Below, one piece after another: positions 1 through 64,000 of a stretch of 64,000 bases of DNA (position 1 is its first letter; each line of letters begins with the position of its first letter). The notes under the pieces were generated by a model. It was given only the letters and a program-made list of their open reading frames with translations. It made no database searches and was not told the origin of the DNA. A program made the translations under genes and the position numbers. The DNA comes from Maribacter algicola (GTDB taxonomy: Bacteria > Bacteroidota > Bacteroidia > Flavobacteriales > Flavobacteriaceae), in NCBI RefSeq assembly GCF_003933245.1, contig NZ_QUSX01000002.1, positions 496,001 to 560,000 on the forward strand, written 5' to 3'.

Positions 1-56
1 TTGCAGCTTCCCTTGCTTCATTTGAAAAAGCAGGTAATCCCGTACCTGGTCCCTAA
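1..56 (+). CDS. 3' end of a truncated gene, unidentified
   Basis: The window opens inside a possible reading frame (codons from position 3) that ends ASFEKAGNPVPGP followed by a TAA stop at 54-56. Only 17 residues are visible, so no family can be named. Codon composition fits the neighbouring genes, but such a short stretch could be open by chance. Confidence 0.35.
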   Translation, partial: AASLASFEKAGNPVPGP

Positions 57-357
57 GATTTATTTTTTGAATCATTTTCAAATTTAATATATCGTATATG
101 ATTTTAACTCGGTTTTTGGGTTTCTAGTATATAGTTTTAAGTCGGCTGCCCGAAATTATTCGTTGAAATGCACGGTTTGCGTGCTCTTAAACCATACTAT
201 TTGTTGTGGTTGCACGTTTTTATGATTGTAATAAGTAACCCTTTAAACAAATCAAAAAAGTAAATAGCATGAAATGAACCATAACAAGTCTTAATACCTG
301 TCTAGATGGTTTATGGTGAATTGCATCTAACCTTTTAAAAACAATTAAAATAAACAG
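57..357. other. intergenic leader, no clear feature
   Basis: About 300 AT-rich bases ahead of the lipoprotein gene. No clear hairpin, repeat or reading frame was seen. The last 25 bases are A-rich, as is usual for a translation leader in this phylum. No convincing TAnnTTTG promoter element was found. Confidence 0.4.
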
Positions 358-1152
358 ATGAAAATTTTGAAAAACACGTTGAAGAATTTAAGTCTTTTGG
401 CCACTGTCCTGATATTAGGGTACAGTTGTAGCGATGATGCCGAAAAGGACAATAATGACATAGTACTTTCACAAGCCGACTTGGAGGCGGTGCTGGAAAC
501 GGACGATATTGTAGGCGGTATCGATGTGGCCTTGTTTGAACTTTATAATAATAACGGTAGCACGGGGAAAACCCTGTTGAACGAGTGTTATAGTGCCCAG
601 TATACGGATACGGGATATGTAGCTACATTTAACAATTGTGTCCTGAATGGCACCGAGAATATTAACGGCACTTTGACGGTAACCTATGACACCGATGGCG
701 AGCAAGGTTCATTTTCCGCTAGCTATGTCGACTTTTACGTAGGCGAAATCAAAATCAATGGAACCAGATCATATCAGTTAAGTGCCAATTCTGAAGGAAA
801 TAGTGTTTCATTTTCGGTAACTAGCAACCTTACGGTTGAAATGGCCGATGGCTCTTTAATTTCCGACGAAGGCGAAAGGTCTTTTACCCTTACCTTTGGT
901 GATTCGCTTGAATCGACTACCTATAGCATTGCTGGAACCTGGACCGTTGTTTACGAAGGAAATACGTACAACGTTACGGTAAATGCTCCGTTGACAAGTA
1001 GTGTTAACTGTGGGTATGTAGCCGCCGGGGATATGACCGTTTCCAAAAATGGCCTTACCGTAAATGTAGATTTTGGCGATAGTACGTGTGATAACGTTGC
1101 CACCATAACCTACCCAAATGGGGTGGTAGAGGAGATTACTTTGCGTGACTAA
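358..1152 (+). CDS. exported lipoprotein, unknown function
   Basis: A 264-residue protein. It starts with a basic N-terminus (MKILKNTLKN), a hydrophobic stretch and a lipobox LGYSC with Cys24, then SDDAEKDNND, typical of a flavobacterial surface or periplasmic lipoprotein. The mature part is rich in Thr, Ser, Asn and Gly with alternating hydrophobic residues, consistent with a beta-sandwich or barrel-like fold. Two cysteines occur mid-chain and two near the end. I recognise no catalytic motif or named family. It stands alone and ends at the bidirectional terminator shared with the minus-strand mini-gene array. The ATG at 358 is supported by the A-rich leader and the signal peptide directly after it. 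Confidence 0.8.
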   Translation: MKILKNTLKNLSLLATVLILGYSCSDDAEKDNNDIVLSQADLEAVLETDDIVGGIDVALFELYNNNGSTGKTLLNECYSAQYTDTGYVATFNNCVLNGTENINGTLTVTYDTDGEQGSFSASYVDFYVGEIKINGTRSYQLSANSEGNSVSFSVTSNLTVEMADGSLISDEGERSFTLTFGDSLESTTYSIAGTWTVVYEGNTYNVTVNAPLTSSVNCGYVAAGDMTVSKNGLTVNVDFGDSTCDNVATITYPNGVVEEITLRD

Positions 1153-1181
1153 AAGATTTGCCCTTACAATGGCAAACTAAA

Positions 1182-1218
1182 AAAAAAGGATAAGATTGAT
1201 GAGGTCTTATCCTTTTTT
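1182..1218. terminator. bidirectional intrinsic terminator
   Basis: A perfect 14-bp stem (AAAAAAGGATAAGA at 1182-1195 pairing with TCTTATCCTTTTTT at 1205-1218) closes a 9-nt loop. T-runs lie 3' on both strands, so it can end the lipoprotein gene on the plus strand and the mini-gene array arriving on the minus strand. Confidence 0.85.
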
Positions 1219-1232
1219 ATTTTCTGTATACT

Positions 1233-1331
1233 CTAAACCAAAGCTATGACTTCCTTGGCAGCTACCCAACGGACTTTACCTTTGGTAAGCCTTTTCGCTT
1301 CGGTTATTGATTGTCTGATAAAAGTTCTCAT
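1233..1331 (-). CDS. mini-gene copy 5 of the array (diverged, 32 aa)
   Basis: The last copy in the direction of transcription. It encodes 32 residues, begins MRTFIRQS like the other copies, keeps T-E-A and the basic residues after it, then diverges to a Lys-rich tail with a conserved Trp (GKVRWVAAKEV). Its start codon has the same hairpin and A-rich leader as the other copies. The stop lies just before the bidirectional terminator. This copy may be the ancestral or functional member and the other four an expansion, or it may be a fusion at the array edge. Function unknown. Confidence 0.5.
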   Translation of the reverse strand: MRTFIRQSITEAKRLTKGKVRWVAAKEVIALV

Positions 1332-1398
1332 GTTGTTCGTTTTTGTCCCGAAATGAATCGGGAGCTGATTGATGATTAATTGATTGATGAATTCCGGA

Positions 1399-1512
1399 TT
1401 AATGGGTATGGTTTCTAACCTCGGCCCATTGCACGCGTTTACTGTTTCTAAAATTGCTGAAGAATGAATGTCTTCTGGCTTCCGTTGGTGATTGTCTGAT
1501 AAAAGTTCTCAT
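1399..1512 (-). CDS. mini-gene copy 4 of the array (37 aa)
   Basis: A 37-codon frame starting MRTFIRQSPTEARR, with Ser/Phe in the middle and ending WAEVRNHTH. It is very basic (many Arg, some Lys) with one Trp. The nucleotide sequence is identical to copy 2 over the whole frame, while copy 3 between them differs, which points to duplication of a two-unit block. An inverted repeat CCCGA/TCGGG (1531-1546) sits 18 nt upstream of the start. No known family was recognised. Confidence 0.55.
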   Translation of the reverse strand: MRTFIRQSPTEARRHSFFSNFRNSKRVQWAEVRNHTH

Positions 1513-1582
1513 GCTGTTCGTTTTTTATGTCCCGAAATGAATCGGGAGCTGATTGATGATTAATTGATTGATGAATTCCGGA

Positions 1583-1696
1583 TTAATAGGTATGGTTTCT
1601 AACCTCGGCCCATTGCACGCGTTTACTGTTTCTAAAATTGCTAAAGAAGGAATATCTTCTAGCTTCCGTAGGTGATTGTCTGATAAAAGTTCTCAT
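1583..1696 (-). CDS. mini-gene copy 3 of the array (37 aa)
   Basis: Same 37-codon frame as copies 2 and 4. Relative to copy 2 it has four synonymous changes (Pro9, Ala12, Ser16, Phe18) and two replacements (His15 to Tyr, His37 to Tyr). The excess of third-position changes is what purifying selection on a protein would produce. It has the same hairpin and A-rich leader upstream. Confidence 0.55.
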   Translation of the reverse strand: MRTFIRQSPTEARRYSFFSNFRNSKRVQWAEVRNHTY

Positions 1697-1768
1697 GTTG
1701 TTCGTTTTTTTTATGTCCCGAAATGAATCGGGAGCTGATTGATGATTAATTGATTGATGAATTCCGGA

Positions 1769-1882
1769 TTAATGGGTATGGTTTCTAACCTCGGCCCATT
1801 GCACGCGTTTACTGTTTCTAAAATTGCTGAAGAATGAATGTCTTCTGGCTTCCGTTGGTGATTGTCTGATAAAAGTTCTCAT
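1769..1882 (-). CDS. mini-gene copy 2 of the array (37 aa)
   Basis: A 37-codon frame beginning MRTFIRQS and ending VRNHTH before TAA, the same peptide as copy 4. The hairpin lies just upstream of the ATG on the minus strand, separated by an A-rich leader. No signal peptide or membrane segment is visible. The peptide is hydrophilic and strongly positively charged, which would suit nucleic-acid or membrane-surface binding, but that is inference only. Confidence 0.55.
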   Translation of the reverse strand: MRTFIRQSPTEARRHSFFSNFRNSKRVQWAEVRNHTH

Positions 1883-1952
1883 GCTGTTCGTTTTTTATGT
1901 CCCGAAATGAATCGGGAGCTGATTGATGATTAATTGATTGATGAATTCCGGA

Positions 1953-2066
1953 TTAATAGGTATGGTTTCTAACCTCGGCCCACTGCACCCGTTTACTGTT
2001 CCTGAAATTGCTGAAGAATGAATGTCTTCTAGCTTCCGTTGGCGATTGTTTGATAAAAGTTCTCAT
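1953..2066 (-). CDS. mini-gene copy 1 of the array (37 aa)
   Basis: The first copy in the direction of transcription. Against copy 2 it shows six synonymous changes (Ser8, Ala12, Phe21, Arg22, Arg26, Gln28) and two conservative replacements (Arg6 to Lys, His37 to Tyr). The upstream hairpin has a different sequence (CCGAT/ATCGG around 2084-2097) but still pairs, so structure is kept where sequence is not. A promoter for the array should lie between here and about 2330; I could not identify it firmly. Confidence 0.55.
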   Translation of the reverse strand: MRTFIKQSPTEARRHSFFSNFRNSKRVQWAEVRNHTY

Positions 2067-2110
2067 GTTGTTCGTTTTTTTATACCGATATGCATCGGGT
2101 TGATTAATTG

Positions 2111-2497
2111 ATGATTTAATGTTCTAACTATTAACAAGTAATTGTTATATCTAGAAGACGAGAAGGTATTCTTTTTGTTACAGTACTATGTAATAAAAGG
2201 TACTAAATATAAAATAGCAATCAATAACTATTTGATAATAAGTAATTTATAAAAGTGTTAAAATTATTTTAATTTCTTAAATCAATTTTTTCGGCAATTA
2301 TCAAATAATTTGGAAAGCAAATCGTACTTTATTAAACATACAGTATCTTTGTCCTTTATATAAAGAAAAGAGTAGAATCTTGCTCCGACAAAAACGAATC
2401 CTTTGTGCTAGCCCTCGTCCATGTCATTTCGTAAAAGTCAAACTTGAACTTCTGTTCTTTATGTATTTAAAATAAATTAGAAACATTAAAATTACGA
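2111..2497. other. AT-rich intergenic region between array and csp gene
   Basis: Divergent regulatory region. It must carry the promoter of the minus-strand array and that of the plus-strand cold-shock-domain gene. A -7-like element for the plus strand is at 2344-2351. No reading frame or repeat was seen otherwise. Confidence 0.45.
2344..2351 (+). promoter_or_regulatory. -7 promoter element of the csp-domain gene
   Basis: TATCTTTG matches the Bacteroidota -7 consensus TAnnTTTG exactly. No good TTTG lies at the usual -33 spacing. If used, it gives a 5' leader of about 140 nt before the ATG at 2498. Long leaders are known for cold-shock genes, where they act as thermosensors; whether this one does is inference. 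Confidence 0.5.
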
Positions 2498-2956
2498 ATG
2501 GCAAAATCACAGCAAACTTTTAATAAAACTGAGAAAGTAAAAAAAAGACTAAAGAAACGGGAAGATAAGCAGAAGAAGAAAGACGCACGGAAACAAGCTT
2601 CCAAGGAAAAGGGATCTACAGGTATTCCGCTCGCCTATGTTGACTATAATGGAAACTTGGTCGATTCTCCACCGGACCCGTCGATGAAGGTGGAAATTGA
2701 GGTAGAGGACATTATATTGGGAATCCCCAAAAAAGAAGAGGGCGATGAAGAGGAATTTGATCCCGTTAGAAATGGTAAGGTTTCTTTCTTTGATTCTTCA
2801 AAAGGGTTTGGATTTATCATTGATTCTGAAAATAATGAGAAGTACTTCGTGCATGTAAGCGGGCTTATCGATGAAATTTTTGAAAACGATAAGGTTTCCT
2901 TTGAGCTTGAAAAGGGAATGAAGGGAATGAACGCAGTAAGGGTCAAGAGGCTTTAA
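2498..2956 (+). CDS. cold-shock-domain protein with basic N-terminal extension
   Basis: A 152-residue protein with two parts. Residues 1-40 are extremely Lys-rich (KVKKRLKKREDKQKKK), probably a disordered RNA-binding tail. Residues 92-152 form a cold-shock (OB-fold) domain with both RNA-binding motifs: KGFGFI (102-107) as RNP1 and YFVHV (116-120) as RNP2. Family knowledge: such proteins bind single-stranded RNA or DNA and melt secondary structure. The protein is about twice the length of a plain CspA. A long leader precedes the gene, and the EamA transporter gene follows 18 nt downstream, possibly co-transcribed. Confidence 0.85.
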   Translation: MAKSQQTFNKTEKVKKRLKKREDKQKKKDARKQASKEKGSTGIPLAYVDYNGNLVDSPPDPSMKVEIEVEDIILGIPKKEEGDEEEFDPVRNGKVSFFDSSKGFGFIIDSENNEKYFVHVSGLIDEIFENDKVSFELEKGMKGMNAVRVKRL

Positions 2957-2974
2957 TATAGCTTATTTCTTCAG

Positions 2975-3901
2975 ATGATCTTGGCAAAACGTAATACACT
3001 AGTCATACTATTGGCGTTCTTCGCCATCTATGTCATCTGGGGTTCTACCTATTTATTGAACAAGATTGCGGTAACCGAGTTGCCGGCTTTTATGTTGGCC
3101 GGTATTCGGTTTGTTACCGCGGGATGTCTTATTTTTTTAATTGCCAAATTTTTAAAAATACCCCTTAGAGTTACCAGAAAACAGCTTTTCAACGCCGTTA
3201 TAGCCGGGTTTCTATTTCTTACATTTGGAAATGGCGTGGTGGTATGGGCTCTTAAATTCGTTGATAGTGGGTTTGCCGCACTTGAAATTTCCGCACAACC
3301 CCTTGTGGTATTACTACTTATGAGGATACTTCAAGGTAAGCGTATACAACCCATGTCCTTGGTAGGTGTGGGACTGGGTATGATAGGGATCTATCTTTTG
3401 GTGAGTCAGAAACAGATTATTTCACAAGAAGGAGCGTTTCTTGGAATGATCCTTATTTTCTTTTGTATGCTTAGTTGGGCCTATGGAAGTCTTTTCGTTG
3501 GTAAGGCGGACTTACCGCCCAATTACTTCGTAAATACGGGTTATCAGATGGTTACTGGAGGTATTTTACTCTTTGTAATCAGTGCTATCATAGGCGAGGA
3601 GTGGATTTCGCCCGTAAATTGGACGGTGCCCGTACTATGGTCTATGATACTTTTGGTCTTATTTGGAAGTATTGTCGCCTTCACGGCGTTTAATTATTTG
3701 CTAAAAGTGGTATCCCCGGAAAAGGTAGCTACCTCTTCCTATGTAAATCCCATAATCGCGATGATTTTAGGATGGTACTTTTTAAACGAGCAAATAACTT
3801 ATCAATCCGCTATTGCCGCTTTGGTGCTGCTCACGGGCGTCTATTTTATCAATACGAAAAAAAGGCTGACTCTATTTTCTAGATTCACCTCCAAACAATA
3901 G
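2975..3901 (+). CDS. EamA/DMT-family permease
   Basis: A 308-residue, strongly hydrophobic protein with about ten membrane segments in two repeated halves, the layout of the drug/metabolite transporter superfamily (EamA domains). The first segment contains YVIWGSTYLLNK, a signature-like stretch in this family, and the second half contains VVSPEKVATSSYVNPI. Members export amino acids, metabolites or drugs; the substrate cannot be read from sequence. It sits 18 nt after the cold-shock-domain gene. Its 3' end overlaps the convergent pseudouridine synthase gene by 30 bp, an arrangement that leaves no room for a separate terminator. Confidence 0.85.
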   Translation: MILAKRNTLVILLAFFAIYVIWGSTYLLNKIAVTELPAFMLAGIRFVTAGCLIFLIAKFLKIPLRVTRKQLFNAVIAGFLFLTFGNGVVVWALKFVDSGFAALEISAQPLVVLLLMRILQGKRIQPMSLVGVGLGMIGIYLLVSQKQIISQEGAFLGMILIFFCMLSWAYGSLFVGKADLPPNYFVNTGYQMVTGGILLFVISAIIGEEWISPVNWTVPVLWSMILLVLFGSIVAFTAFNYLLKVVSPEKVATSSYVNPIIAMILGWYFLNEQITYQSAIAALVLLTGVYFINTKKRLTLFSRFTSKQ

Positions 3902-4480
3902 AGTAGGTAAATCAGGTAGGTCTTGCACGGAGCCTTCTTTTAACCCATTTAATGCAATGGGGCCAACACGCACCCGTACCAATCTAATCGTAGGATATCC
4001 AACGGCTGCGGTCATTTTGCGTACCTGTCGAAATTTGCCCTCGGTTAAAACAATCTTGATCCATGAAGTTGGTCTATGAAGGCCGATACGAAGTTTGGGA
4101 CTTGCTTCGGGCAGGGTAGGGGCCTCGTCCAATTTTTCGATTTTATAGGGTTTGGCAAAATAATTCTTTCCAAAAATCCCAATAGTAACGCCCGCTGCAA
4201 GTTTTTCTATGGTTTTTTGGTCAATGATACCGTCCAGCTGCACCCAATATTCCTTTTCAATCCCCGCATTATTGATATAGTCGGTCAATTTTCCATCGGT
4301 AGTCATCAATAAAAGGCCTTCAGATTTTTCGTCTAACCTTCCAATGGGCATGGTTCCTTGGGGAAAGTCATAAAGTTCTGTCAGGAATCTCTTTTTGCGC
4401 AATTGTCTTGCTTCACCCGATGTCATCTGACTCAATACCCCAACAGGTTTGTATATTTTAAAATGGGAATGGTCGTTCAT
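3872..4480 (-). CDS. rluE: RluE-like rRNA pseudouridine synthase
   Basis: A 202-residue member of the RsuA/RluB/E/F family, which converts uridine to pseudouridine in rRNA. The catalytic motif GRLDEKSEG carries the essential Asp, and the C-terminal block PTSWIKIVLTEGKFRQVRKM with GYPTIRLVR matches E. coli RluE (23S rRNA U2457) closely. The N-terminal S4 domain of RsuA is absent, as in RluE. The start at MNDHSHFK is followed directly by the core YKPVGVLSQ. The exact target uridine is inferred from similarity. An inverted repeat (AAACCCTC/GAGGGTTT, 4581-4599) lies in the upstream region. Confidence 0.85.
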   Translation of the reverse strand: MNDHSHFKIYKPVGVLSQMTSGEARQLRKKRFLTELYDFPQGTMPIGRLDEKSEGLLLMTTDGKLTDYINNAGIEKEYWVQLDGIIDQKTIEKLAAGVTIGIFGKNYFAKPYKIEKLDEAPTLPEASPKLRIGLHRPTSWIKIVLTEGKFRQVRKMTAAVGYPTIRLVRVRVGPIALNGLKEGSVQDLPDLPTLLFGGESRK

Positions 4481-4658
4481 TCGTGATGGGGTAGCTTCAT
4501 AAATTGATTCATTAAATTTAAGTTCAATTGTCCTGTATTTGAAAATTCCCTCTTTTGGAAGCTTTTGGATTGCATTAGAAAAACCCTCTATGAGGGTTTC
4601 ATTGGTCGGAAAGATACCCTTTTTATCCCATGAATTAGTATTAGGCCATTGAAGGTGT

Positions 4659-4666
4659 TACCTTTG
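4659..4666 (+). promoter_or_regulatory. -7 promoter element that fixes the helicase start
   Basis: TACCTTTG fits TAnnTTTG. Transcription would begin near 4672, downstream of the upstream in-frame ATG at 4649, so that codon should not be in the mRNA. The next in-frame ATG at 4691 has AAGGAAAAAGGA just ahead of it. The -33 half is weak. Confidence 0.55.
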
Positions 4667-4690
4667 CACCCTTCAAGGAAAAAGGATTAC

Positions 4691-6244
4691 ATGCAAGAGA
4701 CCGTATACGAACTGCAGGAAAAAAAGACAGATAAAGAGCTTTATAGTTATCAGCAGGGTGCCATCCAACAAATTTTCGAAAAGTTCGATAACGAACGAGA
4801 TGATTACCACTTATTATATCAATTACCTACAGGAGGTGGTAAGACCGTAATTTTCTCCGAAATTGTTCGCCAGTACTTAAAGAACCATAATAAAAAGGTT
4901 TTGGTCATGACCCATAGGGTGGAGCTTTGTAACCAAACTTCGGACATGCTTACCAGTTTTGGGGTGGTGAACAAAGTAGTGAACAGCAAGGCCAATCTTG
5001 ACGATCAGGAAAAGTACAGCTGTTATGTGGCCATGGTGGAAACCTTGAACAATAGGCTTAATGATGATAAATTGGATATTTCCGATGTGGGGCTGGTCAT
5101 TATCGATGAGGCCCACTACAATTCCTTTACCAAGTTATTCAAGTTTTTTGAAGGTTCCTTTATCCTTGGGGTTACAGCGACCCCTTTGAGCTCCAACAAG
5201 GAAACCCCCATGAACGGAAATTATGATGAACTCATACCGGGGGAATCCATTGAAAACCTTATTAAAAACGACTTTTTGGCCAAGGCCGAAACCTATCAAT
5301 ACGATATGGGCCTGACCTCCTTGGAAGTCGGCTCCAATGGGGATTATACCGTAAAATCCTCGGCAGACCTCTATACGAGTCCGGCCATGCTCAACAAGCT
5401 TTTGGAAGCCTATACCAAGCACTCGAAGGATAAAAAAACACTGATTTTCAATAATGGTATTGAAACTTCCATTCAGGTGTATTATACCTTCAGGAATGCC
5501 GGGTTGCCCATTATGCATTTGGATAATACGGCCACAAAAAAGCAGCGGAAACAAATCTTAAAATGGTTCAAGGAAACACCTAACGCCATTTTGACGTCGG
5601 TAAGTATTCTTACCACGGGATTTGACGAACCCACCATTGAAAGTATTATCCTTAACAGGGCCACCAAATCCTTGACCCTATATTATCAGATGATCGGTAG
5701 GGGCTCTAGGGTATTGAACAACAAATCGAAATTTACGGTCATTGACTTAGGCAACAATATATACCGATTTGGACCTTGGGGTGCCGACTTGGATTGGGAG
5801 GCGATCTTTAAATCTCCTAATTACTACATAGACAAGATCCGTGATGATGAGGACATCGAGGCTGATTTTAAGCATGACCTGTCAGACGACATCAAAGAGG
5901 AATTCAAGAACTCCAAAGAAACCTATTTCGATATCAGGGAGACCTATGAACAGGCAACGTTTGCGGGAGAATCCTCAAAAGTCGTTTTGGAAAGGTCTAT
6001 AGAACAACATGCCTATATCTGTATTGAAAATAGCGAGGATGTGTACGATGCCATTGCCTTGGCCAAATTGTTGAAGGAGGATATTGACAATCGTATCCAT
6101 GTCTACGCCAAGTGTATCAGTAAAAGTACCCACAATTTCCTGAGCTGGTTAAAGGACGACTACCAAAAGAAATTGAATACCTATTTACGGGAAAACTTTG
6201 ATTCTGTTTTTGAGGATATTCATGGTCATCCGCCAGAGGACTAA
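4691..6244 (+). CDS. DEAD/DEAH-box superfamily 2 helicase
   Basis: About 517 residues from the preferred ATG at 4691 (531 if the ATG at 4649 is used). Domain order: Q-like motif with SYQQGAI, Walker A PTGGGKTVIF (residues 46-55), Walker B/DEAH box VIIDEAHYN, GVTATPL motif III, then helicase domain 2 with TGFDEPT and motif VI QMIGRGSR. This is the SSL2/type-III-restriction-like architecture that uses ATP to translocate on duplex nucleic acid. A charged C-terminal region of about 150 residues has no recognised domain. No methylase or nuclease gene is adjacent, so a role in repair or RNA metabolism is more likely than restriction. Confidence 0.85.
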   Translation: MQETVYELQEKKTDKELYSYQQGAIQQIFEKFDNERDDYHLLYQLPTGGGKTVIFSEIVRQYLKNHNKKVLVMTHRVELCNQTSDMLTSFGVVNKVVNSKANLDDQEKYSCYVAMVETLNNRLNDDKLDISDVGLVIIDEAHYNSFTKLFKFFEGSFILGVTATPLSSNKETPMNGNYDELIPGESIENLIKNDFLAKAETYQYDMGLTSLEVGSNGDYTVKSSADLYTSPAMLNKLLEAYTKHSKDKKTLIFNNGIETSIQVYYTFRNAGLPIMHLDNTATKKQRKQILKWFKETPNAILTSVSILTTGFDEPTIESIILNRATKSLTLYYQMIGRGSRVLNNKSKFTVIDLGNNIYRFGPWGADLDWEAIFKSPNYYIDKIRDDEDIEADFKHDLSDDIKEEFKNSKETYFDIRETYEQATFAGESSKVVLERSIEQHAYICIENSEDVYDAIALAKLLKEDIDNRIHVYAKCISKSTHNFLSWLKDDYQKKLNTYLRENFDSVFEDIHGHPPED

Positions 6245-6295
6245 TCATCTATATATTTTTATAATAAGCTTCTTAAGTACGCACTTTTCGTTTCC

Positions 6296-6303
6296 TATCT
6301 TTA
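6296..6303 (+). promoter_or_regulatory. -7-like element directly ahead of the ATG (leaderless mRNA candidate)
   Basis: TATCTTTA ends 4 nt before the ATG at 6308. With the usual -7 to start distance, transcription would begin at or next to the A of the ATG, so the mRNA would have no leader. The GxGxxG motif begins at residue 12, so a start further downstream is unlikely. Confidence 0.45.
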
Positions 6304-6307
6304 CCCT

Positions 6308-7555
6308 ATGGAAAAGAAATCTACTAAAATTGCCATTATTGGTGCAGGAATCAGTGGTTTGATTGCAGCCATTACACTGGAAAAAGAAGGATACGCTCCC
6401 ACAATTTATGAAGCGACGGACGCCATGGGCGGTCGCGTAAAAACGGATATTCTGGAAGGATATCAGTTAGACCACGGTTTTCAGGTGTTGTTGGATGCCT
6501 ACCCCATGGCCCAAAAGTATTTGGACTATGGACAGCTGGAATTACAAAAATTTCTACCTGGAGCACAGGTTTTCCATAGGGGAAAAAGCTCCGTCATCGG
6601 TGACCCGCTTCGCAACCTTAGTCTTTTAATTCCTACGCTGACCTCTGGTATCGGTACTTTTGGGGACAAGCTAAAAGTGTTGAAATTAAATGCATTGTTG
6701 AAGGAAAAAACCTTGGAGGGAATTTTTGAGGAACCGGAAACTTCTACACTAGAGTATCTAAAATCCTTTAATTTTTCAGAAGAAATAATCAACCAATTTT
6801 TCAAGCCCTTTTTTTCCGGTATCTTTTTGGAACCTAATTTGGCTACATCCTCAAGGATGTTTCAGTTCGTTTATAAAATGTTCGGCGCAGGACTGGCCGT
6901 ATTGCCCAAAGCAGGAATTGGTGCTATACCCAATCAATTAAAACAAAAATTAAAGGCCACAAAATTCATTTTTAATTGTCCCGTAGAAAGTTGTACGGAT
7001 GAAAAAATCACCTTGTCCGATGGTAAAACGGCATTTTTCGATTATAAGATTATCGCTGCCGATGCCTCGCCGTTAGTGCCAAATTTGCGCAAGCAGCATT
7101 TGGATTGGCATACATCGGACACGTTATACTTTACGACAGAGCACAGAAAAATCAATAAACCACTCATCGGTTTGATTGCTGACCAAAAGGCATTGATCAA
7201 TAATATCTTTTTCCATACTGCACTGGAAACAGAACAAAATGGAGCAGCGGAATTGCTTTCCGTTACCGTTGTAAAGGAGCATGATTTAACCGAATATCAA
7301 TTGGTACAGCGGGTAAAGGAGGACTTGGAAAAATTCTGTGGAATTACTACCGATCGCTATATAAAACACTATAGTATTAAGAAGGCTTTGCCTAAGTTAA
7401 CCGATATCAGGTATTCGTTAATGCCTTCTGAAACCCGAATTACGGAAAACATGTTTTTAGCGGGTGACTATCTATTAAATGGCTCCTTGAACGCCGCTAT
7501 GATTTCTGGGGAAATGGCGGCTAAAGGTGTTTTGGAGGTTATTGAAAAGCGATAG
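6308..7555 (+). CDS. FAD-dependent amine oxidase/desaturase-like protein
   Basis: A 415-residue flavoprotein. The N-terminal Rossmann motif GAGISGL (residues 12-18), followed by an acidic residue at the end of the second strand, binds FAD ADP. GGRVKTD and DHGFQVLL are the second conserved block of phytoene desaturase and amine oxidase proteins. The C-terminal FAD block is FLAGDYLLNGSLNAAMISGE. The family oxidises amines or desaturates isoprenoids; the substrate cannot be told. No carotenoid genes are nearby. It is convergent with the DUF5916 gene, with only 3 nt between the two stop codons. Confidence 0.8.
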   Translation: MEKKSTKIAIIGAGISGLIAAITLEKEGYAPTIYEATDAMGGRVKTDILEGYQLDHGFQVLLDAYPMAQKYLDYGQLELQKFLPGAQVFHRGKSSVIGDPLRNLSLLIPTLTSGIGTFGDKLKVLKLNALLKEKTLEGIFEEPETSTLEYLKSFNFSEEIINQFFKPFFSGIFLEPNLATSSRMFQFVYKMFGAGLAVLPKAGIGAIPNQLKQKLKATKFIFNCPVESCTDEKITLSDGKTAFFDYKIIAADASPLVPNLRKQHLDWHTSDTLYFTTEHRKINKPLIGLIADQKALINNIFFHTALETEQNGAAELLSVTVVKEHDLTEYQLVQRVKEDLEKFCGITTDRYIKHYSIKKALPKLTDIRYSLMPSETRITENMFLAGDYLLNGSLNAAMISGEMAAKGVLEVIEKR

Positions 7556-7558
7556 GCA

Positions 7559-9736
7559 TTAGTTGTTCAACCAGTATGTAAACTTTATCGTTAATCCCCA
7601 GTTCCTTGTTTCAAAAGGGGTTACAAAATAGTTGTTGGTATAAACCAAGAACAGATCTGAAGCTGGACTATAGCGCCACTGAAACCTGGAATTCAAGTTC
7701 ATATTGCCTGTCTGTTCATTGTACTGGACCAAATTTGCAAAAAAGATCTTATTGGTAAAAGTGATGTCCGCCTCAGCACCGATCAACCAAAATTCATTGG
7801 TGTTCCAAGGTGCGGGGAGATCGATGTGATTGTAGTTCAGATTCGCGCTTAAACTTACATAAGGTTGAAACCGGTATCCAAGTTCGCTAGTCAAGCTGGT
7901 GCGATTTCCATCCTGATAATACCCACCCAAACGTCCCCCTAAGGAATAGGTAAACAAGCTTTGGGGTTTGGACTGATATTCCCAACCAAAGGCGTTCCAC
8001 TGGTGTTTTGTTCCCGTTGCCAAGTCGGCTATTCCCAATCGGGTGGGATCAAAGGGGTCCAACAGTTCTACATAATCATCGGATATAAAGAAGAAGGCAT
8101 TGCTTCTATTTCGGAATTCAAAATTATAGGTCATATAGCTTAAATGGTCCGTTTCCCTGAAAGCTTCATTAAAGAAATAGGAAATGTTCAGTTCCGGTCC
8201 ATGGCTTACTAAGGGTCCACCTTTTGGAAAGAACAAGTGTCCCAGTTTGCCGGAAAAATTCACATAATTTCTTCTGGGCACATAACCAACCTCAGTGGTA
8301 TAATCGTTACTGACCCATTCCTGCTGGACCCTCCAGAGCCATTTTCTGCTACTATACTGTAGGTGGGCCCCTTGTGCAATCCCTCGGCTATTTTCATCGG
8401 GCGCGAGCGACTTTAATAAAAAGGCCTTTCCGTTCCAAATGTTATTGGAGGACGCCAAGTTGTACTCCATTCCCAAGTTCCGATTGTATTTTGCAAATTG
8501 CTGATTGATGGAGTCGTTTTCCGACGGATAATTGATGGACTGCTTGTTTACGACCATAAGCCCAATATTACTTCGTCCAAAGACTTTACGCTGTAACGAA
8601 AGCACCCCAAAATTCTGACTAGGCAAACCGGTTTCATCCACAGATGCAGTCTGCATATCCATGAGCCCCATGCGCCATTTGTCATTCAAGTTGCCACTGA
8701 CACGGGCACCTGCCTGTATGGGGACACCTAAACCAATACGTCTGGAAAAAAAAGGTCGTATCGTCTCATATCCAAAATTTGCAAAAAGGTCGCCATTCTC
8801 CAAGAAGAATTGTCGTCGCTCAGGAAAGAAAAGTTCAAATCGGTCCAAGTTGGTCACTTGTCGGTCTACCTCAACTTGTGAAAAATCGGGATTTACGGTA
8901 AGGTCCAGATTTAGTGAAGACGTGAGGCTAAACTTGACATCACCTCCAAATTTACCATTGGTCTTGCTATCTTCATTGGCCTCCAAATCCCTGTTAACCT
9001 CTCCCAAAACATAGGGTATAATGGAAAAATTGGTTCCTGGGGCAGGAGGTGGGGCATCCCAAACCAAGGTGCCCGTATAGGCAAGGGCCGCTGTAGGAAA
9101 TTGCCGTGGAATAGGGGTCCAGCTCGACTTTTCGCTGGATTTTAGATCTAACCGACTAAAATTAATGCCCCATTCGGTAACGCCCGCTTCATAGCGAATG
9201 GATTTAAAGGGAACGGCCATTTCAAAAACCCATTTATCGTCATCACGGGTGACCTCGGATATCCATTTACTGTCCCAGTTCAAATCGATTCTGGAACCAT
9301 CGAACATGGTACCGTCCCATTGTGCACCATAGGCATTGGACCCAAATGAAAACCCTGTTGTCTGATTGTTGAACGGATCCATGAAGAGCAAAAAGTTATC
9401 GTTTTGGCCAAAGGAAAAATCCCTTCTAAGAGATTCAACAAAATAATTGGCTTCGGTAGCATTGTAGAAAGTGGCCAATAGGTATAGATTCTTATCGTCA
9501 TAGGTCATTTTTATGGCAGATTGTTCATTGGCCAAACCATCGTCCATGGGTAGGACCCTGTAGAAATCTTTGGCGACTTCGGCATCCTGCCAGGCCCTGT
9601 CGTCCCCAATTCCATCAATTTCTACAGGAAAATTCGTCTTTTTGATGTGCAAACGGTAATTACCGTTCTTTTTCTGTGCTTGCATAATATGGGCACATAA
9701 AAGAAAGCACACAAGAGCGCATATGTTAATTTTCAT
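7559..9736 (-). CDS. DUF5916-family outer-membrane protein with CBM9-like N-terminus
   Basis: A 725-residue exported protein. A signal peptide (MKINICALVCFLLCAHIMQAQ) precedes a domain of about 200 residues resembling carbohydrate-binding module 9, with IDGIGDDRAWQDAE and later WVFEMAVPFKSIRY. The long C-terminal half alternates polar and aromatic residues and ends with Asn-Asn after FTYWL, as outer-membrane beta-barrels do. The motif PERRQFFLENGDLF is typical of DUF5916. These proteins are widespread in Bacteroidota, but their function is not established. It is a single gene on the minus strand. Confidence 0.8.
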   Translation of the reverse strand: MKINICALVCFLLCAHIMQAQKKNGNYRLHIKKTNFPVEIDGIGDDRAWQDAEVAKDFYRVLPMDDGLANEQSAIKMTYDDKNLYLLATFYNATEANYFVESLRRDFSFGQNDNFLLFMDPFNNQTTGFSFGSNAYGAQWDGTMFDGSRIDLNWDSKWISEVTRDDDKWVFEMAVPFKSIRYEAGVTEWGINFSRLDLKSSEKSSWTPIPRQFPTAALAYTGTLVWDAPPPAPGTNFSIIPYVLGEVNRDLEANEDSKTNGKFGGDVKFSLTSSLNLDLTVNPDFSQVEVDRQVTNLDRFELFFPERRQFFLENGDLFANFGYETIRPFFSRRIGLGVPIQAGARVSGNLNDKWRMGLMDMQTASVDETGLPSQNFGVLSLQRKVFGRSNIGLMVVNKQSINYPSENDSINQQFAKYNRNLGMEYNLASSNNIWNGKAFLLKSLAPDENSRGIAQGAHLQYSSRKWLWRVQQEWVSNDYTTEVGYVPRRNYVNFSGKLGHLFFPKGGPLVSHGPELNISYFFNEAFRETDHLSYMTYNFEFRNRSNAFFFISDDYVELLDPFDPTRLGIADLATGTKHQWNAFGWEYQSKPQSLFTYSLGGRLGGYYQDGNRTSLTSELGYRFQPYVSLSANLNYNHIDLPAPWNTNEFWLIGAEADITFTNKIFFANLVQYNEQTGNMNLNSRFQWRYSPASDLFLVYTNNYFVTPFETRNWGLTIKFTYWLNN

Positions 9737-9871
9737 TGAGTTTAAGTTGGTGCTGCAACTTACTTAAATTTTTAAAGGATACTTTTCCATGAGACAAAAA
9801 ATAAGCTAAAATTCATGTAAACCATATTCCAAACGTTTTCAAGTAGCTTTAAAATAAACATAGAAGATTTG

Positions 9872-9888
9872 AGTAGGTAATACCTACT
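9872..9888. promoter_or_regulatory. 17-bp palindrome, operator candidate
   Basis: AGTAGGTA-A-TACCTACT is a perfect 8-1-8 inverted repeat in the region upstream of the old yellow enzyme and OsmC genes. The size and symmetry suit a dimeric MarR, HxlR or TetR type repressor. No regulator gene of those classes lies in the window. Confidence 0.5.
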
Positions 9889-10011
9889 GGGCAAAGAGAA
9901 TGTCTTTCCTAGAAATTCCCCAAAACCGATTTTGTTACAGATACAATTTTAGCCATAAGAGCTAAGGATATTCCGCTATTCAATGGAACTTTGTTAAAAC
10001 AAAAAAATTGT

Positions 10012-11133
10012 ATGAAAGAACAAGCACTATTAGAGCCTTATAAAGTAAGTAATCTATCCTTGAAAAACAGGGTAGTAATGGCACCAATGACCCGTAGCCG
10101 GGCAGCCAATGAGGATAAAAAACCTGAAAAGGGACTTCACGATATTTATTATAAACAAAGAGCGTCCGCCGGACTCATAATTACCGAAGGATCACAAGTG
10201 TCCGAAGAAGCGGTAGGCTATATAAATACACCTGGAATACACACTGAAGATCAGGTAGAGGGTTGGAAGCAGGTAACCCAGGCCGTTCATGAAAAAAATG
10301 GTACTATCTTCATTCAGTTATGGCATGTGGGCAGAATGTCCCACCCTGATTTCCATGGTGGAGATTTGCCACTGGCGCCTTCGGCAATTAACCCAGAAGC
10401 ACAATCCTATACCCCAGAAGGTTTTAAGGATACGGTAACGCCGAAGGCCATGACCAAAGAAGATATTGCCAAAACAATCGAGGATTTTAAAAATGCTGCC
10501 CAGAATGCCGTAAAGGCGGGATTTGATGGCGTTGAAATCCACTCTTCAAACGGGTATCTTTTTCACCAATTTTTTAATGCAACATCGAACATGAGAACGG
10601 ATGAATATGGCGGTAGCATCGAGAATAGGGCACGATTCTTTTTTGAAGTTTTGGATGAAGTCAAAAAGGTTATTCCCGAATCTAAGATTGGCGCACGCTT
10701 TAATCCGTCTTTAAATGGAATGTTTGGAATGACCATGGATGAGGAAACCATTCCAACTTTTGAGTATATCATTAAAAAATTGGATCATGAATATGACCTT
10801 GCTTATATACATCTTTCGGAGCCTTTTAATGATGTCTCAGATATCCCATTTGCGGTTGAGAACATAGCGGAACATTTTAGACCCATGTATAATGGCACTT
10901 TAATGATAAACGGTGGTTTTGACCAGGAATCTGGAAATAAAGTCATCGAAAGTGGAAATGCCGACTTGGTCTCTTTTGGGAAATTGTATGTATCCAACCC
11001 CGATTTAGTGGAACGGTTTAAAAATGATTGGGATATGGCCGACTGGGACGAAGATACTTTTTATACTCCCGGGAAGGAGGGTTATATAGACTATGAAACC
11101 CACAAGCAAGAAGAGTCTGTTCAGAAAAAATAA
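10012..11133 (+). CDS. old yellow enzyme family alkene reductase
   Basis: About 373 residues from the ATG at 10012 (a TTG at 9991 is a poorer start). A TIM-barrel flavoprotein using FMN and NAD(P)H to reduce activated C=C bonds. Visible family motifs are NRVVMAPMTRSRA, QLWHVGRMSHP, the substrate-binding pair HSSNGYLFHQFF (His/Asn), and DEYGGSIENRARFF. It resembles NemA/XenA-type reductases that act on N-ethylmaleimide, quinones and nitro compounds. It is followed after 34 nt by an OsmC-type peroxidase, a typical electrophile and oxidative stress pairing. The upstream palindrome is a likely control site. Confidence 0.9.
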   Translation: MKEQALLEPYKVSNLSLKNRVVMAPMTRSRAANEDKKPEKGLHDIYYKQRASAGLIITEGSQVSEEAVGYINTPGIHTEDQVEGWKQVTQAVHEKNGTIFIQLWHVGRMSHPDFHGGDLPLAPSAINPEAQSYTPEGFKDTVTPKAMTKEDIAKTIEDFKNAAQNAVKAGFDGVEIHSSNGYLFHQFFNATSNMRTDEYGGSIENRARFFFEVLDEVKKVIPESKIGARFNPSLNGMFGMTMDEETIPTFEYIIKKLDHEYDLAYIHLSEPFNDVSDIPFAVENIAEHFRPMYNGTLMINGGFDQESGNKVIESGNADLVSFGKLYVSNPDLVERFKNDWDMADWDEDTFYTPGKEGYIDYETHKQEESVQKK

Positions 11134-11167
11134 TTAAACTAAAAATTGATAATTAAAAAAAGATAGA

Positions 11168-11584
11168 ATGAATTTTACACGAAATGCGAAAGCACAATGG
11201 AAAGGGAGTGGAAAAAAAGGACACGGAACATTAACGACGGATAGTACCGTTTTGGAAAATACCCAATACTCCTTCAATACGAGATTTGAGGATGGAAAAG
11301 GTACCAATCCGGAAGAGCTCATTGGAGCGGCACACGCGGGATGCTTTGCCATGCAATTGAGTTTTTTGCTTGGTGAAGCCGATTATACGCCCAATACGCT
11401 TGACGTTAGTGCCAAGGTATCCTTTAAGGATGGTGAGATTGTAAAAGTGACCTTGGATTTAAAGGGTGATGTACCTGAAATTGAGGCTTCGGAATTTAAA
11501 GAGATTGCTACAAAGGCAAAGGATGTTTGTCCCATTTCCAAACTATTGGATACGGAAATCGTACTAAATGCCAGTTTAGCATAG
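11168..11584 (+). CDS. osmC: OsmC-family peroxiredoxin
   Basis: A 138-residue protein of the OsmC/Ohr family, which reduces organic hydroperoxides with two reactive cysteines. Cys59 (AAHAGCFAM) and Cys121 ([10 protein letters not shown]) are in the expected places, and the N-terminal block with [12 protein letters not shown] is typical of OsmC rather than Ohr. It lies 34 nt after the old yellow enzyme gene, and a strong terminator follows, so the two probably form an operon. OsmC is usually cytoplasmic, and no signal peptide is present. Confidence 0.9.
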
Positions 11585-11606
11585 AAACAAAAAACACATT
11601 GCAAAG

Positions 11607-11636
11607 AAAAAGCAGCCATCTAGGCTGCTTTTTTTA
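11607..11636 (+). terminator. intrinsic terminator after osmC
   Basis: AAGCAGCC and GGCTGCTT form an 8-bp GC-rich stem with a 5-nt loop, followed by a run of seven T. It closes the old yellow enzyme/OsmC operon. Confidence 0.9.
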
Positions 11637-11654
11637 TATCGTAAATTCAAAAGT

Positions 11655-11939
11655 CTATCTGATATGGTCCCTGTTTCGTTCTAAATCCTCATTTCCTGAA
11701 CCTCCCTGACTGTACAGTTGATTTTCTTCGTCCTTAACCATTTTCTTCGTTTTGTCTTTGGGTAGATTCCGTCCCGGAATATCCAAATCTGAACCTGCAA
11801 AATCCACATCTTTTTCTCTTTCCTTTAATTGTTGGTCATCACCTTGATCGGTTCTCGAATTTTTTGTTTTTTCTCCCAAAGCGTTCATATCCTCTTTAGT
11901 AATATCTGAATTATAGGTTTTCTCTTTTTGATTGCTCAT
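11655..11939 (-). CDS. small highly charged hypothetical protein
   Basis: A 94-residue hydrophilic protein (MSNQKEKTYNSD) with alternating Lys, Asp, Glu, Gln and Asn and almost no hydrophobic core. It has no signal peptide and no Cys. It looks intrinsically disordered, like small stress-related proteins often seen in Flavobacteriaceae. I recognise the general type but no named family. It faces the OsmC gene across a terminator and is divergent from the NAD(P)-binding gene at 12124. Function unknown. Confidence 0.65.
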   Translation of the reverse strand: MSNQKEKTYNSDITKEDMNALGEKTKNSRTDQGDDQQLKEREKDVDFAGSDLDIPGRNLPKDKTKKMVKDEENQLYSQGGSGNEDLERNRDHIR

Positions 11940-12123
11940 ATTCTAAATTTTAGATTAATATGTTTCTAAAAGGTAGCGGTTTTATTACCGTTGGATTGAC
12001 CTATATCCAAGATAATTAGGCTTTTTTCAAAATTTTGTCTAGAAATCATTCTATTGGGATTAGAGCTAATAATAACTCTATATAAGGTAAGGTCCATCAT
12101 TGTATCTACCTATCTTTCTTTAA

Positions 12124-12771
12124 ATGAAAAAAGAAAACACTATGGAAAATATTTTAGTAGCAGGTGCCAATGGAACCACAGGAAAAAAAGTAGTTCATTT
12201 ATTAAAGGCATCCCAATATTTTAATCCTGTTGCTATGGTTCGCAAGAAGGAACAATTGGCACAATTTGAAAAAGACGGTATAGATACGGTGTTAGGTGAT
12301 TTGGAGGAAGATATCACACATACCGTCGCAAATATTGATAAAGTCATTTTTGCCGCGGGCTCAGGAGGTGAAAAAGTGGTAGCTGTAGACCAAGAAGGAG
12401 CCAAGAGATTAATCGATGCATCTAAGAATGCAAACGTAAAAAGATTTGTAATGTTAAGTTCCATGGGAGCTGACAATCCGGAGGTAGCCGAAGATCTCAA
12501 AGAGTATTTACAAGCAAAACATAATGCGGACGAATACTTAAAATCGACGGATTTACATTATATGATTGTTCGGCCCGGTTCATTGACCAATGAAACGGGA
12601 ACAGGAAAAATCAGTTTAAAAAGGCATTTTGGAAAGCATGGTTCCATTACCCGTGACGATGTGGCCCAAACCTTGGTTCATGCCTTACATGAAGACGCAG
12701 GAACCAACGAAACGTTTGAAATTTTGGAAGGCGATACCTTGATCGGAAAAGCGTTGGATTCGGTTTCCTAG
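12124..12771 (+). CDS. NAD(P)-binding atypical SDR protein
   Basis: A protein of 215 residues with the N-terminal NAD(P) motif GANGTTGKKV at residue 14 and a YwnB/NmrA-like fold. Supporting blocks are VMLSSMGADNPE and a C-terminal VRPGSLTNE. Such proteins act as NADH-dependent reductases or redox sensors; the substrate is unknown. The -7-like TATCTTTC (12111-12118) ends 5 nt before the ATG at 12124, which would make it leaderless. The in-frame ATG at 12142 with an A-rich leader is an equally reasonable start and would shorten the protein by six residues. Confidence 0.8.
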   Translation: MKKENTMENILVAGANGTTGKKVVHLLKASQYFNPVAMVRKKEQLAQFEKDGIDTVLGDLEEDITHTVANIDKVIFAAGSGGEKVVAVDQEGAKRLIDASKNANVKRFVMLSSMGADNPEVAEDLKEYLQAKHNADEYLKSTDLHYMIVRPGSLTNETGTGKISLKRHFGKHGSITRDDVAQTLVHALHEDAGTNETFEILEGDTLIGKALDSVS

Positions 12772-12921
12772 ATGATTTTCACATGATTAAAATTTTTTAG
12801 GTACCTGATAATTAATTCTTTAAATCGTTGAAAATCTTTAGTTTACTAAAACAAATCCCTCGATAAGGGTCTCATTTATAGAACCAAAAAAAATAGAGCA
12901 AATAGAAAAAGACAAAAGAAG

Positions 12922-13593
12922 ATGGCACATAAAATAAATATTCAAGATATAGGATTTATAAGACATAACGTACTCCAAATACAAACGGACAGACCTTCGG
13001 GATATGATTTTACACCAGGTCAAGCTTGCGAAATGTCCATTGACCAACCCAAATGGAAAGAAGAAAAACGACCCTTTACATTTACCAGTTTACCAGATGA
13101 TGGTTTCTTACAGTTTACCATCAAAGTGTATCCGGACCACGATGGAGTTACCGATCAATTACAGACATTGGAACAGGGAGATTCGCTGTTGATAAGTGAT
13201 TCGTGGGGAGCAATTTCCTATCAAGGACCCGGAATTTTCTTGGCCGGTGGGGCAGGAGTTACCCCATTTATCGCAATTATCAAGGATTTGGCCAGAAAAG
13301 GAAATTTAAAAGGCAACAAATTGATCTTTGGTAATCAAAGGGAGCGTGATATTATTCTTCAATCTGATTTTGAAAGGTGGCTGGGAAAAGATTTTATCAA
13401 TATACTTTCCGATGAACATAGCAGCAAGTTTCCCCATGGTACCATAGACAAGGAATTTATAAAAAGCAATACTGAGAATCTTGACAAAAAGTTTTACCTC
13501 TGCGGACCACCTCCAATGATGGATAGTGTGTATAATGCCTTGTTGGAATTGGATGTTCCAAAAAAGAATATTATTACAGAAGATTTTGATTGA
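12922..13593 (+). CDS. FAD-binding oxidoreductase, ferredoxin/flavin reductase type
   Basis: A 223-residue single-subunit flavoprotein. The FAD domain carries the ferredoxin-NADP reductase signature RPFTFTS, and the NAD(P) domain carries GGAGVTPFIAI and the C-terminal LCGPPPMMDSV. It lacks an iron-sulfur or globin domain, so its electron partner is a separate protein or a free flavin or ferredoxin. A terminator follows at 13727. The gene is close to other redox-stress genes (old yellow enzyme, OsmC, SDR), which suggests but does not prove a common role. Confidence 0.8.
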   Translation: MAHKINIQDIGFIRHNVLQIQTDRPSGYDFTPGQACEMSIDQPKWKEEKRPFTFTSLPDDGFLQFTIKVYPDHDGVTDQLQTLEQGDSLLISDSWGAISYQGPGIFLAGGAGVTPFIAIIKDLARKGNLKGNKLIFGNQRERDIILQSDFERWLGKDFINILSDEHSSKFPHGTIDKEFIKSNTENLDKKFYLCGPPPMMDSVYNALLELDVPKKNIITEDFD

Positions 13594-13726
13594 ACGCAGA
13601 ATAATCGCATCGAAAAAGGAATTCACGTTTTAATAATAGCATGTGGAAACAGTAACCGGTGAGAACAAATAATTTTTTTTGAACCGAGCAATTTGAAGGA
13701 TTGGTACTTTCAAAAAAACCAAAATT

Positions 13727-13766
13727 AAAAGCTAAAAGCCGAACAGGTTTTTAGCTTTTGATTTTT
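13727..13766 (+). terminator. intrinsic terminator
   Basis: AAAAGCTAAAA (13727-13737) pairs with TTTTAGCTTTT (13749-13759), an 11-bp stem with an 11-nt loop, then GATTTTT. It separates the flavin reductase from the sorbosone dehydrogenase-like gene. Confidence 0.75.
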
Positions 13767-13871
13767 AAAACCTTACCGGAAGGATAATTCCCTTTTCTGA
13801 GCAATAGGAATGGTTGAAAATCTTTCAATATGTAAGGATGCTTCAGTATCTTAGCGGTAAACGGAAATACA

Positions 13872-15062
13872 ATGAAAAACAAAATATCACTTTTAAAGAT
13901 TACCTGTGCCGCTGCACTAGCATTCAGCATATTTTCCTGTAAGGAAACCAAAAAGGAGGAAAGTACTGATGTCAAGGAGGAAGTACCCATGGATAGTACG
14001 GACTTGGCATTAATAGATCTTAATTTACCCGATGGTTTTGAGATAAAGGTATATGCCAGGGGAGTGGATGGTGCACGTTCCATGGCCATAGGACCTGACG
14101 GGACACTGTTTGTCGGAACCAGAAACGAGAACACCGTATACGCTATACAGGACAAAGATGGGGACTATAAGGCCGAAACGGTCATGGTGCTCGATACTAT
14201 GGAGGTTCCCAACGGAATTGCCATGCGAAACGGCGACCTGTATGTTGCCCAGGTAGGTAGTCTATGGAAATACCCCAATATTGAAAGCCAGTTGGGCGGT
14301 ACATTGAGCAAGGAATTGGTCTATGATGATTATCCAACGGAATTCCATCACGGTTGGAAATATATTGCCTTTGGACCTGATGATAAATTATATGTTCCAG
14401 TAGGAGCGCCCTGTAATATATGTGATTCGACCGTGGTAGACGAACGTTTTGCCACCATCACCAGAATGGACCCTGATGGCAGTAATCGTGAAATTTATGC
14501 CCACGGCGTGCGTAATTCCGTTGGCTTTACCTGGGACGATAATGGCGAAATGTGGTTTACGGACAATGGTAGAGATATGTTGGGCGATGATATTCCTCCC
14601 TGTGAATTGAATCATGTTACGGAGGCCGGTCAGCATTTTGGTTACCCTTTCTGTCATGGAGGTACCGTGAAGGACCCTGAATTTGGTGATCAACGTCCTT
14701 GTTCGGATTTTGTGCCACCTGCAAAAGCCTTGGGTGCACATGTGGCACCGTTGGCGGTTAAATTTAAATCGGGAAATATGTTTCCATCTACCTATAATGG
14801 AAAAGCATTTATTGCCGAGCATGGTTCATGGAACCGAAGTAAAAAGGTAGGTTATAGAATTATGTTGGCCGATATAGAAAATGGTGAAGTAAAGAGTACA
14901 GAGCCCTTTATTGATGGGTGGTTGAATGACGAGACTCAGAAGGTAACAGGCAGACCCGTTGATTTATTGTGGTTAAAAGATGGGTCTTTGTTGATATCCG
15001 ATGATTACGGCGATGCCATTTACAGGGTGACCTATTCCAATACGCAAGTAGCTGCTAAATAA
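13872..15062 (+). CDS. sorbosone/glucose dehydrogenase-like lipoprotein
   Basis: A 396-residue exported protein. A signal peptide with lipobox IFSC (Cys23) anchors it as a lipoprotein. The rest is a six-bladed beta-propeller of the soluble glucose/sorbosone dehydrogenase family, which usually uses PQQ. Evidence includes ARSMAIGPDGTLFVGTR, EFHHGWKYIAFGPDDKLYVPVG with a conserved His, RMDPDGSNREIYAHGVRN, and WFTDNGRDMLGDD. Two pairs of Cys in the middle (CNIC, CELN) could bind a cofactor or form disulfides. The gene is followed after 4 nt by the aminotransferase, so they are probably co-transcribed, although no pathway link is obvious. Confidence 0.8.
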   Translation: MKNKISLLKITCAAALAFSIFSCKETKKEESTDVKEEVPMDSTDLALIDLNLPDGFEIKVYARGVDGARSMAIGPDGTLFVGTRNENTVYAIQDKDGDYKAETVMVLDTMEVPNGIAMRNGDLYVAQVGSLWKYPNIESQLGGTLSKELVYDDYPTEFHHGWKYIAFGPDDKLYVPVGAPCNICDSTVVDERFATITRMDPDGSNREIYAHGVRNSVGFTWDDNGEMWFTDNGRDMLGDDIPPCELNHVTEAGQHFGYPFCHGGTVKDPEFGDQRPCSDFVPPAKALGAHVAPLAVKFKSGNMFPSTYNGKAFIAEHGSWNRSKKVGYRIMLADIENGEVKSTEPFIDGWLNDETQKVTGRPVDLLWLKDGSLLISDDYGDAIYRVTYSNTQVAAK

Positions 15063-15066
15063 AACA

Positions 15067-15915
15067 ATGTCAAAATATCCCGATAAAGTATATCTGAACG
15101 GAGAAATTCTACCCTCTGAAATGGCCCAAGTATCGGTCTTTGACAGAGGGTTCATTTTTGGTGACGGTATCTATGAGGCCATGGCCCAAATAAATGGAGC
15201 CTTTTTCTATGAAGAGGCGCATTTGAGTCGGCTTGAAGAGGGACTTGCCAAAATCGGAATCCAATATGACGTCAGTCGGATTCCAAAGGAAATCAATCGC
15301 TTGTTACAGGCTACCGGATTAATCGGTAAGGATTGTTTCCTATACATACAAATTACTCGTGGGGTAGCTCCCAGGCAACATTCCTTTCCAAGAGACATAG
15401 ACCCAACTGTATTTATGTACGCCTTGCCCAAGGTGCTACCGGATATTAATACGATACATGCCAAGGTAATCACCAGTGAAGATTTTAGGTGGTCCCGATG
15501 CGATATTAAAATGACCTCGCTATTGGGCAACGTTATGCTCAATGAGGAGGCCATGCAGCATGAGTGTTTTGAAACGGTATTATGTCGGAACGGCGTGGTT
15601 ACGGAAGCATCTCATTGCAATGTATTTTTTGTAAAAGACAATATGGTCTACACCCATCCTGCAAACGAGTACATCTTAAATGGCATTACCAGATTGGTGG
15701 TAATCCAACTTTGTGGGGAACTGGGCTTAGAATTGAAGGAAGAGGCTATCGGGGTGGATGAGATTTACCAAATGGACGAGGCCTTCCTTACTGGTACGAG
15801 CACCCAAATAGCTTCCATACAGCAAATAAACGATCATTATTACTATACCGATTCTACTGTTGGCCCTATTACCCAAAAATTGCAGAGAGCTTTCCATCGC
15901 TTAAAAGATAATTGA
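15067..15915 (+). CDS. class IV aminotransferase, D-amino-acid transaminase type
   Basis: A 282-residue PLP enzyme of fold type IV. DRGFIFGDGIYEAM is the family signature, and the Schiff-base lysine is Lys148 in RCDIKMTSLLGN, matching RCDIK of Bacillus D-amino-acid transaminase. LNGITRLVV and GTSTQIASI follow in the expected order. It would interconvert D-amino acids and keto acids, for example D-Ala and D-Glu for peptidoglycan. Branched-chain aminotransferase or aminodeoxychorismate lyase are alternatives in the same fold. It overlaps nothing and sits 4 nt after the dehydrogenase-like gene. Confidence 0.85.
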   Translation: MSKYPDKVYLNGEILPSEMAQVSVFDRGFIFGDGIYEAMAQINGAFFYEEAHLSRLEEGLAKIGIQYDVSRIPKEINRLLQATGLIGKDCFLYIQITRGVAPRQHSFPRDIDPTVFMYALPKVLPDINTIHAKVITSEDFRWSRCDIKMTSLLGNVMLNEEAMQHECFETVLCRNGVVTEASHCNVFFVKDNMVYTHPANEYILNGITRLVVIQLCGELGLELKEEAIGVDEIYQMDEAFLTGTSTQIASIQQINDHYYYTDSTVGPITQKLQRAFHRLKDN

Positions 15916-15949
15916 ATTAAAGTCTTCAATAATCGCTTGGCAAAATGGT

Positions 15950-15978
15950 TTTGTATATTCGAGGGAATCGCTTACTTT
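15950..15978 (+). promoter_or_regulatory. Bacteroidota-type promoter
   Basis: TTTG (15950-15953) and TACTTTA (15973-15979) are 19 nt apart, close to the TTTG-N19-TAnnTTTG consensus. The -7 part belongs to a 28-nt block (15968-15995) shared with the gamma-glutamyltransferase promoter at 27667-27694. Confidence 0.65.
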
Positions 15979-16000
15979 AAAGGATTAAACCAACTTAAGT

Positions 16001-17284
16001 ATGAAACGATTTTACCTTATTTTTTTCGCCCTTCTGATTGTTCCATTTTTATCAACGTCCGCACAAAGCACTATGGATGGCACCTATACCGTAGTTATAG
16101 ACGCCTATGATTGGGGACCCGGTGTTAATAAGGTGATTATACGAAAACCGAACACTGAAGATAGGCTGAGCCATAACGATTTTGAGGTAAAGGTCGTACG
16201 GAGTAAGGAAAATGTTGAAATGCGACCTAGTGAGGCCGAAGGAATAAGAAAGGTACTCTACGCCTACCCATCAAATGCGGATGGTGACCGCGATGAAAAT
16301 GGATTATTTACCACTTTGGTGTTATTGGTGGCGCCCAATGACCCGTTAAGTTCACCCATTAAATACTATCGTAGCAGTAATGGAAGGGCCAGTAACCAAT
16401 GGATAGACTATAAATTGACCGTTACCCATGTGCCTTCGGGAACTAAATGGAACAAAGAAGGAAGAAGGATAATCCCCGATTTGGATATTTTCCATTTAAA
16501 CGGAAGCTTCAGCCATAAAGATATCGACCTTACCTATGGAAGTTTTACGCCGGAAGGAGATGGAATGGTTCCGTTGATCATTTGGCTACATGGAGGCGGC
16601 GAAGGAGGTACAGATGCCAGTATTCCGTTGATTGCCAATAAAGCGACCAATTATGCCTCCGAAGAAATTCAGGAAATTTTCAAAGGCGCTTATGTATTGG
16701 CCCCACAGACCCCAACCTTTTGGATGCAAAGTGAATCTGGGGAATATACACGGGGGAACACCAATGATATCTATAACGAAGCCTTGATGGCCTTGATCAC
16801 GGATTTTGTAAAGAAAAATCCGAAAATAGATTCAGATAGAATCTATATTGGAGGGTGTTCCAATGGGGGATATATGAGTCTAAAACTTCTATTAAACCAT
16901 CCCGATTATTTTGCCGCCGGCTATATTAGTGCTCTGGCCTATCACAATGAATATATATCCGATGAACAGTTGAACAGCATCAAAAATATTCCGATATGGT
17001 TTGTACATTCCAAGGATGACACGACCACGATTCCCGAAGAAACGGTAATTCCTTTATATGAAAGACTGGTGGACGCTGGAGCGCCCAACGTACATCTTTC
17101 CCTTTACGACCATGTCATTGACTTAAATGGGATGTATGGTGGAGAGGATTATCATTTTCCGGGCCATTGGTCCTGGATTTATTCCCATGATAATGACGCC
17201 GACTTTGATTATGACGGCACCCCGGTCCTAATCGACAGCAGGCCCGTTACGATTATGGAGTGGTTGGCACAACAGCACAAATAA
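16001..17284 (+). CDS. exported alpha/beta hydrolase with Ig-like N-terminal domain
   Basis: A 427-residue secreted protein. After the signal peptide (ends STSAQ) comes a beta-rich domain of about 150 residues, like the esterase Ig-like N-terminal domains, then an alpha/beta hydrolase domain. The oxyanion loop is IIWLHGGGEGG, the nucleophile is Ser287 in GGCSNGGYMS, and likely acid and His residues lie near VHSKDDTT and GHWSWIY. This architecture occurs in esterases, PHB-depolymerase-like and prolyl-oligopeptidase-like enzymes of the periplasm. The substrate is not known. It is transcribed from its own promoter. Confidence 0.8.
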   Translation: MKRFYLIFFALLIVPFLSTSAQSTMDGTYTVVIDAYDWGPGVNKVIIRKPNTEDRLSHNDFEVKVVRSKENVEMRPSEAEGIRKVLYAYPSNADGDRDENGLFTTLVLLVAPNDPLSSPIKYYRSSNGRASNQWIDYKLTVTHVPSGTKWNKEGRRIIPDLDIFHLNGSFSHKDIDLTYGSFTPEGDGMVPLIIWLHGGGEGGTDASIPLIANKATNYASEEIQEIFKGAYVLAPQTPTFWMQSESGEYTRGNTNDIYNEALMALITDFVKKNPKIDSDRIYIGGCSNGGYMSLKLLLNHPDYFAAGYISALAYHNEYISDEQLNSIKNIPIWFVHSKDDTTTIPEETVIPLYERLVDAGAPNVHLSLYDHVIDLNGMYGGEDYHFPGHWSWIYSHDNDADFDYDGTPVLIDSRPVTIMEWLAQQHK

Positions 17285-17374
17285 CAATTTGAAGCATATC
17301 CCGATGGATTATCGGAATTTTTGCATATCCTACGCCAAAGAATTTCGATAATTCGAAAAATTCATTTTGGGAAT

Positions 17375-17403
17375 TGGTAAACTTCGAGTATTGCGTAACT
17401 TTA
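17375..17403 (+). promoter_or_regulatory. promoter of the first Asp-box propeller gene
   Basis: TTG (17375-17377), 18 nt, then TAACTTTA (17396-17403). Transcription would start near 17410, so the GTG/TTG codons upstream cannot be used and the ATG at 17434 is the start. Confidence 0.6.
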
Positions 17404-17433
17404 GGCAAAACCAACATTCAAATACCATTTGTT

Positions 17434-20427
17434 ATGAAAGGGCTATCGCTATCCACTATTTTCCTTTTTTTAGGAGTTACCGTTTTTTCCCAAAACTTTG
17501 ACGCTTTCCAATACCGCACGATCGGGCCCAATAGGGGCGGAAGGGTCACCACCGTGACGGGAACGCCCATGCTTCCGGGTACATTTTATTTAGGTGCTTC
17601 CGGGGCCGGGGTCTGGAAAACCGAGGACTACGGAACTACATGGGATAATGTTTCGGACGGATTTTTTAAGACACCGTCCATAGGGGCTATTGAAGTGGCC
17701 CAGAACGACCCGAATATCGTCTATGTGGGTACGGGTTCGGATGGTATCCGAAGTAATATCATCAGCGGAAAAGGGGTCTATAAATCAATCGACGCTGGAA
17801 AAACCTGGACCCACATCGGGTTGGAAAATGTCGGACAGATCGGTGCCGTTGAAATCGACCCTACCAACAGCAACATTGTATGGGTAGCTGCCATAGGAAA
17901 TGCCTTCAAACCCAATGAGGAACGCGGTATTTACAAAACTATGGATGGCGGAAATACTTGGGAAAGGGTACTTTTTATTTCCAATGAAACAGGTTTTGCC
18001 GATCTGGAACTTTTACCTGGTAACCCCAACGTTGTCTATGCTGCCGCATGGAAGGCGCAAAGAACACCTTGGACGATTATTTCAGGTGGAGAAAATAAAG
18101 AAGGGGGTATCTACAAATCCTTCAACGGAGGTAAGGATTGGGTTAAATTGGAAGAAGGACTGCCAAAAGGCCTCATCGGAAAAATAGATTTGGCCGTTTC
18201 ACCTACCAACTCTAGTATTCTGTACGCGGTTATAGAGGCTCCGGGCAAGGAAGGTGGCGTCTATAAATCTGTAGACCAGGGAAAAACCTTTACCCAAACC
18301 TCCAGCAATGAAGGCTTGGTCAATAGGCCCTTTTATTATACCAATATCGAATTGGACCCAACCAACCCAGATATTGTTTACTCCAATGCAAATCCGCTCT
18401 TAAAATCGGTTGATGGCGGTAAGACCTGGAAACGGATGAGCGTTCCGCATGGCGATAACCATGATATTTGGTTAAATCCCAATAATCCGGATTTATTGAT
18501 CCAATGTAATGACGGAGGGGCCAATATTTCCCACAATGGGGGTAAAACATGGTCAACACAGTTCAATCAGCCAACGGCGGAAATCTATCAAGTGGCTGTG
18601 GACGACCAATATCCCTACTGGGTCTATGGGGCACAGCAGGACAACACCACCATAGCTATCCCGAGTACGGCGCCGACAGCCAGTGGGCCACAAGGTACAC
18701 AGATCATGATGGATGTTGGCGGCTGTGAAACAGGTCCCGCCATCCCAAAACCTGGTGACCCTAATGTGGTGTACAACAATTGTAAAGGTCGGTTTAGCGT
18801 ATTTAATAAGATAACTGGAACGGATCGGGAGTATTCCATTGGAGCCTCCAATATTTACGGACATAATCCAAAAGACTTAAAATACAGGTTCCAAAGGGTA
18901 GCACCCATTCATGTCTCTCCCCATGATCCGGATGTAGTCTATATGGGTTCTCAATATCTTCATAAAACGAGGAACAACGGTCAAATTTGGCAAACCATTT
19001 CCCCAGATTTAACGGCCAATGAAGATGATAAGCAAGTAATTTCAGGAAGTCCCATTACCCGTGATATTACAGGGGAAGAATATTATAGCACGCTTTATTC
19101 CATAAGGGAATCAAAAATCAAACCTGGTCTTATTTGGACGGGGTCAAATGACGGTGTTATTTCCGTCACTCAAGATGGCGGACAGACCTGGGCCAATGTC
19201 ACTCCCAAAAAAATGCCAAAAGGGGGTAGGGTGGAATCTGTAGAGCCATCGCAATTTGACGAAGCCAAAGCATATATTACGGTAGATCGACATCTATTGG
19301 GCGATACTACGCCATACATATATAAAACCGATGATTATGGTAAAAATTGGACCTTGATCACTACGGAAAGTAACGGAATACCATCGGATTATACCGCAAG
19401 GGTCCTTAGGGAGGATCCAAAGATGTCAGGATTACTGTATGCTGGAACCGAATTTGGTATGTTCATTTCCTTCAACGACGGCGAGACCTGGAAGGCGTTT
19501 CAGCAGAACTTACCTGTTACCCCTATAACGGATATTATTATAAATCGAGGCGATTTGGTCTTAAGTACCATGGGACGAGGATTCTGGATTTTGGACAATA
19601 TAAGTGCCCTCAGGGATTCAAAAATTACCACTTTAGCCGATGTGCCAGTGTTATTCAAACCCGAAGATACCTATAGGTATAGAACACCTAGGGGATCTGG
19701 GGATTTTCCAAACTATCCTTCGACAAGTGTAAGCATTGATTATTATTTTCCCAAGGAACTTAAAAGTGGGGTTTCTTTGGAGATTTTCAATTCCGAAGGG
19801 AAATCGGTTTCTAAGATCGTTAGCGATTCCACCCAATTAAAATCGACCAAGGAACAGGTGGAGGATATGGGGCTCAGTATGGTATTTGAGTATGTGGATA
19901 CCAAGTTGGAAACCAAAAAGGGCATCAACCGTTTTGAGTGGGACTTACGTGAAAAAGGCGCGTGGAATAGCAACAAGAGCCGTAGCTACAAAAACGGTCC
20001 TATGGTTCCACCTGGTTCCTATACGGCTAAATTGACCGTTGATGGGAAAACCTTGGAACAGCCATTTCAAATTCTGATGGATCCAAGATTAGAACAAGAA
20101 GGTGTTTCCCTGGAAACCATTAAGGAACAATTGGCACTTCAAAATAAAGTAAATCAGCTCTTATCTGAGGCAAGAAAATTCCAGTCGGACCTGGAGAAGA
20201 AAATAAAGGAAACCAAGAACAAGGAAGAAAAGGAAAAATTGGAAAATGTACTGAAAACAATCAAAAATGATGAAGGGGCCTATCCCCAGCAAATGATGGT
20301 CGCACAAATTTCCTATCTCTCCAATATCATCGGCGGGTCCGATAAGAAACCCGGTAACGAGGAAATAGAACGATTTAAGGAATTACAGGAGCAATTCGAT
20401 CAGACCAAACGGCAAGTCGATTTATGA
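17434..20427 (+). CDS. exported Asp-box (BNR/sortilin-like) beta-propeller protein
   Basis: About 997 residues from the ATG at 17434. A signal peptide ends at TVFSQ. Many Asp-box repeats follow (S/T-x-D-x-G-x-T-W, such as SIDAGKTWTH, TMDGGNTWER, SVDGGKTWKR), forming two seven-bladed-type propellers as in VPS10/sortilin and sialidase-like proteins. The C-terminal 250 residues contain a beta-sandwich (FEWDLREKGAW, PPGSYTAKLTVDG) and a coiled-coil tail. Automatic pipelines call these glycosyl hydrolases, but no catalytic residues are evident, so a binding or chaperone role is equally possible. A paralogue lies at 50746. The class V aminotransferase follows 31 nt downstream. Confidence 0.8.
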   Translation: MKGLSLSTIFLFLGVTVFSQNFDAFQYRTIGPNRGGRVTTVTGTPMLPGTFYLGASGAGVWKTEDYGTTWDNVSDGFFKTPSIGAIEVAQNDPNIVYVGTGSDGIRSNIISGKGVYKSIDAGKTWTHIGLENVGQIGAVEIDPTNSNIVWVAAIGNAFKPNEERGIYKTMDGGNTWERVLFISNETGFADLELLPGNPNVVYAAAWKAQRTPWTIISGGENKEGGIYKSFNGGKDWVKLEEGLPKGLIGKIDLAVSPTNSSILYAVIEAPGKEGGVYKSVDQGKTFTQTSSNEGLVNRPFYYTNIELDPTNPDIVYSNANPLLKSVDGGKTWKRMSVPHGDNHDIWLNPNNPDLLIQCNDGGANISHNGGKTWSTQFNQPTAEIYQVAVDDQYPYWVYGAQQDNTTIAIPSTAPTASGPQGTQIMMDVGGCETGPAIPKPGDPNVVYNNCKGRFSVFNKITGTDREYSIGASNIYGHNPKDLKYRFQRVAPIHVSPHDPDVVYMGSQYLHKTRNNGQIWQTISPDLTANEDDKQVISGSPITRDITGEEYYSTLYSIRESKIKPGLIWTGSNDGVISVTQDGGQTWANVTPKKMPKGGRVESVEPSQFDEAKAYITVDRHLLGDTTPYIYKTDDYGKNWTLITTESNGIPSDYTARVLREDPKMSGLLYAGTEFGMFISFNDGETWKAFQQNLPVTPITDIIINRGDLVLSTMGRGFWILDNISALRDSKITTLADVPVLFKPEDTYRYRTPRGSGDFPNYPSTSVSIDYYFPKELKSGVSLEIFNSEGKSVSKIVSDSTQLKSTKEQVEDMGLSMVFEYVDTKLETKKGINRFEWDLREKGAWNSNKSRSYKNGPMVPPGSYTAKLTVDGKTLEQPFQILMDPRLEQEGVSLETIKEQLALQNKVNQLLSEARKFQSDLEKKIKETKNKEEKEKLENVLKTIKNDEGAYPQQMMVAQISYLSNIIGGSDKKPGNEEIERFKELQEQFDQTKRQVDL

Positions 20428-20458
20428 TGGAATACCAAAACTAACCAACCGAAGTATT

Positions 20459-21733
20459 ATGTCGCATCGAAGAAAATTTCTCAAGCAGGGGGCCATGGCC
20501 GTTCTTTCGGCTCCACTTATGTCCTTCGACTCCAAAAAGGAATGGTCACTTGATGTTTTAAAAACGGATGTTTATGATGAGGCCTATTGGAAATCGATTC
20601 GAAAACAATTCCCGTTAAAGGATGGTCAGACCTATTTCAATAACGGCACCATGGGTCCAACACCGGGTTACGTTCTGGATAAAATGATGCATCACATGTT
20701 GCATTACAATGTGGAGGCTGCTACCATAGACTATAAAAACAATTCCGGTCCCATGCTTTTGAGCGGCTATTTTCCTTACGAGGAACTGAGAACCAAACTG
20801 GCGCAAATCATCCATTGTGATTTCAAGGAAATATCATTGATACAGAATGCAACCTTTGGTATGAACTACGTGGGTATGGGGCTACACCTTGAAAAGGGGG
20901 ATGAGCTCATAAATACCAATCAAGAACATGGTGGCGGTTTTGGTGTTTGGCAATTGCTGGCAAAGCGCAAGGGGTGTGTTTACAAGCAAGCCACCTTGCC
21001 AGAACCTGCCAACAATCCGCAAGAAATCGTGGACGCTATATTCAAGCAGGTAACCAAAAAAACCAAGGTAATTGCCATTCCCCATATGGTATCAGGATTT
21101 GGTACGGTCATGCCCGTAAAGGAAATATGCCAGGAAGCTAGAAAAAGAGGGATTTTTACGGTCTTGGATGGGGCCCAATGTGTGGGCCAAATTCCCGTGG
21201 ATGTCAAGGACATTGGTTGCGACGCCTATTATTCCAGTTTGCACAAATGGTTGCTCGCCCCTGCCGGGAGTGGGCTTTTGTATATAAACAAGGAAATTGC
21301 GGAAAATATTTGGTCCACTATTGCCAGTTACAATTGGGACAATCAGGAAGACCATGGCTTCCGTTTGATGCAAAACGGAACGGGTAACGCCGGACTTCTA
21401 GCGGGCTATGAGGCGGCGGTCGATTTCTTCAATACCATTGGTGCGGAAAATTGGTTGGGACGCATCAAGGAATTGGGCATGTACTTGCGCGATGGATTAA
21501 AACAAATGCCCCATGTGACGATTTATTCCTCTACCAATGAAGAAATGGCTGCAGGCATCACTACCTACGGAGTTGCTGGAATATCAGGGCCTGACTTGCA
21601 ACAAACCATGTGGGACCGGGAACGGTTACAGCCTAGGTCGGTCGGTGAAAAAATGATCCGCCATTCCGTCCATATCTATAATTCCAAAGAAGAAATAGAC
21701 CGTGCGCTTCATGTTTTGGAAAGCCTAGGTTAA
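20459..21733 (+). CDS. class V aminotransferase-fold protein with Tat-like signal
   Basis: A 424-residue PLP-dependent protein resembling isopenicillin-N epimerase and cysteine desulfurase-like enzymes. The N-terminus MSHRRKFLKQGAMAVLSAP looks like a twin-arginine signal (RRKFLK), so it is probably exported folded with its cofactor. The family blocks are YFNNGTMGPTP, the PLP-His region EHGGGFGVW, VLDGAQCVGQIPVD and the Schiff-base Lys263 in SLHKWLLAPAGSG. Export of a class V enzyme is less common than cytoplasmic location. It lies 31 nt after the Asp-box protein and probably shares its mRNA. Confidence 0.85.
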   Translation: MSHRRKFLKQGAMAVLSAPLMSFDSKKEWSLDVLKTDVYDEAYWKSIRKQFPLKDGQTYFNNGTMGPTPGYVLDKMMHHMLHYNVEAATIDYKNNSGPMLLSGYFPYEELRTKLAQIIHCDFKEISLIQNATFGMNYVGMGLHLEKGDELINTNQEHGGGFGVWQLLAKRKGCVYKQATLPEPANNPQEIVDAIFKQVTKKTKVIAIPHMVSGFGTVMPVKEICQEARKRGIFTVLDGAQCVGQIPVDVKDIGCDAYYSSLHKWLLAPAGSGLLYINKEIAENIWSTIASYNWDNQEDHGFRLMQNGTGNAGLLAGYEAAVDFFNTIGAENWLGRIKELGMYLRDGLKQMPHVTIYSSTNEEMAAGITTYGVAGISGPDLQQTMWDRERLQPRSVGEKMIRHSVHIYNSKEEIDRALHVLESLG

Positions 21734-21816
21734 TCCTTTTGCACGATTTTTTAACCCCAAAAGGCTCATCTTGAACCTAATACCCTTTTTATAATCCGTA
21801 AGTCTTTCTTAAATGC

Positions 21817-21824
21817 TATTTTTG
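21817..21824 (+). promoter_or_regulatory. -7 element 4 nt from the ATG (leaderless candidate)
   Basis: TATTTTTG matches TAnnTTTG exactly and ends 4 nt before the ATG at 21829. The geometry is the same as for the gene at 6308. Confidence 0.5.
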
Positions 21825-21828
21825 CCGC

Positions 21829-23742
21829 ATGTATAGGTTTAGATTCAAAAGGTTCACATTCTTTTTCGTATTATTTTTTCAGTTGGTGCTGATTGCACAG
21901 GAAAGAAGCGAATATGAAGGCCCGTTTCAAATAGGGAAATATACGGGCAATGCACGTTATCAATATGTTGTCTTGGAAACGGATACCGTGTTGGACGGCC
22001 CCTTTTTATTTCAAAAGTCGAATTTGGAGACCTTATTGAAAGAGCAGGACTCTTCCTTTACGATCAAGGGTAGTTTTAATAAAGCTGTGGCGAATGGCCC
22101 GTGGCAATTTCAATTTGGTAAATACACTTCGGACAGTAAGAGCGAGGTGGTGGATTTTGAATACCGGATATTGGTCAGTGGAACCCAGGAAACCGCTAGT
22201 GGCGTTTTATCTGAAGGTGTACCCAATGGAACTTGGGAGATAAGTATTCAGGAAGTAGAAAATTCCGAAGTGACGAAAATCCGATTTAAAAGTGAATTCA
22301 ACTTTGATAAGGGCGTCCCCCAACAAAGCTTCAAGATTGAAAGCGATAGTAGTGCCCTGGTGGGTAGGTTTTTGAGAAATGGCCTCGCGCACGACGCATG
22401 GACTAGCTATGGAAGCAATGCCTTGGAAGTGGATGAGATTTGGCATTTTGAAGAAGGGTTTTTGAAAAAAATTGACCTTTATAACAAGGAAGAAGAAATC
22501 CTGGTCTTTGATACGGAAGCAACTCAGTACGAAACAATTCCCCTGGACAACCGATTCCTGATACTTTTGCGATATTACTTGCAGGATGACATCGGCCAGG
22601 GCAACACCATAAGCTTGTTGTCCAAAAACAGGGAAGAATACGAAAAAATCAATGGCATACTTACCAATCTGGGGTCTCCATCCTTTGGGACAAATATCAA
22701 GGTGAAGGTTCCATTATTTGCCTTGGACAGTCTTCAAAAAAGGACTTTGGAGGATATTGCCCATAATTTGAATAGAGCAACAGAACTATCAAAAACCATA
22801 CGTTCCAACAGTCACCTCAATATTATCCGAAGAACGGATACCGATGCACAATACTGGTATTCGGTTACCGAAAAATTGGTATCGGAATTCCTCCGCCCCT
22901 TGGAATCCTATGTGGATCTTTACCAAAATCAAATTTTTGAATTTGTAAATCCATCCACCGTTGAAGGACGCATCTTTCCGGCCGGTATTCCAGATAAGAG
23001 CATCGAGGTGAAGGTCGGCAAAGAACCATTTGAACTGCCCGATGCAGATACTTTCAAATTTGAAGGAAGTGGTCTCAAATCCATGGAGCAAATAAGTCTT
23101 TACGCTTATAAAAGTATGGAATATATCATGGTGCAGCTATCGGATAAGTTATCGGATGATGTTCAAATACAATCCTTAAAAGAATTGGAAAACGACCTTA
23201 TTTCCCTAAATACAGGTATCGAAGCTCAAATCGATACCCTTTCGCCCAGGCTTCTGGAAGATTATGGGGATGCCTTCAAAAATTTGGATGATACCGCCAA
23301 TTGGAAACTTGCCACCTATGCAGAAATCTCCAATCCGAGTGAAAAATTGGGTTTTGGAGAGAATCTTAAATCCTGTTTGGATGACCTAAACTCCCTGATT
23401 ACCCTTCTTTCCAATTTCCCCGAAAAGATGAAAGAAATAAAGGCACTCTACACAGACGATATCTGGAATCCTTTCATGGCGACGGTCATGGAAGAAGAAG
23501 TTAAAAAGCGCATCGTGGAAGCATATACGGACATTTTAATCCCCCATTTTATCAAGAGTTTATCGGAGACAGAGGATTGTGAACGGATTGCCTTGATAAA
23601 GGAACAGATCATCTACACCAATAATCGAATGGTGGATTTGAGGAATCTTGAAACCCGAAAATTAGAACGAAAGCTTAAAAGGGTACAAACCGCTGAAGAG
23701 GTCTTGAAGCTATTGCAACAACAAACTCCCAAAGAAGATTAG
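21829..23742 (+). CDS. large exported protein of unknown function, first gene of envelope operon
   Basis: A 637-residue protein with an N-terminal hydrophobic signal (MYRFRFKRFTFFFVLFFQLVLIAQ). The first 200 residues contain loosely repeated GxxxNGPWxF blocks (VANGPWQFQFG, VPNGTWEISIQ), resembling MORN-variant repeats. The rest is mostly helical with heptad-like segments (LEELENDLISLNTG, NRMVDLRNLETRKLERK). No catalytic motif or named family was recognised. It is the first of three consecutive genes (DUF2490 2 nt after it, the MORN protein 33 nt later), so a shared envelope role is likely. The promoter sits directly on its start codon. Confidence 0.7.
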   Translation: MYRFRFKRFTFFFVLFFQLVLIAQERSEYEGPFQIGKYTGNARYQYVVLETDTVLDGPFLFQKSNLETLLKEQDSSFTIKGSFNKAVANGPWQFQFGKYTSDSKSEVVDFEYRILVSGTQETASGVLSEGVPNGTWEISIQEVENSEVTKIRFKSEFNFDKGVPQQSFKIESDSSALVGRFLRNGLAHDAWTSYGSNALEVDEIWHFEEGFLKKIDLYNKEEEILVFDTEATQYETIPLDNRFLILLRYYLQDDIGQGNTISLLSKNREEYEKINGILTNLGSPSFGTNIKVKVPLFALDSLQKRTLEDIAHNLNRATELSKTIRSNSHLNIIRRTDTDAQYWYSVTEKLVSEFLRPLESYVDLYQNQIFEFVNPSTVEGRIFPAGIPDKSIEVKVGKEPFELPDADTFKFEGSGLKSMEQISLYAYKSMEYIMVQLSDKLSDDVQIQSLKELENDLISLNTGIEAQIDTLSPRLLEDYGDAFKNLDDTANWKLATYAEISNPSEKLGFGENLKSCLDDLNSLITLLSNFPEKMKEIKALYTDDIWNPFMATVMEEEVKKRIVEAYTDILIPHFIKSLSETEDCERIALIKEQIIYTNNRMVDLRNLETRKLERKLKRVQTAEEVLKLLQQQTPKED

Positions 23743-23744
23743 GC

Positions 23745-24575
23745 ATGAAGAAAAGTAATTTCGACTTTTTGGGATGTTTTGTTTTCGTCTTGGCGATGGT
23801 TTCCTTTACCTACGGGCAGGAAACGGAACCCGTGGTCCTTCCCGAAGCGTCAAAATATAAAGAGCCCGTGTCCAAAGTGTGGTTCAACACGTATGGGAAC
23901 ATTAGGATCGGTAAGCGTTTTTTTTGGGACGCCCAGACCCATTTTAGGTTTGAGGAAACTGTGAATACGCCCTTCATTGGGCAGATCGCACAGATTTATA
24001 ACCGACACGCCATTGGCTATATCTATGATAAAAAAACCAATTTTAGTTTGGGTGGTGTAGTGCGCATCAATTTCAATACCGATGAGGAATCCACGGACCG
24101 AAACGTGGTACCGGAGTGGCGAATATGGCATCAATACCAGTTTGCCATGCCGCTATATTCGGCGATGCTGTACCACAGGATACGAATCGAGCATCGATGG
24201 ACGCAGGGGTTTGCGGAAAACAGCGAGTATATTTTCAGAAATCGATGGCGATATATGTTTCGCGCAAAAATTCCCTTGAACGATACAAAATTAAAACCCA
24301 AGACCTATTACATTTCCCCAGAAGCGGAACTTATCATGCAAAGTGGCAAAGCCGTGGTGGCAAGCCCTATGGAGGATCTGCGTTTAACGACTACCTTGGG
24401 CTACATAGCCACCCCTAGGCTCACTTTTGCTGCAGGGCTTATGTATTCGCAAGGACAGGACCGCATATTTGCCGGGGATTATAAACAAGGTTGGACCTTG
24501 CGGTTCCATATGTACTTTTCCCCGGATTTTAGACGGATAAAAAACAAACTTCCCGAAATCCATATGACGGATTAG
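23745..24575 (+). CDS. DUF2490-family outer-membrane beta-barrel
   Basis: A 276-residue protein. A signal peptide ends near FTYGQ. The mature chain is rich in aromatic residues and shows alternating strands (FWDAQTHFRFEE, YRIRIEHRW, RNRWRYMFRAKIPL), ending with a short amphipathic strand (RFHMYFSPDF). The pattern and length match DUF2490, a predicted outer-membrane barrel of Bacteroidota. No ligand is known. It starts 2 nt after the stop of the previous gene, so translational coupling is likely. Confidence 0.75.
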   Translation: MKKSNFDFLGCFVFVLAMVSFTYGQETEPVVLPEASKYKEPVSKVWFNTYGNIRIGKRFFWDAQTHFRFEETVNTPFIGQIAQIYNRHAIGYIYDKKTNFSLGGVVRINFNTDEESTDRNVVPEWRIWHQYQFAMPLYSAMLYHRIRIEHRWTQGFAENSEYIFRNRWRYMFRAKIPLNDTKLKPKTYYISPEAELIMQSGKAVVASPMEDLRLTTTLGYIATPRLTFAAGLMYSQGQDRIFAGDYKQGWTLRFHMYFSPDFRRIKNKLPEIHMTD

Positions 24576-24583
24576 ACCGTAAG

Positions 24584-24591
24584 TACTTTTG
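24584..24591 (+). promoter_or_regulatory. -7-like element ahead of the MORN gene
   Basis: TACTTTTG matches TAnnTTTG and lies 17 nt before the ATG at 24609, so the MORN gene may have an internal promoter as well as read-through. The TTG at 24603 is a less likely start. Confidence 0.45.
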
Positions 24592-24608
24592 TACCAAACG
24601 CATTGACT

Positions 24609-25454
24609 ATGAAGTCTAAAAAAGTACTCTTTTTCGTGGCCATGGCCCTTCCTCTTTTGGGTTTTATGCTGTTGCTCTATAAATCGGTCCAACTACAAAA
24701 TCAAATCAGCCAATTACAGGAAGAAAAGGAAGTCATTATGAACAATCTGGAGGATTTTGAGCGCTTGGCCCAAATGGATTCCCTGTTGTTGCAAGGAGAT
24801 TATGAATCCGCCATTAAATCCTATAGCGATTCCATCAATAGGAACAAGGAAATTAAAATGGGCATCCCCTTGAGGATCGCACTAGCTGAAAAGTTGCTCA
24901 ATCAAAATAAGAACCCTAATTTATTCAAGGATAGTAGCCAATTAAATACCGACAGTCTAAATACCGATGTCCTATTCGAAGAAGCCCATCTACGACAATT
25001 CGACTCCCTCAGTTTTGATCTTGAAAAGACGAAGCTTCAACTGGAGCGCGTAAAAAGGCAACTCCAACAAAAATCCTTTGGAGAATACCTGACGTTTAAG
25101 AGCAGGAAAGGAAACCAGTTACATTACATTGGTCAGGTAAAGGACGGAAAGGCCCAAGGTTATGGTATTGCGCTATTGGATACGGGTAGTAGGTATGAGG
25201 GAAATTGGAAGGACAACCAGCGCCATGGACAGGGTACCTTTTATTGGCCGGACGGTGAATATTATTCCGGCGAGTTCGAGAACGATTTTCGTAACGGTTT
25301 TGGCACCTATTTTTGGCCCAACGGCGAAAAGTATGCCGGTCAGTGGAAGGAGGACAAACGAAGTGGTTCCGGTAAATTTTTCGATTCCGAAGGCGATGTG
25401 TTGGCCAGCGGGGAGTGGAACGAGGATAAGTTGGTGGAAATCAACGATAGGTAA
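24609..25454 (+). CDS. membrane-anchored MORN-repeat protein
   Basis: About 281 residues. A single N-terminal membrane segment (VLFFVAMALPLLGFMLLLY) is followed by a coiled coil (residues 22-50 and about 130-150) and then, from about residue 180, four MORN-type repeats: GYGIALLDTGSRYEGNWKD, HGQGTFYWPDGEYYSGEF, GFGTYFWPNGEKYAGQWKE and GSGKFFD. MORN repeats bind lipids or proteins and often scaffold at membranes. The protein would lie in the periplasm with its repeats exposed. It is convergent with the DUF808 gene, 12 nt between stops. Confidence 0.8.
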   Translation: MKSKKVLFFVAMALPLLGFMLLLYKSVQLQNQISQLQEEKEVIMNNLEDFERLAQMDSLLLQGDYESAIKSYSDSINRNKEIKMGIPLRIALAEKLLNQNKNPNLFKDSSQLNTDSLNTDVLFEEAHLRQFDSLSFDLEKTKLQLERVKRQLQQKSFGEYLTFKSRKGNQLHYIGQVKDGKAQGYGIALLDTGSRYEGNWKDNQRHGQGTFYWPDGEYYSGEFENDFRNGFGTYFWPNGEKYAGQWKEDKRSGSGKFFDSEGDVLASGEWNEDKLVEINDR

Positions 25455-25466
25455 GTGTGATAGGAC

Positions 25467-26333
25467 CTATTTTTTAAAGATTTTCTTGATTCCTTTAACC
25501 AGCAACAGCACTACAAAACCCACAACAAGTCCAATAGCGAATTCTACCAATATGGAGGGAACATTGGGCAGCACGTCGTGTAAAAAGGGAACGTTATGTA
25601 CAAAAATACCCCCGGAAACCAATAAAAGCGCAATCGTTCCAATGACCGCAAGCGACTTGATTACTACAGGAAGGGCATTTACAAAAAACCGACCTACTTT
25701 ATCGGAAAAACTATTTTCCTGTTCATTCAAATTGATAAGTCGCACCCCAAACTCGTCCATACGCACGATCAAGGCTACGATTCCGTAAACCCCCACAGTA
25801 GCTAAAAGAGCAACTACGGATACAACTATAATCTGCGTGGTAAGCGGCTCTTTAATGACCGTACCCAAGGCGATGATGACAATCTCCACTGACAAAATAA
25901 AATCCGTTAGTATGGCGGATTTTATCTTTTCCTTTTCCAACTCCAGGATATCCTTTTTACTGGGGGCTTCCTTCTGTATGGTGAGGGCCTCGTGGTGATG
26001 GGGGAAAAAGAACTCATGTATTTTCTCGGCACCTTCGTAGGCCAAATAGAGTCCCCCAAGTATCAGGATAATAGTTACCGCTACTGGCAGGAAGGCACTC
26101 AACAAAAAGGCAATGGGAAGAATGATAAGCTTGTTGAGTAAGGAACCCTTGGTAATCGCCCAAAGCACGGGGATTTCGCGTTTGGAAACAAAACCGGAAG
26201 CCTTTTCCGCATTTACGGCCAAATCGTCCCCCAAAATACCCGCAGTTTTCTTGGTCGCTATTTTACTCATAGATGCTACGTCATCCAATAAGGTAGCTAC
26301 GTCATCCAATACTGCAAAAAATCCTGATGCCAT
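25467..26333 (-). CDS. DUF808-family inner-membrane protein (YedI-like)
   Basis: A 288-residue membrane protein. MASGFFAVLDDVATLLDDVASMSKIATKKTA at the N-terminus is the diagnostic opening of DUF808/YedI. Six or more hydrophobic segments follow (LIILPIAFLLSAFLPVAV, LILGGLYLAYEGAEKI, FILSVEIVIIALGTV), and the C-terminus ends with IVLLLVKGIKKIFKK. The molecular function of the family is unknown; related annotations suggest an inner-membrane transporter. A single minus-strand gene between the MORN and DUF1080 genes. Confidence 0.85.
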   Translation of the reverse strand: MASGFFAVLDDVATLLDDVASMSKIATKKTAGILGDDLAVNAEKASGFVSKREIPVLWAITKGSLLNKLIILPIAFLLSAFLPVAVTIILILGGLYLAYEGAEKIHEFFFPHHHEALTIQKEAPSKKDILELEKEKIKSAILTDFILSVEIVIIALGTVIKEPLTTQIIVVSVVALLATVGVYGIVALIVRMDEFGVRLINLNEQENSFSDKVGRFFVNALPVVIKSLAVIGTIALLLVSGGIFVHNVPFLHDVLPNVPSILVEFAIGLVVGFVVLLLVKGIKKIFKK

Positions 26334-26672
26334 TCAAAAAAGTTTATGGTAAAAATAAGATAAGAAAGCAATATAGATGGACGCTTTTAGATTAAAAAGT
26401 GTTACTATTTAGCATTAATAGGAGCCTTGGCACAAGAAGCATTTAATCCATGACATGGGATTTTCAAAATTTAAATGCGTAATTCGGCAAATTAAATTTC
26501 TTTAAAATATTCATAGACAACTCTCCTGTACAAAATTAGTTTTCAAAACCAATAATATACTTTTATGTACCTTCTTATAATTTTGGTTACTTTAGAAAAC
26601 TTTTGGGTATGGCAACCCAATAAAGTGCACCAACGAAAGTATGTAATTCAAAATGACCAAATAACCACTTTT
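26334..26672. other. intergenic, divergent promoters expected
   Basis: AT-rich, 339 nt. It separates the minus-strand DUF808 gene from the plus-strand DUF1080 gene. A -7-like TTACTTTAG lies about 80 nt before the DUF1080 start. The region is open for 36 codons upstream of that start, but the peptide lacks a signal and is not considered coding. Nothing else was seen. Confidence 0.4.
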
Positions 26673-27443
26673 ATGAAACGTATTCCACTTAGTTTATTAT
26701 GCTGTATACTATTGGTTTTTTCCTGTAAGCAACAAGACAAAAAGAAATTCCAAATTGAACGCTCCAAGGAGCTCGCTATCAAAAATAAGGTGCACAACAA
26801 ATTGATGGATATCGAAAAAGAGCAGGGGTGGAGGTTGCTTTTTGATGGTGAGACATTGAATGGTTGGCATTTGTTCAACAATCCGGATTCTACCCGCTAT
26901 TCCGCATGGGAAGTGAAGGAAGGAACCATTTACTGCAATGCTACCGATGAAAGCAAAGTATTCGGAGATTTAGTGACCGATACCGAATTTGAAAACTACG
27001 AGCTTATGTTTGAGTGGCAGATGGGCCTTCGAGGAAATGGAGGGGTTTTTATCAACGTTCAGGAATCCCCTGAATATAAGGCAACCTATGAGACCGGACC
27101 GGAATATCAGCTTTTGGAACCGGAACATATGGATACGGATACACCCTTGAAAAGACCCGGTTGCCTTTGGGGCCTTTCCTCCCAATTGAATACGGTCGAA
27201 GCCAAACCTACCGGACAATGGAACTCCGCCAAAATAGTACAACAAGATGGCCAGATTCAATTTTATCTTAATGGAATTCTTACGGCAGAAGCGGATTTAA
27301 CTTCCGCGGAATGGACCAACATGGTGGCAGCGTCCAATTTTAAGGACCGACCCGCATTTGGTAAGGCCACCAAAGGAAAGATTGCCCTCCAGAACTGGTA
27401 TTTTGAATCGTGGTTCAGGAATATGAAAATTAGGGAACTGTAG
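26673..27443 (+). CDS. DUF1080 lipoprotein (3-keto-disaccharide hydrolase-like)
   Basis: About 256 residues from the ATG at 26673, which puts a lipoprotein signal with lipobox VFSC at the N-terminus (MKRIPLSLLCCILLVFSCKQQ). The mature domain begins WRLLFDGETLNGWHLF, the hallmark of DUF1080, followed by WEVKEGTIYCNA, NYELMFEWQMG, GNGGVFINVQESPEY and the C-terminal IALQNWYFESWFRNMKIREL. The family is a jelly-roll fold that includes 3-keto-glucoside hydrolases. The exact sugar substrate is not known. It is a single gene. Confidence 0.85.
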   Translation: MKRIPLSLLCCILLVFSCKQQDKKKFQIERSKELAIKNKVHNKLMDIEKEQGWRLLFDGETLNGWHLFNNPDSTRYSAWEVKEGTIYCNATDESKVFGDLVTDTEFENYELMFEWQMGLRGNGGVFINVQESPEYKATYETGPEYQLLEPEHMDTDTPLKRPGCLWGLSSQLNTVEAKPTGQWNSAKIVQQDGQIQFYLNGILTAEADLTSAEWTNMVAASNFKDRPAFGKATKGKIALQNWYFESWFRNMKIREL

Positions 27444-27666
27444 AACAAACCGATGGCCATTTCCCTGCCATCTGCAACCGATTTAAGTCAATATGTCATT
27501 CCAAGGTTGTTTTTTCATTTGAGTCAGCCATTTGTACCCTGTTTTTTTCTTAAACTAACGAAGGATGAACGCTGAAAAAGACTTCTCGAACCTCTCCTAT
27601 AAATAATTCCCCACATCATTTCAATTTTAAACTTTTTCCGAAGTGCCACAAGAATTCAGGCTTCTA

Positions 27667-27694
27667 TCGCTATCTTTAAAGGAATAAACCAACT
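27667..27694 (+). promoter_or_regulatory. shared 28-nt promoter/leader block ahead of ggt
   Basis: TATCTTTA (27671-27678) is a -7-like element inside a 28-nt block that matches 15968-15995 at 25 of 28 positions, including TTTAAAGGA and TAAACCAACT downstream of the -7 element. Confidence 0.55.
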
Positions 27695-27722
27695 ATTTCC
27701 CGAATATAAATTCTCTTGAAAA

Positions 27723-29426
27723 ATGAAAATGAAATTTGTACCCGTATTTATTGGCCTATTTACTTTAGGGACCCTATTGAATGCCCAAGACCGTCTGACC
27801 GGTGAAACCTTTACCACTCGCTCTGAAATTTTAGCCCGAAACGGTATGGCGGCGACCAGTCAGCCTTTGGCCACCCAAGCGGCCTTGGATATCCTTAAAA
27901 AAGGTGGTAGCGCAATGGATGCGGCAATCGCCGCTAATGCGGTACTTGGATTGGTAGAACCGGCAAGCTGTGGTATTGGCGGCGATATCTTCGCCATTGT
28001 TTGGTCGGCCAAGGAACAAAAATTGTATGGTTTCAATGGGAGTGGCAGATCACCAAAATCTCTCTCCATCGATTATTTTATGGATAATGGTATGAAATAC
28101 GTACCCTTTTATGGACCTCTGCCTGTCTCGGTGCCGGGCTGCGTGGATGGTTGGTTCCAACTCCATAAAAAATTCGGAAAAATACCCATGAAAGATATCT
28201 TGAAACCCGCCATTGACTATGGCAACAATGGCTTTCCGGTATCCGAGGTTATCGCCTATGAAATGGTTTCGAACTATGAATCGGTTCAAGACCAACCCGG
28301 TTTTGCGGACACCTATATGCCAAAGGGTCGTCCGCCCATAAAAGGCGAGGTATTTGTAAATACTGATTTGGCAAATACCTACCAGCTTATTGCCAAGGAA
28401 GGGCGCGATGCCTTTTATAAGGGTTCTATTGCCAAAACCATTGATAACTATATGAAAAAGCATGGGGGATTTCTAAGCTATGAAGATTTGGCTAGCCATA
28501 CCTCCAACTGGGTAGAGCCGGTGTCCGTGAATTATAGGGGGTATGATGTATGGGAACTTCCGCCCAACGGACAGGGTACCGCGGCCCTGCAGATGTTGAA
28601 CATCCTCGAAGGGTACGATATCGCCAAAATGGGATTCGGTACTACCGAATACCTACATGTGCTCACCGAAGCGAAAAAACTGGCTTATGAAGACCGGGCC
28701 AAATTCTATGCGGACCCTGAATTCAACAGAATACCTTTTGAAACTCTTTTGTCCGATGACTATGCTGCACAACGCAGGAAGCTTATAAAAATGGATAAAG
28801 CGGCCGATACCTATCCCGCCGGGGATATGGAAATTGAAACAGGGAATACGACGTATTTGACCGTAGCCGATAAGGACGGCAATATGGTATCCTTGATACA
28901 GAGTATTTATTCCGAATTTGCCTCTGGCATGGTGCCGGACGGTTTGGGTTTTGTACTTCAAAACCGGGGACAAATGTTCAATGTTCAGGATAAGACCCAT
29001 GCCAATGCCTTGGAACCGGGGAAACGTCCCTTTCATACCATTATCCCTGCTTTCATTACCAAGGATGGAAAACCTTCGGTAAGTTTTGGTCTTATGGGCG
29101 GGGCAGTGCAGCCACAAGGGCATGCCCAAATTGTAGTAAACGTTGTTGATTTTGGAATGAATTTACAGGAAGCCGGAGATGCACCAAGAATGCGACACAC
29201 AGGCAGTTCACAACCTACAGGGTCCAAAATGACCAATGGGGGCACCTTGAATCTGGAGACGGGTTTTGCACCTGAAACCCTAAGGGAACTACGAAAAAAA
29301 GGACATCGTATAGGCTTTGGAGTAGGGATGTATGGAGGTTATCAGGCGATTGGAGTCGATTTGGAAAACAAGGTGTACACAGGCGCGTCGGAGTCGCGTA
29401 AGGACGGTCAGGCAGCGGGATATTAA
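27723..29426 (+). CDS. ggt: gamma-glutamyltransferase
   Basis: A 567-residue exported precursor with a signal peptide ending TLLNAQ. It is an N-terminal nucleophile hydrolase that self-cleaves into two subunits; the nucleophile is the first Thr of NTTYLTVADKDGN (about residue 376). Supporting blocks are NGMAATSQPLATQAAL, the GSAMDAAIAANAVLGLVEPASCGIGGD region, and the near-C-terminal GLMGGAVQPQGHAQIV. It hydrolyses glutathione and other gamma-glutamyl compounds or transfers the group to amino acids in the periplasm. Its length is usual for the family. The methyltransferase follows 6 nt downstream. Confidence 0.92.
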   Translation: MKMKFVPVFIGLFTLGTLLNAQDRLTGETFTTRSEILARNGMAATSQPLATQAALDILKKGGSAMDAAIAANAVLGLVEPASCGIGGDIFAIVWSAKEQKLYGFNGSGRSPKSLSIDYFMDNGMKYVPFYGPLPVSVPGCVDGWFQLHKKFGKIPMKDILKPAIDYGNNGFPVSEVIAYEMVSNYESVQDQPGFADTYMPKGRPPIKGEVFVNTDLANTYQLIAKEGRDAFYKGSIAKTIDNYMKKHGGFLSYEDLASHTSNWVEPVSVNYRGYDVWELPPNGQGTAALQMLNILEGYDIAKMGFGTTEYLHVLTEAKKLAYEDRAKFYADPEFNRIPFETLLSDDYAAQRRKLIKMDKAADTYPAGDMEIETGNTTYLTVADKDGNMVSLIQSIYSEFASGMVPDGLGFVLQNRGQMFNVQDKTHANALEPGKRPFHTIIPAFITKDGKPSVSFGLMGGAVQPQGHAQIVVNVVDFGMNLQEAGDAPRMRHTGSSQPTGSKMTNGGTLNLETGFAPETLRELRKKGHRIGFGVGMYGGYQAIGVDLENKVYTGASESRKDGQAAGY

Positions 29427-29432
29427 ATCGGA

Positions 29433-30161
29433 ATGATGAAAATAAGAAGTAAGGTAACCAACATTCTCCTATGCATCGGATTACTTATAGTTTGCTCGTG
29501 TAAAGGGCAAAACCAGGATGCTACCGGGGATTATGTTTATAAAAAGGGCGACCCAAACGGTATCGGTAAATGGTATAAGGGACGTGAAATAGCCTATGTG
29601 ATGGGATACCAAGGCATGTCCTGGTTGGAACGTTCGGAACGGGAGGAAGAGGAGAATACTTCCAAACTACTAAAAAATATGAATATAAACCTAGGGGATA
29701 CCATTGCGGATATTGGCGCTGGTTCCGGCTATCACGTGTTTAAAATGGCACCTATGGTCGACTATGGATTGGTATATGCTGTAGATATTCAGCCTGAAAT
29801 GTTGGCCGCCATGGAGGCCAAAAAGAAGGAAGGGAATTCAAAGAATATAATGCTGGTCCAAGGAAACGAGAAATCCGTGAACCTTCCTGAAAGTTCCGTA
29901 GACAAGGTTTTGCTTGTGGATGTGTACCACGAGTTCAATTATCCGCTGGAAATGATACAATCCATTAAAAAAGCGATGCGACCGGAAGCCGAATTGTATC
30001 TTATCGAATACAGGGGCGAGGATGCCTCCGTGCCCATCAAGGAACTCCATAAAATGACCGAGGCACAAGCGGTAACCGAAATGAAAGCTGCGGGATTACG
30101 ATTAAAAAAGAACATTGGTAATCTTCCATGGCAGCACTGTATGGTATTTGTGAAGGACTAG
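29433..30161 (+). CDS. exported class I SAM-dependent methyltransferase-like lipoprotein
   Basis: A 242-residue protein. It has an N-terminal lipobox (LIVCSC, Cys at about residue 23) followed by a class I methyltransferase fold. DIGAGSGYHVFKMA is SAM motif I; AVDIQPEMLAA follows as motif II; VDKVLLVDVYHEF is a later core motif. A methyltransferase carrying a lipoprotein signal is odd, because SAM is not available in the periplasm. Either the signal is not functional or the fold has another job. It is 6 nt after ggt and 22 nt before the next gene. Confidence 0.7.
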   Translation: MMKIRSKVTNILLCIGLLIVCSCKGQNQDATGDYVYKKGDPNGIGKWYKGREIAYVMGYQGMSWLERSEREEEENTSKLLKNMNINLGDTIADIGAGSGYHVFKMAPMVDYGLVYAVDIQPEMLAAMEAKKKEGNSKNIMLVQGNEKSVNLPESSVDKVLLVDVYHEFNYPLEMIQSIKKAMRPEAELYLIEYRGEDASVPIKELHKMTEAQAVTEMKAAGLRLKKNIGNLPWQHCMVFVKD

Positions 30162-30183
30162 TAATTAGAATCGTTGGCCAAAA

Positions 30184-31092
30184 ATGATCCGCATTTCGTT
30201 ATCCATAGAGCTAGGGAAGTACTGTAATTGTTTAAGAGGTATAGTTGCTATTGGATTGGTTATGACTGGTTGTTCCTCTTCAAAAAAGGTCAAAGAAAAA
30301 GTAAATCTTGCCGTACCTGAGGAGAATCTTGTGATTAAAAAAGAAAATAACAAACAAGAAAATCCTTATGGCTGGAGCTATGTATTGGACGACCATGGAT
30401 ATATCAACCTCCCTACTAAAGATATGACCGTTCGCATTTCCGGTTCCAAAGACTCGCTTATACGGCACAAAAAATTTGATTTATCCAATTTGATTGAAGC
30501 AACTGAGAATGAAGGGCCAAAAAGTCCTGTTGCTCTCAAAATTTTAGAAAACTATATCAATAGCGAGAATAAGGAACCCAATGGTCATTGTCTGGCTGTA
30601 AGTAAGAATCGATTTGAACAGGCTTATAAGGAGATTCACGGCCATTCCATTTATGAGGATTTACCGGAATATATGGGCACAGCTATGTATACTCCAAAAC
30701 AGGTCTACAATTTACTCTATGTATCTGCTTCCGATACAAAAAAGGGCTGGAAAAGCCTGCCGGAAGCATACAGAGGCAAGGGAAACGCGGGGGCCGTGGC
30801 GTACGCTGGCATGGGAACTCTGGTCGATACCAAGGGTGTTTGGTCTGGAGATTTACAACCTGGGGCCCTGATGCAGGTTTGGCGGTTTCAAAAGGACTAT
30901 GAAAAAGTGGTAAAGGGTGTCGATGTGAAGAAATTGGACCCTTACGGTCATTCCTTCATTTTCATCGGTTACGTAAGGAACGATAAAAATGAGATTGAAG
31001 GCCTCAAGATTGCCGATCAAGGATTTCAAAGTTACCGGCCATTAATACCTAGGGATTATGAAGTTTGGTGGGGTGTCAACCTGAGTATTTGA
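30184..31092 (+). CDS. lipoprotein with cysteine-hydrolase-like features
   Basis: A 302-residue protein with a lipobox LVMTGC (Cys30) after a short basic N-terminus. The mature part contains PNGHCLAVSKNRF with a candidate catalytic Cys and, near the C-terminus, GHSFIFIGYVRND with a candidate His, followed by IADQGFQSYRP with an Asp. Cys-His-Asp in that order is the layout of NlpC/P60 and related peptidoglycan hydrolases, but the spacing is not standard and no family name was certain. The next gene also looks like a cysteine hydrolase. Function therefore tentative. Confidence 0.6.
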   Translation: MIRISLSIELGKYCNCLRGIVAIGLVMTGCSSSKKVKEKVNLAVPEENLVIKKENNKQENPYGWSYVLDDHGYINLPTKDMTVRISGSKDSLIRHKKFDLSNLIEATENEGPKSPVALKILENYINSENKEPNGHCLAVSKNRFEQAYKEIHGHSIYEDLPEYMGTAMYTPKQVYNLLYVSASDTKKGWKSLPEAYRGKGNAGAVAYAGMGTLVDTKGVWSGDLQPGALMQVWRFQKDYEKVVKGVDVKKLDPYGHSFIFIGYVRNDKNEIEGLKIADQGFQSYRPLIPRDYEVWWGVNLSI

Positions 31093-31192
31093 GGTTTTCT
31101 GGCATATGTTCTGATAATTAACGATATTAAAGTACTTTATTGATATGTCCTACGTTACTATTTTAGAGTTGCACCTTGGAATCTGAACAATC

Positions 31193-31969
31193 ATGTTTGT
31201 TATTTCGCTCATACTTTCCAGCTTTCTTTTAATTTCTCCATTGGCTACAGCGGGAAATGAGGAGGATTTTTCCTTTGTCAATGAAAAGACATGGCCAAAT
31301 GTCATTAAGCAAGGCGACAATCGAGAGAAGACAACATTTTGGGTAGACCCAGATAGTCTAGCGGTTTCCTACATAGATACCAAATTGGCAGCCAAGGCAC
31401 TACGGTTACGATTGCGGGAAGATCTTAGGAACGGTATTATTTCTTTTGACCAGGTTAAAAAGGACTTCACCGATCAGTTGGTCAAAGAAATTATTCCGCA
31501 TTGGTATGGGACTCCCTGGAGTTTTGGGGGACATACATCGGTACCTAACCAAGGTGAAATTGCATGCGGCTATTTTATTTCAACTACTTTGCGTGATATG
31601 GACATGAAGCTTAACCGATATACCTTGGCACAAAAATCACCTATTGACGAAGCTAAAATGATTAGTTGTGGCTCTGATATTCTTAGTGTGGTTCAAGAAA
31701 CACCGGAGAAAGCTTTTGAAGAGATTGATCGTTTAACTCAGGAAGGTCTCTATTTCATAGGTTTTGATGAAGGCCACGTGGGCTATCTTTTAAAAAGGGA
31801 CGGTGAATTATTTTTAATTCATTCCAACTATTTTTCTCCGGTATCGGTGTGTATGGAAAAGCTAGAAGAATCTCGCGTATTTAATCGTTTTACTAGCTTT
31901 CATCTTGTTGATATTTCACATAATGAGGCCCTTTTAAAACGTTGGTTGGAGAATGGTGCTATTTTGTAA
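31193..31969 (+). CDS. exported NlpC/P60-like cysteine hydrolase candidate
   Basis: A 258-residue protein with a signal peptide (MFVISLILSSFLLISPLATAG). WYGTPWSFGGHTSVPNQG followed by IACGYFISTTL gives the candidate nucleophile Cys (about residue 125), and FDEGHVGYLLKRDGE with IHSNYF gives the candidate His. The block order resembles the NlpC/P60 cell-wall peptidase fold. It would act on peptidoglycan or similar peptides in the periplasm. It lies 100 nt after another candidate hydrolase and is followed by a long gap containing a decayed gene. Confidence 0.6.
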   Translation: MFVISLILSSFLLISPLATAGNEEDFSFVNEKTWPNVIKQGDNREKTTFWVDPDSLAVSYIDTKLAAKALRLRLREDLRNGIISFDQVKKDFTDQLVKEIIPHWYGTPWSFGGHTSVPNQGEIACGYFISTTLRDMDMKLNRYTLAQKSPIDEAKMISCGSDILSVVQETPEKAFEEIDRLTQEGLYFIGFDEGHVGYLLKRDGELFLIHSNYFSPVSVCMEKLEESRVFNRFTSFHLVDISHNEALLKRWLENGAIL

Positions 31970-32253
31970 AAACTAGCGCCATACATTAAAAAAAGGACAT
32001 CAAATTCACACGTTTATAATCATCTTCAAAGAACCGATTTTATTGCCATATGCATTGCTTTTGGAACAATGTTTGGTTCTATAGTCAGGATGCAAACTTC
32101 ATAAACTATGTAAGGTGAGAGTACGTTTGCTAGAAAGGGAGAGGATAATTATTCCATAAAATTCTGAAAATAAGACCCGCTATAAAAGTCCGCTGAAATA
32201 ATCGTAAATTCATACACTACAAAATCAGTTGACACAATGAAGATTTCCCAGCT

Positions 32254-32412
32254 ATGTGCTCTTGCTACTGTATACTTCTTTTTGCCTGCAATACTCAGAA
32301 AAAGGACAAAAAGGACGAAAAGGCAATCGCCAAAAATAATAGCACTAAAGTAGTTACTGCCGATATTGAAAAAGGAATAAAAGCCATGGTAAGGTTCTCA
32401 CCCCTCTGTTAG
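32254..32412 (+). pseudogene. 5' remnant of a lipoprotein gene
   Basis: A 52-codon frame (MCSCYCILLFACNTQKKDKK) with a good lipobox LLFAC, then a Lys/Asp-rich linker and VVTADIEKGIKAMV, which looks like the start of a longer mature domain that is now missing. The frame ends at 32412, six bases before a terminator hairpin. An ATG at 32237 in a different frame reads MKISQL and may be the original start before a frameshift. The rest of the 31970-32534 gap shows no coding sequence. Confidence 0.4.
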
Positions 32413-32417
32413 GAGGC

Positions 32418-32461
32418 AAAAAAGGCACTGGCGCCGTCCCTCTTTTTTCAATGCCTTTTTA
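32418..32461 (+). terminator. intrinsic terminator after the remnant
   Basis: AAAAAGGCA (32419-32427) pairs with TGCCTTTTT (32452-32460) around a 24-nt loop, ending in a T-run. It implies that the remnant upstream was once a transcribed gene. Confidence 0.6.
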
Positions 32462-32534
32462 GACAATAATATGCTGGTAATTAAGTTAAATTCATGTAAG
32501 AATCAACGGACAAGGATTTCATCCTCCCAATAGC

Positions 32535-33887
32535 ATGAAAGAAGAACATACAGGCCCTACGGATAAAAAGTCCCAGGTGGTGACCATGACCTTTGGTGGG
32601 GTACCGGGTGAGGACCAACTGGAAAAGGACAAGATCATAGAACGCCAGCTGCGTTTTCAAAACCTGTTGATGAGCATCTCCACCCAGTATATTAACGCAG
32701 ATGTCTCGGACATTGATAGGCTCATCCAAAAATCCCTACAACAGATTGGAGAGTTTGTAGAGGCGGACCGCAGCTATATCTTCTCCTATGACTTTACCGC
32801 CAACACCACCAGCAACACCTATGAATGGTGTGCACAAGGTATTGAGGCTGAGATACACAATCTACAGGATATTCCGGTGGATTTCATCCCACAGTGGTTG
32901 CAGGCGCACCGCAAGGGCAGGCCCTTTTATGTGGAAGATGTTTCCAAACTGCCCAAGGATGGGGAGTTTGGGCTACGCGCTATCTTGGAGCCTCAGGGCA
33001 TCAAGAGTTTGATCACCATCCCCGAGATAAAAAATAATGAGCTCATTGGCTTTATAGGGTTTGATTCTGTACGGAAGATAAACCAATACTCCCAGAATGA
33101 ACAGGACATCCTCTTTGTCTATGCGAACATGCTAGTGAACGTTTTGTTGCGGAAGGAAAGCGAGGAGCGTATTGCCGAGCAAGAGGCCAAAAAGGAGGAA
33201 CTGTTGCAACACCTCTCCAAACAGAACCAGGAACTGAACGAATACGCCCATGCAGTCTCCCATGACCTCAAGGCGCCATTGATCAATATCTATACCCTGA
33301 TTACCTGGTTTTTGGACGACCATAAAACCACCTTAACGGAAAGTGCCCTTAAGCCCCTCTACCAAGTACAGCAGCATGTGGAAAAGATGGACCATCTCAT
33401 CAAGGGCATCTTGGACTATGCCACCATAGACAAACTTACCACCGCCGATCGAGAAATCGACCTCAAGGCCCTTTTGGATGATGTACTGGATACGCTTTTG
33501 GTGCCCGCGCACGTAAAAATCCATTTGCAGGACCATTGGCCCCCTATCATGGGCAACGATTGGAGTTTGAAGCAACTGTTCCAGAACCTGATCCAGAATG
33601 CCATTAAGTACAATGACAAGGCAGTGGGCGAAATTACTGTTGGGGCCACGGATATTGAGGGAGGCCTTGAGTTCTTTGTAAGGGACAATGGCATGGGTAT
33701 CCACCCAGACCATTTTGAACGGATTTTCCAAGTGTTCACCAAATTGGACCATAACAACGCCTCTTCTGGCATAGGGCTGTCCATCGTAAAAAAAATTGTG
33801 CATCACTACAAGGGCAACATACGGTTGCATAGTGAAGAGGGCAGGGGCACTACCTTTTACTTTACGTTACCCGCCGCATTGGTTTAG
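32535..33887 (+). CDS. GAF-domain sensor histidine kinase
   Basis: A 450-residue soluble kinase. Domain order: a short linker, a GAF domain at about residues 50-200 (ADRSYIFSYDF, GIKSLITIPEIKNNELIGFIGFDS), a coiled segment, the phospho-acceptor domain with H-box AVSHDLKAPLINI (His243), and an HATPase domain with N-box LIQNAIKYNDK, G1 VRDNGMGI and G2 SSGIGLSIVKKI. No membrane segment is present, so it senses a cytoplasmic ligand via GAF. No response regulator gene is adjacent, so it is an orphan kinase. The start at ATG 32535 gives a short Asp-rich N-terminus; a later start is possible. Confidence 0.88.
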   Translation: MKEEHTGPTDKKSQVVTMTFGGVPGEDQLEKDKIIERQLRFQNLLMSISTQYINADVSDIDRLIQKSLQQIGEFVEADRSYIFSYDFTANTTSNTYEWCAQGIEAEIHNLQDIPVDFIPQWLQAHRKGRPFYVEDVSKLPKDGEFGLRAILEPQGIKSLITIPEIKNNELIGFIGFDSVRKINQYSQNEQDILFVYANMLVNVLLRKESEERIAEQEAKKEELLQHLSKQNQELNEYAHAVSHDLKAPLINIYTLITWFLDDHKTTLTESALKPLYQVQQHVEKMDHLIKGILDYATIDKLTTADREIDLKALLDDVLDTLLVPAHVKIHLQDHWPPIMGNDWSLKQLFQNLIQNAIKYNDKAVGEITVGATDIEGGLEFFVRDNGMGIHPDHFERIFQVFTKLDHNNASSGIGLSIVKKIVHHYKGNIRLHSEEGRGTTFYFTLPAALV

Positions 33888-33982
33888 CCTGTAACGGTTT
33901 CTACATTCTTTTTTTCCATAGTGGGAAATTTCCGTTTATCTTTATAAACACTTGATTTGCAAACCTTCTAAGGAAACTCCGC

Positions 33983-35572
33983 ATGAAAACATACCCAAGT
34001 ATATTCAATGACGTAATCGGCCCTGTGATGCGAGGCCCTTCAAGTTCCCATTGCGCGGCATCGCTTCGGATAGGAAGACTTTGCCTCGATTTAATGGATG
34101 GCGATATTAAAGAGGTCGATATTGAGTTCGACCCCAATGGTTCCTTGGCCACGACCCATAAAGGTCAAGGGTCGGACATGGGTCTGTTCGGGGGATTTAT
34201 GGGCTGGGAAGCGGATGATGAACGTTTGCCCAATTACTTGCAGGCCATTGACGAAGCCGGGATTAAGGTGAACATAACGATCCATCCTATAGGTGCCACG
34301 CATCCAAATACGTATAAGATTACCTTAAAAAACGCTCGGGAAACACGAAAAGTGACGGCAATTTCTACAGGAGGAGGCATGATCGAGGTGCTGGAAATAG
34401 ATGGGGCCCACGTTTCAATGGCCGGGGATTTTTTTCAGACCTTGATCTATTGTACATCGCCTTCAGCGATTATCTCTCAGGTTGAAAATTCCTTTGCTTG
34501 TGACGAAATCGCCTTTCGGGAAGGAGACCACAATTTCATCGAAATAAAGGCAAATCAGTTTATTCCAAAAGACCTGGAGGCATCCCTTTTGGAGTTGAAC
34601 GAGGTACTTTTTATCAAAAAATTGCATCCGGTACTTCCGGTACTGGCCCGTAAAGACCTCAAGGTTCCCTTTATCACTTGCAATGAAATGTTGGACTATA
34701 ATGCCGATAAAAATCTTGAGTTATGGGAGTTGGCCCTGGCTTATGAAAGTATGCGCGGCCATATATCCGAGGATGAAGTATTTGATAAAATGCGTTCCAT
34801 CGTAAAAATTATGAAAAATGCCATAGCCCTTGGACTAAAAGGAACCGAATATGCCGATCGCATCCTTGGCCCGCAATCCCTGACATTTCAGGAAAGGATG
34901 GACGGAAAAAAATTGGTGGAGGGCGATGTGCTGAACCAAGTAATTCTCTATACCTCTGCCATGATGGAGGTAAAAAGTTCCATGGGGGTAATTGTTGCGG
35001 CCCCAACGGCAGGATCCTGTGGGGCATTGCCTGGAGCAATTTTGGGCATTGGAAAAATATTGGGACTTTCAGAGGATGAACTGGTAAAGGGAATGTTGGC
35101 CGCCGGGATGATCGGGGTCTTCATTGCCGCACATGCCACCTTTGCTGCGGAAGTTGGCGGTTGCATGGCAGAGTGTGGTTCGGGGTCCGGGATGGCGGCC
35201 GCAGGTATCGTCGTCTTAAAAGGAGGGTCATTGCAACAATCCCTCTCAGCAGCTTCCATGGCCCTACAATCCAGCTTGGGCATGGTGTGCGATATGATCG
35301 CCGATCGCGTGGAAGCACCTTGCCTAAATAGAAACGTCATGGCCGCCACGAATGCCATTTCCTGTGCAAATATGGCCTTATCCGACTACAACCACCTTAT
35401 CCCGTTGGATGAAGTTATCGAAACCATGAAAAAGGTAGGCGATGCCATGCCCAATACCCTATGCTGCACGGGTCTAGGGGGACTGGCCATTACAAAAACG
35501 GCCAAGGAAATCGAAGCGAAGTTGGCAAATGGGGAGTTGAATACGAACAAAACCTTTTTTAAAGTATGTTAG
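33983..35572 (+). CDS. sdaA: L-serine dehydratase, iron-sulfur type, single chain
   Basis: A 529-residue enzyme that deaminates L-serine to pyruvate and ammonia using a [4Fe-4S] cluster. The N-terminal beta domain begins IFNDVIGPVMRGPSSSHCAAS, and the alpha domain contains APTAGSCGALPG, AEVGGCMAECGSGSGMAA and NTLCCTGLGGLAITKT with candidate cluster Cys residues. At 529 residues it is longer than E. coli SdaA (454); the extra length is mainly between the two domains (about residues 150-260). A -7-like TATCTTTA is at 33937-33944. It has no paired threonine gene. Confidence 0.88.
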   Translation: MKTYPSIFNDVIGPVMRGPSSSHCAASLRIGRLCLDLMDGDIKEVDIEFDPNGSLATTHKGQGSDMGLFGGFMGWEADDERLPNYLQAIDEAGIKVNITIHPIGATHPNTYKITLKNARETRKVTAISTGGGMIEVLEIDGAHVSMAGDFFQTLIYCTSPSAIISQVENSFACDEIAFREGDHNFIEIKANQFIPKDLEASLLELNEVLFIKKLHPVLPVLARKDLKVPFITCNEMLDYNADKNLELWELALAYESMRGHISEDEVFDKMRSIVKIMKNAIALGLKGTEYADRILGPQSLTFQERMDGKKLVEGDVLNQVILYTSAMMEVKSSMGVIVAAPTAGSCGALPGAILGIGKILGLSEDELVKGMLAAGMIGVFIAAHATFAAEVGGCMAECGSGSGMAAAGIVVLKGGSLQQSLSAASMALQSSLGMVCDMIADRVEAPCLNRNVMAATNAISCANMALSDYNHLIPLDEVIETMKKVGDAMPNTLCCTGLGGLAITKTAKEIEAKLANGELNTNKTFFKVC

Positions 35573-35630
35573 ATATTATTCCATTAAACCGTCGAGAATT
35601 TTGAATCTGTCACCCTGATAAAAGGGTCAG

Positions 35631-35775
35631 TTCGAGTGATTTTTCGCAATGCAATGAAGAAAAATTGTATCGAGAACCTTATTAAGGCCCTAAGAAGCCT
35701 GCCCTGAGCGAAGACGATGGGTTCTCGATACACTTGATTTTCGATGGAAGTATTCGAAAATCAACCACTCGAAGG
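35631..35775. repeat. REP-like long inverted repeat
   Basis: Nested arms: TTCGAGTGATTTTTCG (35631-35646) against CGAAAATCAACCACTCGAA (35754-35773), and TGTATCGAGAACC (35666-35678) against GGTTCTCGATACA (35720-35732). The whole 145 bp can fold into one imperfect hairpin. Elements of this text are common between genes in Flavobacteriaceae. It fills most of the 307-nt gap between the serine dehydratase and TSUP genes. Confidence 0.75.
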
Positions 35776-35879
35776 GATACTTTTTGTGTAAAGTTTTTAA
35801 AATGTACAACGGGTTCCATTATCCATTTTTAAAAGTGTTCACTGCATATCAATGGGTCTAGGTCTTAAATAAATATATC

Positions 35880-36755
35880 ATGATTACAGTACTCTGGGTG
35901 TCTTTGGCGGCTTTAGGGATTTGGTTTTCCATTGTCTTGGCAAGGGATTTTTGGGCTCATAGAACCTCCTTGGAGGATAGTAGCTGGCTAAAGACGTCCG
36001 TTATTGGTTTTGTGGTCAATTTTTTTGACGTTTTAGGTATTGGTGCCTTTGCACCGCAAACGGCCCTATTAAAATTCACGAAACAAACGAAGGACAAGCA
36101 TATTCCGGGAACCATGAACGTGGCCAATACGTTGCCCGTACTTTTTCAGGCATTGATTTTTATTACCATTATCGAAGTGGAGCCTATCACCCTAGTGACC
36201 ATGTTCATTTCGGCGGGATTGGGGGCTGTTTTAGGTGCGGGCATCGTTGCCAAGATGTCCGAAAAAAAGATACGGTTGGTGATGGGGTTTGCCCTTTTGG
36301 TCACGGCCTTTTTTATAATGGCCACGAGCCTGGATTGGATTCAGGGCGGGGGAGAGGCCATAGGGCTCACCGGCACAAAATTGGTCATTGCCCTTATCGC
36401 GAACTTTGGTCTGGGGGCATTGATGACGGCCGGCATTGGTCTGTATGCTCCTTGTATGGCTTTGGTATTTGCCTTGGGAATGTCGCCCCAAGTGGCTTTT
36501 CCCATCATGATGGGCTCTTGCGCTTTCTTGATGCCTCCTGCCTCGGTACGATTTATTCGGGAAAGGGCCTATAACAGAAAGGCGGCCGTTGCCATGGCCA
36601 TTCCGGGCATCGTGGCTGTGGGCCTTGCGGCCTTTGTGGTTAAATCATTGTCCTTGGATGTACTGCGATGGGTCGTCATTGTGGTCATACTCTACACTTC
36701 CGGCGTAATGCTCTATGGAGGTTTTACCCATAGGGAAAACGTAGATTCAGATTAA
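35880..36755 (+). CDS. TSUP-family permease (TauE/SafE-like)
   Basis: A 291-residue membrane protein with about eight hydrophobic segments. GFVVNFFDVLGIGAFAP and the later GLGALMTAGIGLYAPCMALVFALGMSP are the two repeated TSUP blocks. The family exports or imports sulfite, sulfoacetate or other organosulfur or carboxylic anions. The actual substrate is not known. It is a single gene, convergent with the M1 peptidase gene across a 49-nt gap. Confidence 0.85.
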   Translation: MITVLWVSLAALGIWFSIVLARDFWAHRTSLEDSSWLKTSVIGFVVNFFDVLGIGAFAPQTALLKFTKQTKDKHIPGTMNVANTLPVLFQALIFITIIEVEPITLVTMFISAGLGAVLGAGIVAKMSEKKIRLVMGFALLVTAFFIMATSLDWIQGGGEAIGLTGTKLVIALIANFGLGALMTAGIGLYAPCMALVFALGMSPQVAFPIMMGSCAFLMPPASVRFIRERAYNRKAAVAMAIPGIVAVGLAAFVVKSLSLDVLRWVVIVVILYTSGVMLYGGFTHRENVDSD

Positions 36756-36804
36756 ATTTAAAGCACGTTGCGTTTCAGGATCTGAGACAATCTGTCGCGC
36801 CTAT

Positions 36805-38451
36805 TTATTTTTTGGAAAAATCGGCTTCCATGAGTACCCAGTAATTGGGGTCGAGCACTACCTTTTCCGGCGTAAAATCTATCGGAAATGTGAAGGTGTC
36901 CGATTGTTTGTCGACCGATATCGTTTTGATGACCTGTTGTTTATCCGAAGTACCATAAATACCGATTTCCAAAGGCATTTTAAAGAGGCTGCCATCTTTT
37001 TGTACTTGGTCTAGCCGGACTTTCACCGCCTTATTTTTTGCATCAAACTGCCAAGTGCCCTCCAATTGCAAGGTACCGGGTTTGTACAACCATTGATTAA
37101 AAAAAGCTTCAAGGTCCATTCCCGATGCTTCTTCCATCTCCCGCCTAAAATCTTCGGTGGTAGCATTCAAATCCTTGTATTTCGCATAATAGGACCGAAT
37201 CCCTTTCCAAAACACCTCCGTGCCCACAACGCCCCGCAACATATGCAAGATCCAACTGCCCTTTTGATAGGTCTGTATCGTGGTCACTTGGGACATATCG
37301 GATAAATTATCATGCACGATGCGGTAGTCCGGGTGCTTTTCATAAAATACATCTACCGTCTTTTTACTTTTTTCCAATCCGCTTAAAAAGGCGTCACGGC
37401 CGTACTGGTGTTCAATGAAGAGCAAGGTGAAATAGGTAGCGAAGCCTTCGCTCAGCCACACATCGTCCCAATCATACTCCGTTACGGCATTCCCAAACCA
37501 TTGATGGGCAATCTCATGGATGACCACATTGCGCCATCGCTCGTTTCTGTCGCCCACAACGGAGTTTTCGCTGTAGAGAATGGCCGAAGCCGCTTCCATA
37601 CCGCCACTGACGCTGTTGGACTGTATATTGGCCAATTTTTCATAGGAAAAAGGACCAATGCGATCACTATAAAACTCCAAGGCACTTTTGGTGGGAATGG
37701 CAAAGTCATAAAAACCTGCGTCCCTATCCTGTGGGTACACCCATGTCTCGATGGATTTTCCGTCGAATGTATCCACGTACTGGACCGCAAACCTGGCAAC
37801 CCCCAAAACATAAAGCCAGGAGGCGATGGGGACCGACTGCCTCCAATGGGTCAACCGATGGCCATTGGCCATATCCCGCTCCTCGATTTTTACCCCGTTG
37901 GAAACTACCTGATAATGCGAGGGTGCGGTAACGACAAACTCACAGGTAGCCTTGTCATAGGGGTGGTCTATGGTGGCCAGCCAATGCCTTCCCTTATCGG
38001 GCCAGTTATCACTGAAAAAGGTGCGATCCCCATATTTGTTATCGGCTATTTTAAGGCCCGAAGCCGGAACTCCCTTATAATGTATCGTATAGCTCGTGCG
38101 TTGGTCCTTTGTAGAGGGCTCTGGTAGCTGAATGAGTAGGACATCATTTTCATGGGTATATTGCAAGGGTGTTCCATGGGACCATACCCCGGTTACTTCC
38201 ATACCCTTATTGCCTAATTTTTCGGAAACATTGACCAGGTCAAGCCGTAGGCGCGTTTCGCCCGCCGCCAAGTAGCGGATGTCAACCGTCTCTTTACAGA
38301 CGATCTCGTCAGAAGTATCGGATAGCTTTATCTCGAACCTATAGTTTAGGGCATCGATATTCGGATTTTTGGGATAGGTGTCCGTCAAAGCAAAAGCCCC
38401 GCACCACGTCAGGGTCATAAAAATCAGTGCAAACAGTCTATTTCTTTTCAT
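36805..38451 (-). CDS. M1-family zinc aminopeptidase
   Basis: About 548 residues from the ATG at 38451, which is directly followed by the signal peptide MKRNRLFALIFMTLTWCGAFAL. The zinc site is HEIAHQWFGN (His312, His316) with the third ligand Glu335 in WLSEGFATYF. The substrate-recognition GxMEN motif appears as SGGMEAASAI, so the Asn is replaced by Ala, which is unusual. It is a periplasmic aminopeptidase acting on peptide N-termini. It is 29 nt downstream of the M24 peptidase gene, so the two likely form an operon for peptide breakdown. Confidence 0.85.
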   Translation of the reverse strand: MKRNRLFALIFMTLTWCGAFALTDTYPKNPNIDALNYRFEIKLSDTSDEIVCKETVDIRYLAAGETRLRLDLVNVSEKLGNKGMEVTGVWSHGTPLQYTHENDVLLIQLPEPSTKDQRTSYTIHYKGVPASGLKIADNKYGDRTFFSDNWPDKGRHWLATIDHPYDKATCEFVVTAPSHYQVVSNGVKIEERDMANGHRLTHWRQSVPIASWLYVLGVARFAVQYVDTFDGKSIETWVYPQDRDAGFYDFAIPTKSALEFYSDRIGPFSYEKLANIQSNSVSGGMEAASAILYSENSVVGDRNERWRNVVIHEIAHQWFGNAVTEYDWDDVWLSEGFATYFTLLFIEHQYGRDAFLSGLEKSKKTVDVFYEKHPDYRIVHDNLSDMSQVTTIQTYQKGSWILHMLRGVVGTEVFWKGIRSYYAKYKDLNATTEDFRREMEEASGMDLEAFFNQWLYKPGTLQLEGTWQFDAKNKAVKVRLDQVQKDGSLFKMPLEIGIYGTSDKQQVIKTISVDKQSDTFTFPIDFTPEKVVLDPNYWVLMEADFSKK

Positions 38452-38480
38452 GGTTCCTAAGTTCGGCAATTGGAAAAAAA

Positions 38481-39932
38481 TTAATTTTTAAAAGGGATTT
38501 CTACGGGCGGATGATATTCCGTCAGCCCTTTTTCCTTCATCGTCTTTTCAACGGCCTCAATGGAGGAAGGCACAAAGGCACTTAGGTTTTCAACCCCATC
38601 CTCGGTCACCAGGGCCACATCCTCAATACGAATGTACAGGCGTTCTTCCGGAATCCATATCATCGGGTCAATGGTGAAGACCATGCCGGCCCGTAAGGGA
38701 ACCCCCCGCACAATGCCCACATCATGCACCGCCATCCCTACAGGGTGTTGAAAATGCCCCCTAAATTGAATGCCCGCTTGGACCGCTTTCAGGTGATGCG
38801 GTTTCACGAATTGCTTTCCCTTGATATATTGGGTCATATCCTCGGCGGCCCGATCCAAAACCTCATTCGAGGTTACGCCCGGTTTTATATATTTAAAAAG
38901 GGCATCCCTGTAGGCAACGATGAAATTGTACAAGGCCTCTTGGGCCTTGTCAAATTTCCCATTTACCGGCCAAATACGGGTTACGTCACTGGTGTAATAC
39001 CGATAATCCGGCGCGTAATCCATCAAAACGAGGTCCCCTTCCTCAAGCACATCGGTCTTATGGAAATAATGGCCCATATAGGCATTGGTACCGCCCTCTA
39101 TGATGGATGCGTAGCCATCACCACGGGCCCCGTGCAGATGAAAGACATATTTGGCCGCGGCATCCAACTGATATTCATAGATACCGGGTGCCGTGGAACG
39201 CATCGCTTCCATGATGCCAAGCCCTGCAATTTGCGTCGCCTTTCGTATGACCGCAATTTCTGCGGGACTTTTTATGAGTCGCATTTCGTCCAGTATGGGG
39301 GAAAGGTCCCGAATCTGGAATTGGGGAAACTGTGCCGTTATTTTTTGCACAAAAAGCGCCTCCTTGGTAGGATTCCCGTCCCAAGGGTCCGCAGCGGCAC
39401 GCGCCTGTCCGTACAGAAGTTCATCCCGACTATCGTTTCCTGTCTCGGCCGGACTTAAGGGCGTATACAATTCGGGTGCGTTGGCTTTGATGAGTCCGGT
39501 GCGCAGTAGATCGGCGGCCAGAAATTCATAGCCTTTTACCCGGTTTACTCCGGTAAGCTCCTTAACGAGCGCTTCATCCTCGGCGGACAGTATTTTTCCT
39601 TGGCTCTCCTCACGGCCTACATCCCTGTGGGGCAGATACAAGGTTACCTGGTTATTTTTTCCGTTCAGGAGGAGATAGACATGGTCCGTTTCCAAACCTG
39701 TCAAGTAATAAAAGGTGTTGGACTGTCTAAACACGCTAAAACCGGGCCTTCCGCTGGACCCTTGTATGAGGGCGATTGCATTTGGGCCTATCGTTTTCAG
39801 GATATGGGCCCGCCTTTGGGTAAATTCCTCAATTGAAAAATCGGTTTGATAGTTGTGCTTTTCCTGTGCCCATGCGGGTGTGAGGGCTAAAAGGAGCAAG
39901 ATGAGGGCCGTGGCCGTTCCAGTGGTTTTCAT
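38481..39932 (-). CDS. pepP: M24-family Xaa-Pro aminopeptidase, exported
   Basis: A 483-residue protein with a signal peptide (ends TPAWAQ) and the creatinase/aminopeptidase N-terminal domain starting FTQRRAHILKTIG. The C-terminal pita-bread domain carries the metal ligands: LMDYAPDYRYYTSDVTR (two Asp), PVGMAVHDVG (His) and late Glu residues in RLYIRIEDVALV. It would remove N-terminal residues ahead of proline. An exported AMPP is common in Bacteroidota. It is transcribed just before the M1 aminopeptidase, so the pair could degrade peptides together. Confidence 0.85.
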   Translation of the reverse strand: MKTTGTATALILLLLALTPAWAQEKHNYQTDFSIEEFTQRRAHILKTIGPNAIALIQGSSGRPGFSVFRQSNTFYYLTGLETDHVYLLLNGKNNQVTLYLPHRDVGREESQGKILSAEDEALVKELTGVNRVKGYEFLAADLLRTGLIKANAPELYTPLSPAETGNDSRDELLYGQARAAADPWDGNPTKEALFVQKITAQFPQFQIRDLSPILDEMRLIKSPAEIAVIRKATQIAGLGIMEAMRSTAPGIYEYQLDAAAKYVFHLHGARGDGYASIIEGGTNAYMGHYFHKTDVLEEGDLVLMDYAPDYRYYTSDVTRIWPVNGKFDKAQEALYNFIVAYRDALFKYIKPGVTSNEVLDRAAEDMTQYIKGKQFVKPHHLKAVQAGIQFRGHFQHPVGMAVHDVGIVRGVPLRAGMVFTIDPMIWIPEERLYIRIEDVALVTEDGVENLSAFVPSSIEAVEKTMKEKGLTEYHPPVEIPFKN

Positions 39933-40044
39933 GTGGTGGTTTTTAGGTTGAGGCGCGGGCTGGGTGCGCCTTATGGCTTTGGAAGATACAGATAATTCCT
40001 GTTGTATGGATTGCAGGGTTAAAGAATGTCATATGCCGATGGAT

Positions 40045-40111
40045 ACAGGCCGCTTGGGGTGTCATTGCGAGGCACCTCGACTTACTTCGACTACGCTCAC
40101 TACAGGCCGCT
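40045..40111. repeat. repeat fragment upstream of the M24 peptidase gene
   Basis: The motif ACAGGCCGCT occurs at 40045-40054 and 40102-40111. Between them is TCATTGCGAGGCACCTCGACT and CGACTACGCTCAC, text that resembles the repeat at 42795-42810 (CGACTGCGCTC). It looks like the remains of an interspersed repeat rather than a gene. Confidence 0.5.
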
Positions 40112-40140
40112 CGGTATAGGTTGCTCAGGGAGACAGGTGA

Positions 40141-41142
40141 TTAGACCTTTACAATCATTTTTCCTTTTTTCTTGCCGGCCATCATGTCCAAAAAGGCCTG
40201 AGGTGTATTTTCAAATCCTTCTACGATCGTTTCCCGGTAGGTCAACTTTCCCTCCTTCAACCAAGTTGATAATTGCTCCATGGCCTCCGGAAATTTATCG
40301 GAGTAATTGGAAACGATAAAGCCCTGCATCAAGGCACTGTTTTTGATCAAAAAAGGCTGTACGCTCACCCCGGTCGGCGTTTCGGTATTGTTATAGACCG
40401 CTATCGCCCCACAATTGATCGTCCTGGCGAACTTGTTGATGCTGAATAATACGGCATCGGAAATTTCCCCGCCTACGTTGTCAAAATAGATATCTACACC
40501 GTTGGGAGCGACCTCCTTAATGGCAGCTTTCATATCGTCAGTAGTTTTATAATTGATGCCTCGGTCAAAACCGAATTCGGAGGTCAACAATTCCACCTTT
40601 TCGTCAGAACCGGCAATCCCAATGACCGTAAGGCCCAAGATTTTACCGATTTGACCCACAACACTACCTACGGCACCTGCGGCCCCGGAAACGATCAAGG
40701 TTTCTCCTTTTTTCGGTTTGCCGATTTCATGCAAACCCAAATAGGCTGTTAATCCCGTCATCCCCACAATACCCAAATAAGCACTCAAGAGCGCTTTATC
40801 TGGGTCCACTTTTTGCAGGTTTTCTCCGTTGGAAACCTGTACCGTTTTCCAATCCAATCGGTCCCTTACAAAATCACCTTTTGTAAAATTCTCATTTTTA
40901 GAATCAATAACCTCTGCGATGATGCCCGAATTGATGGGTTTGCCCACCTCGAATGGTGGAACGTAGGATTTGGCATCGCTCATCCGTCCCCGTAAATAAG
41001 GGTCCACGGAAATGTACTTGGTTTCCAAAAGCACTTCCCCGTCCTTTATCATGAGGTTGTTTTCGGATTCCGTAAGTTCAAAATTGTCCAGGGTAGGGGC
41101 CCCAACCGGACGTTTTTTTAAGTGTATCGTTTGTATCATCAT
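40141..41142 (-). CDS. zinc-independent NADP-dependent MDR oxidoreductase (CurA/PTGR-like)
   Basis: A 333-residue medium-chain reductase. YISVDPYLRGRMSD is the conserved N-terminal block of the leukotriene B4 dehydrogenase and curcumin reductase branch, and GETLIVSGAAGAVGSVVGQIGKI carries the NADPH motif. The structural zinc Cys residues of alcohol dehydrogenases are absent. Enzymes of this type reduce alpha,beta-unsaturated ketones and aldehydes. The start is Met-Met, either of which may be used. A -7-like element lies upstream at 41176-41183. Confidence 0.85.
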   Translation of the reverse strand: MMIQTIHLKKRPVGAPTLDNFELTESENNLMIKDGEVLLETKYISVDPYLRGRMSDAKSYVPPFEVGKPINSGIIAEVIDSKNENFTKGDFVRDRLDWKTVQVSNGENLQKVDPDKALLSAYLGIVGMTGLTAYLGLHEIGKPKKGETLIVSGAAGAVGSVVGQIGKILGLTVIGIAGSDEKVELLTSEFGFDRGINYKTTDDMKAAIKEVAPNGVDIYFDNVGGEISDAVLFSINKFARTINCGAIAVYNNTETPTGVSVQPFLIKNSALMQGFIVSNYSDKFPEAMEQLSTWLKEGKLTYRETIVEGFENTPQAFLDMMAGKKKGKMIVKV

Positions 41143-41175
41143 GTTATTTTAAGTTCCTAATGTAATTTCTTCCTT

Positions 41176-41183
41176 TAAAGATA
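41176..41183 (-). promoter_or_regulatory. -7-like element ahead of the MDR oxidoreductase
   Basis: TATCTTTA on the minus strand, followed by AAGGA, the same TATCTTTAAAGGA text seen at 27671. It lies 34 nt from the first ATG. Confidence 0.5.
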
Positions 41184-41282
41184 CGCGGTTTGTCGTGTCT
41201 GTAGTATGAAAATTAGGGGCAACCGTCCTGATTACCCCTTACTTTCGTCACTATTTTTTACAGACTAACGGTATCATTTTCC

Positions 41283-42680
41283 TTATGCTTCACTAATCAT
41301 AATAGACTTCGCATTTACGAATTCCTTCATTCCGAATCCTCCATGTTCGCGTCCGTAACCCGAATTTTTAACACCTCCAAATGGCATGTTGGGTTCAGCC
41401 AGGCCAAAGGAGTTGATAAAGACCATGCCGGTATCAAAGTATTTACTTGCCATTTCCACGGCGGTGTCCACATCTTTGGAGAAAATGCCACCTCCGAGTC
41501 CGAATCGGCTATCGTTGGCAATGCGCATGGCATCCTCGTTATCTTTCGCCTTTATCAATGAGGCTACCGGGCCGAACAACTCATCGTCATACGCCGGTTG
41601 TCCTTCGGTAACGTGGGCCAAAACCGTGGCTGGATAATAATAGCCCTCCCCATCGGGCAGTTTCCCACCGCATAGGATTTCGGCGCCGTTCGCTACGCTC
41701 TTTTGTACCTGCTCGTGCAATTTTTCCCGTAAGTCCTTCCTTGCCATCGGGCCTAAATCCGTTTCCGAATCGGTGGGGTCGCCCAACTTCAGTGCCTTCA
41801 TGCCTTTTACGAATTTTTCCCGAAACTCGTCATAGACCGCTTCCGTCGCAATAAAGCGTTTGGCGGCAATACAGGTTTCGCCATTGTTATAGATACGTCC
41901 TTGGATGCATTTTTCCACAGCCAGATCGATATCGGCATCGTCCAAAATAAGATAGGCATCGTTACTACCCAGTTCCAAAACCATTTTCTTCAGTTCGCCA
42001 CCGGCTTTTTTCCCGATTTTCTTTCCGGCACCCGGACTCCCCGTTAAGGTCACACCTCGCACCAATTCGTGCTCTATGATGGTGTCCGATTGATCGTGGG
42101 AAATCACCAACACACTGAACAGTCCTTCGGGTAATCCCGCCGTATCGAATATGGATTTCAGGAGCTTGGCAGTTCCGGTCACATTTTCGGCATGTTTCAG
42201 TAACACACTGTTCCCCGCCATCAAATTGGCGATGGTATAGCGAATGACCTGATAGGCTGGATAGTTCCAAGGTTGAATCCCATAAATAACGCCCAAAGGC
42301 GCGTAGGTGATGATACCTCTGCCTCCATCGGAAATTTCGCGTTCCTCACTTTTGAGTGCCTCCGGTGCATTCTTGGCGGAAAAGCTACAGATGGCACTGC
42401 ATAGGTCCACTTCCTGTTCGCTTTGCGTCAGGAGTTTCCCCATTTCGGAGGTCATCATGTCCGCCAGTTCCTTTTTATAGTTCTGTAGTTCTTCCCCAAT
42501 GGCGGAAATGATTTTGCCCCGTTCCTCCACGGATTTGAACCGCCATTTTTTAAAGGCTTCGTGGGATTTTTGAATGGTGTCGGCCACCTGTGCATCCGTC
42601 ATCAAGGTATGCGTAGTGAGCGGCTTCCCGTTTGCGGGATTGATCGTTTTAAATGTTTTATCTGTTATTGTCGTTGCCAT
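41283..42680 (-). CDS. NAD(P)-dependent aldehyde dehydrogenase, succinate-semialdehyde type
   Basis: A 465-residue aldehyde dehydrogenase. The catalytic Cys is in NNGETCIAAKRF and the general-base Glu in VLELGSNDAYL; the Rossmann stretch GVTLTGSPGAGKKIG binds the cofactor. YAPLGVIYGIQPWNYP and FGPVASLI are typical. The closest well-known type is succinate-semialdehyde dehydrogenase (Sad/GabD), but this cannot be decided from sequence alone. It is flanked by other minus-strand oxidoreductases, with gaps that hold a promoter and an inverted repeat, so separate transcription is possible. Confidence 0.88.
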   Translation of the reverse strand: MATTITDKTFKTINPANGKPLTTHTLMTDAQVADTIQKSHEAFKKWRFKSVEERGKIISAIGEELQNYKKELADMMTSEMGKLLTQSEQEVDLCSAICSFSAKNAPEALKSEEREISDGGRGIITYAPLGVIYGIQPWNYPAYQVIRYTIANLMAGNSVLLKHAENVTGTAKLLKSIFDTAGLPEGLFSVLVISHDQSDTIIEHELVRGVTLTGSPGAGKKIGKKAGGELKKMVLELGSNDAYLILDDADIDLAVEKCIQGRIYNNGETCIAAKRFIATEAVYDEFREKFVKGMKALKLGDPTDSETDLGPMARKDLREKLHEQVQKSVANGAEILCGGKLPDGEGYYYPATVLAHVTEGQPAYDDELFGPVASLIKAKDNEDAMRIANDSRFGLGGGIFSKDVDTAVEMASKYFDTGMVFINSFGLAEPNMPFGGVKNSGYGREHGGFGMKEFVNAKSIMISEA

Positions 42681-42740
42681 TACTTTCTGTTTTTTTTAAG
42701 TGAATTGTATATCCGTAAACCGTCATAAACGAATGTTTCC

Positions 42741-42810
42741 TCGATCGCAGTCGAGAGGTCATTAAACCTAAAACCTTTAAAATGAGGTCTCGCATCTCGA
42801 CTGCGCTCGA
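42741..42810. repeat. REP-like inverted repeat
   Basis: TCGATCGCAGTCGAGA (42741-42756) faces TCTCGACTGCGCTCGA (42795-42810), complementary except at one position, with a 38-nt loop. It lies between the SDR and aldehyde dehydrogenase genes, where it could also act as a terminator. Confidence 0.65.
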
Positions 42811-42874
42811 TGTGACAGCTCGACCTGACATTCAAGTTGTAATTATGAAGAATCCCGGACATTCATTTAGTGAA

Positions 42875-43615
42875 TTACTGTTGTTCGCTGGGTACCAGGT
42901 ACACATCGTTGATGTTTACACGCTCCGGTTGGGAGAGGGCGTAGTAAATGGCATCTGCAATATCCTCGGCTTCCAAGGTTTCCATTTTTTGCATTTCCTT
43001 CATTTTCTCCATAATATCTTCATCGGTAATGGTATCCGTCAAATTCGTAGCGACCGCACCGGGCTCAATGGAGGTGACGTTGATGCCATATTTAGGCGCG
43101 AGTTCTTGGCGCAGCCCTTCGGAAAACATCTTTACTGCGGCCTTTGTGGCGCAATAGACCGCTCCGCCCGGAAAATATCGGTGTGCCGCCATGGACGATA
43201 TGTTGATGATATGCCCGTCTTTATTGGCCTTTAACTCAGGTAGTACCGCGGCCACGCCGTTGAGTACGCCCTTAATGTTCACGTCCACCATTTTTTCCCA
43301 TTCATCCGTCTTCAGTTTTTCTACAAAGGAGAGGGGCATCAGACCGGCATTGTTGATCAGGGCGTTTACCGTTCCAAATGTCAATTTCGCTTTGGAAACC
43401 GCATTTTCAAAGTCCTTCATTTTGGTGACATCCCCGGCCACGACCAAGGCTTCCCCACCTTTGGCTTCAATGGCCTTTTTTAAATCGTTAAGTTCATCTT
43501 CACTACGGGCCATAAGGACCACTTTGGCGCCGTGTTCCGCCAATTTATGGGCGGCGGCTTTTCCGATGCCGCTTGAGGCTCCGGTTACGAGTATTACCTT
43601 GTTTTCTAAATTCAT
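42875..43615 (-). CDS. SDR-family NAD(P)-dependent alcohol dehydrogenase
   Basis: About 246 residues from the ATG at 43615; the open frame runs 60 codons further upstream but that part is not protein-like. The motifs of classical short-chain dehydrogenases are all present: TGASSGIG for the cofactor, NNAG, a catalytic Ser in NISSMAAH, and YCATKAAV with Tyr and Lys. The block SIEPGAVATNLTD follows. The substrate is not known. It is a minus-strand gene at the edge of the AT-rich island. Confidence 0.85.
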   Translation of the reverse strand: MNLENKVILVTGASSGIGKAAAHKLAEHGAKVVLMARSEDELNDLKKAIEAKGGEALVVAGDVTKMKDFENAVSKAKLTFGTVNALINNAGLMPLSFVEKLKTDEWEKMVDVNIKGVLNGVAAVLPELKANKDGHIINISSMAAHRYFPGGAVYCATKAAVKMFSEGLRQELAPKYGINVTSIEPGAVATNLTDTITDEDIMEKMKEMQKMETLEAEDIADAIYYALSQPERVNINDVYLVPSEQQ

Positions 43616-43917
43616 CGTGTTCTTTTTTTGTTTCCCTTCAATATAGGAGCTAGGGACGGATTTCCTTGATCCTAACGAATAGCGGATTGACGGGTTCGCT
43701 ATGGAGCGCGCTTTATGGTTTTTAGGGTTAAGGGGGATGGGTTGGGCAAAGGGGATCTTGGGTGTTATAATGAACTTAAAATGTGCCTGGAACACATTAC
43801 AATAGGATTAATGGGGGTGTAAATGTATGTTAAATGAATCACATTTAAAATTCTTACATAATTATGGCATTAATGTTTAGATTTGTTTGATATCAAATTT
43901 AAGAGTAAAACAAATTA
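43616..43917. other. left border of the AT-rich island
   Basis: The composition changes from normal to AT-rich around 43790-43800. No integrase, tRNA or direct repeat marks the border. The last 40 bases hold the promoter and palindrome of the operon that follows. Confidence 0.4.
43878..43897 (+). promoter_or_regulatory. promoter with overlapping 12-bp palindrome
   Basis: TAGATTTG (43878-43885) fits TAnnTTTG. Directly after it lies the perfect palindrome TTTGATATCAAA (43886-43897), covering the expected transcription start. That position is typical for a repressor operator. The ATG is 21 nt downstream at 43918. Confidence 0.55.
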
Positions 43918-46566
43918 ATGAAATTCACCTACAATCCAAGGATTATCAGGCATTTAGGATATGAGCTGATTACTTCTAATGAAGTTGCAATAACTGAGCT
44001 TATCAAAAATTCTTATGATGCAAACTCTTCAAAAGTTTCACTGCAGTTTTTGACCTCTTATGATAAACTCGATACCACAAGATTACTAAATAAAATCCCT
44101 AATAAATTAAATGAACGCTTAGCTAAAATTAATCCTGAAAGTCTTGTATTAGTTGAAGATATCGGAGTTGGAATGACCAAAGATGTTTTAATCAAAGGAT
44201 TTTTTGAAGTCGGATCAACCTTAAAAAAAGACCAAAAGAATAATGAGGATCAAGGTGCTAACATTATTCTTGGTGACAAAGGAATTGGTAGGTTAGCTTC
44301 TCAGAAAATTGCCCCAAAACTCATCGTGGAAACTTCAGCGGAGAATAGCAATCAAATTGTTTATGTTGAAATTGATTGGGAGAAATTTATATCAAGTAAA
44401 GATTTTGATGCACCTGAAGAAGAAATCGATTTAGGGACAACTATTTCTAGTGGATACACAAGACTATGGCTTCTTGGTACTAAGGAACAACCAATTGTAA
44501 TTCAACAATATTTTGAAGAAAGAGAAAACTACGAATACGATGTTTTCGGAAATATTACTAAAAGTTTAGGAAAGTATCTTCAAATAAAGGATGAGTTACA
44601 AACTGCTCTTGGATTTTTGTATTCGCCGTTTGAGGAAAAGAAATCTGTAGTTGATATTGAGTTGTCAACCGACGGAAAGACCATAATGTTGGATTTTAAT
44701 TATCAGGCATTAAAGGTTGCTGAGACAATTCATGAATTTGATAGTGAAATTATCTATGATGATGATCATAAACCAATAGATTTAAAAATTAATTTGAGTT
44801 TACAACTAAGGCCTTGGTTTATTGAAAGAATTCATCACCGTGAATTAGGGTCTGTACTCTATCAAGACTGGAAAAGACCATCTACGGAATATAAAAAGCT
44901 CTTAGATAAATATGAAGACCGTTATAGTCAGAATTTAAAGAATACACTCTTACTTACTCAAATTTTCCCATCATGGAACAAAAAAAGAAAGGGAGCTTTA
45001 TCTGAAAATTTTGTTGATGCCATTTTGAAAATAGCACCAATAAAATGTAAAATTTATACATTTAAAAGAGATAATACTCTCATGAGCATTGCAAGACAAT
45101 CTGCTGTGGATAACGGATATGTCGAAAATACTGTTAGAACAAATTATGATATTCGTCCATTTTTATCTGCTCATAATGGAATCAAACTATATCGGAATTC
45201 ATACCGAGTAGGAACGATTGGAAATAGGGATAATGATTGGCTAGAACTACAACAAAAAAGAACTTCTGGGCAACAGTTTTATAGATTTGAATTAGGAAAT
45301 GTAATTGGGTTCATTCAGATTAATGATAAAAAACAGAAGTATATATACGAAACCAGTTCTAGAGAACATCTCACTCAAAATTTATATGTCGATTCACTTC
45401 AAGTAACTTTAACTGAACTTCTCGAAATATTTTCACCAAACTATACCAAAACAGCAGTAGAATTAACTAAAAACTTTCTTGATCAGGAAGGTTGGTTGCC
45501 TAAAAATAATGAAAAAGAAATAGAGCAGGAAATCGACAAATCGAAAGAGGTACTAAAAGCAGCAAGATTGAATTTAACCGCTATTCAGCAGGCAATTACT
45601 GCAATTAAGGACAAAATTGAATTAGACACGGAAGAAAAAATCAATTCTGTTAAAAAAGTATTTCGAAATCTAGAACCAATTGCTTTAAACTTTGAGGAAA
45701 ATCTTGATGATACTGAAAGATCATTGAAAAGTGCAAACCAACTATTGGAAATTGCTAAACAAGAACAAGTAAGGGTAAAAACAGAAGCTTACAATAATTA
45801 TAAACTTATGGCCAATGGGTTGGTTACTGAAATAATTACTCATGAGCTCCACTCTCTTCTTAGCAGCTCTGAGGAGGAGGGTGTCGTTTATGACAGGCAC
45901 TTTAAAGTAATAGAAAAGTATTTCCTGGATACTGAGCTATATGAGCTTAATAAGTCGCATTTTCTGCCAATTAAAAAGAAATTTGAACATCTATTTAAAA
46001 AAATGGGTGATTTAGATAAGTTTTATTCTTTTTTAGATAAAACCTTTATTACAAATGACGGAAGTAGAATATTGATTCCTACGGAAGTAAAAGGTGAACT
46101 AAAGCTTATTGTTGAAAGATTCAAATTTCGATTGAATAGGCATAATGTGCGAGTAGAACTTTCGTCGCTTAATAATGTTTGGGAGGTGCCAAAAGGAGCT
46201 CTACTGCATGTTTTTTACAACTTAATTGACAACTCGATTTATTGGATTCGACAACGACAAAGGATGGAGAGATTAGATGCTAGGTACAAAAGAGAAGGTA
46301 CAGATTTAATAGATATCAAAACAACTTCGTCAACTACAATACACTTTAGCGATACTGGCATTGGAATAGATGATAAACTTCAACACACTTTGTTTAATGA
46401 ACTTGTTTCCGGTAAAGAAAATGGTAGAGGTATGGGTTTGTATATCGTGAGACAATTCCTAAAATCATTTGGAGGTAATATCGAATTATTACCAAAGAGA
46501 AATATTTATGGAAATAGATATATTTTTGAAATAAGCATAAATCAGCTTACAAACGAGAATGAGTAG
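43918..46566 (+). CDS. double-GHKL ATPase / histidine-kinase-like protein
   Basis: An 882-residue protein with two ATPase modules. The N-terminal one is of HSP90/MORC type: ELIKNSYDA (27-35) as N-box, DIGVGM (81-86) and GDKGIGRLAS (119-128). A middle coiled coil (about 510-620) leads to ITHELHSLL with His642, like a histidine-kinase H-box. A second, kinase-type HATPase follows: NLIDN (768-772), FSDTGIGI (810-817) and GRGMGLYIV (836-844). MORC-like GHKL ATPases are known partners in some restriction systems. No membrane segment is present. The next gene overlaps by 8 nt and carries a receiver-like domain. Confidence 0.75.
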   Translation: MKFTYNPRIIRHLGYELITSNEVAITELIKNSYDANSSKVSLQFLTSYDKLDTTRLLNKIPNKLNERLAKINPESLVLVEDIGVGMTKDVLIKGFFEVGSTLKKDQKNNEDQGANIILGDKGIGRLASQKIAPKLIVETSAENSNQIVYVEIDWEKFISSKDFDAPEEEIDLGTTISSGYTRLWLLGTKEQPIVIQQYFEERENYEYDVFGNITKSLGKYLQIKDELQTALGFLYSPFEEKKSVVDIELSTDGKTIMLDFNYQALKVAETIHEFDSEIIYDDDHKPIDLKINLSLQLRPWFIERIHHRELGSVLYQDWKRPSTEYKKLLDKYEDRYSQNLKNTLLLTQIFPSWNKKRKGALSENFVDAILKIAPIKCKIYTFKRDNTLMSIARQSAVDNGYVENTVRTNYDIRPFLSAHNGIKLYRNSYRVGTIGNRDNDWLELQQKRTSGQQFYRFELGNVIGFIQINDKKQKYIYETSSREHLTQNLYVDSLQVTLTELLEIFSPNYTKTAVELTKNFLDQEGWLPKNNEKEIEQEIDKSKEVLKAARLNLTAIQQAITAIKDKIELDTEEKINSVKKVFRNLEPIALNFEENLDDTERSLKSANQLLEIAKQEQVRVKTEAYNNYKLMANGLVTEIITHELHSLLSSSEEEGVVYDRHFKVIEKYFLDTELYELNKSHFLPIKKKFEHLFKKMGDLDKFYSFLDKTFITNDGSRILIPTEVKGELKLIVERFKFRLNRHNVRVELSSLNNVWEVPKGALLHVFYNLIDNSIYWIRQRQRMERLDARYKREGTDLIDIKTTSSTTIHFSDTGIGIDDKLQHTLFNELVSGKENGRGMGLYIVRQFLKSFGGNIELLPKRNIYGNRYIFEISINQLTNENE

Positions 46567-48838
46567 GTTAGCCGAACTTATAAAGTCTCTTAGAGCATTC
46601 ACGATTCTCATTGTCGAGAATGAATTTGAGTATGTTACAAACCCCAATGAAATACTTGGGAAAAGCTGTTTTCTGAAACCGGAGACTATTACTGAAATTG
46701 TCAGCTCTGTTAATTCGCAAGGGCACGAAGACTTGGCAGAACACCTGAATAAATTCTTTTATGCTTGGAATAAAATTGAAAACCACGAGTTTCAATTATT
46801 GGAAACTATGGGTGTAGAATATCTGGATAGGTACTTGGAAAAAATAAATCAGCGCATATTAAAGCCTGAATTTTTAGAAATATTCAATAACATTATTGAA
46901 CAAGATACAAATCATTCTTTTAAATCTATTTTTCTCAAACATGGTATTTTCATTGATGAGACTGTTCCTAAGTATAGAAAAATTTTAGCTGAAATTCACT
47001 CGATTCCAAATTGTAAAATTTTAATATACAAGCAAAATCCAGCCGAGGAGTTTTGGCCGACTTTTAAAAATGAAATTGAACAATCCGTTTTAGATACTAA
47101 AAGCAATTTTTGTCTTTCAATTATTGATAAAAGTCTTGGAGGAGGCGGAAATGAAGGTAAAGAACTAATTCAAAGATTAGTAGAGGAGCATAAAAACGAT
47201 GATAGGTTTAAACATATTTGCTGTCTTTATACATCCTTAGCAGCTGAAAACAAGTTGGAATGTTTTGATGATTATTTTGTTCAAGAAGTTTCAAAAAGCA
47301 AAGAAAATGAAACTGATAATATAGCATACGTACTAGCACAATCTGCATATGCTGAAGTTTTTAATTCTTTAAAAGTAAAGACAATCAAAAGTGCAGAGGA
47401 TACTCTTCAGATTGTTCTTAAAAACCAGAAAAATATAAAATATATTGTGGATAAATCTCAGGATGAGGGTATTCCTGCCTATGACACAATAAAAAATTGG
47501 TATGGCTTGTCTGTCCAAAATTCTTTCGATTTAAAAGAATTAAAGGATTTTCGATTTATTGCTAGTCTTGCCTCATTTTTCAAAAAGGAATTTTTAGAAA
47601 ATCATCCCTCGTTATCCGAGGTGAGTGAAGAGCTCAGGCAGTTAAACACTTATGAGTTATTTGATAATAATATCAACAAAAAATATTTACCAATTGCTCC
47701 AGGGGACATTTGGGAGTCAGGTGGGAATTATTATATCCTTATAGGGCAGCTCTGTGATTTACTCTTGCGAAAGAAGAATAATAATAGAAATGCCAGGATT
47801 GGTGAACTATTTAAGCTAGAATTTGGTAGAAATGACTCACAAAAATATAAATATGATGTCATACTTAATTCAGGCAAAAAAAATATTCATATCGATAATT
47901 TTTATGACGAATTAAATGACAAGTATGAAACACTTAAAATTGATATTTCTACACCAAATATTTTTTTTGCAGACCTAGAAGTTCTAGATCTTTGCATGTT
48001 TAATTCGAGTGGTAAGTGTGAAATTGATATTAAACAAAAGTTGACAGAGGACATTAAATTAGTCCTATCCTCTAACAAAGACGATTATTATAATAAACTA
48101 AAAAATAAATACAGCAATATTGGAATATCAAAAATCAGACAAATAGCGAGTGCTTTAGAATTGAACAATCCTCTTGATTTTTCTATTATAAATTTTCAAG
48201 TAAACCAGGGTGTTATATCGCATGGTATCCGCAGAGTTTGTCGATTGAAAGGAAGATACTATGATTCCTTATATAATAATTACCTAAATCATAGAGGAAG
48301 AATTGATTTAAATCTCATAGACAATGTTGAGGAGGAAGTAACATCAATAAAATTAACTTTTTCTCTCATAAATGATCCCGCATCAGAGTTAACAGTTGAT
48401 AATTTTAATTTGTGGAAATCTAAAAGAGAAGTCTATTTAAATTTGGAAGAATTAAAAACTTCATTTCCGTTGTATTCGGAATTGTTTTCCAAATGCAAAG
48501 TTGAAAAACTTGAATCTTCAAATACTACCCAATTCATTCTTACGAAAGAATCTGATAGTGAGTATACGTTGATGTTTAAGTATCATTTTGGAGAAAATGA
48601 CTACGTTCAAAAAAAGGAGTTTAGCTTTAAAGATTTGTTTAAAGAAAGTAAACCCATAGGGAATGACAAGTTTATGGTTAAAGGAAAACAAGAAAAAGAA
48701 TCTTTTTTGAACGAAGAAGGTCATGCCACACGGAAAATTACAATTGAAGAGCTCAAACTTGGTATCATAGTTTTTGATAAAGGAGCAGTTATTAGCCTAT
48801 CAAATGGTTTATTAATTAAAGAAAAGTATGAAGAATAA
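46559..48838 (+). CDS. receiver-like domain protein, partner of the double-GHKL protein
   Basis: A 759-residue cytoplasmic protein. A receiver-like segment spans about 150-270: NCKILIYKQ as first strand, FCLSIIDKSLGGG with Asp190 in the phospho-acceptor place, ICCLYTSLA with Thr/Ser 225-226, and YFVQEVSK with Lys246. The N-terminal 150 and the C-terminal 480 residues match nothing I recognise. The C-terminal part is rich in Lys, Asn and Glu and looks like a large effector or DNA-recognition domain. It overlaps the genes on both sides (8 and 11 nt), so it is translated together with the kinase-like protein and the methyltransferase. Confidence 0.65.
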   Translation: MSRLAELIKSLRAFTILIVENEFEYVTNPNEILGKSCFLKPETITEIVSSVNSQGHEDLAEHLNKFFYAWNKIENHEFQLLETMGVEYLDRYLEKINQRILKPEFLEIFNNIIEQDTNHSFKSIFLKHGIFIDETVPKYRKILAEIHSIPNCKILIYKQNPAEEFWPTFKNEIEQSVLDTKSNFCLSIIDKSLGGGGNEGKELIQRLVEEHKNDDRFKHICCLYTSLAAENKLECFDDYFVQEVSKSKENETDNIAYVLAQSAYAEVFNSLKVKTIKSAEDTLQIVLKNQKNIKYIVDKSQDEGIPAYDTIKNWYGLSVQNSFDLKELKDFRFIASLASFFKKEFLENHPSLSEVSEELRQLNTYELFDNNINKKYLPIAPGDIWESGGNYYILIGQLCDLLLRKKNNNRNARIGELFKLEFGRNDSQKYKYDVILNSGKKNIHIDNFYDELNDKYETLKIDISTPNIFFADLEVLDLCMFNSSGKCEIDIKQKLTEDIKLVLSSNKDDYYNKLKNKYSNIGISKIRQIASALELNNPLDFSIINFQVNQGVISHGIRRVCRLKGRYYDSLYNNYLNHRGRIDLNLIDNVEEEVTSIKLTFSLINDPASELTVDNFNLWKSKREVYLNLEELKTSFPLYSELFSKCKVEKLESSNTTQFILTKESDSEYTLMFKYHFGENDYVQKKEFSFKDLFKESKPIGNDKFMVKGKQEKESFLNEEGHATRKITIEELKLGIIVFDKGAVISLSNGLLIKEKYEE

Positions 48839-49997
48839 AACATTTGAAATATTATCGCTTTTTTCTGGTGGAGGATTTCTTGACTTAGGATTTATTAATC
48901 AGGGTTTTGAAATCTCAGAAGCAGTCGAAATTAACCCTTATTTTATTGAAGCTTATAATTATGGACTAGAGAGTTATTTTAATAATTCCAATAATAAATA
49001 TTTAAGACAAGGACTAGTTAAGCATAACAAAATCAATAAGCCTATCGATGCGTCATGTAGGAAAGAACAAAAAAGGTTAGAAAAAAGCCATGCCAATGTG
49101 ACGGGTATAATAGGGGGGCCACCTTGCCAAGATTATTCTGTAGGGGGAAATAATGGAGGGATAGAAGGAGAAAGAGGTAAATTGATAAACAGCTATTTGA
49201 GTATAGTCAAAAAAATAAAACCTGATTTTTTATTTTTTGAAAATGTTGAGGGTTTGTATAAAACTATAAAACATAGAAAAGCATTCGACGAGTTCGTTGT
49301 AAATATAGAGAAGAATGGCTATGTGGTTTGGCATGACATATTTAACGTGTTGGAATATGGTTATCCACAAGATCGCCCAAGGATTGCGTTAGTAGCCTTC
49401 AAAAAGAAAATAGTCAAATCCTTGGTTAAGGCCGGCCAGGTAATGGAAAAGGATAATTTTAAATTAAAACATAAACAAACGGATAATTTGGTTTTTCGTT
49501 GGCCAAAACCAAAATATAAAAACCCGAAAAGTTTCGATTGGCCAAAGAAATGGAAGTTTGGAAATGATAAATCCATTTACGAATTGAATGGGCATGAGGA
49601 GCTCAGTGTAAATTATATTTTTAAAGATTTAGACGATACTTTCCCAAATCAAACTGAACATTTTAATCCCAAATCAAAACGTTTTAAGGATGTAGAGGAA
49701 GGAGATACCAATCGCAAATCATTTAAGAGACTACATAGATTTAGATATAGCCCAACTGTCGCCTATGGTAATAATGAGGTTCATTTACACCCTACTCAAG
49801 CTAGGCGGTTGACTGTAAGAGAAGGCTTGAGATTACAAACTGTACCAGATGAATACATTCTACCACCAGAAATGCCTTTAACACCAAAATTCAAATTAAT
49901 TAGTAACGGTGTACCAACTGCAAGTGCAGAATTAATAGCTAAAGAAATACGTCGCACTTTAATTAACTTCCTAAGCCTAAATAATGGCAATTTATAA
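48828..49997 (+). CDS. DNA (cytosine-5-)-methyltransferase
   Basis: A 389-residue C5 methyltransferase with all core motifs in order: I LSLFSGGGFLDLGF (9-22), IV GGPPCQDYS with the catalytic Cys100, VI ENV (138-140), VIII QDRPRIAL (Q181, R183, R185), IX RRLTVREGLRLQTVPDEY and X NGVPTASAELIAKEI. The region between VIII and IX (about 190-325) is the target-recognition domain. It would methylate C5 of cytosine at a specific site. It overlaps the previous gene by 11 nt and the HNH gene by 14 nt. Confidence 0.9.
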   Translation: MKNKTFEILSLFSGGGFLDLGFINQGFEISEAVEINPYFIEAYNYGLESYFNNSNNKYLRQGLVKHNKINKPIDASCRKEQKRLEKSHANVTGIIGGPPCQDYSVGGNNGGIEGERGKLINSYLSIVKKIKPDFLFFENVEGLYKTIKHRKAFDEFVVNIEKNGYVVWHDIFNVLEYGYPQDRPRIALVAFKKKIVKSLVKAGQVMEKDNFKLKHKQTDNLVFRWPKPKYKNPKSFDWPKKWKFGNDKSIYELNGHEELSVNYIFKDLDDTFPNQTEHFNPKSKRFKDVEEGDTNRKSFKRLHRFRYSPTVAYGNNEVHLHPTQARRLTVREGLRLQTVPDEYILPPEMPLTPKFKLISNGVPTASAELIAKEIRRTLINFLSLNNGNL

Positions 49998-50538
49998 TAC
50001 TTCTTCAGATTCGGCAAATACCGCAATAAGAGCTTTTTTGACAAAAGTTGGGGAGTACTATTGGGGAAAAAGTTTTAATACAGGTTCAGGGAAGTCAAAA
50101 AAAATATTTCAACAAATTAAAGAAAAGGTGTTTGAGAATAAATGTGCCTACTGTGGAAATAAAGCATTCAAACTTCAAATAGAACATTTAATCATGTTCA
50201 ACAGAACACAATATGGTTTACACCATCCAGGAAATATAGTGCCAGCATGTCAATCTTGTAATAAACGAAGAAGAGATGATTCGAGTAATTATTTAAATTG
50301 GGAAGAACATTTAGAACAAATTTGCAGAGAAAATAATGATTTAAATTCATTTTTCGAAAGAAAGAAAAAAATTCAATATCATATGCAAAAAGGAGAATTT
50401 AAGTATCCTGAACTGAATGAAGCTGAAAAACATGCAATTCGCGTAATTGCGAATTCTTTATACGAAAATATCAAGACAGAAAGTGATAAGGCCCTTAAAA
50501 TGTATCAAGAATTAGATAGTGCTTTCGTAAAACGTTAG
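49984..50538 (+). CDS. HNH endonuclease
   Basis: A 184-residue nuclease. The HNH core is CAYCGNK (Cys54, Cys57), IEHLIMF (Glu67, His68), NIVPACQSC (Asn84, Cys89, Cys92) with the zinc-binding Cys pairs of the McrA-like subtype. The first 50 residues are basic and the C-terminal half is helical. It overlaps the methyltransferase by 14 nt, so it is probably the cutting partner of a type II-like pair. A methyltransferase with an HNH nuclease would form a simple restriction set by itself; the two upstream genes are additional. Confidence 0.85.
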   Translation: MAIYNTSSDSANTAIRAFLTKVGEYYWGKSFNTGSGKSKKIFQQIKEKVFENKCAYCGNKAFKLQIEHLIMFNRTQYGLHHPGNIVPACQSCNKRRRDDSSNYLNWEEHLEQICRENNDLNSFFERKKKIQYHMQKGEFKYPELNEAEKHAIRVIANSLYENIKTESDKALKMYQELDSAFVKR

Positions 50539-50546
50539 ATTTATAA

Positions 50547-50696
50547 CTATCCAAGTGCTTCAAGCCTAAGATAATTTTGATAATAGCTTAAAATTGTTTT
50601 AAAAGTATTCGTAAAATCTACTTCTTCAACTCGGCTAAAACAATAGATGCATGCTAGTACATCCACCATAGAAAAGTAGTATCTTTTGAAGGTATA
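50547..50696 (-). pseudogene. protein-like remnant at the right island border
   Basis: On the minus strand a stretch reads YYFSMVDVLACIYCFSRVEE then VDFTNTFKTILSYYQNYL and a stop. It looks protein-like (helical, regular) but has no credible start, since the upstream part merges into sequence antisense to the next gene. It may be the 3' end of a gene cut by the island. I could not name the family. Confidence 0.3.
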
Positions 50697-50745
50697 GCGC
50701 CAATGCCTTATACACCTAAGAAAAACCATTTTATAAACTACCACC

Positions 50746-53700
50746 ATGAAACCAACCACCCTAAAAACCTTCTTTTTCACCCTTTGCCTTTTGGCCGCTT
50801 TTGCGTCCCAAGCACAAGTAGACCCATCCTATTATCAAGATCTGGAATACAGGATGATCGGGCCCTTCCGTGGCGGGAGGACCGTAGGTGCGGTGGGCGT
50901 CCCTTCCCAACCCAATGTCTTCTTTATTGGGGTAAACAATGGCGGGGTATGGAAAACACATGATTATGGCCGTACCTGGAACCCCATTTTTGATGACGCC
51001 CCTACAGGTTCCGTGGGGGATTTGGCGGTTTCGCCCTCGGACCCCAATATCATGTATGTCGGTACCGGCGAAGGCCTGCACCGGCCGGACCTTGCCGTGG
51101 GGGATGGCATCTATAAATCCACCAATGGCGGTGAAAGTTGGGAGTATATCGGTTTGGAAGATGTACAACAGGTGAGTCGGGTCATTGTACACCCCACCAA
51201 TCCGGATATCGTCTATGTGGCCGGTTTGGGACATCCGTACGGGGCCAACGAAATGCGGGGCATTTTTAAGTCGGTAGACGGCGGAAAAACATGGAAAAAG
51301 ACCTTATATCTAAATTCAACCACCGGTTCAACGCAAATTGAAATGGACCCTAACGATGCAAATATTTTATTTGCGGCCATGTGGGAACACCTGGAAGGCC
51401 CTTGGGAGAACGCCAAATTTTCCGGTCCTAACAGCGGACTCTACAAATCCACGGATGGCGGGGAAACCTGGCGAAAAATAGAAAAAGGGTTACCCGGAGC
51501 GGAAGAAGGTCTGGGCAGGGTAGGGGTGGCGCTATCGGCCAGCAATTCCAAACGCCTCTATGCCACGGTGGATGCCCAAGAAAAGGGCGGGGTGTATACC
51601 AGTGCCGATGCCGGTGAAAGCTGGAGCCTGGTCACCACGGAAAACCGATTGTGGGGCCGGGGGAGCGACTTCGCCGAAATAAAGGTGCATCCCAAGGATG
51701 AAAATACAGTGTTTGTAGGCAATATTGCCTCCTACAAATCCGTAGATGGCGGTAAAACGTGGACCTCCATCAAAGGTGCCCCGGGCGGGGACGATTACCA
51801 TAGGATATGGATCAATCCCCTGCATCCGGAAATCATGCTGTTTGCCGCCGATCAAGGTGCGGTAATCACGGTCAATGGGGGAGACACGTGGAGTTCTTGG
51901 TACAACCAGCCCACGTCACAATTGTACCATGTGACGACGGACAACCAATTTCCGTATTGGGTGTACGGAGGCCAACAGGAAAGTGGCGCCATTGGCATTG
52001 CCAGTAGGAGCAATGGGGGACAAATCTCGTTCCGGGAATTTGTAGGCGTAGGTGCCGATGAATATGCCTATGTGGCCCCGGACCCTTTGGATAATAACAT
52101 CGTGTATGGGGGTCGGGTGATTCGATTCAATAAAAAAACGGGGCAATCGCAATATGTGGGTCCCGAAGTATTACGTTCCCGGGATTTCCGATACCTACGT
52201 ACGATGCCTTTATTGTTTCATCCGGCCGATGATAGCATGTTGTTATTCGGTACGAATGTGATTTGGAAAACCCATAACGGGGGACAGCATTGGGAACAGA
52301 TCAGTGGCGACCTCACCAGAGCCCAACCCGAAGTGCCCGCCAGCGTTGGGGATTACAAAACCGAGGCAATGGAAAACATGCCGCAGCGTGCCATCGTGTA
52401 TGCCATTGGCCCTTCGCCCTTGGATAAAGATATTATTTGGGCCGGTACGGACGACGGACTCATTCATATGACTCGGGACGGGGGCAACACCTGGACCGAC
52501 GTAACACCGACCTCGATTACTTCCTGGGATAAAATTTCACAGATCGATGCGGGGCATTTTGATGCGGGAACCGCTTATGTGGCCGTAAATGCGATTCGGA
52601 AGGACGATATGCAACCCCATATCTACAAGACCCACGACTTTGGGGAAACCTGGGAGGAGGTCGTTACGGGGATGAATCCCTCCGGACCGGTCAACGTGGT
52701 GCGGGAGGACCCGAAACAAAAAGGTTTGCTGTTTGCCGGAACGGAGCGTGAGGTCTATTTTTCGGCCGATGACGGGGCATCATGGCAATCGCTCCGAATG
52801 AACATGCCCGCATCTTCCATTCGGGATTTGGTGGTGCATGAAAACGATCTGGTCATTGGTACCCACGGTCGCTCCATTTGGATCTTGGACGATTTTAGTC
52901 CGCTGCGGGAATTGGCAAGTCTATCCGACCAAAACGCCTATTTATTTTCGCCCAGCGATGCCTATCGGGTTCGGTTCAATATGTTTAGCGACACGCCACT
53001 GCCTCCGGAAGAACCTACGGGACAGAATCCGCCGGATGGCGCCCTTATCGATTATTATTTGGGTGCCGATGCCCAAAAGGTGGAACTCAACATCTTGGAT
53101 TCGAAAGGGGAATTGGTCAACAGCTTTTCCAATGCCGATAGTGCGGAAGTGTTGGATACGACCCAAATGCAGCATCCCACGTATTGGATACGTCCGTTCA
53201 AAGGATTGTCCGGCGAGCCCGGCCACCACCGTTTTGTTTGGAATCTACGGTATAAAGAACCTCAGGGCGCCAATCGTGCCTTTGCCATAGCCGCGGTACA
53301 ATATGATACCCCCAGCGGACCCGAAGGGCCTTTTGTAGCGCCGGGAACGTATACCGTCCAACTGAAGGTGGATGGGGAGATGCTAGAAAAAAGCATCACC
53401 GTAAAACTGGACCCACGCTCCGAAATGAGCGAGGAAGCCTTGGGCCTTCAAACCGACCTGTCCCTGCAAACTTATACCGATTATGGGAAACTGCAGGGGA
53501 TTCGGGAAGCGATAGATGCCAGCTCGGCAAAGGGCAAAAAGAAGGAAAAGCTGCTGGCCTTTCGAGGCGAGAGAGCCCCTGAGGATGGCGATTTGATCTA
53601 TGGCAGTATCTATGCTACAGAACTGGAGGATGAAACGCTTGTCGGACTCCAATCCAAATTACTCTTTCTTTTGAACGTGCTACAGAAAACCGATGCCCGA

Positions 53701-53787
53701 CCCACGGTCGCCACGCAGGAAGCCGCAAGACAGTTACATACACGTGTAGGGGAGATGGTAGCCCTTTGGGAATCGAAGTACAAATAA
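50746..53787 (+). CDS. exported Asp-box beta-propeller protein, second paralogue
   Basis: A 1013-residue protein with a signal peptide (ends FASQAQ) and the same opening as its paralogue at 17434 (YRMIGPFRGGRT versus YRTIGPNRGGRV). Many Asp-box repeats follow, such as STNGGESWEY, SVDGGKTWKK, STDGGETWRK and THDFGETWEE, giving two propellers, then a beta-sandwich (FVWNLRYKEPQGA, VAPGTYTVQLKVDGE) and a helical tail. It is often annotated as a glycosyl hydrolase or VPS10-like, without proof. The GC-rich codon use contrasts with the AT-rich island just upstream. Single gene. Confidence 0.8.
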   Translation: MKPTTLKTFFFTLCLLAAFASQAQVDPSYYQDLEYRMIGPFRGGRTVGAVGVPSQPNVFFIGVNNGGVWKTHDYGRTWNPIFDDAPTGSVGDLAVSPSDPNIMYVGTGEGLHRPDLAVGDGIYKSTNGGESWEYIGLEDVQQVSRVIVHPTNPDIVYVAGLGHPYGANEMRGIFKSVDGGKTWKKTLYLNSTTGSTQIEMDPNDANILFAAMWEHLEGPWENAKFSGPNSGLYKSTDGGETWRKIEKGLPGAEEGLGRVGVALSASNSKRLYATVDAQEKGGVYTSADAGESWSLVTTENRLWGRGSDFAEIKVHPKDENTVFVGNIASYKSVDGGKTWTSIKGAPGGDDYHRIWINPLHPEIMLFAADQGAVITVNGGDTWSSWYNQPTSQLYHVTTDNQFPYWVYGGQQESGAIGIASRSNGGQISFREFVGVGADEYAYVAPDPLDNNIVYGGRVIRFNKKTGQSQYVGPEVLRSRDFRYLRTMPLLFHPADDSMLLFGTNVIWKTHNGGQHWEQISGDLTRAQPEVPASVGDYKTEAMENMPQRAIVYAIGPSPLDKDIIWAGTDDGLIHMTRDGGNTWTDVTPTSITSWDKISQIDAGHFDAGTAYVAVNAIRKDDMQPHIYKTHDFGETWEEVVTGMNPSGPVNVVREDPKQKGLLFAGTEREVYFSADDGASWQSLRMNMPASSIRDLVVHENDLVIGTHGRSIWILDDFSPLRELASLSDQNAYLFSPSDAYRVRFNMFSDTPLPPEEPTGQNPPDGALIDYYLGADAQKVELNILDSKGELVNSFSNADSAEVLDTTQMQHPTYWIRPFKGLSGEPGHHRFVWNLRYKEPQGANRAFAIAAVQYDTPSGPEGPFVAPGTYTVQLKVDGEMLEKSITVKLDPRSEMSEEALGLQTDLSLQTYTDYGKLQGIREAIDASSAKGKKKEKLLAFRGERAPEDGDLIYGSIYATELEDETLVGLQSKLLFLLNVLQKTDARPTVATQEAARQLHTRVGEMVALWESKYK

Positions 53788-53874
53788 GTCGGCAAGGAAG
53801 CCGTTAAACGTTAAAAATCATAAAAATCCTTGGCTTGATTTGGTGTTTTTTTACTTTGGCGGAAACCTTCAAAT

Positions 53875-54474
53875 GTGCTAGCGAAAAGACGACAATTACC
53901 CCAAAAACCTACGAACGATACCGAACGGTTTATTTACTGTTTGGAAGCGGTCGATGCTATTGAAACGGACACGGTTACGGAAGTACAAAAAAATCTCGAG
54001 CAACTGGCCATACAGTATGGCGTGGCGAGTATCTATCAAACCTGTGATACCATTGAAGGGCTGGAAGATAGTCTCAATGCCCTCGTCATGGACGACCACC
54101 ATTTTAAGGATTATGAAATCATCTATCTGGTGATGACAGGGGAGGCCAATAGTGTTTGTTTAAATGGCTACTACTATTCCTTACAGGAAATCGCGGAAGT
54201 GTTCGAGGGACGGCTACGTGGGAAAATCTTGCATTTTTCCAATGCAAAAGTGCTCGACCTGGACGAGGAGGAAGCCCAGTATTTTTTGGATATCACCAAT
54301 GCCAAGGCGGTTTCCGGTTATGGCAATGCATTTGACGGAATAAGCAGCTCCCACCTAGATAAGGCCTTCTTTAACCTGTTTAAGGAGGAAGATGATATGT
54401 TCGAGGTGGTGGAAGAACTGCATCGCAGGCATTACGATGCCTGTAAGATCCTGGATTTTAGGTTGTATTATTAA
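53875..54474 (+). CDS. DUF6642-like protein, GTG start
   Basis: A 199-residue cytoplasmic protein, acidic, with RFIYCLEAVDAIETD near the N-terminus and YEIIYLVMTGEANSVCLNGYYYSL in the middle. It resembles a family of uncharacterised proteins in Bacteroidota (DUF6642). No in-frame ATG precedes the conserved part, so GTG at 53875 is the likely start; an overlapping out-of-frame ATG two bases earlier cannot be used. A -7-like TTTACTTTG lies about 20 nt upstream. It faces the Arg/Asp-rich gene across a terminator. Confidence 0.6.
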   Translation: MLAKRRQLPQKPTNDTERFIYCLEAVDAIETDTVTEVQKNLEQLAIQYGVASIYQTCDTIEGLEDSLNALVMDDHHFKDYEIIYLVMTGEANSVCLNGYYYSLQEIAEVFEGRLRGKILHFSNAKVLDLDEEEAQYFLDITNAKAVSGYGNAFDGISSSHLDKAFFNLFKEEDDMFEVVEELHRRHYDACKILDFRLYY

Positions 54475-54505
54475 TACCAGGTAGTGATATCTTATCCCTG
54501 GTATT
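54473..54505. terminator. hairpin between convergent genes
   Basis: AATACCAGG (54473-54481) pairs with CCTGGTATT (54497-54505), a 9-bp stem with a 15-nt loop. It lies between the DUF6642-like and Arg/Asp-rich genes and could end both transcripts, though the T-runs are short. Confidence 0.6.
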
Positions 54506-54526
54506 TCAAGCGATTTACTGGTTTCC

Positions 54527-55192
54527 TTAGTTTTCCTTGCGCTCCCTGCGGTCGTCCCGGCGTTCGCGACGGTCTTCCCGCAGTTCGTCTTTATCCTCCC
54601 TAAGTTCCTCTTGGGTCTCCAACAGGTCATTGTTCATGGTAGTGATAAACTTTTCGAGAATGCCGTTTCCAAGCGTCTCATCGGCTTTGGCGCTTTCGTG
54701 TAGGGCCTTTTGGTTTTCCAATCGGACTTCTAATTCGTTACGGTCGGCTACATCGTCCCGTTTGTCGCGTCGGTCGTCGCGGGTATTCCTTCGGTCGCGG
54801 CGTATATCCCGTCTGTCATCCCGAGTGCCTTCGAACGTTCTGCGATTGCTTCTATTCTCCCTTCGGTTGGTTCCCTTTTCCAAGGAACTTTGCACGACTT
54901 CCCGCTTTGCCCGGGCTACTTTTCCCTCGGTCTGTTGGATTTCCCGCTCCATGGCGTTTAGTATTCCCTGCCGATACTTTTGGGCCAGTTTCGTATCGCC
55001 AATTTCAAGGGCCGTCTGGAATTCCAAAACATCGGCTTTAAAGCTTTCCAATTCTTTGGTGTCACGTTCCAATTGCGCGCTCCCCATCTTAATCTGTCGG
55101 TGGTCCTGAACAGTTTCCTTGGTATTCTGTGCCGAGGCAAAAAGGGTCGTTACTAGTATAAGGGTCGCAGCAAGGTATTTATTTGTTTTCAT
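54527..55192 (-). CDS. exported Arg/Asp-rich coiled-coil protein
   Basis: A 221-residue protein with a signal peptide (MKTNKYLAATLILVTTLFASAQ). Residues 30-105 form a coiled coil. Residues 106-145 are a mixed-charge repeat of RDDRRD/RRDRRN units, and the C-terminus repeats REDKDELREDRRERRDDRRE. Such blocks are usually disordered or single alpha-helices. No family is known to me. It would be periplasmic. Its antisense strand is also open, because Arg/Asp codons read as Ser/Arg, and that is not considered a gene. Confidence 0.7.
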   Translation of the reverse strand: MKTNKYLAATLILVTTLFASAQNTKETVQDHRQIKMGSAQLERDTKELESFKADVLEFQTALEIGDTKLAQKYRQGILNAMEREIQQTEGKVARAKREVVQSSLEKGTNRRENRSNRRTFEGTRDDRRDIRRDRRNTRDDRRDKRDDVADRNELEVRLENQKALHESAKADETLGNGILEKFITTMNNDLLETQEELREDKDELREDRRERRDDRRERKEN

Positions 55193-55267
55193 TGTTTTTA
55201 TTTTATCGGTGTAACCTGTTTATATATTCTATTTTTTAAATACGGTAAGTTGTAATGGAGTAGGGGG

Positions 55268-56338
55268 TTAATTGATTACTGCATTGATCTTCTCCCAAAG
55301 CGCATTGTCAAATCCCGATACCGCGAAATTGGGATTTTCCGGATCCGAAGCATTGCCCATACGTATCACCACCATTTTTTTAGTGGGATCCACGTAGATA
55401 CGTTGATCCTTGGCGCCCATGGCCGCTACCATGTCGGAAGGAGCATTGGGAACCAAGGAACCCTGATACACGTTTTGTTGGCTAGGAACCATATACTGGG
55501 TTTTTCCGTTCAACCACCAAAGATACCCGTAAGACGGATTTATATTTTGGGAGGAGGTCACACATTCCGTAAAAAAGGAGGTGTCGATGATCTGCTCCCC
55601 GTCCCATACGCCGTTATTAAGGCTCAACAGCCCAAACCTGGCCATACTTCGGGTAGTGCTATGGAAAATGGTAAAGATCGCACCTTCGTTCCAAAACCCG
55701 TCCATGCCAATTTTCGACTTAAGATTGGCGTTGAAGTAGGTTTCAAAATCGGATGCACTGGATTCCGCGACCACATCCATCAATTTTTGAAAAACGTTGC
55801 CATAGGCCCATCGGGAACCGGCATCGGCCACATAAGTAAGGTTGGATTTTACGACCAATTGCTTGGTATCGTCAATGCCCGAGGTCATCGTGAGCAGATT
55901 CCGTACGGTAATCAGATTTTCCTTTTCCAGGTCCATATTGGTCCAGTTTTCCCCTAAATAGTCGGACACCTTGTTATCGATATCGATTAGTCCGTTTTGC
56001 TGTGCGATTCCCGTGGTGGCGGACACCAAGGTCTTTCCGGCACTGTTCCATTCCCAAGGCTCTTGGGCCGTATGGCCGTCAAAATATTCCTCCATAACGA
56101 TCCTGCCGTTGACAAGGATCATAAAGGATTTGGAATTGGTCTGGATGAGAAAGTCTTTTAAGGCGTCTATTTGGGACTCGTCCCATTGCAAACTGCTGGG
56201 CGTTGTGGTTTCCCACGTACTTCCAATGGGTGGAAAATACATGGTTGGGTCGGGTTCCTCAATGGGTCCATCGTCCGAAGTTGAACAGCCTACCACAATA
56301 CTCAGTAGTAGTACCAAAAACAAATATGGATATTTCAT
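55268..56338 (-). CDS. serine hydrolase lipoprotein, beta-lactamase (S12) family
   Basis: A 356-residue protein with a lipobox VVGC (Cys18). The S12-type active site is WNSAGKTLVSATTG (Ser99, Lys102), then YAYGN-like WAYGNVFQKL with the YxN motif, and later GYLWWLNGK. Such enzymes are DD-peptidase or esterase-like; beta-lactamase activity cannot be assumed. It is exported and attached to a membrane. It is a single minus-strand gene; another S12-type protein lies at 58555 but in a different subgroup. Confidence 0.85.
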   Translation of the reverse strand: MKYPYLFLVLLLSIVVGCSTSDDGPIEEPDPTMYFPPIGSTWETTTPSSLQWDESQIDALKDFLIQTNSKSFMILVNGRIVMEEYFDGHTAQEPWEWNSAGKTLVSATTGIAQQNGLIDIDNKVSDYLGENWTNMDLEKENLITVRNLLTMTSGIDDTKQLVVKSNLTYVADAGSRWAYGNVFQKLMDVVAESSASDFETYFNANLKSKIGMDGFWNEGAIFTIFHSTTRSMARFGLLSLNNGVWDGEQIIDTSFFTECVTSSQNINPSYGYLWWLNGKTQYMVPSQQNVYQGSLVPNAPSDMVAAMGAKDQRIYVDPTKKMVVIRMGNASDPENPNFAVSGFDNALWEKINAVIN

Positions 56339-56684
56339 AGCCTTCTTTTATAATTGCTGTTGCTTCAATGTCTCGCTTCCGAATTTCTAGATGCATTTTT
56401 CAAGCATATCCCTAAAAATCCTTATGGGAATAACGAGTTAGAAGCAATAGCTATAACGTTTGGACGTTCGGTTTGTTGTATGGGGTCTAGGGTGATTTCT
56501 CCAAAAATTTTAGGGGCAAAGTGGGTATTAGTTACGACCCTTACATTGTGCTAAGAGTTATTGAAAAACTGGTTAGGTGAGCACAAGCCAACGGGTAGAA
56601 GGGTAGTACATGTGATAAGGTTAATACATAGTTAACCTATTAAAATTTATATTTTTTATTTTTACGTCCATCAATTTTTCCTTG
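56339..56684. other. divergent control region of S12 hydrolase and regulator
   Basis: 346 nt. An inverted repeat GGTTAA/TTAACC (56619-56637) and a -7-like TATTTTTA (56657-56664) precede the regulator gene. A short open frame here reads like random sequence and is not supported. The ATAATTCA box of the downstream regulon is absent, so the regulator does not seem to control itself through it. Confidence 0.4.
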
Positions 56685-58454
56685 ATGACCCAAAAATCGA
56701 TAGCCGTACTTCCTTTTGTCAATATGAGCAATGATATTGACAATGACTATTTCTGTGATGGGATTACCGAGGAAATCATCAATGCACTCACAAAAATCAA
56801 CGAGCTTAAGGTAATTGCCCGCACCTCCTCTTTTGCCTTTAAGGGAAAGGATATTGATATTCGGGAAATAGGAGGGCAATTGGGCGTCAACACAGTTCTT
56901 GAGGGAAGTATTAAAAAATCCCGGGAACGGGTTAGGATAACGGCACAATTAATAGACGTTGCGGATGGAACGCATTATTGGTCCAAAAAGTTCGACAGGG
57001 AATTAACGGATATTTTTGATCTGGAAGATGAGATTAGCCTGGCCATTGCGGATGAAGTCCGTAACAATTTTGGACATTTTGAGGTGCAAGACCATTTAAT
57101 AAAGCAACCCACCACCAATGTAAATGCCTATCAATTGTTCTTAAAAGGGCGTTCATTGCAATTAAAATGGACACCTGAAAGCCTTAACAAGGCCATAACC
57201 TATTATGATCAGGCCATTGCCTTGGATAAAAATTATGCGAAAGCCTATTATGCCAATTTACAATGCTATGGCTTATTGGCCATGTGGGGGTATATGCCCT
57301 ACCAAGAAGCTATGGATTTGGCCATTGGCAATCTTTTGATCGCAAAAGAAATAGACACCTCCTTACCCGAATACCCACATTCCTTTGTGGGGAAGTTTTT
57401 TTGGGGGGAATGGGATTTCAAAAATGCGTACATTCATATCAATAAAGTCTTGGCCATTAATCCGAATCACATCGATGGGTTGGAAGCTATGGCGGAACTG
57501 TTCATTGCCCTTGGCTTTTTTGACGAAGCCTTAGTATATGCTAATAAACTCTTGGATGTAGACCCACTTTCGGCTAACAATCATTACACTTTTGCCCATA
57601 TCTGCTATTATCAAGGTCAATTTGACAAAGCCTTGGAAGGTGTAAACTATGCCCTAACCCTTAATCCGGAATTGGCCTTAGCGCATCATTTAAAGTGTTT
57701 TTGTTTGATATGGCTAAACCAAGAACAGCAGTTTGAAGAATTTATAAAAGACACACCACTAGTCGAAGAGAAAAAATGGTTGTTCCGACTTATCAATGAA
57801 AAGCCTGTTGAAGTCCCGGAGGAAATTGTATCACGATGGACAGCTAGTGAAAGCAACGAAACCATGCTAGTTCCTTATGATTTGTATATTTTGAGTAATT
57901 CCAACCATAAAGCGTTAGGTTTTTCCCGTTTAAAGGAAATGACTGACCGCAGGCGTGGCCAAATCATCAATTACAGGCAAGAACCTTTTTTGAAACCCTT
58001 ACACGGAATGGTAGGTTTTTCGGATTTGCACCATTCCAACCTGTGCCTTTCGGATATTACATCCCCCGTGGACGAGGAAGAAAAATCAACACCTACTATT
58101 TTGGATACTTCCCAAATAGAGGCCTTAAAAGAGGAACTGCTTACCTATTTTGAGGAAGAGGAACCTTTTCTGAATCCGCAATTGAGTTTAAAACTCGTGG
58201 CCGATGTCCTAGGGTTCAACACCAATAAAATATCCTACCTGATCAATACTGCCTTTGATCTAAATTTTAATGACTTTGTAAATTCATACCGCCTAAAACG
58301 TTTTAAATCCATTGCTCTGGACCCTAAAAACTCACATTTGACCATTCTTGGATTGGCCTATGACAGCGGTTTTAATTCTAAAAGCGTGTTCAATACCTAT
58401 TTTAAAAAAATAGAAGGTATAACCCCTAGGGCTTGGATTAAGACCAATTCATGA
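56685..58454 (+). CDS. TolB-like/TPR/AraC fusion transcription regulator
   Basis: A 590-residue protein. Residues 1-110 form a TolB/FlgO-like N-domain, as found in adenylate-cyclase-linked regulators (SIAVLPFVNMSND, EIINALTKINELKVIARTSS, YWSKKFDRELTDIFDLEDEI). Residues 130-330 are TPR repeats (AYQLFLKGRSL, YAKAYYANLQCYG, DEALVYANKLLDVDPLSANN). The C-terminal 100 residues are an AraC-type double helix-turn-helix (LSLKLVADVLGFNTNKISYLI, FNSKSVFNTYFKKIEGITPRAW). No membrane segment is present. ATG at 56685 is preferred over the TTG at 56682. It lies just upstream of a gene cluster whose promoters share one box. Confidence 0.8.
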   Translation: MTQKSIAVLPFVNMSNDIDNDYFCDGITEEIINALTKINELKVIARTSSFAFKGKDIDIREIGGQLGVNTVLEGSIKKSRERVRITAQLIDVADGTHYWSKKFDRELTDIFDLEDEISLAIADEVRNNFGHFEVQDHLIKQPTTNVNAYQLFLKGRSLQLKWTPESLNKAITYYDQAIALDKNYAKAYYANLQCYGLLAMWGYMPYQEAMDLAIGNLLIAKEIDTSLPEYPHSFVGKFFWGEWDFKNAYIHINKVLAINPNHIDGLEAMAELFIALGFFDEALVYANKLLDVDPLSANNHYTFAHICYYQGQFDKALEGVNYALTLNPELALAHHLKCFCLIWLNQEQQFEEFIKDTPLVEEKKWLFRLINEKPVEVPEEIVSRWTASESNETMLVPYDLYILSNSNHKALGFSRLKEMTDRRRGQIINYRQEPFLKPLHGMVGFSDLHHSNLCLSDITSPVDEEEKSTPTILDTSQIEALKEELLTYFEEEEPFLNPQLSLKLVADVLGFNTNKISYLINTAFDLNFNDFVNSYRLKRFKSIALDPKNSHLTILGLAYDSGFNSKSVFNTYFKKIEGITPRAWIKTNS

Positions 58455-58472
58455 TTCATCTTCCTTAGTTCG

Positions 58473-58522
58473 TTTCAGATTATAATTCAGAACGATTGAT
58501 TTGTACTTACCGTCAATCTTTG
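58473..58522 (+). promoter_or_regulatory. regulon box A with -7 element
   Basis: TTT at 58473, ATAATTCA at 58482-58489, ACGAT at 58492-58496, and the -7-like AATCTTTG at 58515-58522. ATG follows at 58555. Positions of these parts are the same as in the boxes at 62127 and 63951. Confidence 0.7.
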
Positions 58523-58554
58523 CATCAAAATTATAAATCAAAAAACGAACAATT

Positions 58555-59634
58555 ATGACTACTCTACACAAATTCTTTCTCCCATTTCTAGTAATCACTG
58601 TACTACTTTTTACATCTTGCTCCAAGGAGGACGACACCACTTTACACAATCCCAACGACACGACACTCGAAAATGTTCTCACCGGTATCGGGTTTCAAGG
58701 ATATGCCATTGTCACCAAAAACGGGAAGGACTTGGTACGCCAGGGTTTTGGATGGGCCAATCAAGACACGGAATCACCCCAAGGTGATAACCTAGGGTAC
58801 CGAATAGGTTCGGTTACCAAAACACTTACTGCAGCGGCGGTAGTACAATTAAAACGTGACGGGTTGATCCAAAGCTTTGATCAAACCTTGGATGAATTTG
58901 ATACGGAATTCCCGAATGGTGATCAAATTACCATTGCCCAGTTACTATCCCATCAATCCGGTATACCAGAGTATCAACTACTGGCTGAAGGTGCTTACGA
59001 ACAAGGGGAAACCTTGGATGAAGGCACTATTTATGACCTTATCAAGGAATTGATCCTTGAAAATGGACTAGATTTTACACCAGGGTCCAACAAAGAGTAT
59101 TGCAACTCAAACTATCTCATTGCAGCCTTGTTGGTCGAGCAGGTATCAGGGATGCCCTATCACGAATATGTGCAGCAGAAAATTTTCAATCCGTTGGGGA
59201 TGTCAGAATCCTACAAAGGGACGGATGAGATTGACAGCGATACCCATGTACAGGGTTATTTGAACGGAAGTCCTAACAGTTCGTATCCTATGGACATCCC
59301 TTTTGGGGCAGGCGATTTCAGTAGTACGCCAAGCGATATGGAAACTTGGACCAATGCCGTAAAAACGGATTGGTTTACCGAAGCTGAAAGGACAGAAATA
59401 TTTGCCAAAGATGTTCCAAGTGGCTATGTGGATTTTGGCTTGGGATGGTTTACCACACAAGAGGGCAGTACCACCATGTACTGGCACGGTGGCGATATTA
59501 ATGGCTATTGGAGTATGATCGGTTTTATACCGGAATATGATGCTACGATTGTACTGTTAAGTAATCAGCAAGACGATACGGGAACGCAGCGCAACACCAT
59601 TATAGAACACCTATTGACCACAGCGTTTAATTAA
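58555..59634 (+). CDS. serine hydrolase lipoprotein, S12 family
   Basis: A 359-residue exported lipoprotein (lipobox LLFTSC, Cys22). Active-site motifs are IGSVTKTLTAA (SxxK, Ser86-Lys89), EYCNSNYLIAALL (YxN), and WHGGDINGYWS, which corresponds to the HGG/KTG box. It belongs to the beta-lactamase/DD-carboxypeptidase-like S12 group and probably acts on cell-wall or ester substrates. It is the first gene after the regulator and has the regulon box in its promoter. The exported protein gene follows 21 nt downstream. Confidence 0.85.
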   Translation: MTTLHKFFLPFLVITVLLFTSCSKEDDTTLHNPNDTTLENVLTGIGFQGYAIVTKNGKDLVRQGFGWANQDTESPQGDNLGYRIGSVTKTLTAAAVVQLKRDGLIQSFDQTLDEFDTEFPNGDQITIAQLLSHQSGIPEYQLLAEGAYEQGETLDEGTIYDLIKELILENGLDFTPGSNKEYCNSNYLIAALLVEQVSGMPYHEYVQQKIFNPLGMSESYKGTDEIDSDTHVQGYLNGSPNSSYPMDIPFGAGDFSSTPSDMETWTNAVKTDWFTEAERTEIFAKDVPSGYVDFGLGWFTTQEGSTTMYWHGGDINGYWSMIGFIPEYDATIVLLSNQQDDTGTQRNTIIEHLLTTAFN

Positions 59635-59655
59635 AAACATTTCAATTATAGAGAC

Positions 59656-60114
59656 ATGAAAAAATTAGTAGTATTATTTGCCTTGTATGTATTTTGTACA
59701 AATCCAGTTTTTAGTCAGCAAGACTATGAAGTTAAGGTCATAACAAGTGTAGAATCTATTGTTTCCAGCGGATTGGGCCGATCACGTATGCTTTCTTCCA
59801 ACGATGATAGGGACTACAAAGAATTCACTTCTGAGCAAACAGAAGACGACAATACCCGGAATACCTCAAAGAGAAAGGACATTAGGGTCAAAAACTTTGA
59901 GGAAACGAAACTGTTGAACTTTTACAATTTGGGCGGAATACGCTTTCAAAATATTGTAGCGAACGATGCCTTGATTTCATCAAAACTGACGGACATGCTT
60001 ACTGAAGGTTGGGATCTGGTATTCGTAACCAGTGCCGTGGAAAGTGACGCAGGCAGAAATGACGATAATGGGATTTTTATAACCCGATATATTTTTAAAA
60101 GAAAACTGGACTGA
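59656..60114 (+). CDS. small exported hypothetical protein
   Basis: A 152-residue protein with a signal peptide (ends PVFSQ). The middle is hydrophilic and Asp/Ser/Arg-rich; the C-terminal part contains LTEGWDLVFVTSAVES and ends RYIFKRKLD, which resembles short DUF4177-like domains. Family not certain. It sits between the S12 hydrolase (21 nt before) and the SDR gene (25 nt after) in the same operon. Function unknown. Confidence 0.65.
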   Translation: MKKLVVLFALYVFCTNPVFSQQDYEVKVITSVESIVSSGLGRSRMLSSNDDRDYKEFTSEQTEDDNTRNTSKRKDIRVKNFEETKLLNFYNLGGIRFQNIVANDALISSKLTDMLTEGWDLVFVTSAVESDAGRNDDNGIFITRYIFKRKLD

Positions 60115-60139
60115 AAAACCCTTTAAATCTTTATTAGTG

Positions 60140-61012
60140 ATGAAACATACCAACGTATTATTGGCAGGCGCTACGGGCTATTTGGGTGGTTTCTTTTTGA
60201 AAGTCCTCATTGAAAGGAAAAATCAAGTCGTAGCCATTGTGCGCAATCCCGATAGCTTGCAAAATGACCATGAGAATTATTTGGAAATAAAGCAGGCCCA
60301 AGTAACACGACCTGAAACCTTACGGGATATCTGTAAGGGCATTCACACTGTTATTTCTACCGTGGGCATCACCAGGCAGAAAGACGGTCTTACCTACATG
60401 AATGTAGATTATCAGGCCAATATGAATTTGTTGGAAGAAGCTAAAAAGGCGGGTGTAAAGCACTTTGTGTATGTGTCCGCCATTAACGGAGACAAAAACC
60501 GCCATCTAAAAATCCTTGAAGCCAAGGAAAAGTTTGTGGATACTTTGAAAGCTTCGGGATTGCATTATACCATCGTACGGCCGAATGGTTTTTTCTCGGA
60601 TATGAAGGATTTTTTAGAAATGGCGAAATCGGGACGTGTTTATTTGTTCGGTTCTGGCCATCAAAAATTCAATCCTATCCATGGCGATGACCTGGCAAGG
60701 GCCATTTTAGCTACCTTGGATGATAGTAACAAAGAACTGACTATTGGAGGTCCGGATGTTTTAAGCTTGAATGAAATAAGTGAACTTGCACTAAAAACCT
60801 TGAACAAGCCCGTTAAAATGGTGCATTTGCCGGATTGGTCCAGAAAACTGACCATTTGGTTTTTGCGAACTTTTACCAGTGTCAAAACCTATGGACCCAT
60901 CGAATTTTTTCTCACCTTAATGGCAGAGGATTGTATTGCCCCCTGTTTTGGGACCCATCATTTGGAGGATTTTTACAAGGAAGTAGTTCAAAACAATATC
61001 GAACCAAAATGA
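60140..61012 (+). CDS. NmrA-like SDR NAD(P)-binding protein
   Basis: About 290 residues from ATG 60140 (a GTG at 60137 directly precedes it). AGATGYLGGFFLKV is the NAD(P) motif, IRTVGITRQ-like TVGITRQKDG and HFVYVSAINGD follow, and NRHLKILEAKEKFVD with YTIVRPNGF are typical of atypical extended SDR/NmrA proteins. The last 60 residues contain hydrophobic helices (IEFFLTLMAED). It could be a redox sensor or a sugar/lipid-modifying enzyme; not decidable. Its stop overlaps the ATG of the next gene (ATGA). Confidence 0.8.
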   Translation: MKHTNVLLAGATGYLGGFFLKVLIERKNQVVAIVRNPDSLQNDHENYLEIKQAQVTRPETLRDICKGIHTVISTVGITRQKDGLTYMNVDYQANMNLLEEAKKAGVKHFVYVSAINGDKNRHLKILEAKEKFVDTLKASGLHYTIVRPNGFFSDMKDFLEMAKSGRVYLFGSGHQKFNPIHGDDLARAILATLDDSNKELTIGGPDVLSLNEISELALKTLNKPVKMVHLPDWSRKLTIWFLRTFTSVKTYGPIEFFLTLMAEDCIAPCFGTHHLEDFYKEVVQNNIEPK

Positions 61013-61395
61013 AAAAAATAAACATTTTTGGAAGAACTGCGCTGGGTATTGTAATGGCCTACGTTCTATTTCACATACTGATTTTATTGCAACTCATCCC
61101 ATCCCATGTGGTTTGGGGAGGAAAAATAATGGAACCCAAAACGATCCTAATTTTAGAATGGGTAGCACTTTTGGTTATGCTGTTTTTAGGCAGTTTGATT
61201 TTAATGAAAGCCAAAGTAATTCGCTGGAAATGGCAAGAGAAAACCCTAAATAGATGGTTATTGGTGTTTTCCGTATATTTTGTGCTCAATACCCTTGGTA
61301 ATTTACTGGCGGAAACTATTTTTGAAAAAGCGCAAGCCCTGCTTACCCTTATTTTAGCGCTAAGTTTATTTAAAATGGCCAAACGTTATCCATGA
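61009..61395 (+). CDS. small membrane protein with four predicted segments
   Basis: 128 residues from the ATG at 61009, which overlaps the previous stop by 4 nt. Four hydrophobic segments: IVMAYVLFHILILLQLI, ILEWVALLVMLFLGSLIL, WLLVFSVYFVLNTLGNLL and ALLTLILALSLFK. It is otherwise plain and resembles uncharacterised membrane proteins. It is coupled to the acetyltransferase gene by another ATGA overlap. Function unknown; a role with its neighbours is inferred only from coupling. Confidence 0.75.
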   Translation: MKKINIFGRTALGIVMAYVLFHILILLQLIPSHVVWGGKIMEPKTILILEWVALLVMLFLGSLILMKAKVIRWKWQEKTLNRWLLVFSVYFVLNTLGNLLAETIFEKAQALLTLILALSLFKMAKRYP

Positions 61396-62009
61396 AAGCT
61401 CCTGACCTAAATACCCGCTTCCCCTTACCAAACTACGATATGCTTTGTTTTCTGAAAAACATTGTTACAAATCCGAATATCATTGTTGGGGATTATACCT
61501 ATTACGATGATTTTGAAGATGTTGCCAACTTTGAAAAAAACGTAAAATACCATTTTGATTTTATTGGGGACAAGCTCATCATTGGGAAGTTCTGTATGAT
61601 CGCCTCCGGTGCTACGTTTATTATGAACGGGGGCAATCATTTAACAGAAGCTACATCGGCATATCCTTTTGCCATTTTTGGGGGTGCATGGCAAAACGCC
61701 ATGGAGGGCAAAGACTATCCTACAAAAGGGGATACCATTATCGGCAATGATGTTTGGATAGGTCACGGGGCAACGATCATGCCGGGAGTGCATATTGGCG
61801 ATGGAGCAATCATTGCCACAAAGGCGGTGGTTACAAAAAATGTAGCGCCTTACACCATTGTGGGTGGTAATCCTGCAAAACCAATTAAAAAACGCTTCTC
61901 CGAGGCTACCATTTCCAGGTTGTTGGAACTACAATGGTGGAATTGGGATATAGAAAAAATCACCCAAAATCTAGGGAAACTCACCAGTAATCCAGAAGCG
62001 TTGTTTTAA
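61392..62009 (+). CDS. Vat/CatB-type xenobiotic O-acetyltransferase
   Basis: A 205-residue left-handed beta-helix acetyltransferase. NGGNHLTEATSAYPFAIFG matches the catalytic His loop of the virginiamycin and chloramphenicol acetyltransferase (Vat/CatB) group. Hexapeptide repeats follow (IIGNDVWIGHGATIMPGVHIGDGAIIATKAVVTKNV), and NPAKPIKKRF near the end is a common C-terminal signature. It would acetylate a hydroxyl group using acetyl-CoA. Antibiotic resistance is possible but not shown. Its start overlaps the previous stop, and a terminator follows at 62034. Confidence 0.88.
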   Translation: MKAPDLNTRFPLPNYDMLCFLKNIVTNPNIIVGDYTYYDDFEDVANFEKNVKYHFDFIGDKLIIGKFCMIASGATFIMNGGNHLTEATSAYPFAIFGGAWQNAMEGKDYPTKGDTIIGNDVWIGHGATIMPGVHIGDGAIIATKAVVTKNVAPYTIVGGNPAKPIKKRFSEATISRLLELQWWNWDIEKITQNLGKLTSNPEALF

Positions 62010-62033
62010 AAACTTACATGGTATGTTCCAGAC

Positions 62034-62065
62034 GGCTTAACACTGAAAATGTTAAGCCTTTTTTT
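62034..62065 (+). terminator. intrinsic terminator after the acetyltransferase
   Basis: GGCTTAAC (62034-62041) pairs with GTTAAGCC (62051-62058) around a 9-nt loop, followed by seven T. It ends the operon that starts at 58555. Confidence 0.9.
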
Positions 62066-62126
62066 GTGCATCTAATTTTTCTTTTCCCGATACAAAAACC
62101 TAAAAAAAGAAGGGAAAACAAAAAGG

Positions 62127-62176
62127 TTTGGAATCATAATTCAGGACGATACGCCTTCCCATGTACAGTTTCTTTG
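62127..62176 (+). promoter_or_regulatory. regulon box B with -7 element
   Basis: TTT at 62127, ATAATTCA at 62136-62143, ACGAT at 62146-62150 and TTTCTTTG at 62169-62176. Same internal distances as boxes A and C. ATG at 62226. Confidence 0.7.
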
Positions 62177-62225
62177 CCTCATCAATTCATTACAAATCAA
62201 AAACGAAAATTAAAAACACATTACA

Positions 62226-62870
62226 ATGAAAAAACTATTCATCATCGGTCTGACACTTTGTACGTTAAGTGTTTTTGCTCAAAGTAACAAGGAGTCTATA
62301 TTGAGTAATGATTCCGATTATACCTACAGGGTGAGCTTTCCTGCCATCATACTAGGTAATATTGGTAAAGGAGGCGAAAGAACCAATACACAACATATTG
62401 AGCTTCATGTGAAGCGCGAATTGGATTCCAAAAACATCATCGGTGTAAAATTCGCTACTTGGAGATTGTTTCAGCCCATGGGCATACAGTGGTGGGATGG
62501 ACTATTGGATAAAATAGATTCCGAAAGTGAATTCTATCCCGGCTACCTACGTGAAACGGGTATTGGGATTTCATACCAACGCATGCTCTGGAAAGGATTG
62601 TTCGCTACGGTAGAAGTGCTACCGCAATACAAAACCTATCTAGACCTGAACAATGAAAAAATAGCCAACGGATTCAAGCTCTACACGTCTTACCATTTGG
62701 GTTATCATATTGCTTTCGGAAAAAAGAAGCGCCTTTTTATTGAGCCCCAGGTCCATTTTCAAAATTGGATGTTCGATACCAATACCCCGGACGCCTTTAA
62801 ACAATTGGACAATAAATGGAAATCCTATTTCCTGTTTGAACCGAATCTGTACGTTGGAATCAAATTTTAA
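62226..62870 (+). CDS. small outer-membrane beta-barrel-like protein
   Basis: A 214-residue protein with a signal peptide (ends LSVFAQ). The mature chain has alternating strands with aromatic girdles (YTYRVSFPAIILGN, IGVKFATWRLF, GISYQRMLW, FATVEVLPQY) and ends with a strand finishing in Phe (NLYVGIKF), the usual C-terminus of an outer-membrane barrel. No named family. It has the regulon box in its promoter and is followed after 92 nt by the S33 hydrolase gene. Confidence 0.7.
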   Translation: MKKLFIIGLTLCTLSVFAQSNKESILSNDSDYTYRVSFPAIILGNIGKGGERTNTQHIELHVKRELDSKNIIGVKFATWRLFQPMGIQWWDGLLDKIDSESEFYPGYLRETGIGISYQRMLWKGLFATVEVLPQYKTYLDLNNEKIANGFKLYTSYHLGYHIAFGKKKRLFIEPQVHFQNWMFDTNTPDAFKQLDNKWKSYFLFEPNLYVGIKF

Positions 62871-62962
62871 AGACAATCCCAAAGTGATACAGTCCTCTAT
62901 GGGGCATCAAGTAAGACTTTGGATTATAGTGACTTAACGAACATTTTTTTAGCTATAACATC

Positions 62963-63922
62963 ATGAAATATCTATTAGCAGTAATTTGTATTGCGCTATC
63001 CGCTACTTTATTCGCGAAGAGTCCTAGGCTGGATTCAACACGTGTGGATACCACCCAATTTGTGAAAATTGGGGGCAGTAAGCAATTCATCAGTATAAAA
63101 GGGAATAAAAGCAAGCCCCTTATGCTGTATTTACATGGTGGACCTGGAGCGGCGAGCTCATCCCACAGGGAACAAATCACCCATATTCTGGAAGAACATT
63201 TCTTGGTGGTCCATTGGGACCAAAGAGGGTCAGGAAAATCGACGCTCGGTAATTTAAAAGCGCCCACCCTTTCGATTATGATACAAGATGCCGAGGACAT
63301 CTTGGAATATCTATTGGAAACGTTTCAAAAAGACAAAATGATAGTGGTAGCCAATTCTTGGGGAACCGTTTTAGGGTTCCATTTGGCATCAAAATATCCA
63401 AATAAAATAACCTCATTGGTGGCCATTAGTCCCGTAATAGATAATCAAAAAAGTCAAAACGCGACCCAAGCCAAACTGATAAAACACTACAGGGCACGGA
63501 ACAATAAGGAGGCCATTGGGCAACTTAAAGCTGTACATATACCTTATGAAAATGTTGAGGATATGGCAGTTCAATTTAAATGGATCAGTGATTTCAAGGG
63601 AACTCCCATTCCAGAAAATGAATTTGGTCAATACATGAAATTCTTTAAAGAATGGGAGCCACAATGGATGCCCCTTTATAAAGAACTGTATAGCATTAAG
63701 GCATTAAAGCATCGAACCCTTTTTAAAATTCCCGTATATGTATTCATAGGGGAGGATGATCTGACCACCGGTTTTGAACTCACCCAAAAATTTTATAAAA
63801 AACTAGAAGCACCCAAAAAGCAACTTTTTCGGCTGAAAAATGTGGGTCATCAAATACCGATGTACAAATCGGTAGAAATGCAAAACTTGATATATAATGT
63901 TATGGCGAAGGCCAACAAGTAA
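62963..63922 (+). CDS. S33-family alpha/beta hydrolase, proline iminopeptidase-like
   Basis: A 319-residue protein with a short signal-like N-terminus (MKYLLAVICIALSATLFA). YLHGGPGAASSSH is the oxyanion region of the S33 group, WDQRGSGKST follows, and the nucleophile is Ser132 in VVANSWGTVLG (normally GxSxG). Candidate Asp and His lie in FIGEDDLTTG and KNVGHQIPM. Proline iminopeptidases, haloalkane dehalogenases and esterases share this layout. It lies 92 nt after the outer-membrane gene and may be read from its promoter. Confidence 0.82.
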   Translation: MKYLLAVICIALSATLFAKSPRLDSTRVDTTQFVKIGGSKQFISIKGNKSKPLMLYLHGGPGAASSSHREQITHILEEHFLVVHWDQRGSGKSTLGNLKAPTLSIMIQDAEDILEYLLETFQKDKMIVVANSWGTVLGFHLASKYPNKITSLVAISPVIDNQKSQNATQAKLIKHYRARNNKEAIGQLKAVHIPYENVEDMAVQFKWISDFKGTPIPENEFGQYMKFFKEWEPQWMPLYKELYSIKALKHRTLFKIPVYVFIGEDDLTTGFELTQKFYKKLEAPKKQLFRLKNVGHQIPMYKSVEMQNLIYNVMAKANK

Positions 63923-63950
63923 TCAATCCAAAGTAAAAGGAATAGTTAGG

Positions 63951-64000
63951 TTTCAAATTATAATTCAAGACGATTTGCTTGAATAGGTACCCCAACTTTG
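63951..64000 (+). promoter_or_regulatory. regulon box C with -7 element, at the window end
   Basis: TTT at 63951, ATAATTCA at 63960-63967, ACGAT at 63970-63974 and CAACTTTG at 63993-64000. Same internal distances as boxes A and B. It should drive a gene just outside the window. Confidence 0.65.

Follow-up and report, generated by a model that had tools for sequence, protein, structure and literature searches.

The four-gene operon of Maribacter algicola described here very probably represents, within Bacteroidota, a branch of the methylation-linked, "two-component-like" paraMORC systems. It lies in the window, that is, the whole 64,000-nucleotide stretch of DNA that was analysed, and encodes a sensor kinase (HK), a receiver protein (RR), a C5 cytosine DNA methyltransferase (MTase) and an accessory HNH protein (Table 1). 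This identity is proposed because the kinase motifs are intact, the HK is homologous over its full length to kinases of the HEF_HK type, the receiver fold and its residues are recovered, and the three genes HK, RR and MTase keep a constant order. As the best explanation of the whole, we propose that the operon is a methylation-licensed defence switch working through a His-Asp relay; the mechanism is one that we infer, and we assign this reading a probability of a little under one half.

Table 1. Features of the operon and their positions in the window.
Feature	Position	Strand	Description
Gene 1, HK	43918..46566	+	Soluble sensor kinase of the paraMORC type, 882 aa, with GHKL-S5 clamp, coiled coil, DHp and CA
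HK residues 1-520	43918..45477	+	MORC/HSP90-like GHKL ATPase and middle (S5-like) domain
HK His642	45841..45843	+	Predicted phosphorylation site, T-H-E-L-H-S; alignment of relatives
HK residues 716-882	46063..46563	+	Histidine-kinase catalytic (CA) domain
Gene 2, RR	46559..48838	+	759-aa receiver protein
RR residues 1-250	46559..47308	+	Receiver fold; helical insertion (27-150) after strand 1
RR Asp190	47126..47128	+	Predicted phospho-acceptor; alignment of relatives
RR Thr225	47231..47233	+	Receiver active-site residue
RR Lys246	47294..47296	+	Receiver active-site residue
RR residues 371-583	47669..48307	+	Output barrel, MazF-like fold (lead only)
RR residues 584-759	48308..48835	+	Beta-rich C-terminal region, variable
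Gene 3, MTase	48828..49997	+	C5 cytosine DNA methyltransferase, Cfr10I/Bse634I-partner-like; PF00145 E 1.4e-52, full length
MTase residues 286-322	49683..49793	+	Block preceding what we take to be motif IX; common to Cfr10I-partner methylases
Gene 4, HNH protein (accessory)	49984..50538	+	PF01844 E 7.1e-6, residues 54-96

The four open reading frames, taken from the ORF list of the window, overlap successively by 8, 11 and 14 nt. Their stretch has a GC content of 31.6%, against 43.2% in the remaining window, and none of 222 samples of equal length from the latter falls below 0.394, compared with 0.316 for the operon. Coordinates and composition agree with an earlier note on this DNA, which had seen four overlapping genes in an AT-rich island. 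No Rfam family matches positions 40000-54000 at gathering scores, and the operon edges carry imperfect repeat pairs only. Two large Sortilin-Vps10/BNR-repeat proteins are also encoded in the window (50746-53787 and 17374-20427), and a DUF6642 protein (53875-54474, E 6.9e-87) lies two genes downstream of the operon.

The double GHKL architecture that had been read from gene 1 is well founded: Pfam assigns HATPase_c_3 to the N-terminal part of HK and HATPase_c to its C-terminal part, the second ATPase fold is recovered by a structure search, and the motifs are intact in both. In all 61 aligned relatives, the N-terminal GHKL ATP-site motifs tested are intact, and so are the His, N, G1, F and G2 motifs, in accordance with the histidine-kinase-like C-terminus proposed earlier; H642, E643, H645 and S646 are likewise invariant (61/61). 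A profile alignment places His642 on the histidine of the HEF motif in canonical kinases and shows HK to be homologous from end to end to those of the HEF_HK type (probability 100, E 5.6e-44); the canonical profile comprises eight kinases, of which the three scanned all match HEF_HK. The HEF_HK family itself (PF19191) gives no match to the window HK at E<=1 and is found in 0 of 120 listed kinase relatives, among the matches listed in the precomputed Pfam annotation. The kinase-His motif reads H-E-L, not H-E-F, in 58 of the 61 relatives.

The partner protein had been called receiver-like, and a receiver fold is indeed recovered in its structure model, with Asp190 and Lys246 kept in 45/45 aligned relatives and Thr225 in 44 (one has Ser). 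When the receiver part is compared with Response_reg_2 proteins, the active sites align with a score of 41.9, the highest of 100 column shuffles reaching 22.2; when four distant RR proteins are added, the receiver score falls from 41.9 to 37.4 and the barrel score rises slightly, from 25.5 to 26.6. Response_reg_2 (PF19192) does not match the window RR at E<=1 and is absent from the best 25 of the 39 Pfam families found for the 45 RR relatives, the other 14 being single-member matches past E 0.13. A Foldseek search of the whole RR model against the PDB gave no match at E<=0.001 and no receiver- or MazF-titled entry among the best 50 matches listed; receiver and MazF entries surface in a second fold search with the RR model. 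Against a viral structure library, a phage response regulator ranked first (E 0.06) and a PemK/MazF protein fourth (E 0.25), with none at E<=0.001. The RR profile has no match among solved-structure sequences, among which the canonical RR profile finds one weak receiver. The mean pairwise identity of residues 584-759, whose strands are taken from the structure model, is 29-32%.

Were the RR barrel an active MazF-type RNase, the operon would encode a phosphorylation-gated toxin by which the infected cell is killed. The Pfam scan finds no match of PemK_toxin in RR, and a relation of the barrel to MazF/PemK by sequence is not supported, 26 of 60 shuffles scoring as high in an hhalign comparison with one PemK sequence. 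In MazF, the loop between the first two strands carries the catalytic Arg. Just 5-6 residues separate these strands in the barrels of all 45 RR relatives, so that this loop is missing, and we regard such a toxin as very unlikely. A possible common motif at the barrel end, outside the reach of the profile alignment, was seen by eye only.

It can also be envisaged that the pair is a two-component regulator of the MTase and its neighbours, phosphorylated RR altering operon transcription or binding the MTase. The kinase-receiver pair does share an operon with the MTase, and a regulatory role towards R-M systems has been suggested (PMC8011034). This explanation nevertheless appears quite unlikely, as no DNA-binding fold is present among the best 50 matches listed for the RR model, which leave parts of RR uncovered; moreover, the gene overlaps leave a short upstream region, and the counts of promoter- and terminator-like sites around the operon are near the shuffle mean.

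Gene 3 is the C5 methyltransferase that had been announced, with its catalytic motifs kept: the catalytic P99-C100 and the ENV motif are invariant in 8/8 aligned proteins. Plasmid relatives above the limit occur in four records (39-43% identity); in each of the three annotated records examined, the methylase adjoins a gene annotated as a Cfr10I/Bse634I-type restriction enzyme, and the fourth record carries no annotation. In a tree of 19 proteins, the window-type and Cfr10I-partner methylases stand apart from those of the eight canonical loci (support 100/100). On account of the overall similarity and of the common block before the presumed motif IX, the predicted target of the MTase is probably RCCGGY. 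This is the recognition sequence of Cfr10I, Bse634I and BsrFI (PMC2413257). RCCGGY occurs 35 times in the window against 40.3 expected, without depletion.

Eight loci, counting the window, were compared. In the seven contiguous ones (the window, L001 from Pedobacter, L002 from Chryseobacterium, L003 from Mucilaginibacter, L041, L042 and L044), HK, RR and MTase follow one another in one order (7/7); the eighth, from a Chitinophagaceae MAG, is split, with the HK at a contig end (L045) and a cut RR and the MTase at another (L004). An indirect indication of HK-RR linkage, namely a longest contig identical in length to a listed HK contig, was obtained for 31 of the 45 RR relatives and for 3 of the 4 distant ones. 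Gene 4, correctly taken for an HNH protein in the earlier note, is kept in two of the eight loci, the window and L044 (57.6% identical, same position). Of the four-gene order, whose conservation elsewhere the earlier note had set as a test, the triad holds throughout the contiguous loci, but the complete set is found in only 2/8. Vsr genes lie downstream of the triad in L003, L041 and L044, and L041 carries also an HNH protein. In L042, a Vsr gene, a second C5 methylase and an MvaI/BcnI-type endonuclease are directly upstream of the triad (L042:4996-7934), two methylase systems adjoining. L003 has an HNH_2 protein upstream, on the opposite strand, and L004 an Endonuclease_NS gene past the MTase, again on the opposite strand. 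Among the flanking genes scanned in L001, L002 and L004/L045 (3/8 loci), no operon-partner nuclease was recognised, and the restriction activity previously supposed is putative. Since the nuclease gene is variable or not recognised, the HK-RR-MTase triad, rather than the nuclease, is the conserved core.

The same comparison bears on an ordinary Type II R-M system, in which the HNH protein would be the cognate nuclease of the MTase, the GHKL protein an ATP-driven clamp on DNA or a loop maker and RR a structural subunit, with no phosphorelay. Such a system would be consistent with the 14-nt overlap of the HNH and MTase genes and the same placement in L044, with the resemblance of the N-terminal GHKL of HK to the BbrUII/HgiDII restriction family (residues 71-151, E 4.1e-13, far below the model cut-off), and with the looping proposed for paraMORCs in R-M operons (PMC2292703). 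We consider it unlikely, given how few loci keep the HNH gene, the loci where no partner nuclease is recognised, and the invariance of the kinase and receiver catalytic residues; in addition, no methylase annotation occurs within 7 kb of the sole plasmid relative of the HNH protein, a Vibrio gene 31% identical to it. Phage records hold no relative of the gene 4 protein. The Vsr genes beside the triad could instead indicate a maintenance of methylated sites by methylase and Vsr mismatch repair, and not defence. This seems highly improbable, as the triad has no adjoining Vsr gene in four of the loci (the window, L001, L002 and L004/L045), the occurrence is patchy, and a kinase-receiver pair would be unnecessary for such a role.

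Further genes were observed around these operons. A protein of ~560 aa follows Vsr in L003 (L003:11839-13515) and L041 (L041:2057-3760), is 48% identical between the two loci and has no Pfam (E<=0.01) or PADLOC (E<=0.001) match; it is a possible further operon partner. In L041, a protein of 825 aa that is encoded divergently from the operon (L041:11803-14277) matches PADLOC TmtA (E 2.4e-117) and no Pfam family at E<=0.001. A DUF6602 gene is located near the window-type operon in L044 (2116-2949) and adjoins a canonical Response_reg_2 operon in L033 (6203-7030). Small proteins encoded near the operons of L002 (11550-11963) and L044 (1527-1934) have N-termini much alike by eye, that of L002 having no Pfam match at E<=0.001.

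In the methylation-licensed switch that we favour, the MTase would mark the host's own sites, probably RCCGGY, as suggested by its clustering with Cfr10I/Bse634I-partner enzymes. The ATPase clamp would sense unmarked or invading DNA, or another state of infection, and turn the kinase on, and phosphate would pass from HK His642 to RR Asp190. Phosphorylated RR may then free its output region, consisting of the putative MazF-fold barrel and the variable beta domain, which would act on the invader or on the cell, an accessory HNH or Vsr nuclease sometimes assisting. The expected outcome would be phage defence via restriction or abortive infection. A more radical version, in which the phosphorelay replaces the restriction enzyme, is put forward as a rather doubtful possibility: a Cfr10I-type methylase would set the self mark, a MORC-type ATPase clamp would read DNA or the state of infection, and a receiver protein with a MazF-fold output would be the effector, making immunity His-Asp-switched instead of dependent on direct cleavage at unmethylated sites. 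If the proposal is true, methylation status or infection would be read through a two-component phosphorelay, and MORC-type ATPases, which are chromatin regulators in animals and plants, would be linked to bacterial immunity. The clear catalytic residues of the three core genes make tests with point mutants feasible.

Among 395 genomes sampled across the phylum, one has the kinase at E<=1e-40. At E<=1e-60, it is present in 3/301 and 2/296 genomes sampled from the respective families to which two named relatives belong, in 1/299 from the window's own family and in 2/284 from a fourth family; these counts include the starting genomes, and the samples possibly overlap. Bacillota also have relatives of the kinase, at 35-39% identity. 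The dehydrogenase genes to the left of the operon are kept in two congeners (83-90%, 76-78% and 78% identity) without the operon beside them, and these two genomes have no kinase match at E<=1e-60; the BNR protein to the right has relatives only ~40% identical there, in 4 and 6 copies. Searches with tblastn found no match of the kinase in plasmid records (E limit 1e-30) or phage records (E limit 1e-10), and a Bacillus kinase relative has no match in plasmid records. Two stretches of viral contigs fit a pattern, and neither encodes a relative. From the rarity, the GC content and the synteny, we infer that the operon is a laterally spread unit; so scarce and scattered a distribution, together with the low GC, is consistent with a mobile defence unit.

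Kinase-receiver signalling serves phage defence in Detocs, a defensive two-component system which the window operon would resemble in this respect. Detocs is not known to include a methylase or a MORC-type domain. HATPase and REC are named in a legend of defence systems that are predicted, not validated (PMC13092281). VcSduA, a paraMORC3-like, GHKL-gated Shedu nuclease, protects against phages and requires its ATPase (PMC12137116); in it, as proposed for the window operon, a GHKL ATPase controls a phage-defence effector, but this effector is fused within one protein, and the passages concerned describe no kinase core, receiver or methylase (PMC12137116). The MORC/paraMORC GHKL ATPases of R-M operons presented by Iyer et al. 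in 2008 share with the window operon the N-terminal GHKL and S5-like domain and the company of C5 methylases, Vsr and HNH; the window operon differs from those operons, as they are outlined there, by its complete histidine-kinase core, its receiver partner and the lack of a helicase gene (PMC2292703). Cfr10I/Bse634I-type R-M systems (RCCGGY) have partner methylases 39-43% identical to the window MTase, whereas the window operon has no Cfr10I-family endonuclease gene and carries kinase and receiver in its place.

Kinases with HATPase_c_3, DHp and HATPase_c, their receiver partners and neighbouring C5 methylases were described by Bellieny-Rabelo et al. in 2021 (PMC8011034). The HEF_HK/Response_reg_2 pairs portrayed there have the kinase architecture of the window HK (their group 1), a receiver partner without other known domains, as in the window, and C5 methylase, Vsr and HNH neighbours, as in window-type loci (PMC8011034). 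The earlier note could not say whether this architecture had been described: its kind was indeed published in that work (PMC8011034), but neither of the two Pfam families established there matches the window proteins. In titles and abstracts, most subscription papers being outside the scope, no experimental study of these systems was found. Response_reg_2 is above cut-off in 8 of the 395 genomes of the phylum sample, and these provide the eight canonical loci. Nine sub-threshold matches to it (about positions 39-106) were seen in frames of ~250 aa from eight genomes of one other family (L017-L025), probably ordinary receiver proteins. Both kinds of system have linked kinase and receiver genes with a methylase nearby, and the His, Asp, Thr and Lys residues are present in the window system. 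The MTase lies downstream in the window-type order HK-RR-MTase (7/7 contiguous loci), whereas the canonical order is MTase-HK-RR (8/8 loci), an upstream methylase being frequent, not obligatory, in HEF_HK/Response_reg_2 systems (PMC8011034). The window RR, with 759 aa, is larger than the canonical ones of about 525-575 aa, and the MTase comes from another clade than the canonical methylases. The kind of system is therefore already known, and, judged from sequence comparison, the window operon is a distant, new branch of HEF_HK/Response_reg_2-like systems because its kinase and receiver match neither of their Pfam models, its genes are ordered differently, its RR is larger and its MTase falls in another clade; this branch lies beyond the reach of the published Pfam models, and each of the two branches has methylases of a clade of its own.
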